Shown one piece after another: positions 1-64,000 of a stretch of DNA of 64,000 nt. Positions within the stretch are counted from its first letter, which is position 1. Each line of letters begins with the position of its first letter. Below the pieces are notes generated by a model. It had not been told where the DNA came from and made no database searches. It worked only from the letters and a program-made list of their open reading frames with translations. The DNA is from Clonostachys chloroleuca (lineage: Eukaryota; Ascomycota; Sordariomycetes; Hypocreales; Bionectriaceae). The stretch is from positions 27,528,001 through 27,592,000 of the forward strand of contig JBANAY010000003.1 of assembly GCA_037952775.1 (NCBI GenBank). The letters are read 5' to 3'. The translations under genes and the position numbers were made by a program.

Positions 1-541
1 CTGGAGTAGCTGGACTGGGCGGTTTATAACGGTTATCAGAATTCTGCCTCTGCATTAGCCTCAATTTACTCAATATAGTAGATGTACTTATATCAACCAC
101 TCGAAGGATGCTTTCAACTTGGTTATTAATCTTATGGAGATTGTCGCTCATCGTAGACAAGATGTTTATCCCCTTAGTATATTCGGTATGCCAGAATCCC
201 AAGGAGGCCTTGATACCATCTCCTTTCGTGCCTTTGGAGTCAAGAACCAGCTTCGGAAGGGGCTGTTGGTCGGCCCTGGGATCACGATGCCTGTCGCTTT
301 TTTCTGGGCGGAGAGAAGGCAAGGGTTCAGGCATAATTGGCACGTGGAAATGAGCTTCTTGAGGTCAGGTAAAGGGCAAGAATAGATGTGAAAGTCAATT
401 TCTAAATATTCTCTATAGACCGGTCCCCCCTACTTATAACAAAAAACGAGCTGGGAAATCAATAACCGGGCTGTAGCCGATGGCCGAAAAAGGTTGGTGC
501 GCCCGTCTGTTAGCTTGCCCGTTGGTTGATTCGTCACAATC
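1..541. other. Intergenic flank, no gene recognised
   Basis: Short open stretches (108-385, plus strand) lack a convincing start context and resemble nothing I know. No repeat or RNA gene is evident. The right part probably holds the 3' untranslated region of the minus-strand gene that stops at 542. Confidence 0.4.
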
Positions 542-1400
542 TCAGTTGGTGGCGGTGGTAGTCATAGTGGTGTAGGGCACAGTGACTGTTTGCATAATCA
601 CCACTGTAGACATTAGTGTTGTAACTATCGCCCGTGCCACTGAATGATCTGTCCGTGATGCTGTACTTTGGAATATACTCTCAGGCGTAGAGGTTGAAAT
701 TTGCTCTTCTGGCTTAGAAGTGAATGTGTGGCTATCTGATGAACTGGTACTTGGAAGGCCCTTGAGTGTGCTTAAGCTCTGATCAGACTGAGTGACTAGG
801 GCTGATGACGTCTCAAGGATTAGATTGGTAGAGGCCTTGGTAGATGTAAAGGGTACGGTGGTTTCAGAAATCTTAGCACGTGTTGTTAGAGTAGTGTACG
901 AATCTTGAGATGTAGCTAGAGCAGGTGTCCTTGTGGGGGTAGCGAGGACGGTCGATGCACTACTCGGTGTGGTTATTAAAGAGGGTATGGTAGTTGTTCC
1001 AATTCTGGTCTCAGGTGACCATGTTATCGCAGGAGTCTGTGATGAGGACCAGCTGCCTGACTGGCACTCTAACAAACCTTTATATTCTATGCCAGTGTCT
1101 GGATCCAGAGAGCTCCCAGTGATAACCACAGAGTTACATGAAGGATCAAACCCCGAGCACTGCCTGCTGAATACTCAGCATAAATATCACACAGAGATAT
1201 GATTATATACCATGATAGCTCAGATGGGCCGTTAGGTACACCAACTGGAACTACGAAACTTGCCACTAGCTGACCCCCGCACGGAAGAGGGCTGAATGTG
1301 AACCTAACAGGCAGTAGGGATGGATCTTTAAAGCTGAGGGTTGCTTGACATCTTCGAGGAGGGGGATTGGCAATGCTATTGGTGCGGTCAGAAGCGCCTA
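542..1400 (-). CDS. Ser/Thr-rich secreted-type protein, 5' end unresolved
   Basis: Two exons can be read on the minus strand: 1400-1211 and 1163-542, joined across a 47-base intron (GTATAT donor, CTGAG-like branch site, CAG acceptor). The join restores the motif SWQCSGFDPSCNS, which looks like a conserved four-cysteine segment of a fungal secreted protein family. After it comes about 180 residues of Ser/Thr-rich, mucin-like sequence, likely an O-glycosylated stalk, ending in a hydrophobic, threonine-rich tail. The 5' end is open: an acceptor (CCCAG) sits just before 1400, and a hydrophobic Met-starting stretch from 1528 could be part of a signal-peptide exon, but I cannot link it in frame. 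Surface or wall location is inferred from composition; no enzyme domain is seen. Confidence 0.55.
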
Positions 1401-1861
1401 CTGGGGTGTTATGTGTGGACTAACGTTGTTGATATAACAGTTTTCCCTGCATGAAGAACAACCACGGGGTCTGACTGGCAGAGGGGACTGCTTTTTGTAA
1501 CCACCCAGCTGCACAAAAATGTGAGCATGAGGAGAATGTGATAATATATCTTTTTATTCAAGTTCAAAAAGAATCGATGAAATATTTCTGTTGAATGGAC
1601 TACTGAGATATACTCTTTGTTAAGGGAGCTCAAGCTGAGCAGAAGATGATTTAAGTAGTCCTATCCTGTGCTGTATTTTAGCTCTGGGTTTTATTTTGAT
1701 TAACGCCCTCTTTAAGCACAGGCGCTTGTGATGCGCTGTGTTGAAACACAGGGGGGTTATTTTTATCGCAAGCCGGTAGCTCAGGGGCTCTATAATAATG
1801 TATTTAAGGAGCTGCGCAGGCTGGTTTAGCTTCGTCTCAGTTATTCAATCACGGTATAATT

Positions 1862-2514
1862 ATGGACGCTTTTAATTTTGAAATTCTCCCCAGTCTCGAC
1901 GAGATACCTGAGCTTGACTTTGAGGCGCTTAATTTATCTAATTCCTCCTATGACTCTTCGTTAAGCACCAACAACTCCATGTTTCTGCCAGTGCCTCGAT
2001 GTATAGATGGCTTTCAAGAGGGTTGCTTATCAGCTTCTCTGCCCGCTATTCAGGTATTTCTACCTGCTACACCCAGTTGTGTGGGAGGTGCGTGCTGTGC
2101 CTACCCACCCCCACCACAGCCCGACCCAGCATTCTTCTCCGGGGAGCAGCTAGACCATGTAATGGTGCTACTCGGCGATACGCTGAACTAAGAACAAGTC
2201 ACTAATTATGATATAAAAAGGTAATAAATCCTTTTTCTTGACCTTTAGAGCATTGTGCTTAGCCATTGTCTAGGTTAATTGAGCGGCTCTCTACTCGACT
2301 AGATGAAGTGGAGGGTAGCCTTCTTGCCAGCAATGGCTGCCTTGAGCAGATACTCCGTAGGGTGGATGAGTTTATTCAAAAAATGGCGGGGATTATGGAC
2401 GAGCTTTGCCAGTCGATTTCCAACTTCAAGGTGGGGTGGGAGAATTTTACTCAGGGCTTACTGGATTATTTCCTTGGCTTGGGCATAGGTAATATTGATG
2501 TTGGTTGCATATGA
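1862..2514 (+). CDS. Orphan protein, probably two exons (acidic N-terminus, coiled-coil C-terminus)
   Basis: An ATG at 1862 opens 109 codons: an acidic, Asp/Glu/Leu-rich start, then Pro- and Cys-containing sequence. A second open frame at 2266-2514 has no ATG of its own and encodes heptad-like sequence (RLIERLSTRLDEVEG...), predicted as a coiled coil. The two frames lie 75 bases apart with AG acceptors in between (2247, 2264, 2272), so they are probably exons of one gene, but I could not fix the exact junction. The acidic start plus coiled coil resembles small nuclear or regulatory proteins, but I recognise no family. It may also be a decayed gene. Confidence 0.35.
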
Positions 2515-3112
2515 TCTTCAGTTAGCGTATGTATGAATTAGCGGTATACGTAATACTATAGAATGATTTATAATCCTTGTTGCCTGTAAACTTGTTGGTT
2601 GATCCTTGTTACCTGTAAACTTTTTTGGTTGACTGATGTGTGTGACTTCTCTGTATGACCGACCAACAAGAAATCTTGATAAGAATGATAATAGATGAAA
2701 TATAAGTAAACTAGGTATAATAATGTAGTAAATTTGATTGAAATGTACCCAGTAATATATCTCTGTCAGGAACCAAAGTATGGCCATGTTGCTGTAAAAG
2801 GAGGAACAGACGGCGTTATGCTGGCCGCTGTAGTCTCAAGTGGATCCACCCCTCCTCCGGTGCTCCCTTCATTTCCTCACCCGACTATGACTCCGCCCCG
2901 ACCCCGAACCCCACCCCACCCCTAATATGATGCCTGAGATAAATCCTGGCAGTTGCTTGTTGGTTCTAAATAAACCAGGGCTCTAATATGACCATTAAGG
3001 GTATGGTTCTAAATAGCATCTCGTAAAGATGACGTTCTAAATAGATCCCATTAAGAAGGTATTTAAATGCCTTATACTACTATCAGGGTCAAGCCGGCCA
3101 TTATATTACAAA
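2515..3112. other. Intergenic, contains a ~30-bp tandem duplication
   Basis: AT-rich sequence with no gene recognised. At about 2572-2631 the segment ATCCTTGTTRCCTGTAAACT is present twice in tandem, each copy followed by a TTGGTTG tail. A proline/cytosine-rich patch at 2845-2920 is low-complexity sequence rather than a gene. Confidence 0.5.
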
Positions 3113-3694
3113 ATGGCTCTGATTACCTGCAAAGTAACTGATATCACCAACGTTGGCCTGAGGGGCCTGTATGTTGTCCTTGACTGCTTTGACCAATGCT
3201 AAAATCTGCTAGCCAAGTTCGAGTTGTTCACGGATTACAATGGCCTGATTAATTCATGGCTTCCAGCCCTATAAGCCGGGGAAAGCTCTGTGATCAACCC
3301 TTAAGATATAGATGTGTATTTATACCCGCGCGTGTCTCTAACGTTCTTCCCCGGGCTATACTATACCGCTAACGGGGTATGGGTCTCTATCTGTACCGAT
3401 TTGTACCTGCTCGGTATCGATCAGTATTATATTATACTTCGTATTAATAATGCTGCAAGCTATTATCTGGAGCACTATAAAATCAGTAGTAATCCTCCAG
3501 CGAGTAGTAATGTGGATGCTGATTTGTTTGCTGATATCAATAGCCCTGTGACTTCTAGTCCCGTCAGGAGGTACAGCAGGCCTATGTATCTACTTATACC
3601 AGAAATAGCTTATGGCAAGCAGCCGCGGCGCAGTCGGAAAAGAAAGTTGAGATTTTGTGATGAAATAGAGAGATTAATGAAGCGAGCGAGGTGA
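3113..3694 (+). pseudogene. Transthyretin/5-hydroxyisourate hydrolase-like protein, three in-frame stops
   Basis: A single frame runs from ATG 3113 to the terminal TGA at 3692-3694, interrupted only by TAA codons at 3200, 3272 and 3302. The translation starts MALITCKVTDITNVGLRG. It resembles the N-terminal strand of the transthyretin/HIU-hydrolase fold (ITC-V-D-T...G...G), and later has YPRVSLTFFPG, like the FYPEV segment of that fold. The C-terminal tail RRSRKRKLRFCDEIERL is a likely nuclear localisation signal, unusual for HIU hydrolases. All three stops could arise from CAA by one C>T change in a CpA context, as RIP produces, but the ancestral codons are inferred. Introns cannot remove all three stops without losing conserved strands, so I call it a pseudogene. 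Confidence 0.55.
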
Positions 3695-4328
3695 TAAAGC
3701 AGGGATTATATAGAAGCAAGATGACTAGTGAAAGCTCAAAAATAATTTGATTTTAAGTATCCTGGTAGTGATTGGCTAATAGCTTATATATTGTTGGCAG
3801 CGCTCAGCTCCATTAGGGCTGAAGCGATGTAACCCAAATGGAGTGATTTATGAACCCCGATGACCCGTGCTCTAATACCGCGCTGCGCCCTCGTTTAGAT
3901 TTGCGTACTGTGCCCTTGCCCGGATGATGGAATGGCCAAACACTAGTGATGTGCCTCAGTCTGACCTCACTAATTCCGATGCACCTTGGGGGCCTTGTGT
4001 ACCAGAGATAATATCGACATGCACGAATTTTGAAATGGAAGCTAATGCTGTAAATCAATGTATGTTAAATCCCAGACTGCGATCTCAAGCTTACAAGAGG
4101 CCCTATTAATCTGCTTTGTCATGTACTGAAAGTATCTATACAAAACCTGGCCGGGGTGAGTTGTTGGTCGTAGATATATTTGATGGTTAACAAGTTTTTG
4201 TTGGCTTATGTTTATAAAAATGCCCTCCCCATCCCCTCTTCCGACTCTTATTTCTAAGTTTCTTATTAATACTGAACTTACTGGACCTGCAGGCTTGCTC
4301 TTCTAACCCACCTACTGTATGTGTAAGT
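3695..4328. other. Intergenic, nothing recognised
   Basis: AT-rich. Short open frames on both strands around 3813-4109 show no family resemblance. A TATAAA-like stretch at 4213 may belong to the promoter of the gene starting at 4329. Confidence 0.4.
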
Positions 4329-4991
4329 ATGTGTTACTACCGCCAGATCCGCTGGGCATGTGGCTACTGGCGATGGGGCTGTTTCCATGAGCAGTGCGAA
4401 AGGGAATACCGCATAGGCGAGACTTGTGGCCTCATGCTGGTTTATGAAACCGAGCAACACCCTCAATTCTGCGCCGTGTGTTGCCAGCTACAGAAGAAGC
4501 AACGCCGTTACGACAAGATGTGGCGGGATGTTTGCCGCTGGCAGCGTGAGGGCGGGAAGCCTGCAACTGTTGAGCGGACCTACGGAGAGATGTGTATAAT
4601 ACTCACGAAGATTTATAAGCTCAAACAGGATCATGACGCCCGTTGTCAGCCATTGAATCTTGGAGTATGCACCTTCCTCCTCCTTCTGTTTCTATTTTTG
4701 CTCTGTATTTTTATTCGGTAGCTAATTTTATATCTACTATTAGCGCAACCCTTCAGTAGTGGTTCCGCAGATAAGATAGTTGTATACTTGCAGGATATAT
4801 CGAGGAAGAAGAAAAGAAACCAACGTGCCCATAGAAGCAGATACCTCAATGCCAGTTTCAATCAGCCTTCCTACACTAGTCCTTATCTTCTCCCTCATCC
4901 TCATCCTCGTCATCGCCACGCCGTCGCCTTTAAGCGACGTCGCACCAGTTTTCGGCTTCGATCTAGGCACTTGGGCCTTGGCCGCCAGTAA
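4329..4991 (+). CDS. Cysteine-rich orphan protein with basic C-terminus, two exons
   Basis: ATG at 4329 begins a Cys/Trp/Tyr-rich protein (ACGYWRWGCFHEQCEREYRI, then GETCGLMLVYET and CAVCCQLQKKQRRYDKMWRD). This pattern recurs, as I remember it, in an uncharacterised fungal family whose Cys/His residues may bind zinc. Read without splicing, the frame ends in an improbable Leu/Phe-rich tail. Splicing a GTATGC donor at 4665 to a TTGCAG acceptor ending at 4793 (129 bases) removes that tail. It adds a basic, Arg/His-rich C-terminus (DISRKKKRNQRAHRSRY, KRRRTSFRLRSRH) ending at 4991. I prefer the spliced model. The function is unknown; a nuclear or nucleic-acid-binding role is only suggested by the basic tail. 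Confidence 0.5.
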
Positions 4992-5354
4992 TCATACTTC
5001 CAGTAGTGACAGTGAAAGCGAAGGGCACCCGTGGCCATCAACCACAATCAACAACAGATAACGTGAAGACTTCACTCAGCAATCAAGTAAATAGCATAGA
5101 AGTGGGCAAAATAGATACCAAATAGGTTAGGAGCTTAAGGGTCTACAAATCGAGTTTCATTCCAACATGTCTTGCAGGCAATCTAAATTACGGCCTTCTT
5201 ATATCAACCTTGGATCACGGTGTTCCGGTGTGTCTTCTTTCCGTTGAAACCTTCCAAGAATTCTCAATATTTCAAATTCTTGCAAATAGTGTGCGATTCA
5301 TTTGCTTATTTTGATTGGCATAGGACTCTAACTCGGCAATCGTCACGGTGAGAT
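4992..5354. other. Intergenic, nothing recognised
   Basis: No gene, repeat or RNA recognised. An out-of-frame ATG at 5353 lies just before the pseudogene that follows. Confidence 0.4.
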
Positions 5355-5873
5355 GTGCCGTCGCTCTCGCCTTACAAGTTCTCTGACGGTGCATTTGAGG
5401 CCTTTCAGGAGAGAAACGACCAGGATAAGGATGACGACCTGTTAAACACCATCTCCACCGTTCTTGGTCGGAGCCAAGCCAATCGTTACTGCGCCAGAAA
5501 CACGGTGTTTGCGAACCTCGATCCGCTCACAGACGACACTGTCGCGGCGCTAAGCCGGACATCTACTATGGCGCCTATCCGGGACAGCTAGCTTGGCCTA
5601 TCCGCAATGAGCTCGCTGGCTATATCGTCCGTCGACCATCCTGGACAAGCCGATGGCGCCGAATTTCTTTATGGAGGTCCTGGGCCAGACGGAAGTCTGA
5701 TTGTGGCTCTCTCAAACTCGTTACGACGGTGTCATTGGATCCCGGGCCAAAATAGCCTGCAAAACTACAACGGCTGGTGTCCGTCTTACGACGTAAAACT
5801 TACACGTTCTGCTCGATCTATTACGGCGGATAGAGAGCTTTATACCCACCACGTGACGGAGCCGACGGCTTAA
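5355..5873 (+). pseudogene. Frameshifted copy of an uncharacterised fungal orphan family
   Basis: Conserved-looking blocks appear in order but in different frames: SPYKFSDGAFEAFQERN and FANLDPLTDDTVA in one frame. Next comes KPDIYYGAYPGQLAWPIRNE with NELAGYIV in another, then a block like APNFFMEV followed by GPDGSLIVAL. The end is ELYTHHVTEPTA at 5838-5873. From memory, this is the block order of a widespread Pezizomycotina hypothetical protein of 170-200 residues (LEPLTD, YYGA-PEQLD, GPDGS-AVA, YTHH-T). Frame changes near 5545 and 5640-5690 and a missing start codon show that it is broken. No function is known to me. Confidence 0.5.
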
Positions 5874-6173
5874 GAACATGAGTACCACATGACTTAAGGG
5901 CATTTGGCATGACGGAAACTCGTGCAACATTTATCCTGCTGGGGTAACTGCATTCAGAAACACCAGAGATTTAGCGAAACGGCATCGTGACAACTTCATC
6001 CAGGTAAACTAGCTCGGTTCTGTGTGATCGTCCACGTCTGTCACGGGGTCTGCTAATATCCCAAGATTATTTCAGGAGTATATAGACGCCACGGGAAGGT
6101 ATGCTTTCAAGACGATGACCAATAATGGAGAACTGGGACTGTAAATACCAGTCTATCTGTCTTAAAAAAAATC
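5874..6173. other. Intergenic, nothing recognised
   Basis: No gene or repeat seen; it separates the previous pseudogene from the 3' end of the CHAT-TPR pseudogene. Confidence 0.35.
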
Positions 6174-9100
6174 CTAGATGCCGAAGTGAACAAATGGGAC
6201 CCAATATATCGGTGTATTGTTATATGATTCAATATCCCTGGCATCCCTCTCCTTTCTCTGACTTTGCGATGGCTTAAGTATTTGATCGACTTTTGCGTTC
6301 TGAACCCCGTTCTCATGTTTCAATGCACGCCTGGCGGCATTCTCCGAGATCCATACGCCACGAAGTCTCCTCAGGGCATAATGAAGGCCCCCGCTCACAG
6401 ATTCATCGCTCATTTTTCGATTCTTCATCCACTCGTACGTCATGGTTGCCACATCTACACAAGACCGATCGTTTACCTCCCACAGAGTGCCGATAGCGTG
6501 CCGAAAACCGGCAAGCTGGTATGCCCCAATCAGATGAAGCCCCTCATCAATGAGCCCATCGTGTGTGATCTGGCCCGTCCTGCAGGCAGAGAGGTAAGCG
6601 AGAAACGGTGGGTGAGCGTGAAGGTTCGACTCGAAAAGATTCGCTACTGTTAGCGGCCCGTCAGCTAGATGCAGAGAGCTTCTCGATGGATCCACCGGGT
6701 CAGTTGATCCATGCCCAGCAAAATGAAATATTTTGCAGTCGTCTAAAGCGGACAGAACGTCTCTACAGTAGGGTCGAGGCCTACTTGCTCGTAATTGCAT
6801 GGAGCTACAGAGGCCTTCCAGCTTGTCGATCTCCTCTGGGGTATATTGAAGTTCTTGTATGCCAACAAGAACAATACTGTCTAGTTCTTGTGCTATCCGT
6901 GCCATGGGGCGGTTCTGAAGGCTGTGGACAAGTGCCCTGGCAGAGGAGCTGTACGATGAGATGACCCGGTCTATAACTGTATCGGTTGAATGGGAGAAAT
7001 GATATCCCGCTGTGTGGATGGGAAACTTGGCAAGGGGCCCAGTAAGGATCCACTACATGCGACTCCAGCATCCATCAGGTGGTCTTTGTTTGAATCCCAG
7101 TACATCAAGCACAGGTCTAGCAACAGTTTCCCATAGCCATTCTAGCATTTCCTTGTCCATTGCGTGTTTCTTTGCGCGAATCCGAACATCGCTGCTTGTT
7201 AAAAGAGGGAGCTGCAAAGTCCTGACTTCGCTTGTCCTGATAAGCAAAGCATTACAGCGGAAGTCGCTGATATTAATGATGGCGATCGGACCGTGGGCTG
7301 CAGCGTTCTTCAATTCGTCCTCCGATGGGGCTGAGAGAAATCTATCAAATCCGGGCAATTCTCGGATATCTTGAATCGCTTGCTCTAATCTCTGGCTCGT
7401 ATTGTATCGCTGATTATCGCGACGTCCTGTTAATGCCGTCGGGGTATCGAGTTGATCTCGAAGCTCAGTCAACAACTTCGCTAGTCGGGGATGTCTTTGT
7501 TTAAGAAGGGATATATCAGTACGCATTTTATTCAAAGAACCTATTATTATCCTACGCCCAAGTTCGAGAAGTTTAATTATATTATAGGCTGTTTTCCCCT
7601 TGATCAATGCGATTGCTGCCGCATCAGATGCCAAGCCAACCACTTGAGTGAGCAAATGTTGCTTATCTGAATTTTCAAGATAGCGAGGTGTGAGTAGAGG
7701 AACTAGGGCTATGACTGTAGATGCGACTCGACACGCTGATGACCAGTCCTCGGCTTCGGTGTACAATATGAGCAAGTGCCTCCCGGATGTTAATCGATTA
7801 GCGGGAGGGGACCAAGAGTGGGCAAGACCCTCTTGGAATCGCTGAATGGCTATCTCGAGATCCGCTATTGCTCCTATTCGCTTGTACCTAGTTCTATATC
7901 CAGCCCTGAGACTTCGGAGTCGATCTGCTCGGGATGGATGATCATCTGGAGTCAGATCAAGAGCATCTTGAAATTGTTGAATGGCCATCTCGAGATCCGC
8001 TATTGCCCCTGTTCTTCGATACCTCTCATTATATCCAATCCCGAGACTTTGAAGTCGATCTGGACGGGATGGATGATCATCTGGAGTTAGATTAAGAGCA
8101 TCTTGAATATGTTGAATAGCTATCTCGAGATCCGTTATTACTCCTGTCCTTTGGTACCTGTCAATATACCCAGCCCCAAGACTTCGAAGTCGAGATGGAC
8201 GGGATGGATGATTATCTGGGGTCAGATTAAGAGCATCTTGAAATTGTTGAATAGCCATCTTGAGATCCGCTATTGCCCTTGTTCTTCGGTATCTATCTCC
8301 GTATCCAATCCCGAGACTTTGAAGTCGATCTGGATGGGATGGATGATTATCTGGAGTTAGATCAAGAGCATCTTGAAATTGTTGAATAGCCATCTCGAGA
8401 TCCGCCATTGCTCCTGTTTTTTGATACCTGCTACTATATCCAGCCCCAAGACTTCGAAGTCGATCTGGACGGGATGGATGACTATCTGGAGTTAGATTAA
8501 GAGTATCTTGAATATATTGAATAGCCATCTCGAGATCCGATATTACTCCTGTCCTTTGGTACCTGTCACTATACCCAGCCCCAAGACTTTGAAGTCGATC
8601 TGGACGGGATGGATGATTATCTGGGGTCAGATTAAGAGCATCTTGAAATTGTTAAATAGCTATCTCGAGATCCGCTATTGCTCCTGTTCTTTGATACCTG
8701 CTACTATATCCAGCCCCGAGATTTTGAAGTCGAGATGGATAGGATAGATGACTATCTGGAGTTAGATCAAGAGCATCTTGAAATTGTTGAATAGCTATCT
8801 CGAGATCCGATATTGCTCCTGTTCTTTGATACCTGCTACTATATCCAGCCCCGAGACTTTGAAGTTGAGATGGACGGGATGGATGATCATCTGGAGTCAG
8901 ACCAAGAGCATTTTGAATATGTTGAATAGCTATCTCGAGATCCGATATTGCTCCTGTTCTTTGGTATCTATCTCCGTATCCAGCCCCAAGACTTTGAAGT
9001 CGAGATGGACGGGATGGATGATTATCTGGAGTCAGATTAAGAGCATCTTGAAATTGTTGAATAGCCATCTCGAGATCCGCTATTGCTCCTGTTCTTCGGT

Positions 9101-9203
9101 ATCTATCTCCGTATCCAGCCCCAAGACTTTGAAGTCGAGATGGACGGGATGGATGATCATCTGGAGTTAAATCAAGAGCATCTTGAAATTGTTGAATGGC
9201 CAT
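6174..9203 (-). pseudogene. CHAT-domain protease with TPR array, two in-frame nonsense codons
   Basis: One minus-strand frame of about 1010 codons spans 9203-6174 and is interrupted only by TAA at 8652-8654 and TAG at 7053-7055. The N-terminal part is about ten 42-residue tetratricopeptide repeats (AIQQFQDALDLTPDDHPSR, LQSLGAGYGDRY). A linker follows (LELGRRIIIGSLNKMRTDIS), then a CHAT caspase-like domain with the candidate catalytic His in HFAGHG and Cys in YLSACRTG. It ends with WEVNDRSCVDVA and YWVPFVHFG. The reading frame is otherwise preserved, so decay is recent or the stops are read through. The first TAA replaces a CAA present at that position in the sister repeats. N-terminal to 9203 further TPR sequence (to about 9330) is frameshifted. 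Fungal CHAT-TPR proteins are large cytosolic, NLR-like or separase-related; some are linked to cell-death proteases. Confidence 0.8.
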
Positions 9204-9330
9204 CTCGAGATATATTATTGCTCCTGTTCTTCGGTACCTATCTCCACATCCAGGCCCGAGACCCTGAAATCGATCTGGCTGTGATGATATTCTGGAGTCA
9301 GATACAGAACATCTTCAAATCGTTGCGGGG
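7835..9330 (-). repeat. 126-bp tandem repeats encoding 42-residue TPR units
   Basis: About ten to eleven copies with period 126 bases sit inside the CHAT-TPR pseudogene. Copies are nearly identical at the DNA level (for example the CTCGAGAT and GATGATYATCTGG blocks recur in register). Such high identity points to recent expansion or concerted evolution. The last copies toward 9330 are degenerate. Confidence 0.85.
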
Positions 9331-10505
9331 ATAATGAATGTTTAGGGCCCATCCATCATTACATAATGCCATATGCTGACTAGAGCACACCAATTAAAAA
9401 GGCATGCTTAGGGGATGCATCTTGCTAGATCTTAGTCATTCAAAAGCCTAGCTCCCGAAGATTTGCCGCATGGTACTTCCCTTCAAGCCTTGCTGCAGCT
9501 TCAGTGTTCACACCATTATCCCACTTTAAAGTGGTGTAGGCTGTATTTTCCCTCCTTCTTTCTCAAACAGATCTTATATAACTAATCTATCTCGTAACCA
9601 AGCAGTTAGCATATTAAATAAGTAGATGAAGAGAAGTAGGTCTTACTGATTGGACAGCTTGAATCGCTTTCTCTTACCTGCTTTAAGGTATACCTGAAAA
9701 GACTCATCTGGAATAAAACCCACAAATTATTTTGCTCTGTTGCCGGAAATTATTTTCCTTCCTCTGATGGGTTTTCAGTTTATTGATACAGCCATTTGCT
9801 CCCCATCGGTGCCAGCGCACATCTCCGCGACAATATGTGCTGCTTTAGAAGCGTTTACTGAGTACTTATATTTCAAATTGGCTGACTTATGCCTATTGTT
9901 CTTGGATATATTTGGTTTGACGTCTTCATCATCGTCTCGTAGAGTAACTGTTCTGTGTGATTTCTTGGGTTGTTATCATGCAAGGGGTAACTCTTAAAGA
10001 ATTTTTCATCCATAGTGATGATTTTAATAATCTCTAAAGAATAATGGGATACCCGAACCCTAAATCAAGAATATTCGTTGCCCTTTATAAAAATGCCACC
10101 TGTTATTCGTAGGCCGCTTTTGCCAACTATTTAAGTTCAAGCGACTGTGGCTTGATCGTCCAAAAATGGACTAAAGGAGTGGCATGCACTGAGGCGCATG
10201 CGTGGAGGCAAACCTCCTCAAAGGAGCTATCCCTCGCTACCGAACTCATTGAAGTTTTTGCCTATTGCGCGATTGACCGCTGCAGTCGGTGGGGGTGCCA
10301 GCCTTATCCAACACTGCGGCGGCATTTTCCGGCAGTAGAAGATGTGACTCAGTGCTTTGCATCGTCTACATGAACAGAGGAGCTGCACGTCTAGACCGTT
10401 CGTGGTATTCTGCAAGGTCGCCGCATAGCGAGGAGATTGGTGCAGAGTGCCTCGCGTCAGAGAACCTCATGGAAGGTTATATTATATAGAACCTATCATG
10501 TTCTT
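9331..10505. other. Intergenic, nothing recognised
   Basis: About 1.2 kb without a convincing gene. Open stretches at 9740-9997 and 10152-10373 lack ATG context or family resemblance. Confidence 0.4.
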
Positions 10506-11130
10506 TCATTTGCCCATCTGCCGCATCTCTTCATCCCAAACTTGCTCTCCTAGTGTTCTAATGACTATTGACTTAAAGTCGTCCAAGCCGACATTGAACA
10601 AGCCGACATTGAACCTGACACGTCCGCAGGAATCAACATAAGGCCTGTCCAGCGATGAGAATTTAGGCATCTTCGGACATTTGGTATCGCTCTCGTGGCT
10701 CAAGGAATCTGCCCTCTTCCGTTTCAGAGTTTTCTCTAGCATCTGCGACTTGTCCGAGACAGAACCTAAATTTATGGCTTCACATTTGCATCTGACGCCT
10801 TCTTGCCCTACTTCAAGTCAGATAAGTTCTCAGGAGGCAAGGTGCGGCTTTACCGTCTTCTGTGAGGTCAATCGGGTGGTTGATATCATCCCCAGCCTTA
10901 GGGACAGACGACGGCTTGGGTGTCCCCGGTGCCGGCGATATGTCCCTCGATGGGTACGAGTCCTCAGAATCACGGCAAGTCGCTTCGTTCGGAACACCCT
11001 CATCCTCGCTCAGAAAAACTTCTTCGATGTGCTCTGGAATTGGGTCGTCTGGTAATCCGAAGTAATACAGCGTAAATCGACGGCCGGATTCGATGACAAG
11101 GGGACTAGTAGTCGATGGTGGTGTATTCAT
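10506..11130 (-). CDS. Orphan nuclear-type protein with SUMO-interaction-like motif, two exons
   Basis: Exon 1 is 11130-10854 (ATG at 11130) and exon 2 is 10807-10506. The 46-base intron has a GTAAAG donor, a CTGAC branch site and a TAG acceptor. The join keeps the frame open and gives 192 residues. The N-terminal half is acidic (PEHIEEVFLSEDEG) and Ser/Pro-rich and contains HPIDLTEDG, which matches the hydrophobic-acidic pattern of a SUMO-interaction motif. The second half has a basic KRKRADS patch like a nuclear localisation signal, then a conserved-looking block (SLDRPYVDSCGRVRFNVGL). I do not recognise a named domain. Nuclear location and SUMO binding are inference. Confidence 0.55.
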
Positions 11131-11303
11131 GCTGGTTCAACGCGCATGTGCTCTTACCAAACAAATGGCAATGTAGAGAAAGTGAAATCAAATGTCAGAA
11201 GGGAGCGGGGACGATGCCCTTTTAAACGTCTTGCAGCTGGCCAGCCATGTGACCACCCAGGGTGAACAAGCTCCTGCCTGTGTCCTGCTCCACCAAGGGA
11301 CTC

Positions 11304-11650
11304 CTGGGAGCCAACGTGTACTGGGAGCCAACGTGTACTGGGAGCCGTCATGTACTGGGAGCCGTCATGTACTGGGAGTCAGCATGTACTGGGGACCATT
11401 GTGTACTGGGAGCCGTCATGTACTGGGAACAGTCATGTACTGGGAGCCAGCACGTACTGGGAGCCATCGTGTACTGGGAGCCAACGTGTACTGGGAGCCA
11501 TCGTGTACTGGGAGCCAACGTGTACTGGGAGCCAACGTGTACTGGGAGCCAACGTGTACTGGGAGCCAACGTGTACTGGGAGCCAACGTGTACTGGGAGC
11601 CGTCATGTATTGGGAACCATTGTGTACTGGGAACCAACGTGTACCGGGAG
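11304..11650. repeat. 17-bp minisatellite, about 20 copies
   Basis: Tandem copies of TGGGAGCCAACGTGTAC with variants (CCGTCATG, CCATCGTG, CCATTGTG) cover 347 bases. Because 17 is not a multiple of three and the unit has no stop in most frames, long open frames appear in several frames on both strands. I regard them as by-products, not genes. Confidence 0.9.
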
Positions 11651-12345
11651 TGAGGGTTCTAATTAAGACGTTCGGCTTTAACAGGAGAGGCAAACCGGTC
11701 ACGGTTTGCGCGAAGGAGCCTTGAGGAACGAAGCTGGACAGGGCCATTTTTCGGGTCTCTTACCGCCTTTGACCACAGTCTCAAAATTCGAATCTTGCGT
11801 GTGTATTTTTTTTTTTTTTTTTTTTTCCAATAAGATAAATTGTATTGCAGCAATGCCATCCCGTGAGACATTCGTGGTGCCAATTGGCATGTGGCTTTGG
11901 GACATACCCTATAGCCTAATGTTTCATATCAGGAATGTTTAATACTCGAGAGGGCGGTGAATGAGGAGCGTAGGGTTTTTGCATGGGGTAGCGGCCGTTC
12001 TTGCCTCAGCTAGGACCAAGCGTCTCTAGCAAAGCCACATAAGCCTCAGGCTAAGCCCGCATTATTTCAAAGTTGAAATCCGTTGACACCCCTTTTTCCT
12101 TGTATTGTATCATTATAATATTCAGAAGAAATCAAATGCTGCTGAATATATTCAAGAAACACCCTAGTACACTCCATTTGCAAAATTATTCGATTAACTT
12201 ACACAGTAGATATCTTGACACTGGTCCATATTATATATAAAATAGAAGATAATACTCCATCATACCTTCAATCACTATGGAACTTCACGACACCTTCACT
12301 AGTACTTCGCTTAATCCCCGTAGCGAGCCAATCTCAAGGTCAAAG
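11651..12345. other. Intergenic with a 21-base T tract
   Basis: A run of 21 T at 11806-11826 follows moderately GC-rich sequence. The tract could be the reversed poly(A) tail of a retroposed element or a slippage-prone microsatellite. No gene is recognised. 12100-12300 is AT-rich. Confidence 0.5.
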
Positions 12346-12696
12346 TGTCACGGTTTGGGCTTACACGGGACCGGAGGTCTAGGGTAAGTGGCGATTGTCG
12401 GTGTTGTTCTTGGGAAGAACGATCAGGGTGTCGAAGTCTGTGTGAGTCACAGCTAATGTGCGAGCATTAAGGAACTAGTTTTAATGATGCGGTAGCGACT
12501 GTATTGATAACTGTCTAAAGGAGTGTTCTAGCTAGTGAAATGAATGTGCATATATACTAGGTGGCTCACTGTGGCTCACGAGTGAGTTGTGTCCTGGATC
12601 ACCGAGGCTCACGGGTGATCTAGCGTGATCCGTTACTGATTGGAGGAAAAGTGGATATGCCATGTGACCCCTTGTGGCATATGTCAATCCGTAACA
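12346..12696. mobile_element. Solo LTR of a Ty3-type retrotransposon, with 5-bp target duplication
   Basis: The 351-bp element begins TGTCACGG and ends CCGTAACA, the inverted TGTYACGG...CCGTRACA ends typical of fungal LTRs, with the universal TG...CA termini. It is flanked by CAAAG at 12341-12345 and again at 12697-12701, a perfect 5-base target-site duplication. No internal gag-pol sequence is present, so this is a solo LTR left by recombination between two LTRs. Imperfect GGCTCAC/GTGATC repeats lie inside at 12550-12640. Confidence 0.88.
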
Positions 12697-12875
12697 CAAA
12701 GTAGGGCTCGGTATGTATTATCCCCCCGCATATATTAAGTAATACATGCAGTTATACCATGAAGCCTAGTTCACAACCCTCCTAGAGACAACCAGATGTT
12801 AGTAAATTCTAATGTTAGGACTATATATTTGAGAGGGTAGAGTACTTATTTGACCTCCTGTGTAATATCTCTGAT

Positions 12876-13055
12876 TTAACGACAGAGCATGTTGAGCCAG
12901 CATCTCTTGCCCTTGGGGCATTTTTGCCCCAAATTGCAATAATAAAATTTCGTACGGGTCTCAAGAAGCCCTGAAACACCTTCGTTAGGTTGAGTGGGTG
13001 GAGCGGCTAGGGCAAGGCTTGCAGAGAGAGCAATGAGAATAGTAGAAACCTGCAT
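12876..13055 (-). CDS. Small secreted cysteine-rich protein (candidate effector)
   Basis: ATG at 13055 gives 59 residues. MQVSTILIALSASLALA is a clear signal peptide. After it comes a short propeptide-like stretch ending in LLETR and a mature C-terminus with four cysteines in the pattern C-x5-C-x5-C-x4-C (CNLGQKC...KGKRC...LC). The predicted mature peptide of about 25-40 residues would hold two disulfides. An in-frame upstream ATG (13112) would add 19 residues and bury the signal peptide, so I choose 13055. Size and composition fit a fungal effector or antimicrobial-like peptide; no homology is claimed. Confidence 0.6.
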   Translation of the reverse strand: MQVSTILIALSASLALAAPPTQPNEGVSGLLETRTKFYYCNLGQKCPKGKRCWLNMLCR

Positions 13056-13302
13056 CTTGAAGACTTGGATACTGGTTTTTGACTTAATAGGAGCGAGTTT
13101 TGATGTAGGCAAGGTAGTTGAACTGGTTGGAGTAGGTTGTGTTGGTAAAGCTGGCTACCCGGCGAAGGAAGGGCTTACATCACAGTATCTTTATACCCAG
13201 CTGGCTATTAAATATTTCAGCACCTCGTATTTATTCTTAGCTAGTATATACTTACCTATTAAAGTGCTTTGATACCACCTTCCAAAGGTGTGTAGCTGGT
13301 TT

Positions 13303-13417
13303 TCGAAAGTACTTCCTTATGTTGAAAGTACTTCCTTATGTTGAAAGTACTTCCTTATGTTGAAAGTACTTCCTTATGTTGAAAGTACTTCCTTATGTCG
13401 AAAGTACTTCCTTATGG
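13303..13417. repeat. 19-bp tandem repeat, six copies
   Basis: Six consecutive copies of TTGAAAGTACTTCCTTATG, the first and last with a C in place of the second T (CGAAAG). Each copy contains the 8-base palindrome AAGTACTT. It lies in non-coding sequence about 250 bases upstream of the small secreted protein gene on the minus strand. Confidence 0.9.
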
Positions 13418-14887
13418 TCTGATATACTTGAAACCTTAGGCCTCGGCAATTAACACTCAGGGTATAGTCACATTAACTTATCTAATTAATTCTCTAAAAT
13501 GAAGTATAGGGTTACCTTAGGTTCCCACTGATTTTCCCGTTACCACTAAATTAGGAAAACTCCGAATTCTACGGATTACTATACCGTCTCTTTAGCCTTG
13601 AGGTTTAATTTAACAGGCCATTAGGGCCTAAAATATTAAAGCTATTAAGACAGTCTTTAATTCCCTCGTATATAAGGTCTGGATCTTTTGCTAAGAGACC
13701 TGCCATTCCTGATTTACTTGTACAATTGCTGCTCCAATAAGAATAGAAACGAGAAGTAGCAAATACTCTCTCCTTGGTATTGAACCCTACGATATGGATA
13801 TCTACGAATCCTCCTATTTACACGAGGGTGACGGGATCCAGGTATTACAAGGGTGGACTATAAATGGCGGGCCTTTACGCTGACTAAGCGAAACAGCTAT
13901 CGCCTTGACAGAGCCTCTCTCATCCTTAGCCCGTGGCCGTCCTACACGGGCATAGATCTCTTCCCGCCGCCCCAAGGCTTCTAGCCCTTCCAATGGATAG
14001 GAATAATGTGACTGATGTGTCCTCTCTCTACACTTCCCATTTTTGGGATAGTTGCCACAGAAGGTGAGGTCCCACAGTCACTCGGCAAAATAGTACCTAA
14101 TGGTACATAAAGTGTACCTTGCTCTCCCTAGAATATAATTTTCCCTTGCAATCAATTTATGTAACTCTATATTTTAGCGATATGTGCATATAACTACCTA
14201 CCTACATAATATTAAGGTAAGCTGTATTGACTATTTCAATGGGACTTCGGTAGTTGTAGGAAAATCTTTGGCCCCCAGTGTAACCATCAACTGGGTTAAA
14301 CTCCACAATCACTTCCGGCAAAGTCAAAACTAGGAATGTGAAATAGGGCCAACGAGCAGAGCGGGTCCGACCAGGTGCAAGACTGTGACTGATGGGTATC
14401 ACGCATCTTTGCTTCCACATAGGGAACTTGCCTCTGAAAAACGGCTTCTCATCAACACAGGGCTACGTGAAGGGCCTCCGTGTCTCCATTGAGTTGGTCA
14501 CGGCGTTTCAGATGCATATGCTTATGCAAATCCTAATCTGCATTTGTAAGAACTCCGTTGATTTTGTTCAAGGTTGCCGGTCCCTCTATATGGATGTAAC
14601 TGTTGTGTGCTGGAGGTACCCGCCGTAATAGATCGGTTGGAGGCCGCATTATCAGGAGAGAGTAATGTGGTCTAGAATACATTTCGGGATACAGCCGACA
14701 AGCAGCCCAAGTATAAGAAGAACGAGATATCCTGCTCTCGTCGGGAATCAACCGGTTACAACTCAACACTTTATTACTGAGTCGGTCTCAGTTTTCTGCT
14801 ACTTTCACTTTCTGCCGTCTTCTGGCACTTGTTTTCTCATTCCCTTTCCTTCTATCTCACAAATTCGATAACGGCCAAAAAAACAAG
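13418..14887. other. Intergenic 1.5 kb, no gene recognised
   Basis: AT-rich left half and mixed right half. Open stretches on both strands at 14200-14770 have no family resemblance. It may contain eroded transposon sequence. The last 100 bases (CT-rich, then a CAAAAAAACAAG leader before 14888) look like the 5' untranslated region of the next gene. Confidence 0.4.
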
Positions 14888-15256
14888 ATGCGTCTGGACT
14901 GTTTTCTCTTCCAGGTTGCTCTCATGAGCCTGGCTGGTCTCGGTGTCGCCACGGAGCAGCCTCAGCTTGACGGTCGAGACCTCAACATCGACCAGCCTCA
15001 GCTTGAAGCCCGGGTCTTCACCCCACCTTCCAGATTCGGGACACGGCCTCCCACTGGGTTGCCAACGGTCGTCAACCGCGAAGTTGAGGAGGTTGACCTG
15101 GAAACCCGCGGCTTTTTCAAGGATTTGATGAAGAAATGCCAGAAGAACCCAAAGATCTGCGAGGCCATGGGCCTGATCATTAAGCCCGGAAAGCGCGATG
15201 TTGAGGAGGTTGACCCGGAAACCCGCAGCGATTTCAATGATAGTCGGAATATCTAA
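14888..15256 (+). CDS. Secreted protein with two VEEVDxETR repeats
   Basis: ATG at 14888 in a good context (ACAAG before it) gives 122 residues. MRLDCFLFQVALMSLAGLGV is a signal peptide. The mature part has a short repeat near the N-terminus (QPQLDGRD, QPQLEAR). Two copies of a VEEVDxETR motif follow: EVEEVDLETRGFF and DVEEVDPETRSDF, separated by a two-cysteine segment (KKCQKNPKICEAM). A KR dibasic site precedes the second copy, as in KEX2-processed precursors. The repeat-plus-dibasic layout resembles fungal repeat-containing secreted precursors, but no modifying enzyme gene (DUF3328 or similar) is nearby. The function is unknown; effector-like or processed-peptide roles are possible. Confidence 0.6.
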   Translation: MRLDCFLFQVALMSLAGLGVATEQPQLDGRDLNIDQPQLEARVFTPPSRFGTRPPTGLPTVVNREVEEVDLETRGFFKDLMKKCQKNPKICEAMGLIIKPGKRDVEEVDPETRSDFNDSRNI

Positions 15257-15368
15257 GGTCTCTGACCTCTTCGACCTGGTTAGCTGAGGGATCGGAAGGG
15301 AGGGCAGTGCAGAAGCTGGAAATGGCGAGCCCGAGGATAGCAATTGTCACAACCCGGGTGAAATTCAT
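15234..15368 (-). CDS. Possible 44-residue secreted peptide, antisense and convergent to the preceding gene
   Basis: The minus strand from ATG 15368 reads MNFTRVVTIAILGLAISSFC and then TALPSDPSANQVEEVRDLRY, with a stop at 15236-15234. The first 23 residues are a textbook signal peptide. The upstream minus-strand sequence is CT-rich, as in a fungal 5' leader. The short mature part carries VEEV, the same word found twice in the plus-strand secreted protein. The two open frames overlap tail to tail by 23 bases. It may be a real short gene, a gene with an unseen second exon, or a decayed inverted relative. Confidence 0.35.
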   Translation of the reverse strand: MNFTRVVTIAILGLAISSFCTALPSDPSANQVEEVRDLRYSDYH

Positions 15369-15714
15369 AAGTGTGAGGCGTATAAGAGATAGCGGAACTG
15401 AATGATAATCAGAAGCTGTGTTGGTAAATGCTGAAGATGGAGTAGGATTGTTGTGTCTTAATCTCTGTGCAATAACAAAAAGACATCATGGCTGCTGCAG
15501 CTCCTAAAATAAATATTAACTTCGAACTACATAGCAACCTGCTGCGACCGCTCCTCACCAAGCCCACGTCCGTTCAAGGGGGAGGAAAGTAGAAGAGTTG
15601 TAGTCCTATTGCCGATTGTTTCGTGTCACTCTAGTAGCCTTTGCGACATTCTCGTTTGTTTTGTTACATTTTCGGCGTGAGATTGGGATTATAGATATCT
15701 CTAGTGTCCGTTAA
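15369..15714. other. Intergenic, likely promoter for the minus-strand peptide and 5' part of the next gene
   Basis: Contains CT-rich sequence on the minus strand leading to 15368. An upstream exon of the F-box-like gene may also lie here, since that frame lacks an ATG. Nothing else is recognised. Confidence 0.35.
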
Positions 15715-16461
15715 TTTCTTCATCCGTACCCGAACGAGATTTTATTTTGCATTGTCGAAAATGTGGAAGGAAGGGATATTCAGTCGATGATTTTTACCTG
15801 CAAGACGATCCAGAAGAAACTTCTAGACAGCCATGTCGGGGCTCTTCGACTGAATAAGCGCTTTCCTGAATTTCTGGATAGCCATATCAGTACTCCACAA
15901 GTCATTGAGAAGCACCATATCCGTTCATTCCTGTCCTTCATCTATGGAGCAGTCATCTATTATAAGGACTGCAACATTTTGCCAATTTTCAAATCAGCAA
16001 TACAGATACTGGACTCTATTGGGATGAAGGAGATAATTATTCCAGCTGCTCTTTTTATGGGAATCGCAAAGGCAGAAGGACAAAAGTTTAATGAGGCCAT
16101 TTCACTACTCACATGGGCTGAAAAACAAATTCAAGGCATCACCTATCAAGGTGGACAAATGAATATGCCTCGCCGAATCACCGACCGCATTCGGGAGGTA
16201 TTCGCAGTTCGCCCAACGGACTGGGGAGCAGGGTGGGAGCATGTTGTGCCAATGATGACGTGGTATTACAGCGTCTACATGTGCCAAGCTCCAGTCCAAG
16301 CAGGCACCAGAAATGCGAGACGAATGAAGTTGTCGGGGGAAGGAGGGTCGCAAATCAAGCCATCGCCTAAGAAACAATGCGCATATGGCCTATCGGAAAG
16401 GCGGGGGAGTAGAAGGACATTAATACCGGTGAACTTTACATGGCGCTCCGGTCACATATAG
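15715..16461 (+). CDS. F-box-like protein, start exon not found
   Basis: The open frame runs from just after a TAA at 15712 to TAG at 16459 with no usable initial ATG. Its start, YPNEILFCIVENVEGRDIQS followed by FTCKTIQKKLL, resembles an F-box (LP-EIL--I---L---D----LTCK). A further upstream exon or lost start is therefore likely. The middle part is helical (FKSAIQILDSIGMKEIIIPA), and the last 70 residues are Arg/Lys/Gly-rich and unlike the rest, perhaps intron read-through. If functional, an F-box would recruit Skp1 for SCF ubiquitin ligation. A decayed copy is equally possible. Confidence 0.35.
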   Translation, partial: FLHPYPNEILFCIVENVEGRDIQSMIFTCKTIQKKLLDSHVGALRLNKRFPEFLDSHISTPQVIEKHHIRSFLSFIYGAVIYYKDCNILPIFKSAIQILDSIGMKEIIIPAALFMGIAKAEGQKFNEAISLLTWAEKQIQGITYQGGQMNMPRRITDRIREVFAVRPTDWGAGWEHVVPMMTWYYSVYMCQAPVQAGTRNARRMKLSGEGGSQIKPSPKKQCAYGLSERRGSRRTLIPVNFTWRSGHI

Positions 16462-17155
16462 TAATAACCGAGCTGTACTGGAAGATATAAACCATCCATC
16501 AAGGTCGAGTTGCCCGAGGCGTACAACGAAGCTGAACCCAGTCCCAACACAGTCCCCCTTTCTATACAGGCAAAACAGTGTCCTGATTGCATCAGTGATG
16601 AGTAATGTGAGGTCAAGTTCTTGGGAAGAGACCATTTGTTGGATATACCTGTCTGAGTATCCTCATTCGATGGGTTTGACATGCCAACATGGATTTCTAT
16701 TGCACAGCCGCGTCATCTGTTTATGTTAGCTGTATTCCGTAGAGTTCGTTGGCGAACATACAGGTCCAATTTCTTTCTGTCATTTCTTGGACTTCTGTTC
16801 GACAATCTCATGAAAGGCACAGCGGAGAGTTGGCTGTTCGTGTTTGTAGGTGAGCCGGCGTTGCCCTGCCTTGAATCTGCGAGTTTGTGTTTCTCGAGAC
16901 TGAATGATGATTACGTGCAGGAGTGTTGGTCTGTAGCGCGGCGTTTAGCCCACCATTATTTATTTCACGCACCAAAGCAGGTTATTGCAGCGCTTTGAGT
17001 TATTGTCCAACTCAACGCTCATGTGTCTTGTTATTGAGAAATAAGGTCAGGGTTATCATAGAGTATGGTGCATGCGTAGCGCTTGGTAGTTTTTGTGATA
17101 ACATCTTATAAATCCAAACAGCGTCGACTCCCTCCTTAATTGGGAATAGGTCTTT
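16462..17155. other. Intergenic, two short divergent open frames of unknown meaning
   Basis: Two ATG-started frames diverge from one CATG at 16679-16682: a 76-codon minus frame (16682-16452) and a 105-codon plus frame (16681-16998). Neither shows a recognisable domain, and codon content looks random. No repeat is recognised. Confidence 0.3.
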
Positions 17156-17943
17156 TTAGATACCCAGATCCTTCCCACGCCAGGTTGATAGAATCCTGTC
17201 GGCTTCCTGACGTGCCTTAGCAGCTGCTTCTGTGTCTAGCTTGATACAAGAGAGAGACTGAAACTCTGTATAGTGATCCAGGACATAGCGTCGAATTCGA
17301 GAGCCTACGGCTATGCTCTCAGACTTCAGGAAAGGTGAGGAGAAAAGCCGCTGGACTTCAGCCTTATCTTTTGATGGCATATGAGGGTATATCTTGTCCA
17401 ATTTTTGTGACCATTCTTGTTCTGCCGTCGCTTTTCTTGCATCGTATTGAGATTTAACCTTCTCAAAGATCGCTTTCGGGATATAGAGGCCGTATTGCTT
17501 CGCCAATTTCTTTTTACTCCGTGGGCGGTACTAAGAAGTTAAGTCCAGATCAATAGCAGATCACATTTACAGCTAAAAACCTACATATGCATATACCTTC
17601 TGTTCTGTTTCTTTAGACAGACGGCGACAGTGGCGAGTTATGAAAAGGTTACCAGCAGGAACGAATATGTACCCCAGTGGCGGGTACTGGCCATCAAACA
17701 AGATCTAGGTTTTATTAAATTAGCAATGGTATAGTAAGTTAAGTGAATAATAGGCTGCACCTCTTCGCCATATTTGTTTGAATAAACAATGTGGTCCGCT
17801 TTTTTAGCTCCGTTACTCCAACCGCCTAAGGGGGATGTCGCATGGTACTTGAGCCTAAGGATGGGGGTTGGAAGTTTTTTCACAGGCTGGATGGTAAGAA
17901 ATATTGCACTCAGTGTGCGGGCTAAATTTATTGAGCGAAACAT
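17156..17943 (-). CDS. DUF2293-domain protein, three exons
   Basis: Exons 17943-17761, 17704-17597 and 17530-17156 join across introns of 56 and 66 bases (GTGCAG...CCTAG with TGCTAAT branch; GTATAT...CTTAG) to give 221 residues. Exon 2 carries YPPLGYIFVPAGNLFITRHC, followed by RRLSKE. This is the conserved core seen in fungal DUF2293 proteins (GY-F-P-G---T--CR-L). Exon 3 carries the DUF2293 helical region (IYPHMPSKDKAEVQRLF, RIRRYVLDHYTEFQSL) and a stop after LSTWRGKDLGI. The domain has no known activity. The ATG at 17943 is the first in frame, but an extra upstream exon cannot be excluded. Confidence 0.75.
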
Positions 17944-18281
17944 ATCCTTAAAAGTTTATGTCAAGGAAGTCTTCCGGATGGTATCACTTAGTTGCGCGCA
18001 ACGTGTAATGCGGGGTTAAGGGCTGACAAAAAGTCGCTCTAATGCTTTGTCCGAGGCTTACCCGTCGCGAAAGTACCCGAATATCAAGATGGCTGGCTGT
18101 GTGAAGAGGTCAGGACGACGAATGCGTTTGTAGCAAACTATAAAGATGACCAGGAACGGCAGAATTTACCTTCTCGTGGGAAAAACACAGCTGCGCTAGA
18201 TCAGGTCTGGAACACTGTCCACGATCACTTTTGAAGAAGATGAGGATTTGGAGATATTCCCTTAGGTAAAGTCAGGTTAAA
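17944..18281. other. Intergenic, nothing recognised
   Basis: No gene, repeat or RNA is recognised between the DUF2293 gene start and the 3' end of the BTB gene. Confidence 0.35.
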
Positions 18282-19254
18282 TTAGTCCCTACACTTGCAC
18301 TTGGCACACCTAAGAGTATACACGGGTTCGAAGGATTGACCTCGCCGCTCAATATAGCATTGATATTCAGCCATACAGCTGTGGTTTCGACAAAACCCCC
18401 TTTCCCTCATCGTCTGGAGGCATCTCCCAATGTTCTCGATGATACGATCTACCCTAGCTTCCGCAGCTTGTCGTTTAGAATGCTCCTGTTCCAAGTCCAA
18501 TTGAAGTTGAATCACCTTGTACCGGTCTACCTCGGCCTTTTTGATACAGTTTCGTAGAACTCGAGTACCGAAATCGCCAATTATATCAGCAAAGTGATCG
18601 ATTTCGAGGAGTGTGTGGATATTCTTTGCTGCTTCGGTAGCTATCACCTCATGCAAAGCCCCATCGCCTGATAGGCCTAGGGCGCCATTTGTAGCGTCCA
18701 TAAATGACTGCGCATCCCAAGTAGCTTGGCAAGCTTGCTGGAATTTGGACCTGGAGAGCTCGGAAAGTCGTTCTATGTTGTAGTAGTCTGCAATTGCATT
18801 GACTTGTACGTGTTGGAGCATCATCCCACTTGCCGTGATGTCATTCAAAGCCGGCTTCTTTGTCTCATCAGACCGTGATGCTATACTAGTGTTATTCAAA
18901 CAGTTACTAGAGCACGAGAAGGGAGGCCGCGGCACCTTCAGTGTGTGGGAATAATAGACCACCATAGTCTCCTATGTATAAAAACTCCACCATTCGGCTG
19001 ACTGTACTGGGCTCGAAATTTTCGATGTTGATAATACCCGTCCTCGACTCCTATATACTAGGTTAGTCGCCATATTGATCCGAGTAAGCTCCTCCTACCT
19101 GGAAGACCCCTTGAATAGCCTTGGCGAGCACTGGAGATTGTGTGCACACGACGACTTTGTGTACTTTGAATTCGCATCCTTGGCACACCAGTTTCATATC
19201 AGAGTACTCTCCAGAGCCGACTACGCGGCTAAGCTCAAGATGTCCGAAACTCGT
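18282..19254 (-). CDS. BTB/POZ-domain protein with frame break, 5' end unresolved
   Basis: The minus strand encodes a BTB core: SDMKLVCQGCEFKVHKVVVC (around 19200), then TQSPVLAKAIQGVFQ. A 48-base intron follows (19098-19051, GTAGGA...ACTAAC...TAG), then SRTGIINIENFEPSTVSRMV and EFLYIGDYG. Downstream, in the next frame (18965-18282), are YYNIERLSELSRSKFQ and a long helical C-terminus ending in a cysteine-rich CRNHSC...RCAKCKC motif, as in many fungal BTB proteins. The switch of frame near 18950 is not explained by any intron I can find, so a frameshift is likely; without it the protein ends shortly after GDYG. The first exon and ATG are not identified. BTB proteins mediate dimerisation or Cullin-3 contacts. 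Confidence 0.55.
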
Positions 19255-19680
19255 CGTTCCTGTGTATCAGTCTGTGTATCAAATATTCGAAAAGCCCAGG
19301 TGCATCTCTGCGGTGCGGGGTAGACTTTGTCACAAGCTAGAGCTTAGTCACAACAACAAATTAGAGGCTGGGGGACCCACCAAAGAGTGGCAGGCCATGA
19401 ATGGTACTCAAGAATCTTCCATGGAACCCATTGTCTGGAAGCAGGTCCTCCCTGGCACTTGGCGCTCATTGAACATATGAAGTGTATCCCAAAGAACCAG
19501 GACCAAAGGCATCGGGCCGCAAGCCGGGACCGTGGTCGGTGTTGGATGACGCCACGCATCCCAGGTTGGGATCCCGCTGAGTCTCTCACAGCTTAGCGGC
19601 TGCTTGCCTGGAACTAAAGCACGAAACGGCCTGAGCAGCAAGCTATCGCACCTGCGCAGTGCCGAGCCGCTCAATGGCTA

Positions 19681-19710
19681 AACAAAAAATAAAATAAAAT
19701 AAAAATAAAG
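19681..19710 (+). repeat. A-rich (AAAAT)n tract, possible retroposon tail
   Basis: AAACAAAAAATAAAATAAAA and further AAAAT units follow a GC-richer segment of about 350 bases. This is what the 3' end of a non-LTR element looks like. No target duplication was found. Confidence 0.45.
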
Positions 19711-19936
19711 AAGACCCGCAGATGCCACCTGCCTTTAACCAGGCGCCTGGAGGGTTAGCGCCTCATTCCGAATGGCATTGGCTGACCTAGAATCAGGCTC
19801 CTGGCTCAGCCTCAAGGCCCAAACTCTGGGCCAGCTTATCTTAGATACTGGGACCAAGCAATAATCGTTCGTAAACTACCAGTCCCCCAGATTTCCCTTT
19901 GCTTAGATACTGGTACCATATTATTTAATTTTATCT

Positions 19937-20060
19937 AGTACTAGTATCAAAATACTGTAGTTTTTTCGGTCCTAGTATCCAGACGCTGCAATTTAACTTG
20001 AACCAGTATTCAAGCGCTATAAATTACCTGGCCCTGGTATTATCCGATACTGGTATTGGA
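19937..20060. repeat. Degenerate ~32-bp tandem repeat, about four copies
   Basis: Copies begin TAGTATC/CAGTATT, continue with CGCT or ACTG and an AAATT-like block, and recur every 31-33 bases: 19937, 19972, 20003 and 20034. Related GATACTGGKACC words lie just upstream at 19844 and 19906. The array is strongly mutated. Confidence 0.5.
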
Positions 20061-20388
20061 AAACCTACGTAGGGCGTGGGCATCTTCAAGGAGATAGACA
20101 AGCTTACAACGTCTTCCCATAGTCCTGCGACACTACGAGGTTATGCCTACAATCAGTTGCTACGCTGGATCGTGTACGATTTGCCAAGCGTTCACGCGAG
20201 CTTACAGTATGGCCCTCTCCCCTCATCATCACAGGAGACCGGTCCCCCTTTAGGGACCGCCAACGCCTTTTCGGAGCGAGTTAAGAGCTTAGGAACAAGA
20301 CGCTTGTCTCGTGAAAGAGTGAGCCTGATACAAGTACGTCTATTATGAAGCCCTTCCTCAAGACATTTCCATTTCCCAGAAACATTCG

Positions 20389-21211
20389 CTATTTGAAAGT
20401 ATCTCTGCAACGAACCATTTGTTGTATTTGCAAAATGCCTGCCTTGATGGCGTCAATGACATACAGAGCCTCGCCCATGCGCTTCCCTAAGAACTCGGTT
20501 GCGGTAGAGCGGACGATGTCCTCTAATTCGGCCGTTACGATGCAACCTATAACCACGCATCGAGCCGAACTTGACTGAAGTAATTGCCCTGTTGCTTCCC
20601 TTATACCATTTTTCATATCCTCTTGAGAAATGGCATTTGGATCGGGGCTATACGATTTCGCTGAGAAGACACCGGCGAATCTGTCGTTACTACTATTCTT
20701 GTCCTGACCCAGAAATGACTTAACTTCAACCATAAGATAGCTCTCCCAGAAGTGGTCCAGTGTGACAATTCCCCATTTGTCATTACTATCTGGGCGTAGT
20801 AGTGTCTGGGCCGTTAAAATGCTCGCTTCAAAGACCCCCATGATACATTCAGGGCCAAGATTGGACAATTTTGAAACTAGAGATTTGGTACCAAAGCCGG
20901 CGATGAGGACAGCATCGTAGTGAGCTAATGTAGGGCCATCTTTTGATATTCTCGAGTAGACAGTTTCTTCGCTTATCTTGATGTCGCTGTAGCTAGTTAT
21001 GCTTAACGGAGATGGCTGTGGCGTTGTATAGGCACTGAGCTCCATGGACTATAGTTGTGGTCAGCTTGTCGGTCCCTTTGACGTGTGTTTCCAGGCGGTT
21101 TCGCACATGGCCCAACTGCATTCTGTCTATACTTGCTACTATCGCCGCAGTTATTGCCTCTGAGGAGTTGGGGTTGATAATGAGGATACGAAAAGTCTGG
21201 CGTGGATTCAT
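20389..21211 (-). CDS. Asp/Glu/hydantoin racemase-family protein (DCG1-like), two exons
   Basis: Exons 21211-21107 and 21048-20389 join across a 58-base intron (GTGCGA donor, CTGAC branch, CTATAG acceptor), giving 254 residues. ILIINPNSSEAITAAIV near the N-terminus is the family's opening strand and Asn-Pro-Asn-Ser motif. SITSYSDIKISEETVYSRI, MGVFEAS and CVVIGCIVTAELEDIVR are further family blocks. Racemases of this superfamily use two catalytic cysteines. The second (VVIGC) is present, but the first position (usually IACFSD-type) reads LIAGFGTK, with Gly instead of Cys. Racemase activity is therefore doubtful; a different reaction or loss of function is possible. Yeast DCG1 relates to allantoin metabolism. 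Confidence 0.75.
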
Positions 21212-22502
21212 ATTGCCGAGATGGTGTCCTCTTGACCGCTTGAAAAGATATTGACAGACTTGTTGGATTGTAGTACTGTCAAAAACTTATCACCTGGTCC
21301 AATTGCTCCTGGTTTATAATTTCCTTCTTACATTCTGTGTGGTTGACATGCTGATGACGTGAGGCAAACGTCAAGTTGTTTTGCTAACCAACGCCAACTC
21401 CACCTCTCGCCCTAGCCATTTTACTCTAACCATGCCCGTTTTCCGCGGCTAGTAATAGTGGAGTCCAACCATCAGCAGTCATACATTGGATATCAGCACT
21501 TATGGCGGACTATAACATCAGTTTCACATGTCAGCAAGCTTAGATGAATTATGACGTAAGTTTAATGACCCCTCCACGATCGATAAGCGCTTACCGAGGA
21601 TGTGGGGGGAAGGGTGGGTGGCAATGTATCGTGACCGTTTTAGATAAGCATTGTATACTTTATTCTCCCTAAGGGAAACTACATTTATTTGCTTTTGTAT
21701 ATATTAAACCAGTGGCGTTTAACAGCCCCGCCTCAGCAGCACCATATATCCTGCAATGGAATCCCAGACAAAAGGACATTGTGAGGCAAGTAAGTATATA
21801 TCCTTATTCTCCAATAAAGCGCTAAATACCTAACGTTCCCCGAGGCCAGAAACCTAATAACAGAGCAGAGCGCCTCCAAGAAATCTATGGAAGGACACCA
21901 CATCGAGATCTCCTTAACCATCAGTTGGATGTACGTATATATGTGCTTCACCCTAAGCACCCTCCTAATCATCTCTTGGTCTCATTCTGGTATAGTATTA
22001 ACTGTATATAGGAAAGAAGGTATTTCGATTCTGGTGACTTTGCCCTTTCGCAAGCCCAGAGGGGTTCCGATATTGGAAAAATCAAAACCGGAACCCAACA
22101 CCCACGCCGGGAGAGTATATCTCATCCAAGAGCTCCCATGCCAGACTCTAGTAATGCTGATGAGAGCGCAAACAAGGGTCTGCAAGACCAGGAGAAAAGT
22201 AGCGAGCCACAGAATCAGAGCCACCTCCACGAAATGGCGCGCTCGGAGAATGTGAAGCCGTAGCGCTGGATATATGATATCAGTAAATCTATTTTAGCAG
22301 ATAATCAAGATCTACAGAGGCGCCGGGTGGCCGTCCAAGGGAATAGGACGAAGCGGCTGGCATGGCGCAAACCGTGGCGCAAACCGTGGCGCACGGGTTG
22401 TGGCGCAGACGATTGAACGAAGGAGGGCGCGGAAGAAAGAACCTTTTCGTTCCTCAAAGGCATTTGATACCTATGGGCTAGTGCACGTGATACGAGCATC
22501 CC
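21212..22502. other. Intergenic 1.3 kb, short GC-rich repeat near its right end
   Basis: No gene recognised; hydrophobic open frames at 21733-22255 are not convincing. At about 22356-22400 the word TGGCGCAAACCG and variants (GTGGCGCACGG, GTGGCGCAGACG) repeat four times. If the neighbouring recombinase belongs to a giant element, this is the downstream side of its gene. Confidence 0.4.
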
Positions 22503-25021
22503 TCATTCCCATTCCCCGTCAACATCGTCACCGTCATCTATATTCGCCGTTGACTTAATAATCGCTCCTTTTTTGTCCCCATCATGCACACTCTGCACAT
22601 GCTTGACCCAGTCTCTAAAGCCAGTGATGAAGGCCGGGTGGCTTCTCCCTTGCCTCAAACATTCGGGACATGGACCTTTGTAGTCATCCTCGTTTGAGTG
22701 TCTCTGCCGGAAATGCAAGACAAAGCCGGAGTCAGAGCACACCTTCGTACATAAGGCGCAGTACGCCTCAACTCTGATCCATTTCGGGTTTGGGGCTACT
22801 TCGCCGTGACCTCGTTCCACGTGACTGCTCCAACTGGCAGGACTTTTGATCTTGGCGCATTTTTGTTTGCCCGCCCTCCGGCATTCAGGGCAATCAAATG
22901 GTTCACGGAACATGTCGGTGTGAGCACCAGCCACATGTCTCGTTAGGTCGCAATTCCGACCAAACCTCTTGCAGCATATCAGGCATCTAATCCTTCGCGA
23001 CAAGCCCCCTGGTAGCTCAATTCCTTTCAGGTAGCGAACGACGTTGTTCCATGTAGATATAGACCAAGGCTCGTTCACTACATGTGGAGCGAGTTCTGAT
23101 GCGTCCCTGCTGCTCTCCTTGTTCATCTTGCGCCTCGGGTTTGTTGCAAGCTCGTCGCGCAAATGCATCGTGCTCTGCCCCGTTGACCGAAGTAGATTGA
23201 CCTCTTTGAAGTAATCGCCCCTTCGTTGTTTGATTCGAAGGTCGTCAAGAGTTCGTAGAATGTATGCTATTCGGCCCGTAAGCTTCTTGGCCTCTGTGGA
23301 GCTGGAAGTGCCCTTCTCCTTTGCTTCTCGCTGCAATGCTCGTAAGCGTCTGATATCATTTCTCTGCTCAAACATGGATACATCATCGGGTGTGATGTAG
23401 GTAGGTGCAAATGGGTCGCTTTGAGTGAACGAATTATGAAGCCGCTTCAAAACAGCGTCCGTCTCACCAGCGGCCGGACCAAACGCGATTTTCATCAAAT
23501 TTTCCCGGACGTGGACAGGCTGATAGCTCTTTTCGAATACATCGGTGGAGTTGGACAGTATGAAGTTCCGTAGCGCTCCTGTAAGCGTTCCGTCTAGACG
23601 TCCGCCAGCTCCTACTCTCATGGCAGAAGGTCGCGGGTTGTCGCGCTGGCCAGCCACCAGCATCGCTATGTTCCATAATTCCCAGTACTGGTGATAGGTG
23701 ATAGGGATGATAGGCTCATCGAGCATGTCTTCCCTCCACTCCAGCGGAGTATAGTCGATTCCCTCCTCGAGTGTTCCCGGCTGAAGCACTTCATCTATTG
23801 ATGAACACCCCGTCCTGAAGGCGTCATCAGCAATGGCTCTGCTGGCTAATAAGCTGAGAAGACAGAGTAACGGGGAAGGTATAATCGTTATCGGGAATTT
23901 GAGTCTAACATGGTTCGGTTAGTCATAGACGAGGCCACCATGCTGGCAACTCTGGAACTCACATATGGCTCTGGTCCCGTTTCACTTTGCAGGTAGCTCG
24001 TTTCACGTGGCGAATCGTTATGTCAGCCACCGGCCACGTCTTTTGAGGATCGATGGGATCTCGAAGCCAACCGAATTGGACATCCCTGTACTTCACCCCC
24101 ACCACGCTAGCAGGCCTCCAGCCACCTATTCCAGCCAGGAGGATGGCACTATGGAATGCGACTCGCACTCCAGGACTGCACGGTATAGCATCTGCCCTCA
24201 ACCAGACCGTTCGCAGAAGCGATATGACATCCCCTTCTGTCATCTCCCTCTTCTCGAATGTTTGCTCGAGAGTCAGCCCGAGCTTGACAGCCAGCATTGG
24301 AATTTCCTTTCGTAGATGTTAGTAACCTTGTTATTGCAACATTTGATGAGATAAATACCCACTTGTCCGACTGCATAGGTAGCCTTGTTCCCGGTAGCCT
24401 TATGTCGAGACGAGTAGGTGAGTGACCAGATCACGGCTTGGCCGTTTTCGTCCTTGATCCTCTTCGGCTGCATTACCATGTCGTCGGCGACTTTAACGAG
24501 AGCCGCCCATACGTCCTGGAGGGTTGCTGCGGACTGTATTGTAGGCTGTTTGACCCATTCTTCAGGGCCGAGGACAGGTTTCCAAGTGACAGATTGCATT
24601 ACAAAGTGTGAGAGAAACACAATGCAGCGATCCATTGCGGCCTTTTGACCAAGGGCGAAGTCAACCCATATTGCCTCAGGGTCAAATCCGATAAGGCCGG
24701 CATACCTGTCCGGAGTTTAGCAACTTCTCACACGCGAAATGGCAGCTCTACTCACTTTTCCCACTCCTTCCACACTCTCTGCCTTAGCAATTTAGTCTTT
24801 GGGTGGACATGTGCGAAGATGTCCCTTTCCGCTTCCTCCCGCTGTTGTAGCATGCCGACAAGTCTCTCGGTATATCCACCATCTAGCTCGCTGCTTGAAG
24901 AGCCAAAGTCTGGAGGGTCGTTGGCTGCGATGCTTGCAGAACCAGGCGGTTGAAGGTTGTTGCCTGCTTCCAGGAGAATAATTTCCCTTGGTGAGGCTAC
25001 GTTGGAGCTGCTGATCGTCAT
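22503..25021 (-). CDS. DUF3435 tyrosine recombinase (Starship captain-like), four exons
   Basis: Exons 25021-24756, 24705-24363, 24306-23963 and 23904-22503 join in frame across introns of 50, 56 and 58 bases with CTAAAC, CTAAC and CTAAC branch sites, giving 784 residues with no stop. Family blocks in order are WKEWEKYAGLIGFDP, LLAGIGGWRPASVVGVKYRD (box I arginine, near residue 266), PSPLLCLLSLLASRAIADDAF, SAMRVGAGGRLDG (second arginine) and FEKSYQ (candidate tyrosine nucleophile near 446). The usual GH before the tyrosine box reads SNS here, so one catalytic His may be lost. The C-terminal 180 residues hold several C2H2-type fingers (CLICCKRFGRNCDLTRHVAGAH and others). DUF3435 proteins mobilise Starship elements and are usually the first gene inside the element, reading inward; here that would be leftward. 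Confidence 0.85.
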
Positions 25022-25586
25022 GATCTCTTGAAGATAGTGTCTGTCTCAAGTCTGAAAATAATGGTGTTGATCGAATAACGAAGTCTGAGAGGCTTTGGCG
25101 GGAGAAGAGGAAAATCCCTCAGCGAGTTTTGGTCGGAGTCAGCTTCCGGTCTATGTCTCTGTCCGCCATGGTGGCGGTTCTCTCAGGTGCCCACGGCGAC
25201 ATGGTCCTAATTAAGGCCCATGAGAGGCGGGGGTCCAATGCACACAGCCTTCATTGCGTCCAGCGCTTACCAGAAGGTAAGGACGGGCTCCTAAAAGAAA
25301 GGGAGGGGGTGTGTATATTGGGGCCCAGTCCATTTCTACAACGGATGGTTGCACTCACAAACGGCAGACCTGGGAACTGGTGAAGTTGTGCAAAACGGTC
25401 GTCGCGGATCGATGGCCGTCTGGGGGGACTGGGATGGGTAAACTTCGGGGAAAACCCATACCTGAACTCGACAAGAAACCCCGTCCGCTCTCGCCTAGTT
25501 AAACGGATGAGGGGCGGATTAGTAGTTGGGTCGGTGACGACCAGCGAATACCTGCTGTTGTATGTCTATGCCATTTCTTTTTTTAT
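25022..25586. other. Upstream region of the recombinase gene; candidate element edge
   Basis: Holds the recombinase promoter and then GC-rich sequence with no recognised gene. A 5'-truncated methyltransferase pseudogene begins at about 25587. If the recombinase belongs to a Starship, its 5' edge should lie in this interval. I could not identify the short direct repeat or inverted ends by eye. Confidence 0.35.
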
Positions 25587-26263
25587 GGTCGTACGACTCG
25601 ACATCTCATTTGACGAAACGCCTCCGGTTCAGATACTGCCGTCCAACGTGATAATACTTAGACATTCGAGTGTTGAGTAGGACTCCCGTCGACCCCATCG
25701 GTGTATTTGATATTGTCCACGTGCGCTTCTTCGGTTTTGTCCTTCTTGTTGATGACGTGCCGAGTGTTATCGAGAGGCTCTACAAGATGCTGAGTAAGTA
25801 CGTAACACTAGTCCTAGATATATATTTTGATGCCGAGAGCTCAAGATACATAGAGCCCGGTGGCTATCTGCAGTGGGGCGACCCGGACATCGAGTCAATC
25901 CGGATTGATAGGGCCAACACAGAAGCTAAGACTGAGAGCCTGGCCGACATGTTCAAGCTCCTAGCGGTCCAAGATCCACGCCTCAAGCCTACGTGGGTAA
26001 CAAACCTGCCCAACCTCTTCTCTGCGGCAGGCTTCGTGGACATCGAGGCGGACAAGAACGACCGCCCCCCTCACTAGGCGTACATTTTGCACGAATCCAG
26101 GCTCATGGACCATGAGCTCATCCACCGCAAGACTAAGAATGAGAAGATGCAGCAGGAGCTCGGTCGACTGCTGCCTCTTGCCGTTGAGGAGACTAGGACT
26201 AGTGCCTCCGTTACAGCGGTGCGATGGACCATGGTTGGGAAGAAATCTGCTCCATGGGCCTAG
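25587..26263 (+). pseudogene. SAM-dependent methyltransferase, 5'-truncated and broken
   Basis: Recognisable class I methyltransferase sequence: VVRLDISFDETPP, then in another frame VFDIVHVRFFGFVL and VIERLYKML. A retained-looking 60-base intron follows (25794-25853, GTAAGT...ACATAG). After splicing comes KPGGYLQWGDPDIESIRI, then PTWVTNLPNLFSAAGFVD. A TAG at 26075-26077 interrupts the frame, after which the family C-terminus continues (HELIHRKTKN, LLPLAVEETR, VRWTMVGKK) to a TAG at 26261. The N-terminal SAM-binding half is missing and there is a frame change near 25677. This type of methyltransferase is common in fungal secondary metabolism (LaeA-related fold). Truncation beside the recombinase may mark an insertion or deletion end. 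Confidence 0.7.
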
Positions 26264-27150
26264 AGACTAGTATTGTGAAAGTATATTCCGGAACATGCGG
26301 GAATTCTCATTGTCACGAAATACTTTTGCCTAATGTACAGTCTCTTCAGAAATTCATTACCTGCACATTTCTTTCTTTATTGTTCAAAATGGCCAGTGTC
26401 CTTCCACCGTCTCACGTCCCAGCTGGCTGTAATGGATCTCTGCCACGGCCCTGTCGTCTTGGGAAGGCCGCTGACCTAAGGGTAGTAACAGCCTTGGTAC
26501 AGATATCTTACGTCATCCTTGTAGGAAACTGGGACAAGATGACTTGAATGATTTTCTCTATGATGCCGTCTCTTTGGTCGGAGCCCAATATTTAGTTGCA
26601 GCCGCTGACATGTGCTATCGCGATGTGGTATAATCATGTGACCCTTCCTTCTTGAGAAAAGAGACTTCCTAAACTCCGTGATGCCGCGGTTCAACAACTT
26701 ACATGTGAAAAGTGGTTTGGCGCGTGGTTTTAGTACTCGCAAGTAGTTGACTTCTGGCATTGCACACGAAAATAGTGCTTTGATCTCCTATTTTACCAAA
26801 CGCCTCATTCTTACAGCTTAATAAACCAGCAATTGATATTTTCGTCTTAAAAAAGATGTCACTATAGTATTTATATCCCTAAGAATAATTTTATGCCTTT
26901 AATATTATATGATTCCAATAAAGGTCGGCTGTTGAACCGGGCAGCAAAAAGGCCTATAACTTCGGCAAGAACACTTGGCCACAAACGTACGATTGTTGAC
27001 GCACTACCCACACCTGTCCCGCTGTCCCGGTATTCTTCTGCCGACGGTAGCAGCTGTGCCTGGGGATATGGAGGGTTTATAAAGAGGCCCCGACGCCCAT
27101 TTATTGATAGCAAAGCAGTAATCCATCAGTATTTAATCCGGTCTTCGACT
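26264..27150. other. Intergenic, promoter side of the oleate hydratase gene
   Basis: No further gene recognised. An in-frame ATG at 26893 would extend the oleate hydratase by 86 residues, including a low-complexity basic part, but family members start near 27151, so I treat 26893-27150 as leader. Confidence 0.45.
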
Positions 27151-28908
27151 ATGTACTACAGCAGTGGCAATTACGAGGCGTTCGCCAGACCGCTCAAACC
27201 GGATGGCATTGATACCAAGCATGCCTGGATCGTCGGCTCTGGATTGGCAGGCCTCTCAACTGCAGCGTTTTTGCTCCGGGATGCCCAGATGCCTGGAGAA
27301 AACATTACCATTCTGGAAGAATCACACCTCCCGGGCGGTGCATTGGACGGACTTGACATCCCCGAAAAGGGATTCGTTATCCGCGGTGGACGGGAGATGG
27401 AATCTCACTTCGAGTGCCTTTGGGACCTTTTTCGTTCTGTTCCATCTATTGAAGAACAAGGTGCGAGCGTTCTCGACGAGTTCTATTGGCTGAACAAACG
27501 CGACCCGAACATATCACTACAAAGGGCCACCGAACGACAAGGTCAGGACGCTGACACCGGTACTCTCTTCACATTAAGTGACAAATCACAGAAAGAAATG
27601 ATCAAGTTATTCCTCGCCACACGGAAAGATGTCGAAGACAAAAGAATCGACCAGGTTTTTAGTGGGGACTTTTTCAAGAGCAATTTTTGGCTATACTGGC
27701 AGACAATGTTCGCCTTTCAGACGTGGCACTCCGCGTTAGAAATGAAACTATACCTTCACCGGTTTGTTAACCACATTCAAGGACTGCCCGACTTCTCAAC
27801 TCTCAAGTTTACCAAATTCAACCAATATGAGTCGCTCGTTCTTCCGCTACGAAATTGGCTTGAATCACATGGGGTGAAGTTTCAGTACCACACGAAAGTG
27901 TTAGATGTGGACTTCAAAAGGACAGTGAACGAGAAAGAAGCGACCAGAATTCACTGGTTGGAGAAGGGAAAGGAGGGCGGGCAGGACCTCGAGCTCAACG
28001 ACCTCCTTTTCTTGACCATCGGCTCCCTCACCGAGAACTCCGACCTCGGGGATCATCAAACCCCAGCTGTTCTAAGGGAAGGACCGGCTCCTGCCTGGGA
28101 CCTTTGGCGACGAATTGCCGCCAAAGACATGGATTTTGGACGGCCAGAGGTGTTTTGTGGAGATATTTCTCGAACAAAGTGGCAATCCGCGACAGTGACG
28201 ACACTCGATTCGCGTATTCCACAATATATTCAGAAGATATGTCGACGAGATCCTTTCAGTGGAAAAGTGGTGACAGGAGGTATCGTTACCGCGCGTGATT
28301 CAAACTGGATGATGAGCTGGACCGTCAATCGTCAGCCACACTTCAAAAAGCAACCCAAGGATCAGATTGTTGTCTGGCTATATGGGCTTCTCGTCGAACA
28401 GCCCGGAAATTACGTCAAGAAGGCCATGCAAGAGTGTACCGGTGAGGAGATCACACAAGAGTGGCTGTATCACTTGGGCGTTCCCCAATCAGAAATATCC
28501 TCGCTGGCCGCTTCTGGTGCGAGATGCATACCGGTCATGATGCCTTACGTCACGTCCTTCTTCATGCCACGCAAGAAAGGCGATCGGCCAAGCGTCGTGC
28601 CAGAAGGGGCACGCAATTTTGCCTTTATTGGGCAGTTCGCCGAGACGACGAGGGATACGATATTCACCACAGAATACTCCGTACGGACTGGCATGGAGGC
28701 AGTGTACCAACTCGCAGGAGTTGATCGAGGAGTGCCGGAAGTTTTTGCATCGACATATGACATTAGGCACCTGCTCCGCGCTGCTTGTAGTCTGCGAGAC
28801 GGAAAGGAGCTGGCCACTTGGGTACCCGACAGGATACGGAAACTTCTCGTTGAAAAATTAGAAGGTTCCGAGGTCGGACAGTTATTGCATGAGTATCACC
28901 TCATCTAA
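27151..28908 (+). CDS. Oleate hydratase (MCRA family FAD enzyme)
   Basis: ATG at 27151 gives 585 residues without introns, the usual family length. MYYSSGNYEAFARP is the family's start. IVGSGLAGLSTAAFLLRDA (residues about 27-45) is the dinucleotide-binding glycine motif. EESHLPGGALDG and RGGREMESHFECLWDLF carry the conserved FAD contact and the Glu of GGREM used in catalysis. Later blocks are FQTWHSALEMKLYLHRF, QYESLVLPLRNWLE, PYVTSFFMPRKKGDRP and FAFIGQFAE. The enzyme adds water to the cis-9 double bond of oleic or linoleic acid to give 10-hydroxy fatty acids. Such genes are bacterial in origin and scattered in fungi. No neighbouring lipid gene explains its presence. It appears intact and functional. 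Confidence 0.93.
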   Translation: MYYSSGNYEAFARPLKPDGIDTKHAWIVGSGLAGLSTAAFLLRDAQMPGENITILEESHLPGGALDGLDIPEKGFVIRGGREMESHFECLWDLFRSVPSIEEQGASVLDEFYWLNKRDPNISLQRATERQGQDADTGTLFTLSDKSQKEMIKLFLATRKDVEDKRIDQVFSGDFFKSNFWLYWQTMFAFQTWHSALEMKLYLHRFVNHIQGLPDFSTLKFTKFNQYESLVLPLRNWLESHGVKFQYHTKVLDVDFKRTVNEKEATRIHWLEKGKEGGQDLELNDLLFLTIGSLTENSDLGDHQTPAVLREGPAPAWDLWRRIAAKDMDFGRPEVFCGDISRTKWQSATVTTLDSRIPQYIQKICRRDPFSGKVVTGGIVTARDSNWMMSWTVNRQPHFKKQPKDQIVVWLYGLLVEQPGNYVKKAMQECTGEEITQEWLYHLGVPQSEISSLAASGARCIPVMMPYVTSFFMPRKKGDRPSVVPEGARNFAFIGQFAETTRDTIFTTEYSVRTGMEAVYQLAGVDRGVPEVFASTYDIRHLLRAACSLRDGKELATWVPDRIRKLLVEKLEGSEVGQLLHEYHLI

Positions 28909-30018
28909 CAAGCCATTTATTGGGAGGCCAGAGTAGATACAGGTGTAGTAGTAAACTAGCACGACTACCTATCAAGGATGCTACGTCGCCGCCTTCAGCT
29001 CGCTTAATTAATAGTAAGAGAGAAGTAAACTTAGATCTTAGCGGCTCTTATTTTAAATACTAATCATTTTGGCAATCCTGCGAGTAAAATTTCGTCCACG
29101 TACTCTCATGAAATCTTCGCAGTTTTCACGACAAAGAACGTAAAAACCAAAGCACAAGCCGACGATGGTGCTACCGAGGTGCCGACCATAATAATAAATG
29201 AGACGACCCCGGCCTACGAAGGGGAAAGGCGGACGGGACGAAGGATGTGCAAATGACCGTCTGGCATTGCAGTTCAACAAGCTCCTAGAAACCGCTCTAA
29301 AGGATCACAACCGCTTCCCTCGAACCCGGGTTCTCATTACGTCCTTCAACGTCCTTGTGGCACGCAGGTGAATTAGCAGGCAGGCCACAAGATGACATAA
29401 GCGTTGATCATGAGATGCGTGTTTTTAACTCCTTGATAAACGATGGAAATATGGATGGCCGCTGCCATCAAGGAGTTACAGCTCTGCTCACTTCACACGT
29501 GTAACGGCCCGGTGACTTGCACCGGGCGTGTCTAGGGTAGGTCAGGGATAGCTAAATGGAGGGGCCGGGATATGGATAGGTTAGTATACGGGATGGGCTG
29601 TCCCATGGAAAGGCTCCTTTATAGTTTTAAACTTGCCCTTCACCATGTCTCTAATTCATATAGGTATAGCGGGATGGAAAGTCATCATAATGCACGGGAA
29701 GTAGGAAAGCATGAGGTCGCTAGCAACCTATAAAGATGAGCAACCAGGAAAGCCGAGGTTACTAGCAACCTACCTAACCCAATTATACTACAAACTAGAA
29801 AATAAAAAGAATAAGAGGTGAATGGCATCTAGGAAGACATTTTACACCCCTTCTTACTCCCCCCTTTTTTTCTTAAGTAAAAAAATCCTTTCTATCGTAG
29901 ATTTCCTTGTGATTAAGCTAATGGGCAAGGGGAGATTTCTTACTGACCAGTTGCTGTCTTCCGTCCATGTCACGTCACGTTCCCTCAGTACGTCCTCATT
30001 TGTTTCTTTGCTAATTAC
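28909..30018. other. Intergenic 1.1 kb with an 11-bp inverted repeat and LTR-like sequence
   Basis: A perfect inverted repeat (AACTCCTTGAT at 29427-29437, ATCAAGGAGTT at 29467-29477) is followed at 29500 by TGTAACGGCCCGG, which resembles a Ty3-type LTR start, with a TATA-like CTTTATAGTTT at 29618. No matching CCGTTACA end or target duplication was found, so any LTR is truncated. No gene is recognised. Confidence 0.4.
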
Positions 30019-31290
30019 TCATGGACTAATAATAGCCCGTCTCTTTAATACAGCAGAGTTCGCATTCAAGCAAGACCAATTATGCGCATCGAGGCAAGCT
30101 TGACGACTGAGCAGAACTGCTGCACTCGTTCGCTCCCTGACTTCGGCCTCATAGTCTTCTATAGCCTCCTTCAGCCCTTTGCCGTTCTTGTGCACCTCTT
30201 TCAGTGCCTCCCCTAGCATATACGCGTCAAGAATACCATGGTTGGCAGCCTCCCCTCGGTACATGGTCATGGCATGGCCGGCATCCCCTGCCAGCGTCAC
30301 CTTGCCACCGTGATTATCCCAGTCGAGGCACGGCCAGTCCTGCAGGACAATCTCGAGCGTTTCTGAGCCGTCTGGGATGGCATGCACGGCGTCACGGAGT
30401 ATGGGGTGAAACTCTTCTGCCCGCCGCTTCATCTCGGCCAGCCTCCACTCGCTGGACGGCTTCACCTCGTCATCGGGCGTCCTGACGGGCCAGGAGATGT
30501 TAATCTGGAGGCGGTACCGTTCCTCGTCGGTACCTTTGGTATTGTTGACCTCTGGCGACTCCAGCAGGCTGACCCAGAGGAAGTTGCCGCTGACCGGGTG
30601 ACACCCCTGGAAGAGTAACGGGTCAATGTCCCTCAGCGGCTTGACTTTGGCTGGCGTGAAGTCGGCGGCTGAGCCGACGAACCTCACGGGCAGCCGGTTG
30701 TTCCTGTAGGTGTCGGGAGCGACGAACCGTCTGGTCCGCGAGTTGTTCCCTTCAGCGCCCACAATCGTGGCACCCTCTGCTCTTGTGCCGTCGGTAAACA
30801 CCGCGACCACGCCGTCCTCTGATTCTTCTATGGAATCTAGACGCTTGTTCCAGTGCACCCGATCGGCCACTTCTTTGAGCAGAACGTGTCTCAGCTTTTC
30901 CCGGTTGACGCGCCGCCGCTCGTTGGGCGGGATTCGGAACTTTGGCTCAAGCGTCTCGAGATTGATAAAGACGAAATTGCCGGTGTCGACTCGGCCGGTG
31001 TCGGGGTCTACTTGGACAGAGTCGATGCCTCTCAGAGTCTCGGGTGAAACCATCTTTCTCAGAAAGGGCAGGACCCAGTGCAGAGTGATGGCCCAGCCTT
31101 GGCCGCGAACGGAGATGTGCTCATCGCGTTCGTAAATTTCGAAAGGGATACCTGCCTTGGAATAGTCAGCCTCAGTGTGATGAAAGACGGTGTAATTTAA
31201 GTCAATAAAAGTCCTCGTTACCTTGTTAAGACTGTTGGCAAGTGATAGGCCGACCACTCCAGCACCAATGATGAGAACAGGCTTGGTCAT
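30019..31290 (-). CDS. FAD-dependent monooxygenase (aromatic hydroxylase type), two exons
   Basis: ATG at 31290. MTKPVLIIGAGVVGLSLANS holds the GxGxxG FAD motif. The segment from 31221 to 31156 reads as 22 extra codons but has intron ends (GTAACG...GCTGACTATTCCAAG). Removing it joins LANSLNK to AGIPFEIYERD, the normal family spacing, giving 401 residues. VTLAGDAGHAMTMYRGEAAN is the GD motif that contacts FAD ribose, with MYRGEAANHGILDA after it. The family hydroxylates or epoxidises small aromatic or polyketide substrates using NAD(P)H and O2. It shares a 627-base divergent promoter with the alpha/beta hydrolase and is the left edge of the presumed cluster. The substrate is unknown. Confidence 0.88.
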   Translation of the reverse strand: MTKPVLIIGAGVVGLSLANSLNKVTRTFIDLNYTVFHHTEADYSKAGIPFEIYERDEHISVRGQGWAITLHWVLPFLRKMVSPETLRGIDSVQVDPDTGRVDTGNFVFINLETLEPKFRIPPNERRRVNREKLRHVLLKEVADRVHWNKRLDSIEESEDGVVAVFTDGTRAEGATIVGAEGNNSRTRRFVAPDTYRNNRLPVRFVGSAADFTPAKVKPLRDIDPLLFQGCHPVSGNFLWVSLLESPEVNNTKGTDEERYRLQINISWPVRTPDDEVKPSSEWRLAEMKRRAEEFHPILRDAVHAIPDGSETLEIVLQDWPCLDWDNHGGKVTLAGDAGHAMTMYRGEAANHGILDAYMLGEALKEVHKNGKGLKEAIEDYEAEVRERTSAAVLLSRQACLDAHNWSCLNANSAVLKRRAIISP

Positions 31291-31917
31291 CTTGCACCAG
31301 CTGCTTCGGCTCTCGAGAAGAGTTGATGGTGAGTTGACAACATACGCCGCTGGCCCGACTTATGCAAATACGATGCAACGGTGAATCGGTCGCTGATGCA
31401 CCCGGATCAACATAGACAGGCAATGCTTGATACTTGGACTTTGATCACATGCTGGGGAGAGAATAACAATCCACGCCAGTCTGAAGCGTGAAGCCCTCAC
31501 GGAGAGGTAGAAAGATACGACGGACGGCACAAGGACACACAACACTAAGATGATGCGTCATATGCAGCCGTCGGATCGGGCGGGCCTGGGGAATAGATCC
31601 GCTGCGATTAAGCCAATGAGGTAAAGACAGTAAAGACACTGGCGGCTTCACGAATCAGCGACGGGCGTTCCATTGCGACGGGACAATCTCCACTAATGGC
31701 TGGCCGTAGATGGTCGGATGGAGACCCGCGAACTTACTCCTCACATGTGCGCTGCCGTCCATCATGGCAAGCTCTGTGTTCCACGCGGTCGTCGGCATAA
31801 CCTGACTTGATGCCTTTGCATATTTCTTGCTTGCCAATCCAGCGCAAATTCCAGCTACCCATCATTAAAGCCCATCTATCTATTCAATTGACGGAGCAAT
31901 CAATCAATTGAAACACC
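31291..31917. promoter_or_regulatory. Divergent promoter between monooxygenase and hydrolase genes
   Basis: Six hundred and twenty-seven bases separate the two divergent starts (31290 minus, 31918 plus), so shared control is likely. No gene lies inside. I did not find a clear palindromic regulator site. Confidence 0.5.
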
Positions 31918-32964
31918 ATGGCTGCCGATTCCAGGCACGAGGCTCTCCAGCCTATCCACCCCTCGATGGCCGGCAAGCTAGACCCTGTCTTCGAGAAGCT
32001 CTACAACGACAACGTGGCCAACACGCCGCTGCGACCGATTGACCTCGACGTCCTGCGCTCAAAGTACTCGGTCCTCTACTCGTACGGCACGGGACCAGCC
32101 CCAGACGTAGCCAAGATCACGGACGCAAAGATCACAACCGACGAGAGCATCACGCTCGACATCCGAGTCTACCAGCCCGAGGGGTCCGGGCCCTGGCCTG
32201 TCCACATTGACTACCACGGTGGAGGCTGGGGCCTGGGCGACCTTGACACCGAGAGCCACATCTGCAAGCACATTTGCAAAAAGGCGGGCGTGGTGGTCAT
32301 CGACGTGGCCTACCGCCTCGTGCCCGAGAACGCCTTCCCCTGCGGCGTGACGGACAGCTTCGCGGCCCTCAAGTACGTCTACGAGAAGGGCGCTGACGAG
32401 TTCAACATTCTCCCGCGGAAAATCTCGGTCGGCGGCGTCTCGGCGGGTGGGTTCATCAGCCTGGCCATCGGACATATGGCCCGCGACGCAGGCATCCCGC
32501 TCAAGCTCATCGCTGTGGGGACGCCGGTCATTGACGACCTGAGCCAGTACGCCGCCGCCGCCGACTCGCCCTTCCCCTCCATGCAGGAGAACGAGCATGC
32601 CCCGACGCTCAACTGGGGGCGCCTCGCCTGGTTCGACAAGCTCAAGTGGAGCTCCGTGGGCGGCACGCCCGAGAAGATTGCCGCGGAACGTGCCAAGCTG
32701 CCCGCCTTTTACGCCAACCTGTTCAAAGCGGAGAGATTTGAAAACCTCCCCAAGACGGTCATCTACACGGCGGGCACGGATCCTCTGCGGGACGAGGGCG
32801 AGGCGTATGGAAGGAAGCTCATTGAGAATGGCAACGAGGTGACGTTGAAGCGGTTCCCGGGCGTGCCTCATCCGTTTATGCACATGGACAAGGACCTATG
32901 GCAAGCGAGCGAGTTTATTGATTGTACGGCGAGGGAGATTCGGTTGGCGCTTCATGATGGGTGA
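31918..32964 (+). CDS. Alpha/beta hydrolase, HSL/arylacetamide-deacetylase-type esterase
   Basis: ATG at 31918 (AACACCATGG context) gives 348 residues without introns. YHGGGWGLGDLD (residues 99-110) is the HGGG oxyanion-hole motif of the hormone-sensitive lipase family. VGGVSAGGF holds the nucleophile Ser175 in GxSxG, AGTDPLRDEG holds the likely Asp288, and GVPHPF holds His318. These complete the triad. No signal peptide is present, so it is cytosolic. Such enzymes cleave short-chain or aromatic esters and lactones. It sits between two FAD monooxygenases and a regulator, so a role in opening an ester or lactone intermediate is a reasonable inference. Coding GC is high and long antisense frames are by-products of that. 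Confidence 0.92.
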   Translation: MAADSRHEALQPIHPSMAGKLDPVFEKLYNDNVANTPLRPIDLDVLRSKYSVLYSYGTGPAPDVAKITDAKITTDESITLDIRVYQPEGSGPWPVHIDYHGGGWGLGDLDTESHICKHICKKAGVVVIDVAYRLVPENAFPCGVTDSFAALKYVYEKGADEFNILPRKISVGGVSAGGFISLAIGHMARDAGIPLKLIAVGTPVIDDLSQYAAAADSPFPSMQENEHAPTLNWGRLAWFDKLKWSSVGGTPEKIAAERAKLPAFYANLFKAERFENLPKTVIYTAGTDPLRDEGEAYGRKLIENGNEVTLKRFPGVPHPFMHMDKDLWQASEFIDCTAREIRLALHDG

Positions 32965-33428
32965 TAGACGATGACCGAGACTTGCAAATTACTACGAATG
33001 CCTACCTAGCTATGTATATAATCATAAGAAAAGCAAGGGCTTGGTGAACTACATTTAACTCAGTCATTAGTAGGATGTCTACACCACATCGATGTAATTC
33101 TACACCACGTATGTTATTATCTGAGTATATCTATAACATCGACGAAGTGACCCCATATAGGCCATTAGTTACGCGACTGCTACTACGTAAACTAGCTTAT
33201 CTAAAAGACCGGCTTGACCTGAGCGGCTTGGGTCGGTAGAGATAAAAGATCGCCACTAGGCCTATCTCGAATATGTCAGCAGATGTTGATAACTAGGGCG
33301 TTACTGGGAATGCGGAGAGCCCCAGTCTAAAGAGTCTCCCAGTCCCCAACCCTTCCCCCTCCTAGGTCACTGGCACGTATTAAAGCGAACCACGCCTCAA
33401 TTCCCCAACTGTAGGAAAGAGGAGCAAC
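32965..33428. other. Intergenic between hydrolase and regulator
   Basis: AT-rich first half and GC-richer second half; likely terminator of the hydrolase and promoter of the regulator. No gene recognised. Confidence 0.4.
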
Positions 33429-35207
33429 ATGGGGCCATGTCTTCGGTGCGCCGAGATCAAGCAGGCCTGCGATGGCGGCATGCCGTGCGGGAGGTGTCTC
33501 CGGCTCAGCTTGCCCTGCTTCCCAAAGGGCCAGCCCAAGTCTCAGTACGGGGCCGCCCCAGTGCAGCAGCGGCCCAAGGCGCGCATACGAAGGGTGCAGA
33601 CAGGCTGCATGACCTGCAAGCAACGGAAGAAGAAGTGCGACGAGGGCAAGCCGCGGTGCGGGAACTGCTCGAGGCTGTGCCTAGGCTGCGTCTGGCCTAC
33701 CAGTTCCGCCGCGAGGGGCCTGAGAAACGGCCAATGTCCGCGGGCTACGTCGGAGCTAGGGATGACAAGCACCTGGCTGGACGATCCCGTGGATCCTACC
33801 GACATATCCCAGTATTTCGGGTTGAGCGAGGAGCCTGTCCTGCCAGCGGTGACTGATGGCAGTGGGCTGACCTTCAACCTAGACCACGATCTCCCTATTC
33901 ACGACGAGGCGTGCTGGGACTTTACACCTCCCAGTCCCCTATGCATGGACGTGGCTTCCCATTCTCCGCCGCCCTCGGCAAGCCCGTCGGGGAGCTTCGC
34001 CTCGGGCTCGCTGAGCATGTACGTTCCAAGCGTGGTTCCGGACCTCAGCTCGGCCGACGACAAGGTGCTCCTCAACCACTACTCAAACATCGTCGCCTCG
34101 GTACTGTGCCGGCACTCGGACGCCAAGTCGAACCCGTACCTTACCTACATTCTACCCATGGCCCTCTCCAGCGACTTGGTCATGAAGTGCGTCCTCTCCC
34201 TTAGCGCCAAGCACTGGCACACTCTCCAACCGCGCCTGAGCAACCAGGGGCTCTACCTCCAGAGCCAGGCCATACAGTCACTGGGCTACCTGTTGTCACA
34301 TATTGAGACCGCTTCGGCCAGCGTCGCGCTAGCGTCCTGCCTTTTGCTCTGCATGACCGAGTTGTTTGACGGGGCATCGCCGAGGTGGAAGCTTCACCTC
34401 ACGGGTGCCAAGCGCATTCTAGTAACAATGAAGTCTCAGTTTGGGCACAAGCCCACAGAGGAGTACATGTTCCTCATCCGCCTATCCCGGTTCCTCGATA
34501 GTGCCACCACCACAACGACGTGCATGGCGCCCCTTATGGACGGCGAGGGGAAGGAAGAGGTGGCCGTCTTGGATCGGTCAACTGCAGCTCCAGATGACGA
34601 GGACATGGCCGTGTACGGCATACCAAAGGCGCTGTTCCACCAAGTCGACCGAGTCAACAAGCTGGCCGAGAAGCGCAAGACGCGCGTCGACCTGCTCTCC
34701 GAGTCGGCCTTCCTCGCCGAGGTCATGACGGTCGAGGAGCGGCTCGACCACTGGAGCTACGAGCACGGTGGCCTATCGAGGGCCGTCTCCCGACTCTCCC
34801 CCGCCAACGACGACACGCTGCACGCGACCAAGGCCTTTGAATGGGCCCTCCGGCTCCGCCTGCACCAGATCTCGGAGGGGTACGCCCTCGACCACCCCAA
34901 GGTGTCCCGGAGCGTCGAGGCCATCCTCGAGGCGGTCCAGAAGATTCGGTACGGCAGCCCGCTGGAGGGATGTCTGCTCTTCCCGCTCGTCATGGTAGGC
35001 GGGGCGTGCAGCCACCTCGAGCACAGGGTCATCGTCCAGGACAGGCTCATGGTCATGGAGCGCACGTATGGGTTTGGCTACATATATCGTGCCCGGGAGC
35101 TGGTGGAGCGGGTATGGGCCAGAAGAGATCAGCTGGATGGGTCTGAGGCCATGGTCAACTGGGCGAGGATCAGGTTCGAGGAGATGGGTGGGTTGGCTGT
35201 GTTTTAG
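33429..35207 (+). CDS. Transcription factor with two tandem Zn2Cys6 clusters
   Basis: ATG at 33429 gives 592 residues without introns. Residues 4-30 form a complete C-x2-C-x6-C-x5-C-x2-C-x6-C cluster (C4, C7, C14, C20, C23, C30). Residues 60-87 form a second one (C60, C63, C70, C77, C80, C87), with the basic loop CKQRKKKCDEGKPRC expected for DNA contact. Almost all fungal Zn2Cys6 proteins have a single cluster. The first cluster is poor in basic residues and may serve another purpose. The rest matches a fungal-specific regulator helical domain (LLNHYSNIVASVLCRH, MALSSDLVMKCVLSLSAKH). Its position between the hydrolase and the second monooxygenase suggests that it controls this cluster. Confidence 0.9.
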   Translation: MGPCLRCAEIKQACDGGMPCGRCLRLSLPCFPKGQPKSQYGAAPVQQRPKARIRRVQTGCMTCKQRKKKCDEGKPRCGNCSRLCLGCVWPTSSAARGLRNGQCPRATSELGMTSTWLDDPVDPTDISQYFGLSEEPVLPAVTDGSGLTFNLDHDLPIHDEACWDFTPPSPLCMDVASHSPPPSASPSGSFASGSLSMYVPSVVPDLSSADDKVLLNHYSNIVASVLCRHSDAKSNPYLTYILPMALSSDLVMKCVLSLSAKHWHTLQPRLSNQGLYLQSQAIQSLGYLLSHIETASASVALASCLLLCMTELFDGASPRWKLHLTGAKRILVTMKSQFGHKPTEEYMFLIRLSRFLDSATTTTTCMAPLMDGEGKEEVAVLDRSTAAPDDEDMAVYGIPKALFHQVDRVNKLAEKRKTRVDLLSESAFLAEVMTVEERLDHWSYEHGGLSRAVSRLSPANDDTLHATKAFEWALRLRLHQISEGYALDHPKVSRSVEAILEAVQKIRYGSPLEGCLLFPLVMVGGACSHLEHRVIVQDRLMVMERTYGFGYIYRARELVERVWARRDQLDGSEAMVNWARIRFEEMGGLAVF

Positions 35208-35615
35208 TTGGTCCTGTTCTTTGAGATCGGGTGGTGTTGAAATGGCACAGGTATAGCTTTTGCTAGCGATAAATATGCTCTACATACACGAAGTGTTCGG
35301 ACCTTGATATCGTGTCTTTCTTCAAGTATCACCTCCTTCATAGTTTCTTAATATAAAGCTATTTGATATTAACTTCAAAACATTTGAGGTGCAATCGATA
35401 AGAAGGATTCTAAGATTTTAAAAAAAGAGGTATTTATATTTAGGACTATTGTATGAAATTTAATACGATTATTATTTATTCATATTATAAGTAATAATAT
35501 TAAAAATCATAATAATGATAGCTTATCCTTATTGAATATGAAAGGAAGTAACTCTATGATAATTTAATTTAATTGGAATTATGAGAATTTCAAACAGTAA
35601 GATAAGAGTCCATAC
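35208..35615. other. AT-rich convergent intergenic region
   Basis: Very AT-rich (35400-35560 is mostly A/T), lying between the converging 3' ends of the regulator and the second monooxygenase. Composition contrasts sharply with the GC-rich genes on both sides. No gene recognised. Confidence 0.55.
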
Positions 35616-36872
35616 TCAGGTTCTTTTACTTGACAGCTCAAACTTGCTCACCAACTCTGCAACATGCGCGTGCATGTCATAGCCACAGACCTCTTCAATC
35701 GTCAGCTTACCAGGTCTGTCTGACTCCGAAGACCACCCGATCCGCTCGCTGAGGTTCTCGCGCGCAAGCTTGCTCACCTCCTGCAGCCTCGTAGCCCGCG
35801 GCCTCCGCTCCAACTCATACAGTTTCAAACGATCCTCGACGCTGAAATTGCTATACTTTTCAGAAAACACTATTCCTATCGCACCGGCATCCTCAATGGC
35901 CATGCATGCCCCCTGACTCTGGTCGGGCATCATGGGGTGGGCGGCGTCGCCGAGGAGGGCACAACGACCCTTGGCCCAGTAGGGGTAGGGCTTGTGGTTG
36001 TACAGCCGCCACATTTTGATGTCCTCGGCGTTGAGGAAGAGGGTCCTCATCCTCTCGTCGAGGTCGGGGAATGTCGCGGCGAGGTTCTCCCCAGTGGTTG
36101 AGATGTTCCAGCCATCTTCCGTCACGTCGTTTTTGTGGGCAGGGTAGAAGCAGTAGCAGGAGACGACGTTGTTGTCGCTGCACGCCGACATGACAATCTT
36201 TTCGATGCCGTAGCCGCCCCAGAACTCGATGGCGTTGTTCTCCAGGAACTCGTCGAGCCCCAGCTCGCGCAGCTTGTCCGCCGAGATGATGCACCGGTAG
36301 CAGCACGAAGTGCTGGGGACAAAGTCGGCCGTCACGCCCAGCTGCTCCCGCATAACGCTGCGGATGCCGTCAGCGCAGATGACTACGTCGTGCGTCGCCT
36401 CGCTGCCATTTTCAAACGTGACCCGGCCGGCCTCGGCGTCCAGGCCGACGGCCTTGTGCCACGTCCTGAGCACGGCGGGCTGGCCCTTGCCCTTGTCGCT
36501 CAGGGCCACCTCTTTGAGGTGCCTGTGCAGGTCGATGCGGTGAAAATTGTTGTAGTCAGTGCCAAAGCGTTCACGGTAGTCCCCGAGTGAGTACGTGCCC
36601 TCCACCTCACCCGTCTCCCAGTCGTGGCGGATGAGGTTCTTCAGTATCACAGGCTTGGCGGAGGGTATGTCAATCTCCCACTCCTCGAGGAAGCGCGAGC
36701 CGTTCGAGGCCACGGAGAGGGAGGCGCCGACTTCGCCGCCAAAGTCGTACCGCTCGTAGAGCGTCACGCTGTGGCCGGCGCGGCGGAGGGAGATGGCTGC
36801 GGAGAGACCGCCCAGCCCAGAGCCGAGGATGGCAATGGAAAGGGGGTTGGAGGAGAGGACAGCGCTGGGCAT
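35616..36872 (-). CDS. FAD-dependent monooxygenase, salicylate-hydroxylase-like
   Basis: The first ATG in frame that precedes the FAD motif is at 36872 (MPSAVLSSNPLSIAILGSGL), giving 418 residues. The frame stays open further upstream but without ATG. AILGSGLGGLSAAISLRRAG is the dinucleotide motif, DVVICADGIRSVMR matches the DG motif, and CALLGDAAHPMMPDQSQGAC is the GD motif with the typical P-x-G-x-x-G-like turn. These features match the salicylate 1-hydroxylase and related group that decarboxylates or hydroxylates phenolic acids, but FAD monooxygenases of secondary metabolism look alike. The gene is divergent from the MFS transporter, a pairing often seen for uptake and first attack of aromatic acids. 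Confidence 0.88.
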   Translation of the reverse strand: MPSAVLSSNPLSIAILGSGLGGLSAAISLRRAGHSVTLYERYDFGGEVGASLSVASNGSRFLEEWEIDIPSAKPVILKNLIRHDWETGEVEGTYSLGDYRERFGTDYNNFHRIDLHRHLKEVALSDKGKGQPAVLRTWHKAVGLDAEAGRVTFENGSEATHDVVICADGIRSVMREQLGVTADFVPSTSCCYRCIISADKLRELGLDEFLENNAIEFWGGYGIEKIVMSACSDNNVVSCYCFYPAHKNDVTEDGWNISTTGENLAATFPDLDERMRTLFLNAEDIKMWRLYNHKPYPYWAKGRCALLGDAAHPMMPDQSQGACMAIEDAGAIGIVFSEKYSNFSVEDRLKLYELERRPRATRLQEVSKLARENLSERIGWSSESDRPGKLTIEEVCGYDMHAHVAELVSKFELSSKRT

Positions 36873-37731
36873 GATGTTTGGCAACAGGTCGGTCGAGTGC
36901 ACCAATTGCTCCAGATGGTATTGGTCGTCAGTGGCCAAGAAGTAGAGATAGACTGTGGTTGAGTCTCAGCAATTAGGAAGCCAGGTTGCCCCTTTGAACA
37001 TAGAGCAGGTGATTGGCACTCCTTTGTAAACGTAGTTGAGATCTGATTTCAAGTAGGCATTTTAATCATTCCATGCATTGTCTTTCTACTCGACCTAGCA
37101 GCAATCGCCTGATTCCGACCTCACCTGTCTTCTCCCAGTCGGCCAGCCATCTCCCCGCGGTTCCAGCGTCAGATGGCAATCACGCTCTCAGTCTCCAAGC
37201 GACGGTATCCCGGCGGCTTCGCCAACCAGGATCCATCTCCCTTGTTCATTCCGATCCGACGGCTGCATTAGCGCCGTCGCAACTGTGGCCAACCAGCTCT
37301 GAGGAAACATGGGGACGATGCGTTGGGTCTAGTCTTATCAAAACAGGGTCTAGGTCTAGTCTCATGACTAGCAACAAGTCAAAGGCTGGATGGCCAAAGG
37401 CCTCCGTCGTATACCTCACTCTCACAAACAACAGCCCTCTCCCTCGGTTGGCCTATCTCACCACTGCCGACTCTTGACTTGCAGGTAATAGTACGAGCGT
37501 CCGATAGTGCAACCAAGATTGTCCATGGCGGTGTATGACCTCCATCTTATATATATTAGCAGTTGCTTCGAAACTCTATCCCTTCTTCAGAACAAGCGCA
37601 ACTATCCTCTTTCCTAAAGATCCTTGTTGAAGCCTCAGAAACCGACCGACGTATATGTTTTGAGTGAGATTTTATATATCAAGACTATGGTTGATCTGAC
37701 GCTAATATACTAGAGGTTGACAGTTACGAAG
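36873..37731. promoter_or_regulatory. Divergent promoter between monooxygenase and MFS transporter
   Basis: Eight hundred and fifty-nine bases separate divergent starts at 36872 and 37732. TATATATTAG near 37550 and TTTATATATC near 37672 are TATA-like on the plus strand. Short open frames here are not convincing genes. Co-regulation of the two genes is likely. Confidence 0.45.
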
Positions 37732-39198
37732 ATGGAGAAAAAGTCACCAAATGGAGTGGCATCATGCCGCTCATCTGTAGCAGCCGGGGAGGATGTGACC
37801 TTGAGCGTCAATCTAGCTCCAATCACCCGCAAGGTCGACTGGCACATCGTTCCTCTCATGCTCGTCTGCTACTTCCTCCAGTTCCTCGACAAGGTCCTGA
37901 TCAACTATGCCAACATCATGGGCCTTTCGACATCCATCGGGATGAAGGGAAACGACTTTTCTTGGATGGCAACCGCCTTTTTCATAGGATACGCTGTTGC
38001 CGAGTTTCCCCAGGGATTCCTGATCCAGAAATTCTCCGTCACAAAGGTTCTCGGGGCCAACGTCATCCTCTGGGGCATCACCCTGTGCTGTACTGCAGCC
38101 GCACAGAATTTCGCCGGCGCTACAGCCGTCAGAACCCTACTGGGCATGTTTGAGGCAGTCATCACACCCGCCTTGATCATGATAACCGCCCAGTGGTACA
38201 CCAAGAAGCAGGCAACGCCTCGGACTGGCATCTGGTACTGCGGCCTCGGGGTGGGCCAGATGGTCGGGGGCTTGATCTCCTTTGCGGCCCAGCACGGCAG
38301 CGTGACCAGTCATTTCGAGGGATGGAGGATCATGTTTGTGTGTGTCGGCGCCTTCAACCTCCTTGTCGGTCTGGTCGTCTTCTTCTGGATGCCTTCCAGT
38401 ATCCAAGATGCCAAGTTCCTCGACGCCGAGGAGAAGGTGATCCTGTGGAATGCCCTGTCAGAGGACCAAGGAGGCAACGGCAAAAAGGTGTTTAGCAAAA
38501 AGGGAGCCATTGACGCGCTCAGGGACGCGCAGGTTTGGCTCCTCTTCCTGAACACGGTCCTCATCGTCATCCCCTCCGGCATCATCACAACCTTCTCCGC
38601 GACCCTAATCCGCGGATTTGGTTATAACCCAAAGCAGTCGGCGCTGCTCAACATTCCGTCGGGCGTGGTTTCCATCTTCGCCACCCTGCTGGGCACGTTT
38701 GCCATTCTGTACAGGTTCCCTCGCTGGCTGGCTCTCTGTGCGCTGATGGCGCCGACGCTCCTCGGCGCCGGCCTCATGTCATTCTACTCGTCCAGCCAGG
38801 CAGGCTCTCTTGCAGGCATCTATCTCATCAACTTTGATGTCGCCCCTCTGGCCCTGGTGTACGCCCTCGTCGGTGCCAACACCCAAGGCTACACCAAAAA
38901 GGTCGTCACCAACATCATCGTTGCCATTGGATTCTCGATTGCCAACATCATCGGCCCGCAGACCTTCCAGGCCAAGGATGCCCCGGCCTATATTCCTGCC
39001 AAGATCACCGTGTTTGCCGTCTGTGGCGGCTCAGTGGTGACGACCATTGCTCTCAGGGCTCTATATGGCATCCGAAACAAGAGGACAGAGGCTGCGCGAG
39101 AGGCGCGACTTGACGCCGCCCCAGGGGATGGTACTAACGCAGTGGCTGAGGAGGACTTGACGGATCGTACAAATCCCGTGTTCCACTATGTGTATTAA
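37732..39198 (+). CDS. MFS transporter, anion:cation symporter (Dal5/allantoate permease-like) family
   Basis: ATG at 37732 gives 488 residues without introns. After a hydrophilic N-terminus come twelve hydrophobic segments. DWHIVPLMLVCYFLQFLDKV opens segment 1, and the sequence YANIMGLSTSIGMKGNDFSW with AVAEFPQGFLIQKF is characteristic of the ACS family (allantoate, nicotinate, pantothenate and tartrate carriers). The central loop is at DAEEKVILWNALSEDQGG. Members carry organic anions by proton symport at the plasma membrane. Next to a salicylate-hydroxylase-like enzyme, uptake of an aromatic or other organic acid is a reasonable inference. The C-terminus NPVFHYVY is typical of the family. 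Confidence 0.92.
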   Translation: MEKKSPNGVASCRSSVAAGEDVTLSVNLAPITRKVDWHIVPLMLVCYFLQFLDKVLINYANIMGLSTSIGMKGNDFSWMATAFFIGYAVAEFPQGFLIQKFSVTKVLGANVILWGITLCCTAAAQNFAGATAVRTLLGMFEAVITPALIMITAQWYTKKQATPRTGIWYCGLGVGQMVGGLISFAAQHGSVTSHFEGWRIMFVCVGAFNLLVGLVVFFWMPSSIQDAKFLDAEEKVILWNALSEDQGGNGKKVFSKKGAIDALRDAQVWLLFLNTVLIVIPSGIITTFSATLIRGFGYNPKQSALLNIPSGVVSIFATLLGTFAILYRFPRWLALCALMAPTLLGAGLMSFYSSSQAGSLAGIYLINFDVAPLALVYALVGANTQGYTKKVVTNIIVAIGFSIANIIGPQTFQAKDAPAYIPAKITVFAVCGGSVVTTIALRALYGIRNKRTEAAREARLDAAPGDGTNAVAEEDLTDRTNPVFHYVY

Positions 39199-40270
39199 TT
39201 GCGCGGTTAGAACTAGCCATAGGCAGGCCTTTGGTCCTCGAGGCCAACCTAGCTATTCGTATAACTTCTCTCCTCCGACAGTTTCACTTGTCTAACTTAT
39301 CATTGTTCATTTAAATGCTAAATTTTGAACTCTCTCGCAATGATATCTTTACTGCCACATATGAAAGAGTCCAGCGTATGGTAAAGGTAAAATAAAGACA
39401 CCACGCCCGGCATCTCAGCATAGCACCTAGATTAATGTATTTCTCAATTTTTATCACATATAATTGATCGACAGACCTTGTCCTTGGTTTTTGCTCAAAA
39501 TCTACTAAGAAAAGATGCGTTTACAGTGGCAAATAAGAGGTAGTATTAAAACAGGGTGGGTAGGTATCGCTAACTCATGATGTCTACTAAACTTATCTTT
39601 GAAGATGGAACTTACATCTCAAGAGGCTACTTTCAATCTTTTCACTCATCGTATATTTCACTACAAGAGCACATGTTTCCATCTCACTATGTTTGACTCT
39701 ACTTATTAAGTTAAGAAAGATGAAGAAGAGGCCATTCTAAGGGTAGGTTCGGCTCCTAGTCACAAGCTAAGCGAAGCCCTCAAAAAGCAGATGTAATTAA
39801 GCTCGCCTAAACTAGACCAACGCATTCATTCTGCCCTAATCCTTGTATGGCAATCACCGTCCAACTGATAAACATACTAAGCCTACGCCTAAGCTTGCTA
39901 AGCTACCTACCGTCGGAAACGCTTGTCTTTGCGACGGCTCCCCACAACTCATGTTGACTAGCATCAGTAGCTTATCCCTTGGCCCAGAGAGCCTTGAGAA
40001 CTTCGCTGTCAGAGTAGACATTGTTGTATTAGAGCGTCTAGGGTGTGGAATGGCGGCGGGGCATAGCTATTATTGATCACGATGCGTGCTAGAGGACAGA
40101 TTGGACAGAACTGATAGCCGCCTCCGAGTTACATGTAGCCAGAATCATAACACTGCCACCTCAATTTGTGTTTGCGCGTGACTTCCATGGTACTAAGTGT
40201 CTTCAAAAGCCGAATCCTATCAAGCTTCTACCAGCTCCAACCTGCACCACCTCTCCAGCCCGTAGCAAAA
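39199..40270. other. Intergenic, nothing recognised
   Basis: About 1.1 kb of mixed composition, AT-rich in the middle. An in-frame ATG at 40187 would extend the reductase by 28 residues; the rest holds no gene I recognise. Confidence 0.4.
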
Positions 40271-41338
40271 ATGCCTTCCTCAGTTCCTACCCCCATCCTT
40301 CCTCCAGCTTTAGTCGTGGTCACTGGCGCCAACGGCTTCATAGGCCAGCACTGCATTGCGTCCTTGCTTTCTCACGGCTATAGCGTGATTGGGACCGTCC
40401 GCTCCGATTCCAAAGTCACTCAAGTCCTTTCCACCCACGAAAAACACCCCAACCTCTCCGTCGTGGTCGTGGAGGATATTTGTTCGTCAGCGTCGTATAC
40501 GTCCGCCCTGAAATCCACCTCTCCGGCTGCTATATTCCACCTCGCTGCACCTTTTCACTACAATGCCACCGACTTTGAGAGTGAGATGATGATCCCCGCC
40601 GTGCGCGGTTCTACGGCTGTACTCGACGCAGCGAAGCAGTTGGGGACCGTCAAGCGCGTCGTGTATGCGAGCTCCTTTGCCAGCATCTACGACGCTTCCA
40701 AAGGGCCCCAGGCAGAAAAGACGTACACCGCCAAAGACTGGTCGCCTCTGTCGTACGAGGACGGGGTGAAGGCATCCGCGGCCCCGGTAGCCTACAGAGC
40801 CAGCAAGGCCGCCGGCGAGAGGGCGGCTTGGGGATGGATGAAAGAAAATCCCAGTGTCGGATTCGGACTTGTCAGCCTCAACCCGGCCATGGTATTTGGT
40901 CCCTTACTGCCCGGCGCCATGCCAACCTCTCTGTGTGAGCTGAATACCTCAAACAAAGTCATCTGGGGTGTCGTCTCTGCAGGAGAGGATAACGAAGTCC
41001 CGCCTACCAAGGGTCCTGTCTGGGTCAGTGTCAAGGACGTCGCCCTCGCCCACATCCAGGCGCTTCAGGTCCCCGAGGCTAGTGGTCAGCGGTTTCTCCT
41101 TGCTGCGGGAGTGTACTGCAACCAAGAAATTGCCGATTTGGCACGAGAGGTAGCCACAAAACAACAAAGTCGGATACCTGTAGGCCGCCCTGGTGCGAGG
41201 GAAGCAGATATGCACTTTGCGGTGGATGCCAGCGAGACGGAAAAGGTCTTGAAAATCAAGTGGCAGAGCCTGCGCAGTGTATTGGGCGAAGTATTACCAC
41301 AGTTGTACGAAATTGAGCGAAAGACTGGTCAGCTATGA
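40271..41338 (+). CDS. NAD(P)-dependent reductase/epimerase (GRE2/dihydroflavonol-reductase-like)
   Basis: ATG at 40271 (CAAAAATGCC context) gives 355 residues. VVVTGANGFIGQHCIASLL is the TGxxGxxG nucleotide motif of extended short-chain dehydrogenases. VVYASSFASIYD supplies the Ser, and AYRASKAAGERAAW supplies the catalytic Tyr-x3-Lys. NPAMVFGPLLPG is the next family block. Extended reductases of this group reduce ketones or aldehydes such as methylglyoxal, carbonyls and flavonoid ketones with NADPH. Its position at the right end of the monooxygenase-hydrolase-transporter group suggests that it handles a carbonyl intermediate, but it could be independent. An upstream ATG at 40187 is possible though less likely. 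Confidence 0.9.
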   Translation: MPSSVPTPILPPALVVVTGANGFIGQHCIASLLSHGYSVIGTVRSDSKVTQVLSTHEKHPNLSVVVVEDICSSASYTSALKSTSPAAIFHLAAPFHYNATDFESEMMIPAVRGSTAVLDAAKQLGTVKRVVYASSFASIYDASKGPQAEKTYTAKDWSPLSYEDGVKASAAPVAYRASKAAGERAAWGWMKENPSVGFGLVSLNPAMVFGPLLPGAMPTSLCELNTSNKVIWGVVSAGEDNEVPPTKGPVWVSVKDVALAHIQALQVPEASGQRFLLAAGVYCNQEIADLAREVATKQQSRIPVGRPGAREADMHFAVDASETEKVLKIKWQSLRSVLGEVLPQLYEIERKTGQL

Positions 41339-43473
41339 AAATCGAGTGCGTCAGATTTAGAGATACTCAGGTAGTCTGCATTGCTCGTGGTGCAATGTTG
41401 CGTATTGTTCAGCTAATAGATCTCCCCTACTTTAGTCTATATTAAATTCTGTGATTGATTTGAATCCTATGTCATTTTTTGGTCTAGTGTATTGCCCGGG
41501 TTCTACTTGAGAGTACCTAACTTCTCCCCTTAACTTGTGGGATATTTTTGTCTATAGTTGAATGTTTAACCGGCATGGTGTTTACACAGAAAGAGTTGGG
41601 CCTAATACTGGGAAAATCCAGGGGCTATGTCCAGAACTAGATTGAATACTCCGTGGGTATGAAGATACTCAGTTGGGGCGAAGGGTGGGCGAGTTGTCGG
41701 GTCCGATTCTACAGCCCCAACATACCACTCCTAGGGGAGGAGTTCGGCAAGGCCCGGTAAGCACTAACAAAGCTATGGGACAGCATATCATATATGTTAC
41801 TATCTACATGTTGCATATGCATGCGCAATCTAAAGCTTGGCGAGCCGTGGGGGCCAAAAGACCCTTGTCCTTCGGTGAGTGGGGGAAAGGGAAGAGGGAA
41901 CGGGAGGGTGTTTCCGCGACAAAAAGAACAATTCCACCGCTCCAGCATGTTTGAGCGGCTTCTCTAACGTCCTTGGACCCTTGTAAGCTAATCTATGCAA
42001 CTTCAAAAGTCCAACAGATACGTAACATCGTTAATTAGGTGAATGCTCGGCTGGGAAGGGGCCACGTAATGCCCACACCTGCATCACTTACATCTTTGCG
42101 AATGAGAAAAATAGACGAGGTTCAAACCCTCCGCACCGACGGGTATTATGCCAGAGGTATGACCAAAACTTGGCCCCAGTCTCATTAGGTCCACACACAC
42201 CTAGTACAGGGGCAAGTTACAGCTTCCTAAATTCTGACTCAGTCCAGATTTGAATCAAGACAAGCACGGCAGAGACGCATAGAGGGAGAAGAGCATCACT
42301 ATATATCTCATCTAACGAGAGAGTTCCCTGCTTTTTTTATCACCTATTCGAACGAGTACCTTGCATGCTCGTACTTCATTCGTTTCGTTGAGGTGATGGG
42401 TCAAATCCGGAGCTGCCGCCCTTTACTATATGGGTTGAAATACATTTCGTTTCTTATGCTCTTATACTCTTAGATATTGTTCATATCTTTCTTTCTTCCT
42501 TCCTTCCTTTTCTTCTCGACGATCTAATGCACGAGTATGTGAGTTTAGTGGTATTTAATGTTGGACAATTCACAAGAATTAAGTTCAGTTCCGGATGAAA
42601 AGTTTCAAAAATGGGAGGGTGGATGCAACTCTTGCAAGGTGCGGCAGGGTAGAAAAGGGCATCGATTTTATCGAGGCAAATGCGGCATTTTAAAAACATG
42701 ATGATCAGAGGATCCGGTCATGGCGGTTGTTCCTTGTCTACAGTACTTCCCCGCCTCAGCTCCAGGATGTTGATCACATCACATCATCATCTTTGGCTTC
42801 ATAGCGGGTCGGGCTCGTGTTCGGTAGCTTGCCGGTTTTAGTTGCGCAGTTGATCTCAGGGTTGCACAATGTAGGGCTCCAGCAGCGCCTCTGTTGGCAC
42901 GGGATGGATCATGGAACGGCGTGGTAAGATGACATGGAGGGTGGTCCACTGCGGTTTCTGAGATGACACTCCACCCAACCGGCTTCCGATGGCCATATAT
43001 GCGGTGTGGGTGGGGGGACAGGGTTTACAGAAACTATGGAATTAGCAATGTGTCGGGATATGATGGGGGCTGATGCTGGGTAAGGGGAGTTGCACATAGT
43101 GAATTGACATGGGGGGTCAGCCAATCCGTCCCAGGTAATCACTCTTTGCAAAGTTTGCCTGACCAAAAAACAGGTATTCACGGGGCCCCAGATGCAATTT
43201 CTTGGTGCGCTCCCCTCTCTGCTTTCGTCTCGTTGCCATCTTCCCTCAGATAAGAGTAAGCCCGCCATGGTATAAATAAGGGGTTCTTCTCCCCTATTTT
43301 CACCTTTCGCTTTCTTCAGAGCAATCTCTTCATCCACTCATCCACTTAACACTCTTCTTTCTTCGCTGTACGGCCAGAGAGCTTAGTTCCAATCTTCACT
43401 TTGCCTTCATTGCCAGAGTTCTTCATCTTAATTCACGACCATCCAACCCCAGCCCCTTCACCAACACGACAAG
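41339..43473. other. Long 5' region of the WD40 gene
   Basis: Two kilobases without a recognised gene. 42481-42530 is pyrimidine-rich (CTTTCTTCCTTCC). From 43271 a TATA box leads into a CT-rich leader ending in CAACACGACAAGATGG. The long region is reminiscent of a regulatory gene with an extended promoter. An open minus-strand frame at 43337-42909 overlaps the promoter and I do not accept it as a gene. Confidence 0.45.
43271..43279 (+). promoter_or_regulatory. TATA box of the WD40 gene
   Basis: TATAAATAA, 195 bases before the ATG at 43474, followed by a CT-rich leader as is usual in highly expressed fungal genes. Confidence 0.5.
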
Positions 43474-44518
43474 ATGGCTGCTGACCGGCCCGTCTCCCTC
43501 AATGAGCAAGTCCAACATTCGTTGAATATCGACCTGGTTCACACTCTGAGCCACGGAAGTGTTGTCTGCTGTGTCAGGTTTAGCCACGATGGCAAATACC
43601 TCGCCACAAGCTGCAACAAAACGTCACATATTTACGATGTTGCTACTGGCAAGACCGTGTGCGAGTTCCACCATGGGGCCGCCGATGATGATAAAGACAT
43701 GTACGTCAGAGGTATGTCCTTCAGCCCGGAGGGCAAGTATCTAGCCACCAGCAGCGAAGACAAGCTTGTGCGCGTCTGGGACGTCGAGAGTCAAACAATC
43801 AAACACACCTTGTCAGGCCACAAGAACGACATCTATAGTCTTGATTATGCCCGCGATGGCCGAACCATTGCCTCTGGTGGCGGTGACAAGACCGTTCGGC
43901 TTTGGGACGTCGAGACTGGTGCTGCCACGCACACCTTTTCTGCCGAAGCAGGCGTCACCTCGGTTGCCATCTCTCCTGACTCGGCTTATGTAGCAGCAGG
44001 CTCACTGGACGACAGTATACGCGTTTGGTCTATTGAGCAGGGCACTCTAGTCGATCATTTGAAGGGCACAGAAGGGCACAAGGACAGTGTCTACTCTGTG
44101 GCCTTTACTTCTGATGGCAAGCAACTTGTTTCTGCTAGTTTAGACAAGACTGTTAAACTTTGGGAGCTCTCTTCAACCCTAGCTGACGGTCCTACCCGAG
44201 AAGGTAGGTGTCTGAAGACCTTCAAAGGTCATGATGTGAGTGTTTCTCCGACTCATAGCTATGTAGTCTACTAATAGCGGTTGGTAGGATTTGGTCTTGT
44301 CCGCCGCACTCACCCGTGACAATGCATGGGTCATATCTGGGTCAAAAGATCGTAGCGCACGATTTTGGGACGCAGGCACGGGGCAAGCCCAGCTTAAGGT
44401 TGAGGGACATGATAAAACGGTCATCTCTGTGGCGACTAACTCCACGCGAAACCTCTTCGCAACAGGGTCTGGTGATGGCATGGCTCGTATCTGGTCTTAC
44501 GAGCCTGCAAAGCAGTGA
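43474..44518 (+). CDS. Tup1/RcoA-like WD40 protein lacking the Tup1 N-terminal domain, two exons
   Basis: Exons 43474-44235 and 44288-44518 join across a 52-base intron (GTGAGT...CTAAT...GTAG) and encode 330 residues. Seven WD repeats are visible, starting with HTLSHGSVVCCVRFSHDGKY, which matches the first repeat of the Tup1/RcoA corepressor, and including YSLDYARDGRTIASGGGDKT and EGHKDSVYSVAFTSDGKQLV. Full Tup1 has about 600 residues: an N-terminal tetramerisation helix that binds Ssn6, a glutamine-rich linker, then the propeller. Here a 21-residue leader (MAADRPVSLNEQVQHSLNID) leads directly into the propeller, and the upstream 2 kb show no Tup1_N sequence. It could be a paralogue that competes with Tup1 for repressor contacts. 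The propeller looks intact. Confidence 0.85.
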
Positions 44519-46917
44519 GGATAAAGCATTTGGCTTTTAGTTTCATTTCTTGTTCTGTGTCTTTTGTCACTGAAGCCTGTGTTGATCTCGCGCATCCTAG
44601 AAGTGGAAGAAGTGTTGAAGAAAGACTGGTGCCTACCGGTTTTCTACTACGGCCTCACATGTAATCCCTATATAGTCCACCCGGCGACAACTCAAGGTTA
44701 GGAAGAGCTTGTTTATTCTTTATTGCAGGCGAAGAAATAACTTTATCTATATATTCTATATATATAATATATTACTCCGAAGCTTTGTATAGCCGTCTCA
44801 GTTTTGGAAGTGCTTAACTTTGATTTACCCCCGGATCGCTGAAATCAGATCACAGCCTCTGTCAGTAATATGTCTCTTAGAGTCAGTTGAAAAGCCTTTA
44901 TTTATTTATCTTCGATTTAACAGTCCCTCTGTTATAGATATTAAGCCATCGTTCACTGAGTATTAACTATTAGAAAAGCACAGGTTTCTACCTCCTTAAT
45001 ACTTATAATATCCACCTGGTTTCACTAGCTACCTTCTATCCTTCTTTTTATAACTTTAGGCTCTATTATAGGACAGGGATAGAACGCATAAAGGCTAACA
45101 GGTTAAGGCGATATCGAAGTATCTATAAACTACTTTATACTATACCTAAGTAAACTATTAAATCTAGAGGATATATTTTATGAAGTAGAGATATGCTAGA
45201 CCTTTGTAATAGTAACACGTAGGAGTGCGGGAGTTATCTAGCTTAACAAGATACTATCAGCGAGGCATTGACTAGACTTATAATACTGTTCTCTCTTGTA
45301 GATCTGTAAAGCCTGGAACTTAGGCTGTGGGATATCTGTATAATTCGTGAAGGCTTAATACGCGGTAGGCAGATTTGATTAGGGGAGCTTTTCTTGGGAG
45401 ACTTTTCATGTGCCTTGTATCATGCACGTGCCAATGCGAAAGACTCAACCAGGCGAATAATGAGGCTGGGAAGGGGTTGCTGTCATGCCAAGATATCGAC
45501 TATTTATGGAATTGAGGCTCGATCGAATCCTTATTTATAGCAGCTCGCTGTCATTTAACCAGGTTAGATGGCCTGACGACGAAGGAATCACACTATCCGG
45601 TAGCTAATGGTACTTTGGGGCGTTTCTCCAACTCCATTTAGATTACTGTCGCATTGTCACCGTGGAGGTGTGGAGAAGTGACGGCCAGAGAGTGACTCTA
45701 CTGGAACGGGCTTGAGTCTACTTTGGAACAAGGCAGCCGCTAGGTAAAGTATACAAGCTGGTAGTTGTCCGTGGCTCAAAACCCCGCGATCTTGTTGATA
45801 TACAAATGGGCTAAGGTCCGTAGATTGGCAACTCACTCTTCTGACCGCTCTGACTGGCTTGCCACCGTATCTCTATATTGCTAATCCATTACATATGCAA
45901 GTCGTACCTGTTATGGCCAATAAAAAGGTCCCCCGCTCAACGCCAGGTTCAATTTGGGAAAGCTCATGCCAGATCCTCCATGCCAAAGTTCCGCCCTCTT
46001 CCAGGGCGAATCGCCTCAAGGTCCTCGCTACGTCCGTCGATGGGCTTGCAATTTCTAGTGAAAATGGCCGCTATTCAGCTCAAGAATGGAGCGAGTAAGC
46101 GTTAAGCTAAAGTCGGGTAGCAGCAGCAATGCACGGGTTGACAAAATATCATTAAACGTCCATTCCGGTCCGGGCTTGTCCTCAGCGTCAGGAAGTAAGC
46201 CCTTATGTTTCATGTGATATTTAATAAACTTGGAGCCTGTGCAGGTGCGGCCAGGTTTCTCCATTTGTGTTAGATACTCAGAAGGGAGGGTAGGTGCCCA
46301 ATACAGTATGAAATGGTCGATGAGCATTGGCAACCAGAAGGGCGGAATGAAAACTGCAAGGCCGTTTGCCAGTGCCAAAAGAGGGCAGGCAATTGTTCAA
46401 TCAATTTAACCAATAGCCTTACTCTAGCAAAACGTTGAGTATATTTTTATGATCCAAAGGGAACTTTTCCTTGCTTTGGTCCTTTGGTTAAATTGGTCTC
46501 GCCCTTGTTGAGCAGCACAAAATGAGAGACTAACCAGAAACAAGGGCTCGCTTCCTTGGCTGAGAAATATATTGAGTCTAAAATACTCAAGTTCTAATGC
46601 TATATTGCTAATATAACTTGCAATGTTCTAGGAAGTCATCCGTATTTTTAGAGCACTATTCTTAGAGATAGCTATACCTAAATTTTCTTTACAATACAAA
46701 GCGTATCTTGATAGGTCCTATCTTGAATAGCATATAAGGGTAAGGCATCTTCCTGGTACGATGTCTCAATCTCTTCATTCGACTCAACACACTTGAATAA
46801 GCAAGAAGAAACAAAGAAATTTCCTCCATTCTATTCCCACCACTTCGACTAAGTTTTCTAGCAATTTAGTTATTCTTCACCATTTTTCTCTCCACTATTC
46901 ATACCCTTCCCATTACG
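44519..46917. other. AT-rich intergenic 2.4 kb, likely RIP-eroded
   Basis: 44700-45400 is very AT-rich, with TATATATAATATATTA tracts and frequent TA steps, as in RIP-mutated repeats. An open minus-strand stretch at 46378-46055 (IDHFILYWAPTLPSEYLTQM) could be a gene remnant but I do not recognise it. The last 120 bases are a pyrimidine-rich leader of the next gene. Confidence 0.45.
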
Positions 46918-47235
46918 ATGGTTTCAATGAAGAATCTTTCACTGGCTATGGCCGCTCTTCTTTTTAGTACGACTCTTGCTATTCCTAGCGAGACTGCTAC
47001 TGATGCCGCTATCTCTTCCGATGGTATCAAGAGGAGTATTCAGGAGGGCTTAAACCTCCGATCCATTGATAACCATCTTCTTGTCCGCACTGATGAGGCC
47101 CGAGATGACCTTGAGGGGAGAGACCTCAAAGAACGCAGTTCGGGATATCGCGACTGCTGTCTTTTCCCCACACCTGGCAAGGGCCGTGGCCGCCGTGCTC
47201 GTGATATCGATGAGCTCGAGGAGAGAACCACCTAA
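46918..47235 (+). CDS. Small secreted protein with dibasic processing sites
   Basis: ATG at 46918, after a pyrimidine-rich leader, gives 105 residues. MVSMKNLSLAMAALLFSTTL followed by AIPS is a signal peptide with a cleavage site after Ala. The mature part is charged, with KR at residues 39-40 (GIKRSIQEG) and basic GRGRRARD near the end, which KEX2-type proteases could cut. Only two adjacent cysteines (RDCC) occur. No domain is recognised. Size and features are typical of fungal candidate effectors or secreted peptide precursors. A further downstream exon is possible but not required. Confidence 0.6.
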   Translation: MVSMKNLSLAMAALLFSTTLAIPSETATDAAISSDGIKRSIQEGLNLRSIDNHLLVRTDEARDDLEGRDLKERSSGYRDCCLFPTPGKGRGRRARDIDELEERTT

Positions 47236-47858
47236 GCCCCAAACTCTATGGAATCTCCGTGCCTTCGGGGATTCATTTTCCGGTTGCGATTGGAATACCT
47301 TTTAGGCTCGCTTGTCGAAGATATCCGCTACCCAGAGACTACCAATGGTCATCTTTTCGTGGTCGCACAGCCTCCTAAGGTCTCCTTAGCTTGTTCCTAC
47401 TGCTGTTAGAGGGATGTGCGGTGAGCTCGGCATGTCACTCCCAAGGACAAAGATTTAGTTTCTTCAGAACAGAGTTTACTCTTCTCAAATGTTCATTCCT
47501 TCGAATTACTCTATTACCAAGTCCTTGTTTATTTTCTGTTAAGCTCTTTCTATTATGACAATCTCAGAATATCTCGACGAGCCAATGGACTTTATTTACA
47601 AGGCCTACAAAAGTGAAGTTTCGTCGCGTATCTTACCAATTCTGAGTAGAGTATCGTATGAGCAATTCTATCTGTTCCTATTAAGAAAAGTGACAAATTA
47701 GTGCTGAAAATTGTGTACAAACCAATATTCATTCTTCATCTTGTACTGTAAAGCCATTAATTTAGACTTTGGAGTCAGCCATGTCTGGCTCCTTTAACAC
47801 CTATACACTATCGACAAGCTTTCAGCAGGCATCCTAGAGCAGTGCTTTCGGAGACTAG
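47236..47858. other. Intergenic, nothing recognised
   Basis: Presumed 3' region of the secreted protein and possibly an unrecognised first exon of the next gene, whose frame lacks an ATG. Confidence 0.35.
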
Positions 47859-48869
47859 AGTTTTTTTACTGTTGGCGCTCTAGAAAACGTCAGACATTTA
47901 ATCATCTACGACGAGCGCAGTGAGATCTTGCGTCAAAGCATCTCCGACCATCTCGCGGAAGGCAGCGGTAGGCACTTGAAGGCCAACGATGGGCTGCCTT
48001 GTCGGCTTCGCAGTCCCATCTACATCATCACGAATGAGCTTGGGGATTTGTCTGGAGACTTTGCAAGTTTAGAAAACATAACGTATGTCGGAAAACAGGC
48101 AGATTGGTCGTGGTGGATGGGCGATGAATACCGTGTTCATGGGCCTGAAGTTGTGAGTCGGCCGCCTGAAAGGTTTCAGAACTCTGTACAGCCTCACGGT
48201 ACCAACTCACTTGGTGAATATGAGAACATGGTTGGATATTTTGAGGCACGGAGTATTTCTGATGATACAGGAATTAAATGGGGTGAATTTTCCGGATTCA
48301 CGACAGATCCTCGAGAGCAATGGGATTTTAGGCGTTGTTGGCAGGACATCCCTGGGAAATGCCAAGTTAACCCAAAGATTGGCCTTCGTGGATTCTCCTA
48401 CAACAGCAGCTCATGCGGTGGGGTGTGGGCGGGCTTCAGACTATATCTCGGGAAGTCTCCTCGATTGGAGTTTTCGCCTCTGCATTGGGAAGACGTTAAA
48501 CAGTACATGTACTCATTTCGGACGACCTCAAGCGGCAACACTCTACCAGCTATCGCTCATGGGTACCTTAGCGAGAGGGCGGCAGGGCGTTTTCCCCAAT
48601 GTATCGTCAAGGTGGATATCATTAGGCCGAACTCGCTGCCCCCTCAGTCATCTCCGCATCATTGTTGGGAACCAGTAGACGGCGCTTTTGACAGCATCGG
48701 TGACACTCACGGTGTTGACTGGCGTGACCCGGTTGACTTTAGTATCCCTCACCCCTCATGGGATCCTGAAGAATATATGGATCCTGAATTCGACGGGGCC
48801 CTGTCGGCAGAGCACAGAAAGAGCTTAGACACTTCAACAGACACAGGATTCTTACATTATTCAACCTAG
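47859..48869 (+). CDS. Orphan protein, 5' exon missing or decayed
   Basis: The open frame starts right after a plausible acceptor (GACTAG at 47853-47858) and reads about 336 residues to a TAG at 48867. It begins with a segment containing GALENVRHLIIYDERSEILR, reminiscent of the region after an F-box or 2EXR motif in fungal orphan proteins. The central part is Trp-, Gly- and Tyr-rich (GKQADWSWWMGDEYRVHG, SYNSSSCGGVWAGFRLYLG), and the end is acidic. No ATG precedes the conserved-looking start, so at least one exon is missing from this model. I recognise no named domain. The long open frame at ordinary codon composition argues that it is or recently was coding. Confidence 0.4.
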   Translation, partial: SFFTVGALENVRHLIIYDERSEILRQSISDHLAEGSGRHLKANDGLPCRLRSPIYIITNELGDLSGDFASLENITYVGKQADWSWWMGDEYRVHGPEVVSRPPERFQNSVQPHGTNSLGEYENMVGYFEARSISDDTGIKWGEFSGFTTDPREQWDFRRCWQDIPGKCQVNPKIGLRGFSYNSSSCGGVWAGFRLYLGKSPRLEFSPLHWEDVKQYMYSFRTTSSGNTLPAIAHGYLSERAAGRFPQCIVKVDIIRPNSLPPQSSPHHCWEPVDGAFDSIGDTHGVDWRDPVDFSIPHPSWDPEEYMDPEFDGALSAEHRKSLDTSTDTGFLHYST

Positions 48870-48927
48870 TGGTAATGCAGAAACTCTGTAATCTTGGGTT
48901 GCCTGACAGTTCTTTTTACGAAAAAGA

Positions 48928-49110
48928 ATGAGCAGTGTCTATAGTTCGATTTCCTCTGTGGAAACTGAAGATGGCCGGCCCATCAAGTCCTCCGGGGTTC
49001 TTGAGGCTGATATCTGGCGCTCGCTTTGTAAGGGAAGCCTAGTGAGAACAGAAGGGGCGTTATACGAAAAACAGATGAGATCGGCAAATCTGAGAGGGAT
49101 GTTTGCTTGA
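48928..49110 (+). CDS. Short open frame, possible first exon of the kinase-like pseudogene
   Basis: ATG at 48928 opens 60 codons (MSSVYSSISSVETEDGRPIK). Its position 350 bases upstream of kinase-like pseudogene sequence on the same strand is the only reason to list it. No domain is visible, and the connecting sequence 49111-49461 has stops in all frames. Confidence 0.2.
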   Translation: MSSVYSSISSVETEDGRPIKSSGVLEADIWRSLCKGSLVRTEGALYEKQMRSANLRGMFA

Positions 49111-49461
49111 ATTTTTTCCTGTCCTTTTTTGGTACTGAACTTTGCGTGAGCTTGGCAGGGGTTGATATTGCGAAGTAACACCCTCCTCCGGCATGTACAA
49201 TAGCTGTCGACTTTTGCCCCTCACCTTTTACTTCTTTGATACAGTTCATTGGTAGAGCCGGTGGATTGTCTGGGCCCTGAAACAAGCCACACGGCTATCC
49301 TCACTATTTGGTAGGCATCCCCGGAGAAGACAACATGAAGCGTCGGTGTTAACGCTTGGGGAAGATAATTGAGTGTACCGAGTAGTGTGCGACCCTCGGA
49401 TGAAATACCAATTGCACTTGATTTTTCGGACATGTGCTACCGGGAAGGATTATCCAAGTGA

Positions 49462-50231
49462 TATCATTGGCCCGTAGCAGACGTAAACGAAAACGAGCAT
49501 TTTCCACAGCCAGCGAACTGGACGCCACTTATCTTCCAGACACACGTTTCAAATGAGCCCCCGACTACCCTTCGAAATCTTTTGGTACAGCCTTCCAGTC
49601 TTGATCAGAACTATCTTCGGCTTCCAGAGAACGTGTTGGATCTTGCAAAAGGGCTTGCCGAAGCTGTCCACGGTTTACACATCTGTAGAGTTGAGCATGG
49701 CAGATTACACCGGACTGTATCCTTCTCACTCGGGGACCTAACAACAAGTTCAAAGTGGCACTTCATGGCTTTGAGATCATGCCCAGCGATGGCATCTACT
49801 GGACTGGAGTAGATGGCCCTTACATTGTTCCTGGTCTTTACCACATGGATTCTGACAACCAGGCGATGTGGGATTCTTTGAAGAATGATATCCGCAATGT
49901 CGGCGTGTGTCTGCTTGAGATAGGCACCGCTGCCTCTTTTCTCAGATATCAGGAACATGATACCACGCCCGGAGCCCTTTGGACCGTTACTGGTACGACA
50001 CTGTTTCCTGGAGTACCGGCAAACCAGTCTCAGCAAGAAGTTTGCTCACGCCTGATTTCCATGGCCGATGCTCTCAATACAGGATTGGGTTCTCCATATA
50101 TCGACTTGATCAAGGCATGCCTGAATGTAGGAGAGCGAGTATCTATTGCAGGCAGCCCAGGAAAAATCGACTTGGCTATTTGGTTCATTGAGGAAGTGCT
50201 GTTCAAACTTCATAGCATTGGTTTTACATGA
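49462..50231 (+). pseudogene. Kinase-like (HeLo/NLR-associated type) pseudogene fragment
   Basis: Coding sequence from about 49462 reads HFPQPANWTPLIFQTHVSNE, then PPTTLRNLLVQPSS and DLAKGLAEAVHGLHICRVEH. At about 49700 the frame shifts by one base; the next frame continues QITPDCILLTRGPNNKFKVA and then ALHGFEIMPSDG. It then has NDIRNVGVCLLEIGTAASF (the DxxxxGxxLLEI helix of a protein kinase C-lobe) and ends WFIEEVLFKLHSIGFT. This is the C-terminal kinase-like domain also found in the gene at 57671-59219, where an N-terminal HeLo-like domain precedes it. Here the N-terminal half is absent. Such proteins resemble fungal NLR-related cell-death components. The fragment is broken and probably inactive. 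Confidence 0.6.
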
Positions 50232-50528
50232 GCAATTCGTAAGTAGCTGAGGCTGAACAATCTATCAATGTTTTCCCGATGATCACTCTTCTCCCATTGC
50301 CTATATCAGGACAAGAATCCGTAGTTCAACTTAATAATAGCTCCTATGGTAGATTGTCATCATCCACCCCACCACTATGGGCAGCGTGCGTCTCGCGTCC
50401 TGCTCTGAATCGCCTCATTCTAATTGATAAGATCACTAGCTCGGGCTGCATAATTATCCTTCCCCGCCCTTAAGCTCACTCTTTCTCTTTCCCATCAGAC
50501 TGAAAAGAAGCAATTCCTTTCCAATTAA
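50232..50528. other. Short convergent intergenic region
   Basis: Lies between the kinase-like fragment (plus) and the oxidase (minus). Nothing is recognised. Confidence 0.3.
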
Positions 50529-52188
50529 TCATACGATCGGCACATAGTACCCCATCTTATTCTCCGGATCCCACTCGGCCTTGAGCTCCCTTAGTTTCTT
50601 CAGCCTCCACTCCTCCCAACCGTACACCTCGCGCAGGTCTTCATCTCCGTGGGCATAGTTGACGTAGGCACGCAGGCGCCCCGGATCGTCGCTGGCCTCG
50701 AGCAGGATCTGGCGCAGGGTCCTCCCGTACCTGTCGGCGAGGGGGTCGATCCTCGGATCCGGCTTGTACTGGACGTACGACGTGACCAGGATATCGTCGC
50801 TGCGGTGGGGGAACGCCGTGCTCCGCTCGTCGACGGCCTGGACGGCCTGCGTCGGGTAGCCCTCGAGCAGGAAGAAGGAGCCCGCAATCTCGGGTATCTC
50901 CCGGAAGCTCTTGTCGATGAAGTCGTACACCTTGCGGACCGCCGGCACGTCAAATGTCTTGAGTCCGATCGGATACCGGAGAGAGGTCTGGCCGTAGGCG
51001 CACGCGGGTCCGTCTGCGTCCATGAAGGTGAGGGCGGCCAGCTCATGGGTCGTTGCCACGCCCGCCTGGATCGACATGGCTTCGATTGCGTGCAGAGGCT
51101 TGGCGTACTCCCTTGCTTCAGCCTCGGGGCCGTCGTAAATGATGGCATACCAGATAATGGGCTGCACGGGATCAGTCGTGGGCGTATGATCATTGGAGAT
51201 GCCGCGGCGACGTTCAGGCACTTACATGGTCGGGGTTGATTTCAGCGACTCTGATGATATAGCTCCAATGGATCGCATGCGCCGGCTGCGTCTTCTGCAT
51301 TTCATTGTGGAGAGCGAAGAGAGCCTCGAGCTTATCGCCGGAAAACACGAATATCTCATAAGACCATTTTGGAGCCCGAGGGTTGGCGTCGTGGATGCGG
51401 TACGTCCACTCGGCCACAAGGCCAAAGTTGTGGCCGGCACCCCTAATGGCCCAGAAGAGATCCGGGTGCGAGTCTTCGGACACAGTCACGATATCACCAC
51501 TTGGAACAATGACCCGCGCGGAGACGACCTGGTCGGCAGCAAGGCCGTATTCGCCCTGCAGCCACCCGTGGCCGCCGCCGAGAACGGGCGCCGAGATTCC
51601 CACACATTCGCAGATACCAGTGACTGACAGGAGTTAGTTCGAGGGTCTTGGCCTCGCCGGTTCGACACATGCCACCGCAGGGATGGCTGGGTACTGACCT
51701 GTGCGCTTCCCTGCCTTGTCCAGTGCGTCGACAACTTCCTTCACACTGGCACCGCCCCCAATCTTGGCCGTCTTGCCATCCTCGGCGATGTCGACGTGGT
51801 TCAGTTTGCGCAAGTCGACCTGGATCGCATCATGCGCCTTAGCTAGCGCTTCGGTCGCGCCGTGACCTCCGGCTCTTCCGAAGAATGCGATGTTCTTCTC
51901 ATTTGCATAGCGAACCTGGTGGGTGGCGCCGGCAGTTGGTTAGCAGACAGGACAGGGCAGATGGAGCAGACAATGCCGTGCGATGCCAGGGGGCTGAGCC
52001 CATGTTGGTTTGCTCACAGTCTGCTGGATGTCACTCTCAGTCGTCACCTGCACCACCGCAGCAACAGTAGGCGCATGGTATTCTCTCCATCGGCCGACAA
52101 GACCAGCGAATTCCTCATCGCCGGCAAGGACAACGCCGGCACCGGGCGAAAGTCGCGGCTTGAGATCTGCCGCGATTTGGAGACTCAT
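50529..52188 (-). CDS. FAD-linked oxidase with BBE-like domain (bicovalent flavin type), four exons
   Basis: Exons 52188-52018, 51915-51699, 51623-51226 and 51161-50529 join across introns of 102, 75 and 64 bases, giving 472 residues from the ATG at 52188. FGRAGGHGATEALAKAHDAI contains the GGH histidine that carries the flavin. GICECVGISAPVLGGGHGWL contains the cysteine used for the second, cysteinyl flavin bond. RGAGHNFGLVAEWTYRIHDA is the next family block, and the C-terminus YVNYAHGDEDLREVYGWEEW is the BBE motif. There is no signal peptide, so it is probably intracellular. The family oxidises alcohols, aldehydes or amine carbons with O2, often in secondary metabolism. It stands alone, about 9 kb from the 30-41 kb cluster. 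Confidence 0.9.
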
Positions 52189-52547
52189 GGCTGGGCCCCT
52201 AAAAAGTGATGCTATGAACCTGAGGTTGTCAAGACGGCAAGGCAAGGAGATCTTGGGGAGTCCGTTCTAGCCTTTGCTGACGGCCATATGCTGACACAAG
52301 GCGGTGTCAAAATCTCCGGCCGCCCAATCTGACTAATGATATAACACGTAACTTTAATTGATTGGCTGTGAACACTGCCGAACGGTCAGAGAAGATGATG
52401 TACCGAACGTGGTGCTTATCGTTCCTGTAGCTTATATTGAAACGTGTGTAAGGAGCACCATTTTCTGTGGGGTTTCAATCTTTCTAACTTTAAACCAGGT
52501 ATTCTAGATCAATCAAAATCATGACACTAGACGCAAAATAAACAGAA
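52189..52547. other. Intergenic, oxidase promoter side
   Basis: No gene recognised; probable promoter of the minus-strand oxidase and 3' region of the 2EXR gene. Confidence 0.4.
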
Positions 52548-52940
52548 TTAAACAGCACGCACTTCAAGCTTGAAACTCCGCTGCTTGGAATTCTGGAATC
52601 GTCGCTCTGATTCTGTGATCCGTCGCTTTGGTTCTACGATCCCAGGAAATTGATAGAAAGCGTCGGCCGAGACGGTAAGCCTACGATTATCTAGATCTGG
52701 AAGGAAGATATGGTGAGGCATGTCACTACGGGCGCAAAGTCCGCGATTTGCCAGTCGGTGAACTCCCACGCTGAATACATATCTCCGAGCCGATCGATTC
52801 ACAGCCGCAATTGCCAAAGCTCTGCCTAAATTCAGGGGCTTTGCTGGATGATCACGAATTCGTATGTCGCGTAAGACGAACTCCCAGATCATTTCTTGAA
52901 GTTCTCGTGGTAAGTTAGAAAATCTCGAGGAATTGCGCAT
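52548..52940 (-). CDS. 2EXR-domain protein
   Basis: ATG at 52940 gives 130 residues. RFSNLPRELQEMIWEFVLRD is the diagnostic 2EXR motif (F--LP-ELR--IW--AL). RALAIAAVNRSARRYVFSVG follows as in family members (hydrophobic core, V-R-AR). The C-terminal third is Arg-rich. 2EXR proteins are abundant in Pezizomycotina and most are uncharacterised; the fold is F-box-like. Usual family members are 200-400 residues, so this copy is short and may be C-terminally truncated. No introns are needed. Confidence 0.65.
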   Translation of the reverse strand: MRNSSRFSNLPRELQEMIWEFVLRDIRIRDHPAKPLNLGRALAIAAVNRSARRYVFSVGVHRLANRGLCARSDMPHHIFLPDLDNRRLTVSADAFYQFPGIVEPKRRITESERRFQNSKQRSFKLEVRAV

Positions 52941-55482
52941 CTTGTTAAACAAAGTCGCGTGGCGTGTAAATTTTGAATTTAGTCAAGTTGAAGAGTTTAT
53001 TCAAGGAGGAAGGTGAAATAGTTTTCAAAGACCGTAAAGTAGGCAGCTACATCTTCGCTTATTATAATGATGCGATCATAAAGATTGCCTGTATTTAACA
53101 ACGGATAGGGTTTGAGAAGTAATAAATAATAAAGTAAGAAACCTTGACTAAGAAAATAACTTGTTCTGTTGCACTTGTACCAATGCAAGATTTTGTTGCA
53201 AAGACAAACTACTTAGAACATGGTTCACAGGCATGTACTATACTTGTATATAGTGTTTCTTGCTATTACCTTTGTTAGCTAACTAAAAGGAGACAATAGT
53301 GAATGTCGTACCCTTGTATAGAAATAGAGGGAAACAATACGCTACTAGCGCTGTACAACAGATAGATTTTTTTATCTTTTCCTAGTTCCTAGGTAATACT
53401 GCTAGGGCAAGCAATAGACCGAGTTGTTCTGATGGCCCCGTCATTTTAAGGTCCAGGACAGGGAAAGAATGGATACGTGCTTTCTGTGCAACAGTCCGGA
53501 CAAAGGACGAGTCATGAGCGTTGCCGCTAGTGTCTCGTGCGCGTAGTATTACAGGTCCGCTAAGTGCACGAAAGACATCCTGGGGGAGCAAACAAGCTGT
53601 TGACTGTGCGGTTTATCAACCAGAACATACCAAACACAGCTAGGATTCCACCTCCCGTTAGCCTATGAGATGGAATTTGACCTGCAACAGCCAGTATGAA
53701 AGGCTAATTAGAATTGGCCTTGCTAGTGGCCCGTACGAGCCACCAATGTTCTAGACTGCCGGCACCGCCCACCTTATCTCAATTACCTCTGACGGGTGCG
53801 ACGGACGCGGGTGATAACGGCAAGGTTTAGTGGCAACGAATGTTTGAGCACACACAACAAATGACAGACTGTACGAACCTGACTTTAAGACACGGGTTTA
53901 TCTTTCTATTTCATGGTCATTGAAGAGATGCAGATCTGTGTTACATTGTGTCAGAACAGGATTGACACTTTCCTCCATAAAAAAGCTTACAAAAAAAAGC
54001 AGTGAACATAAAAAATTGAATTGTTATCTTCTTTGAACTAAAAATCTTTCATCCGGCCAAAGCTCCCCATACATTTAGCGTGTGCAAGGACAGCATGGCC
54101 TGCTCCATCGTCGAGCGTCATGTTCTCAAGGCTGTCCTTCCATCTGACCTTCTCCATAGCTATGCGTAAGTGACATATACTGAGAGAGTTTGTTATATAC
54201 TAAGGAACTTGATCCACAGTCTGTCAAAATTGAGGGGGCTACTGCCAAAGATGGGAGAGGTCCTTGCAGCTAGGATGATCTTCTGAAAGACCAGCCCGAG
54301 AAAGGGGACGATGCTTGTCGCTCCTACCTTTGGCAAGAAGACGTGAAACTCTTGAAGCAGTATGGGGCCAAACCCTATCGCTTCTCAATCTCCCGATCTC
54401 GTGTCAAGTCACTTAGTACTTCAGCCGGTATACCATTTAAGTCTCATTCCACTAATCAATCAATGACTGCAGGGGACAAGGATGACCCAATCAACGAAAA
54501 AGGGATAGAATATTATAACGGAAGAGAAAGAAAATAAAGTTCAACAACAATGAAGCTGCCAGAGCCCGACAACTCAACCCAATGAATAAGAGTATTATAA
54601 CAATCTTGCAAGTACGCCTGAAACGAGGAACAGGGCCCCTGTAGGGATATTCGTCAACCACAGAGGGTCCCAGCCACACATTGAGGAATCCGTGGCATCG
54701 TGGCAAACATCAATGAGTAAAGCTGAGCCGAAGTTGAGCCGATATCATCTTATGTAATAACCTCCATGATTCAAACGGCGGGGCTAAATTGAGACCTCTG
54801 CGTCTTAGTATGGGCTAAGTTTACTACCCTAGAGCCACATAGTACGGTAACCACGTTGAATAGATTGAGGGAAGAATAACTGAAGAGCTAATCTAAGTAA
54901 TAGACATATATAGGTATATATCATTCTTATTGCAAGCACCAACTTGAAATGTGTATGTGATATTCCATACTGTCTTTGCAATGTGGAGTCAATCACCACC
55001 AACTTTAGATCTACTCTTTCTCAATGTACTCTTATCTATCATTGTATCAGAGCTTCCCACAACATTTAGGAGAACACATATGAGCAAATTTTCTAGTGCC
55101 ATTACTATCAATCAAACAATAATTCAAAATTACATTAGAGTTTTTCTGTTGTCTACAAAGAAGGCGGGATAAAACCCCCTGTTGGGCAGTACAGCGCTCC
55201 TGGAAACTGCTGGAATTAATCGGCGTCAATTGCTCCATGTGTATGTATGCTACTAATGTGTGGAGCGTTGATTGGTCTCTGTAGTTACGTAAGAATTGTT
55301 TGGAAAATGATGAATCACAACAACACGCCCGGAAAGAGCAAAGCCTTCGGATCCGGAAAACATCCTGCGTCGGCCTGGCCCCTTGGATAGTTGTGGTGAC
55401 GTCCAATGGGGATATTATTCCCTCATGCTTCCATCATGACTTGGGGTTTTAGCGACCTGATTTGACCCAGTTCCAGAGCGCG
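52941..55482. other. AT-rich intergenic 2.5 kb, nothing recognised
   Basis: Mixed AT-rich sequence with no convincing gene, repeat or RNA. The last 100 bases lead into the Zn2Cys6 gene. A GC-rich island at 53760-53810 stands out but encodes nothing I recognise. Confidence 0.45.
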
Positions 55483-57630
55483 ATGCCAGTCGTGATAGCG
55501 CCAGCGCCAAGCAAGGCTCCAGCTGGCGCCAAGGAGCAGGGGCAGAACGCGTCTCTTGCACTGGCACCTCTCGCATATGCCTGCCAGTCCTGTGTGCGAA
55601 GGAAGGTCAAGTGCGACAGGGCCTCACCTATCTGCTCGAGCTGCACCAAGGCGAAGCTGGACTGTGTCTACCGCGCGCCTCCGCCGCCGAGACCGCGGAA
55701 AAGGAAGCCTGTTCCTTCAGAAGATGTGATTGCGCTGGATGACGCGCATGATGGCCCTCGTCCGAGTCCCCGAGAGAGAATCCTCCACGGAGACGCTACT
55801 GAAGCCACAGATATCACCGAGTTGCCACACAGTAGCACCGTCCCAATAGCGGCAACTGAACCATACCAGCCTCCATCACCCCGGAATTCTGGCCATCCCA
55901 CCGATACAATCAGTACTGGTTCTTCTGTTGAAGCCTCACGAACTGAAACTTCACGCGAGGGAAAGCTGCTTTCAGGAAATGGCAAATCTCGATATGTCAA
56001 AAGTCGCCTTTGGCTCGATGCTGGCGACATGGATATGCGTGAGCTCGCCAGGCACGGTGACCACAATGCAGAGGCTCTCACTAGCCAGAGCCACTCAACG
56101 GGTGCCACGACTGTCCTGTCGGACCCGTTATCTGACATGCTCCTCGGCGTCTCACAAAGCCTTGGCCCCTATCACCCCAGCCATCTGGACGCCATGAAGT
56201 TATGGGCAGCGCATGTTAGCAATGTTGATCCTCTGTGCAAGCTTTTGCACATCCCATCGACGGCAAAAATGGTTGAATCAATTTCCCAGCAGACCTCCAT
56301 TGCCTCCAAGGCCCAGGAGTGCCTGCTCTTTTCAATCTACCACTCTGCTGTGTTCTCCATGGTAGAAGAGGAGTGTCTGGCTCAGTTCAACAGATCGAGA
56401 TCCGACATGCTGGCCGTGTACCAAGCAGCAGTACGGCAAGCACTTGTCAACGCGTCGTGGCTCCAAACGACTGAAATGCTTGTTCTGCAAGCTTATGTCC
56501 TGTTTCTCATCATCATGCGTACAGAGATGGACTCCCACACGTATTGGATTCTTACTGGAGTGGCAGTCCGCATTGCGCAACGCATGGGGATCCATCGTGA
56601 TAGTGAGGGTGATGGACTGTGTCCTTTCGACGTGGAAATGCGACGCAGGCTCTTCTGGCAGCTTCTTCCCCTCGATGCCCAAGTGGGCCAGATTTCAGGG
56701 AGCGGTATATCAATACTCCCTGGTAGTTGGGATACCAAGCCGCCGCTTAACATAAACGACGATCAGATTTACCCGGGGATGGAGGAGCCACCTCAGGTCC
56801 AAAAGGGTGCTACTGAGATGATACTTTACCTTGTTAAGGCAGAGCTCTCGAACCTCTTCGCGCGGACAGGGGTCACAGTGAGGAACTATGGCCCTTCGCT
56901 TGAAATCAAAAGTGGGAAGGAGATCGAAGACCTCATGGACGAGGTCGAAACGACCATCGAGATGAATTACCTACGATACTGTGATATTACCAATCCACTC
57001 CAGTTTTTCACTCTTGGCATAGCGAGATCTGCTGCCAGCATCGTGCGACTTCGCAACCGAATGTCTCCGCGCGCAAATGAAGACATCGACAACACAAAAC
57101 TAAGGGAGCTTTGTGTGTTAGCTCATAAGATCCTTGACACCGACAGCGCTATATATGGGAACCCATCAACTAGAAAATTTCACTGGCAAATAAAAGGGTT
57201 CTTTTTGTGGGATGCATTGAAGTGTATTCTAACAAGCCTGGCTAGACCTGGCTTCTATCCTCCTGCGGAGCATGATGCTACATGGGAGAAGATGGCAAAC
57301 TTCTATAAGGATCACAAGGAGGTCGCTGAAGCCAAGGGAGCTATCCAAAAATTAATAGTCAAGGCCACGCTTGGCACATGGAGGGTGAATCCTCCTACTC
57401 TTTCATCTCCTGAGCCGGACTTCATTGTGATGCTTAGTTCTCAGGCACCCAGTCGCCAAGCTGCTCAGTTACAGGGATTGAGCAACGAGCAGGGACCGGT
57501 CGATGGGGGAGTTACTGGCTTTTCATCGACGGACGCGATTGATGGCCACTTTGATATCGGCGACATTGGCTTTGGCGATGACTTGAATCTAAGTGTAGCG
57601 GACTGGATGTTTTGGTACCAGTCCGCTTAG
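55483..57630 (+). CDS. Zn2Cys6 transcription factor with fungal_trans domain
   Basis: ATG at 55483 (GCGCGATGCC) gives 715 residues without introns. The frame is open 21 bases further upstream but without ATG. ACQSCVRRKVKCDRASPICS and SCTKAKLDC form a standard C-x2-C-x6-C-x6-C-x2-C-x6-C cluster (C34-C61), with a basic PRPRKRKP stretch after it. A disordered Ser/Thr/Pro linker follows. The fungal_trans (PF04082-type) middle homology region is visible as WILTGVAVRIAQRMGIHRDS and MRRRLFWQLLPLDAQVGQIS. The acidic C-terminus (DIGDIGFGDDLNLSVADWMF) is a likely activation domain. The target genes are unknown; it lies between two degenerate loci and has no adjacent enzyme on the same strand. Confidence 0.93.
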   Translation: MPVVIAPAPSKAPAGAKEQGQNASLALAPLAYACQSCVRRKVKCDRASPICSSCTKAKLDCVYRAPPPPRPRKRKPVPSEDVIALDDAHDGPRPSPRERILHGDATEATDITELPHSSTVPIAATEPYQPPSPRNSGHPTDTISTGSSVEASRTETSREGKLLSGNGKSRYVKSRLWLDAGDMDMRELARHGDHNAEALTSQSHSTGATTVLSDPLSDMLLGVSQSLGPYHPSHLDAMKLWAAHVSNVDPLCKLLHIPSTAKMVESISQQTSIASKAQECLLFSIYHSAVFSMVEEECLAQFNRSRSDMLAVYQAAVRQALVNASWLQTTEMLVLQAYVLFLIIMRTEMDSHTYWILTGVAVRIAQRMGIHRDSEGDGLCPFDVEMRRRLFWQLLPLDAQVGQISGSGISILPGSWDTKPPLNINDDQIYPGMEEPPQVQKGATEMILYLVKAELSNLFARTGVTVRNYGPSLEIKSGKEIEDLMDEVETTIEMNYLRYCDITNPLQFFTLGIARSAASIVRLRNRMSPRANEDIDNTKLRELCVLAHKILDTDSAIYGNPSTRKFHWQIKGFFLWDALKCILTSLARPGFYPPAEHDATWEKMANFYKDHKEVAEAKGAIQKLIVKATLGTWRVNPPTLSSPEPDFIVMLSSQAPSRQAAQLQGLSNEQGPVDGGVTGFSSTDAIDGHFDIGDIGFGDDLNLSVADWMFWYQSA

Positions 57631-57670
57631 CTTCAAAGCCTCTAGCCCTTGATAACAATTCTCCAAACCC

Positions 57671-59219
57671 TCAAAAAGATATCTCACTGATAATATCTAT
57701 GACTTTCTTCACATATCTCGCGCCAACCTCGACGCCGTCTTCATCCTGAAACTCCTTTGGATCACCAAAATCGGTATTGCCTTTATCCAGACAGGTTAGA
57801 TATGTCTCCACCACCTTGCTGTATTTGTCGGCCATTATAACTCGTAACTTCCCCCGGCTCAAAGAGATCAGTTGCTTTGAATAAAACTAGGAGTCCATTT
57901 TTTCGATATATTTTGTTCAAGTCCGATGGTGCTTGAGGTTTGTTGTGTCCCATCGGGCCCACAAGTCATTAATGGCTCCCAGAGGCCTATCTCAAGAAGG
58001 CACACCCCAAGACTGTATATATCATGCTGCATTATGAAATCAACCGAATCGCTTCCCTGACGCGCTGAATGCTGGTATAGGATCTCTTTCCTGTCTGCTT
58101 TGGACGTGTTCGTTTTCGCTTCTGCATGACGGATAACCTGGAAACCGACGAGGCACACAGTAGCATTTCGTTCACCTTCCTCCTCCAGACTTACAATGGT
58201 CTCGGGAGAGAGGTTTTTGTGAACAAAGTCGTAGAGATGAACGAAATAGACTGCGGTAACGAGTTGACGCGCCATATCAAGCCGCATCGTCGGAGACTCG
58301 GGCGGTTGGCCGGAAAGGAGAAGTTCGCGTAGGCTACGTACTTTGGTGTACCCGTCTGGAACCCGAAATATGAATGATAGGCTAGATTGTTTCGGCTGTC
58401 GAACAATCCCCTTGCACTTGAGGGTTCCAGAACTCAGCGGATTCGAGTCTCGTAGACGGGATGCAAGATCTCGCGCGTCCTTTGCCTTGACTATGTCGGT
58501 AGAGACTGTATCTATAATGTGATACTTGCTCTCCGCCGGGTCAACAGCAAGCTGAGCAGAGCATTACGGGATCACACGTTTTTCTAGACTCTCGAGAGTC
58601 TTTTCCGCGATGAATACGGGTCGGTGCCCTTCTTCGAAAGCGCGGCGGAATTTCACAGCCTCGAGCGTAGGTTCTGTGGCGTGTCGTGAGTTACCAAGTG
58701 ATATGTTCTTATGCATGCCGTCGATGGTAGTCAATGGGGCAGCCTTGACCAACTGGAACCAAGTAGGCTCAAATCTCTTCTGCCATGACTCAAGTTCTGC
58801 CACCGATTGTTCGAGATCATCTCTGAGAGTCAGGAAGTACAGCTTCTTTGCAGTTTTGGAGCTCGCTTTATCGGGCTTTGAAATGACGACCACAGCGGCG
58901 TGTAGCTTGGAATGAAGAACAAAGAGGATCCTTGCTTGGATACCCTTCTGTTCTTCATCCATCTCACCCTCAACGATTTTCGTGACTTCCAGCTGGCTCG
59001 AGATACGGAGCCAGCATATCTCCATACGAAGAGATAGCTCATTGAGTATGACGTCGCTTTGGCTATAATCCTTGTATGCTTGGACTAAATATTTTCCCAG
59101 CCTATTTAATGAGACTTTCCGCACCAGTTTACAAATTGAGATTGGGATATTCAAACTTACTTGACACAGGCATCAAGTGTTCCAGCTAGACCGATAATCC
59201 CTAGAGCTAGCTTTGCCAT
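57671..59219 (-). pseudogene. HeLo-like/kinase-like protein gene, one nonsense and one frameshift
   Basis: Exon 1 (59219-59161) starts MAKLALGIIGLAGTLDACVK, the hydrophobic amphipathic start expected of HeLo-like cell-death domains. After a 59-base intron the frame runs from 59101 through a helical domain (SLRMEICWLRISSQLEV) and on into a kinase-like domain (DMARQLVTAVYFVHLYDFVH, HKNLSPETI in place of HRD, DIYSLGVCLLEIGLWE). A single TAA at 58564-58566 interrupts it, and about 57890 the frame shifts before the C-terminal block KYSKVVETYLTCLD...FQDEDG (to 57671). The TAA is one C>T from CAA. HeLo-like domains form membrane-disrupting assemblies in fungal incompatibility; here the HRD aspartate is replaced, so a pseudokinase is likely. 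The gene is currently broken. Confidence 0.75.
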
Positions 59220-59960
59220 TGTCTTCCGAGCGATTAGGCTAAACTCGCCCGGAAGGTTCCCGAAATCGTTGTGTCTTCTATTTGTTTACTGAAGCAAGCT
59301 CTATAGTGTATCGAAATAAGGTATTCGATGAGATTTGAGAGTCCGGAACTGCTAAGCGTTGAAAGGTGACATAAATACCGCGGATGTGGGATGCTGAACC
59401 CTGGCAGCTGTAAGCATAAGCCCACACTATGAAAATAAATGGATAAAAACAGCTAAAAGGCAGATTCAGCCCATTTGAGCACTGCAACCACCCGCCTTGA
59501 TTGCCCCGCCTCGATCCATGAAGGCTGTGTTTAGCCAAGGGTTGATTCCGCCCTCTGTCTGCCAAGCGGAGCTAAGACTAGACTATCTAGAAGCAGCAGT
59601 GTGATTGGTTTAGTTACTTTGTAATTTTAATAAACATATAGCCTCGATAGATGACAACTTGCTTGGTATTTCGTTGCATTACGGAGGTGCGGCCTGGCCA
59701 AGACATTCGATGTGTTACTCACCTCAAAGGTACACCAAACTTTTCAACATTTTTCAATTAGCATCTTTTGAAGGCTTCCGATAATCGAAATACTCTACGG
59801 ATTCTTGAGACGGCATTGGCGACCTTGTATGTTCACCATAGGGTTCGCTGGAGCAACATCATGAGATCTCTTGGCTATAAAGAACTAAGTATGTGGCTGG
59901 CTCTGCTTGTACGCGACCAGCACGAATTCTTGATGGTCATGTCATCTAGTAGATAATTGC
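59220..59960. other. Intergenic, promoter side of the HeLo/kinase pseudogene
   Basis: No gene recognised. Short open frames at 59234-59565 and 59768-59956 are not convincing. 59961 begins the 3' end of the next minus-strand gene. Confidence 0.4.
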
Positions 59961-62156
59961 TTAATACTCGTCTAATTCCTCTTCCGTCTCCCTCACCTTT
60001 TTCTGTATCTCCTCATTCAAATATCGTATTGAGTTTGCCAAGGGAACCATCTCCTTCTCAGTTTTGGAAACCGCCAAAATCCCCGCCGAGATCCTTTTAA
60101 CCGCCTCGATTTCCTCCAAAAACGGCGCCACGTCCGGCGCGCGTAGAATATGACCGATGACATAGGCCAAAGGCGCGTAAGCTCTGTACATACCAAATGT
60201 CCAAGAGAGCATGACGGAATGAGTGCACATATCCAATAGCCAAGAGCATATCTTCACAAGGTGGCAGGCCGCGATGAGAGCCACCGGAGAGTTTCGAACA
60301 TCCCCATCCGTCGATATGGGCGCGGGCGAGGTGGAATCCAGGGCCGTCATTTTCCGTAGCATGAAGATGACGCTGGTATACGCTGTAAGTGCTGCTTCAG
60401 CAATAGTGAAGGCCTCAAAGGGAGTTTTAGCCGAATTCATTTGCTCATAGGGCTTGATATTGAAGAACAAAAAATCAGCCTTCTATTCTTCAATCATATG
60501 AGGGTCAGTTATTTGGCAGATCCTTACCAGCTTCCACTCATCGAATATCTGGACGACTTCTATGCATAGAGCTTCCGTTTTTGGACCAAGAACCTCTGGC
60601 TCATCTTTGTATTCTTCTAGAATGGCAAAAAATTGCAATGTAATGAGAGCAACCCGAGAGCTGACAATGAAAAGCATCTGGTCAAGAGTCCTGGTATCAT
60701 GCAGGGGACCCGAGTTTAACCACGGGAGGTTGACTTTCCAGACGTTGCCCGTGAGTATGGGAGGTTTGTTGAAAAGGAGGCGAAAGAAAGCATCAATCTG
60801 AATGAGGCCCCAGAATCCCTTTCGGTTCTCTTCATTTATGTTTGGATGATGGCTGCCAATGGGCCCATCGCCGTCATCAAGGTTGTGAAGGTCCAGAGAT
60901 TGTGCATATTCGCATGCTTGTTTGTGCATTTTCCAGGCTAACTCGTAGTCGAAAGAATCTCCTGCCATTCGAGACTGCACTGTTTAGCTTGAAACGACTA
61001 TGGTGCTGAGGAATAAGAGGGAACCTACCATGGCTATCGCTGCTAACAGATCTGTGTAGGTGCCGGTAGCCTCTCGCTGCCATAAAGGAAGGGCACGAAG
61101 GCATCCTATATAAGCCAGTCTTGCGTAGCTCCCTAAATCCGTGGTTCTGTCAAGCGTGGAGGTGATGGCGCCTCCTTGCCAAAGAGTAGCGTAGTATATC
61201 ACTAGAATTCCGGCATCAAGATGGATCTGAGGGTGTTCGAGTAGATCGGGAACCATTTCTATTAACCTTCGGTCGATCAGAGAGAGAAAGAGGTCGGAAA
61301 ACATTTGATCAAAGAAGTCTGTTACCGCATTAGTAAAATCTTGTTAGAAGGAGCATCATAGACGATGGGAAAATATCAATGGAAGGATAGCTGACTCACT
61401 ACTGAGCCATAGCTTCGCCACTTCCGTGGGTATTCGGACCTCCTCTGTAATGACGGATCTTGCGAAACTTCTGAGCATGAGTTTCTCTACCCGCTCGATG
61501 GCACCATGCAGAACTGATGTGGCGTCAATGGGAGCCGGTGCTGGGAGCGATGGTAGCGAAAAGTCGCTGTGGGAGTGGCTAGACCGCATGGTGATGAAAT
61601 CTCGGAAGGGATGGCACTGATAGGAAGCAAGGGGATTCCATTACTCGGAGATAGCTCTGAATTGGAATCCAAAGTACGTTGAGCAATGGAAAAGGGAACA
61701 ATTGATGGCAGAGTGTCACAATGCTGCTCAACCTTTTGAAGACGTTCCAGGATGTTGGTTAAGGCTTGATTGCTGACGTTACTTCCACTGAAAGAATTAG
61801 ATTAGATGATCTATGCTGATCTATGAGATATAGAACAATGAAAGCTGGCAAACATACTCTTTCGCTGCTGGTTTCGTCACCTTTCTCTTTTGCCGAGCAG
61901 GATAGACGCACTCAGACTCTGATGCGAGGCATTTGTTGCAGCGTGGCATCTGGCGGTTACATCGTACCTGTATGGAGAAATCAACACACCGTACAATGAG
62001 AGAATCCAAAGAAGAACGGTCTCACCTTCTTCTCCTTACATCTCTTGCACTTAGAGCTTTGTCAGCATTGTTGGGCGAAGGGTGAGGTAGCAAGGTGTCT
62101 AATAGGTTGAGACAACTTACTGACAATGCATTTAGCTGTGCCGAAGACCCGGACAT
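59961..62156 (-). CDS. Zn2Cys6 transcription factor, seven exons, one frame break
   Basis: ATG at 62156. Exons: 62156-62121, 62049-62026, 61967-61858, 61787-61400, 61318-61029, 60974-60528 and 60482-59961. Splicing joins LSCKRCKEKKVRCNRQMPRC and NKCLASESEC into a complete Zn2Cys6 cluster split over three exons. A coiled-coil linker follows (NILERLQKVEQHC), then a regulator domain (FARSVITEEVRIPTEVAKLW, ACEYAQSLDLHNLDD, RKGFWGLIQIDAFFRLLFNK, then KPPILT) and a helical end (EEIQKKVRETEEELDEY). Within exon 4 the frame changes by one base between about 61645 and 61590 without an intron that fits. Either the gene is mutated there or the sequence has an indel error. It diverges from the ABC transporter at 63277 and is its natural candidate regulator. 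Confidence 0.7.
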
Positions 62157-63276
62157 CTTGGCTTTGACAAAAGACCCTGCTCCGGGCTGGAGATGATCAA
62201 ACCCGTGTGGTAGTCGATCCGCCCACAGTAGCTGTGGAGAGGTTCTAAGGGGGGCAAATAGTCTTCCAGAATCACCGGACCCTAGCCTCTATCAATATCC
62301 TTGCGGACTTTTTTTTTGACGTTAAAAGGTAATCGAAAGCCAGGATGGGAGCATGTATGGTGGGATAACGGCTCGGATGGTTTTGAGTCCGGCAGCGGTG
62401 GCCGAGGAACCCGGTCAGAGAATTTAAATCCGGATTTTGCCAAGAACCGAAACACCGGAGCTAGAACTCTTTCGTCTTGATGCTTCTGGTACTGGGATGT
62501 CACCATATCACGGAAGCACTCAGTTCGCTTTGATGAGAAACGCTACGGATCAATTGATTGGCTGGTCAGTCACGTTTGAACAATGGGAAGAGAGTGAGTC
62601 GGACCTTCGGTAATGATTCACTTCGACATGGGAGTAACGGCCACAGAGGCAAGAGCAATTTGATTGCACGCTTGCCATGCTGAATTCAAGAGTCGATCCC
62701 CTTTTACGATATCTCGTTATCATCTTTGCTCTCTGAAATGACAAATTTCGGACCCAGAAGATCGAGACCAAGAACGTCGCCCATTCCGGAAGCCTAAAAC
62801 TCTACAGCGAGACACTGAAGCAAGTTGTGTTCAACCTCTCGAGTTTGACCCATATTTTAGAATTGATGCTTTATTAGAGCCCGGCTTGGCAAAGTCCGAG
62901 TCACCTCGCCACTCCCGGCCCCGATGAAGGTTGACCATGTCACTGTGTAATGACCGTTACATCATTCTAGGGGCTCGAGCAACAGATCTGATTCAGATCT
63001 ACCAATATCCGGCGTCATTGGCTTACGGGGGAAATATTGGCAGAGTCCGGTCAATGTCCGGATGGGGACCGGCCACGCTGTGAAACTTAAGACGGACGGC
63101 TACATATAGAGAAGCCCCTGACCTAAGATACCTCAATCCGATATGTTCCATGTCAATACTTTATTTAATATCATTCAACTCTGAACTGTTTTCATTTTCA
63201 TTGCTGCACACTCTTGTTCATCATCGAGTCGTGGTCGACTAAAGGCGCTAGCAGCTTGCTGCCCCTGAAACTTGCC
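62157..63276. promoter_or_regulatory. Divergent promoter between Zn2Cys6 regulator and ABC transporter, with CCGG-type elements
   Basis: Divergent starts at 62156 and 63277 share 1.1 kb. TCCGG words cluster at 63008, 63046 and 63057, with CCGG at 63069, within 65 bases and about 210-270 bases before the transporter ATG. A TATA-like ACATATAGA lies at 63102. CGG triplets are the contact points of Zn2Cys6 factors, so these are candidate sites for the adjacent regulator. More TCCGG-like words (CCGGT, TCCGGAC) lie at 62390-62440. Confidence 0.5.
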
Positions 63277-64000
63277 ATGCCTGAGCCGGGCTTTACAAGC
63301 GATAAATTCAACCCAGAAATGGCGGCGAGTATCGATGTACAAACATCTGTTGGCAAAGCGGACTCGGCAACCCTCCACGAAGACACAGTAAATCATTCTT
63401 CTTCCGATTCAGAGGACCAGAACGGTGGCATGGAGGCCCAGCTTCACGATCTTGCCCGCAGGCTCACCAACCACTCTGAGGCAAGTCCGCCACTATTTCC
63501 AGTTGCTGCTGGTACGCAGCTTGATCCAAGCAGCGACGATTTCAACCCAAGAAAATGGGCGAAGGCTTTCTACCAGTCCCGTGTGGACGCTTCCGACGGA
63601 AATAAGCCTCGCACTACGAGTCTCGCCTTCAAGGATCTCAACGTCTACGGTTTCGGTTCAGCTGTTGACTTCCAAAGAACAGTCGCCCACTTCCTCCTCG
63701 AAGGTGTAGATTTGGTCAGGCGAGTTATTGGACGGGACAACAAAAAGAGGGTCGATATTCTTCGCGACTTTGAAGGCCTTATACACCAGGGGGAGATGCT
63801 CTGCGTCCTCGGACCTCCAGGTTCCGGTTGTTCGACCTTGCTGCGAACTATCGCGGGAGACACCCATGGTTTTTATGTAAGCGACGGAGCTACTTTGAAC
63901 TATCGAGGTATTCGAGCAAAGGAGATGAAGACGAGCTACCGCGGCGAGGCAATCTACACAGCGGAAGTTGATCACCACTTTCCTCAGTTCACCGTCGGGG
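63277..64000 (+). CDS. PDR-type (ABC-G) drug-efflux transporter, 3'-truncated by window end
   Basis: From ATG 63277 (CTTGCCATGCC) the frame stays open to the last base, 241 codons so far of an expected 1450-1500. The N-terminus is Ser/Asp/Glu-rich, as in fungal PDR proteins. DDFNPRKWAKAFYQ, then TTSLAFKDLNVYGFGSAVDF, are family landmarks. LRDFEGLIHQGEMLCVLGPP leads into the Walker A GPPGSGCSTLLRTI, the characteristic cysteine-containing PDR version. YTAEVDHHFPQFTVG is the next conserved block (normally Y-AE-D-HFP-LTV). It is plasma-membrane efflux machinery for xenobiotics. It is divergently paired with a Zn2Cys6 regulator. An alternative ATG at 63319 would shorten the tail. Confidence 0.93.
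   Translation, partial: MPEPGFTSDKFNPEMAASIDVQTSVGKADSATLHEDTVNHSSSDSEDQNGGMEAQLHDLARRLTNHSEASPPLFPVAAGTQLDPSSDDFNPRKWAKAFYQSRVDASDGNKPRTTSLAFKDLNVYGFGSAVDFQRTVAHFLLEGVDLVRRVIGRDNKKRVDILRDFEGLIHQGEMLCVLGPPGSGCSTLLRTIAGDTHGFYVSDGATLNYRGIRAKEMKTSYRGEAIYTAEVDHHFPQFTVG

Follow-up and report, generated by a model that had tools for sequence, protein, structure and literature searches.

The window, which is the whole 64,000-nt stretch of Clonostachys chloroleuca DNA analysed here, carries a four-exon minus-strand gene for a DUF3435 tyrosine recombinase (Table 1). In-silico splicing of the exons gave an open frame of 784 aa with no stops, as an earlier note on this DNA had proposed, and the three introns were 50, 56 and 58 nt long with GT-AG borders. 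The frame of exon 4 matched Pfam DUF3435 (E=4.5e-11, 42.8 bits; cut-off 25.8), and the frame of exon 3 gave a further match to the same family (1.1e-5, 25.0 bits), slightly below the curated cut-off of 25.8. The recombinase boxes GWRPASVVG, AMRVGAGG and FEKSYQ, also named in the earlier note, were all present in the translation. The C-terminal array of C2H2 fingers described there was upheld in part: pairs of Cys and His were visible in the C-terminal sequence, but a Pfam scan of the protein returned no zinc-finger family, and PDB sequences gave weak matches alone, the best of them (E=0.038) a zinc-finger protein. The suggestion that the gene might be a captain, the lead recombinase of one of the giant fungal transposons called Starships, was borne out when both ends of the element were located, and the gene is called the captain below.

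The captain-side end was traced through two close-copy captains on contigs C4 and C3 (C3 is the contig of the window; C4 and C1, where used in coordinates, are other contigs). When 100 kb around each was compared, the window was found to share with them an upstream 56-bp piece at which homology starts abruptly. A 25-bp pattern taken from this homology start occurred 57 times in the genome with up to 3 mismatches and proved to be the end of the 5S rRNA gene on its 3' side, in reverse complement. A 5S match was placed by Rfam at 25450-25566 of the window (34.4 bits, below the gathering score of 38), and an intact genomic 119-bp 5S gene aligned to the window by BLAST only from about its position 25 onward. 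The captain-side edge falls within a 5S rRNA gene, at 25479/25480, and the ATG of the captain is at 25021. The missing 5' part of the 5S gene was found 94 kb to the left, beyond the window, at C3:27459490-27459528, where it adjoins an intact tandem 5S gene. The pair thus consists of a 5' half at C3:27459490 and a 3' half that ends at C3:27553565.

The first six bases of the 3' part are CCCGTC, a direct repeat whose far copy lies at C3:27459523-27459528, and the edge with a short direct repeat that had been expected near 25.0-25.6 kb was thereby found. Read on the 5S strand, the far-side junction joins GATCCCGTC to AAGAACTTG and the captain-side junction joins GACAAGAAAC to CCCGTCCGCTC. CCCGTC stands at both junctions; in the longer repeat, AACCCCGTC on the captain side departs from GATCCCGTC on the far side at 2 of 9 bases. 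Joining of the two flanks restored a 119-bp 5S gene of the same length as intact copies, which matched one intact 5S gene at 114/119 positions and the tandem neighbour at 115/119, while those two matched each other at 113/119. The terminal inverted repeat (TIR), with 8 matches in a 9-bp motif, is weak taken alone because 116 of 2000 shuffles scored as high; its spacing from the direct repeat is that of the clear TIRs of sister elements. Base composition by itself does not mark the edge: G+C was 0.42-0.50 over 1-22 kb and 0.48-0.59 over 26-43 kb, but 44-48 kb was as G+C-poor as the cargo.

Table 1. Positions of the features of the window, of the sister elements and of further candidate insertions in 5S genes. 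Positions without a contig name are those of the window.
Feature	Position	Strand	Details
Captain (DUF3435 tyrosine recombinase, 784 aa, 4 exons)	22503..25021	-	Splicing, Pfam, relatives; terminal gene of the element, transcribed inward
Captain exons	25021-24756, 24705-24363, 24306-23963, 23904-22503	-	
Element, captain-side 25.5 kb	1..25479	-	Of roughly 93,951 bp (C3:27459529-27553479); remainder left of the window
Weak 9-bp TIR, captain-side copy CTTGTCGAG (far side CTTGTTGAG)	25467..25475	-	Shuffle test
5S rRNA 3' part, 86 nt	25480..25565	+	Captain-side outer flank; BLAST with intact 5S, junctions, Rfam
Chromosome flank outside the element	25566..64000		Beyond the 5S junction
Cys-rich accessory gene region	4189..5136	+	Main ORF 4218-4721
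CHAT-TPR gene region	6174..9314	-	Three same-frame ORFs separated by single stops (introns or decay)
BTB/POZ domain stretch	18970..19215	-	Pfam E=5.2e-6
2,234-bp putative mobile segment	20231..22464		Asp/Glu racemase ORF 20389-21048 (-)
Sister element A	C4 at 3.83 Mb		87.8 kb between 5S halves
Sister element B	C3 at 15.43 Mb		178 kb
Sister element D	C3 at 23.37 Mb		68 kb
Sister element C1			271 kb
Candidate 5S insertion, 73.5 kb	C4:1906400-1979948		No subfamily captain detected; carries element A far end
Candidate 5S insertion, 69.6 kb	C3:36977257-37046896		No subfamily captain detected; carries element A far end
Candidate 5S insertion, 28.2 kb	C3:22082698-22110893		No subfamily captain detected
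Candidate 5S insertion, 6.2 kb	C3:27674543-27680746		No subfamily captain detected; carries element A far end
Candidate 5S insertion, 4.8 kb	C3:22841065-22845845		No subfamily captain detected

The far end of the element recurred once in the genome, with 94% identity, at C3:8558354-8558475, where it abuts an orphan 5S 5' half at C3:8558481. The captain-side 456 bp had no second copy in the genome, so recurrence applies to the far end only. The captain side of the second far-end copy was not found, and positions 300-20200 of the window gave no match near that copy at C3:8.558 Mb among the 39 of 159 candidates that were scored. Within the element interval no DUF3435 match besides the captain was detected.

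To map broken 5S genes genome-wide, the two halves were searched with two patterns that allowed up to 3 mismatches (57 hits for the 3' end and 51 for the 5' end). There were 37 complete genes, 36 of 119 bp and one of 122 bp, and the orphans comprised 20 3' halves and 14 5' halves, some of which may be diverged 5S genes in view of the mismatches allowed. Ten pairs of orphans, that of the window among them, stood in correct order and orientation within 300 kb. Seven of these paired insertions exceeded 60 kb, and a captain of the same subfamily was detectable in five. Pairing of broken 5S genes also detects insertions without a detectable captain of this subfamily. As the target is a fixed multicopy gene, one assembly is enough to find the ends of an element once the 5S halves are paired, with no need of a second strain.

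Searching the genome with the window protein revealed six loci of the captain subfamily, among them the two close copies on C4 and C3; two short fragments, of 31 residues at C3:13611136 and of 41 residues at C1:5875392, were excluded from this count. A 5S 3' half lay directly upstream in five of the six. The remaining locus, C3:14070822, had no 5S half and counts against the pattern. As a control, 39 Pfam DUF3435 matches were grouped into 24 loci. A broken 5S 3' half was present within 2 kb upstream at 4 of them, all of this subfamily, and none was found within 20 kb of the other 20. Four sister elements with related captains, A, B, D and C1, split 5S genes at the same site as the window element. 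TIRs were clear in the three of them that were scored (D 1/2000 shuffles, A 0/2000 and C1 0/2000), and their terminal sequences differed from one element to another. The far end of element A was present at nine places including itself, seven of which abut an orphan 5S 5' half. The captains of A and B have open frames of 799 aa with a dN/dS of 0.27 between them; the annotated captain of D, P0014 (C. chloroleuca V2G26_010767), stops after 449 residues, and that of C1 is riddled with stops. The intervals of B and C1 each contain a second, different DUF3435 locus. Many fragments of the window cargo and several DUF3435 loci cluster at C3:12.9-15.5 Mb, a region that resembles an accessory-rich compartment.

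Cargo had been predicted in the 0-22 kb to the left of the captain. The side was correct, but about 68.5 kb of the element lies beyond the window. The CHAT-TPR and BTB genes assigned to this cargo were confirmed, whereas DUF2293 was not recovered in 1-19.9 kb: six-frame Pfam scans of 1-10000 and 9901-19900 gave none at E<=0.001. The scan of 20-25 kb covered single ORFs only. The CHAT part of the CHAT-TPR region gave a weak match, well below cut-off, to the Csx29 TPR-CHAT model. A DUF3723 gene is located inside the element at C3:27517708-27518628; DUF3723 was also present in A, D and C1 and absent from B. Patatin was not found inside the window element.

The main ORF of the Cys-rich region had no Pfam match at E<=0.05 and no NCBIfam match at E<=0.01. 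Homologous DNA was present in all six other paired 5S insertions larger than 60 kb (126 bp only in B) and in at least four places outside paired insertions; among the matches listed, it was in none of the three shorter paired insertions. The dN/dS of this gene was 0.28-0.35 over 107 codons (window element, A and D), and the gene is, judging from sequence comparison, under purifying selection. The segment next to the captain was 99.3% identical to one within element A, which is on another chromosome. An uninterrupted site for the segment is present in element B, as is a head-to-tail junction of its two ends, and no clear target duplication was seen at the site of the segment. It resembles a small mobile element that carries a gene, and may be Helitron-like. 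Outside the element, 26851-41338 holds a gene of the oleate hydratase-like MCRA family, followed by two FAD monooxygenase-like genes, a Zn2Cys6 regulator, an MFS transporter and an epimerase; these genes are possibly a metabolite cluster.

A protein search with the captain returned at least 10 relatives at E<=0.001, nine of them named, a lower bound since only the 7,997 candidates that share most words with the captain were scored. They include proteins of Fusarium, Trichoderma, Metarhizium, Dactylonectria and Purpureocillium, all genera of Hypocreales. The closest among the matches listed was P0001, this same gene as recorded in a different C. chloroleuca entry; it keeps the frame, with 4 differences over 449 residues. 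With A1 as query, a profile search recovered eight proteins at E<=1e-10, all previously found. In a tree of 15 rows the window captain was separated from the A-type and D captains by long branches (support 100/99), and P0003 was the row nearest to it with weak support (80/71). The fact that captains on both sides of this split sit in 5S genes suggests that the clade may have acquired 5S targeting early.

Catalytic residues were compared in an alignment of 17 rows, consisting of the window captain and P0001-P0016. R267 was conserved in 16 of the 16 rows that cover the site, K305 in 15 of 16 (P0011 has E, as do the A-type captains at the K position), and R414 and Y445 in all 17. Position 411 was Ser in the window captain and P0001 only, and Tyr in all 15 other rows (P0002-P0016). 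The captain also lacks the C-terminal tail with an FW motif that is present in P0002-P0006 and in captains A and B. The earlier note had doubted catalytic competence from the SNS found in place of the GH motif. The doubt is real, but its cause is S411: the His position of the motif (N436 in the window captain) varies among relatives, with N in 10, Q in one and H in six of the 17 rows, and because 11 rows thus have N or Q, the GH site was rejected as the anomaly. In the Sanctuary paper the captain active site is given as R, A, K, Y, R, Y, and both tyrosines are reported to be necessary in HhpA (PMC12506042). With Ser for Tyr at 411 and the FW tail missing, this captain copy may be inactive although its frame is open, and the present mobility of this copy of the element is doubtful because the Tyr reportedly needed in HhpA is Ser here. 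A structure model of the relative P0002, built from 9 rows, had a mean pLDDT of 62.8 and a pTM of 0.49. Its best PDB matches were Cre chains (best E=2.3e-3, none <=0.001), and pLDDT was below 50 over residues 370-434, which surround the nucleophile; with matches this weak and low pLDDT there, the model cannot settle catalysis.

Taken together, the gene is very probably the captain of a roughly 94-kb Starship inserted in a 5S rRNA gene. It would recognise both termini of the element, together with a 5S target around GATCCCGTC, and would insert the element as a single unit by Cre-like tyrosine recombination; insertion would leave a direct repeat of 6-9 bp and disrupt that 5S copy. This reading is favoured by orphan 5S halves 94 kb apart whose order and orientation match, by junction bases and a 119-bp joined site that fit one 5S gene, by the far end that recurs beside another broken 5S gene, and by the DUF3723 gene, the sole DUF3435 gene in the interval and the Cre matches of the P0002 model, weak as they are. 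It is also favoured by the 5S half at 5/6 subfamily loci against 0/20 other DUF3435 loci, an association that argues against an isolated, non-captain DUF3435 gene that merely happens to neighbour a broken 5S gene. Solo DUF3435 genes are described as common (PMC12134995), but with the far end found this explanation could stand only if the far junction had been misassembled, and we regard it as extremely improbable. The captain reading is weakened by the single captain end, the weak TIR and the repeat that differs at 2/9 bases, as well as by S411, the missing FW tail, the subfamily locus without a 5S half and the absence of patatin. The empty-site comparison drew on intact 5S genes of this one assembly, as paralogous empty sites only.

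That the far end is copied elsewhere and the captain end is not would also be expected if the two ends came from two elements nested or fused at one 5S gene, and the second DUF3435 loci enclosed by B and C1 indicate that nesting is possible in this genome. Against this, the repeat and a TIR-like motif occur at the two ends with corresponding spacing, a single 5S gene results when the flanks are joined, and only this DUF3435 gene was matched inside the interval; such a composite is very unlikely. A Starship whose captain is now catalytically dead, and which was moved in the past by an ancestor of this captain or by a related captain in trans, is a serious possibility that we hold just short of evenly balanced. 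S411 replaces a Tyr that HhpA is reported to need (PMC12506042) and that all 15 other rows keep, the FW tail is missing, and the genome has intact captains with the same 5S target and with all of these residues apart from K, which is E in the A-type ones. On the other side, the frame is intact over 784 codons and is kept at 445/449 residues in the second C. chloroleuca record, and the differing terminal sequences of the sisters speak against easy action in trans. Broader still, and rather unlikely in our judgement, is the proposal that the clade is a 5S-homing Hypocreales lineage in which this captain lost the auxiliary Tyr and either uses Ser or has sister captains act for it in trans.

Starships are reported to range from 15 to about 700 kb (PMC12134995), and the 93,951-bp element that we assign to the captain falls in this range. 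Other Starship features were found as well: a DUF3435 gene that leads the element from its 5' end and reads inward, short direct repeats on either side, and DUF3723, which with FRE, PLP and NLR is among the accessory gene families usual in Starships. TIRs are often present in Starships, though some lack them. Captains of known elements resemble the window captain in part. HhpA of Hephaestus and the Sanctuary captain, the latter of 786 aa with a C-terminal DNA-binding domain, are likewise Cre-like with R, K, R and a nucleophile Tyr, but their second Tyr, Y381 in HhpA and Y424 in Sanctuary, corresponds to S411 (PMC12506042). The Hephaestus target is listed as TTAC(N7)A (PMC12153272), unlike the 5S site of the window element.

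The Osiris Starships of the Enterprise family in Aspergillus fumigatus are described as captain-led elements that insert in 5S rDNA and fragment it, with listed mean lengths of 38-138 kb and repeats of >6 bp typical of 5S targeting (PMC12153272). The window element is also captain-led and inserted in 5S rDNA. The host of Osiris belongs to a different fungal order from that of the window organism. Voyager of Macrophomina phaseolina carries DUF3435 and DUF3723, and Starships are reported to insert in 5S rDNA, with AGAATACAGGGC as the Voyager target (PMC10128009). The window element shares both genes and the reported target gene but differs in the repeat, GATCCCGTC/CCCGTC in place of AGAATACAGGGC; we infer that the site used by Voyager lies next to this one in the 5S gene. 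We take the window element to be a Starship with both boundaries defined, apparently from Clonostachys, a genus in which our literature search found no report of Starships. The system offers tests of the need for the auxiliary Tyr and of 5S homing in related captains. 5S-targeting Starships are already known in Osiris and Voyager, and the window element is a further one; a single genome allows its two ends, some of its cargo and several of its sister elements to be read.
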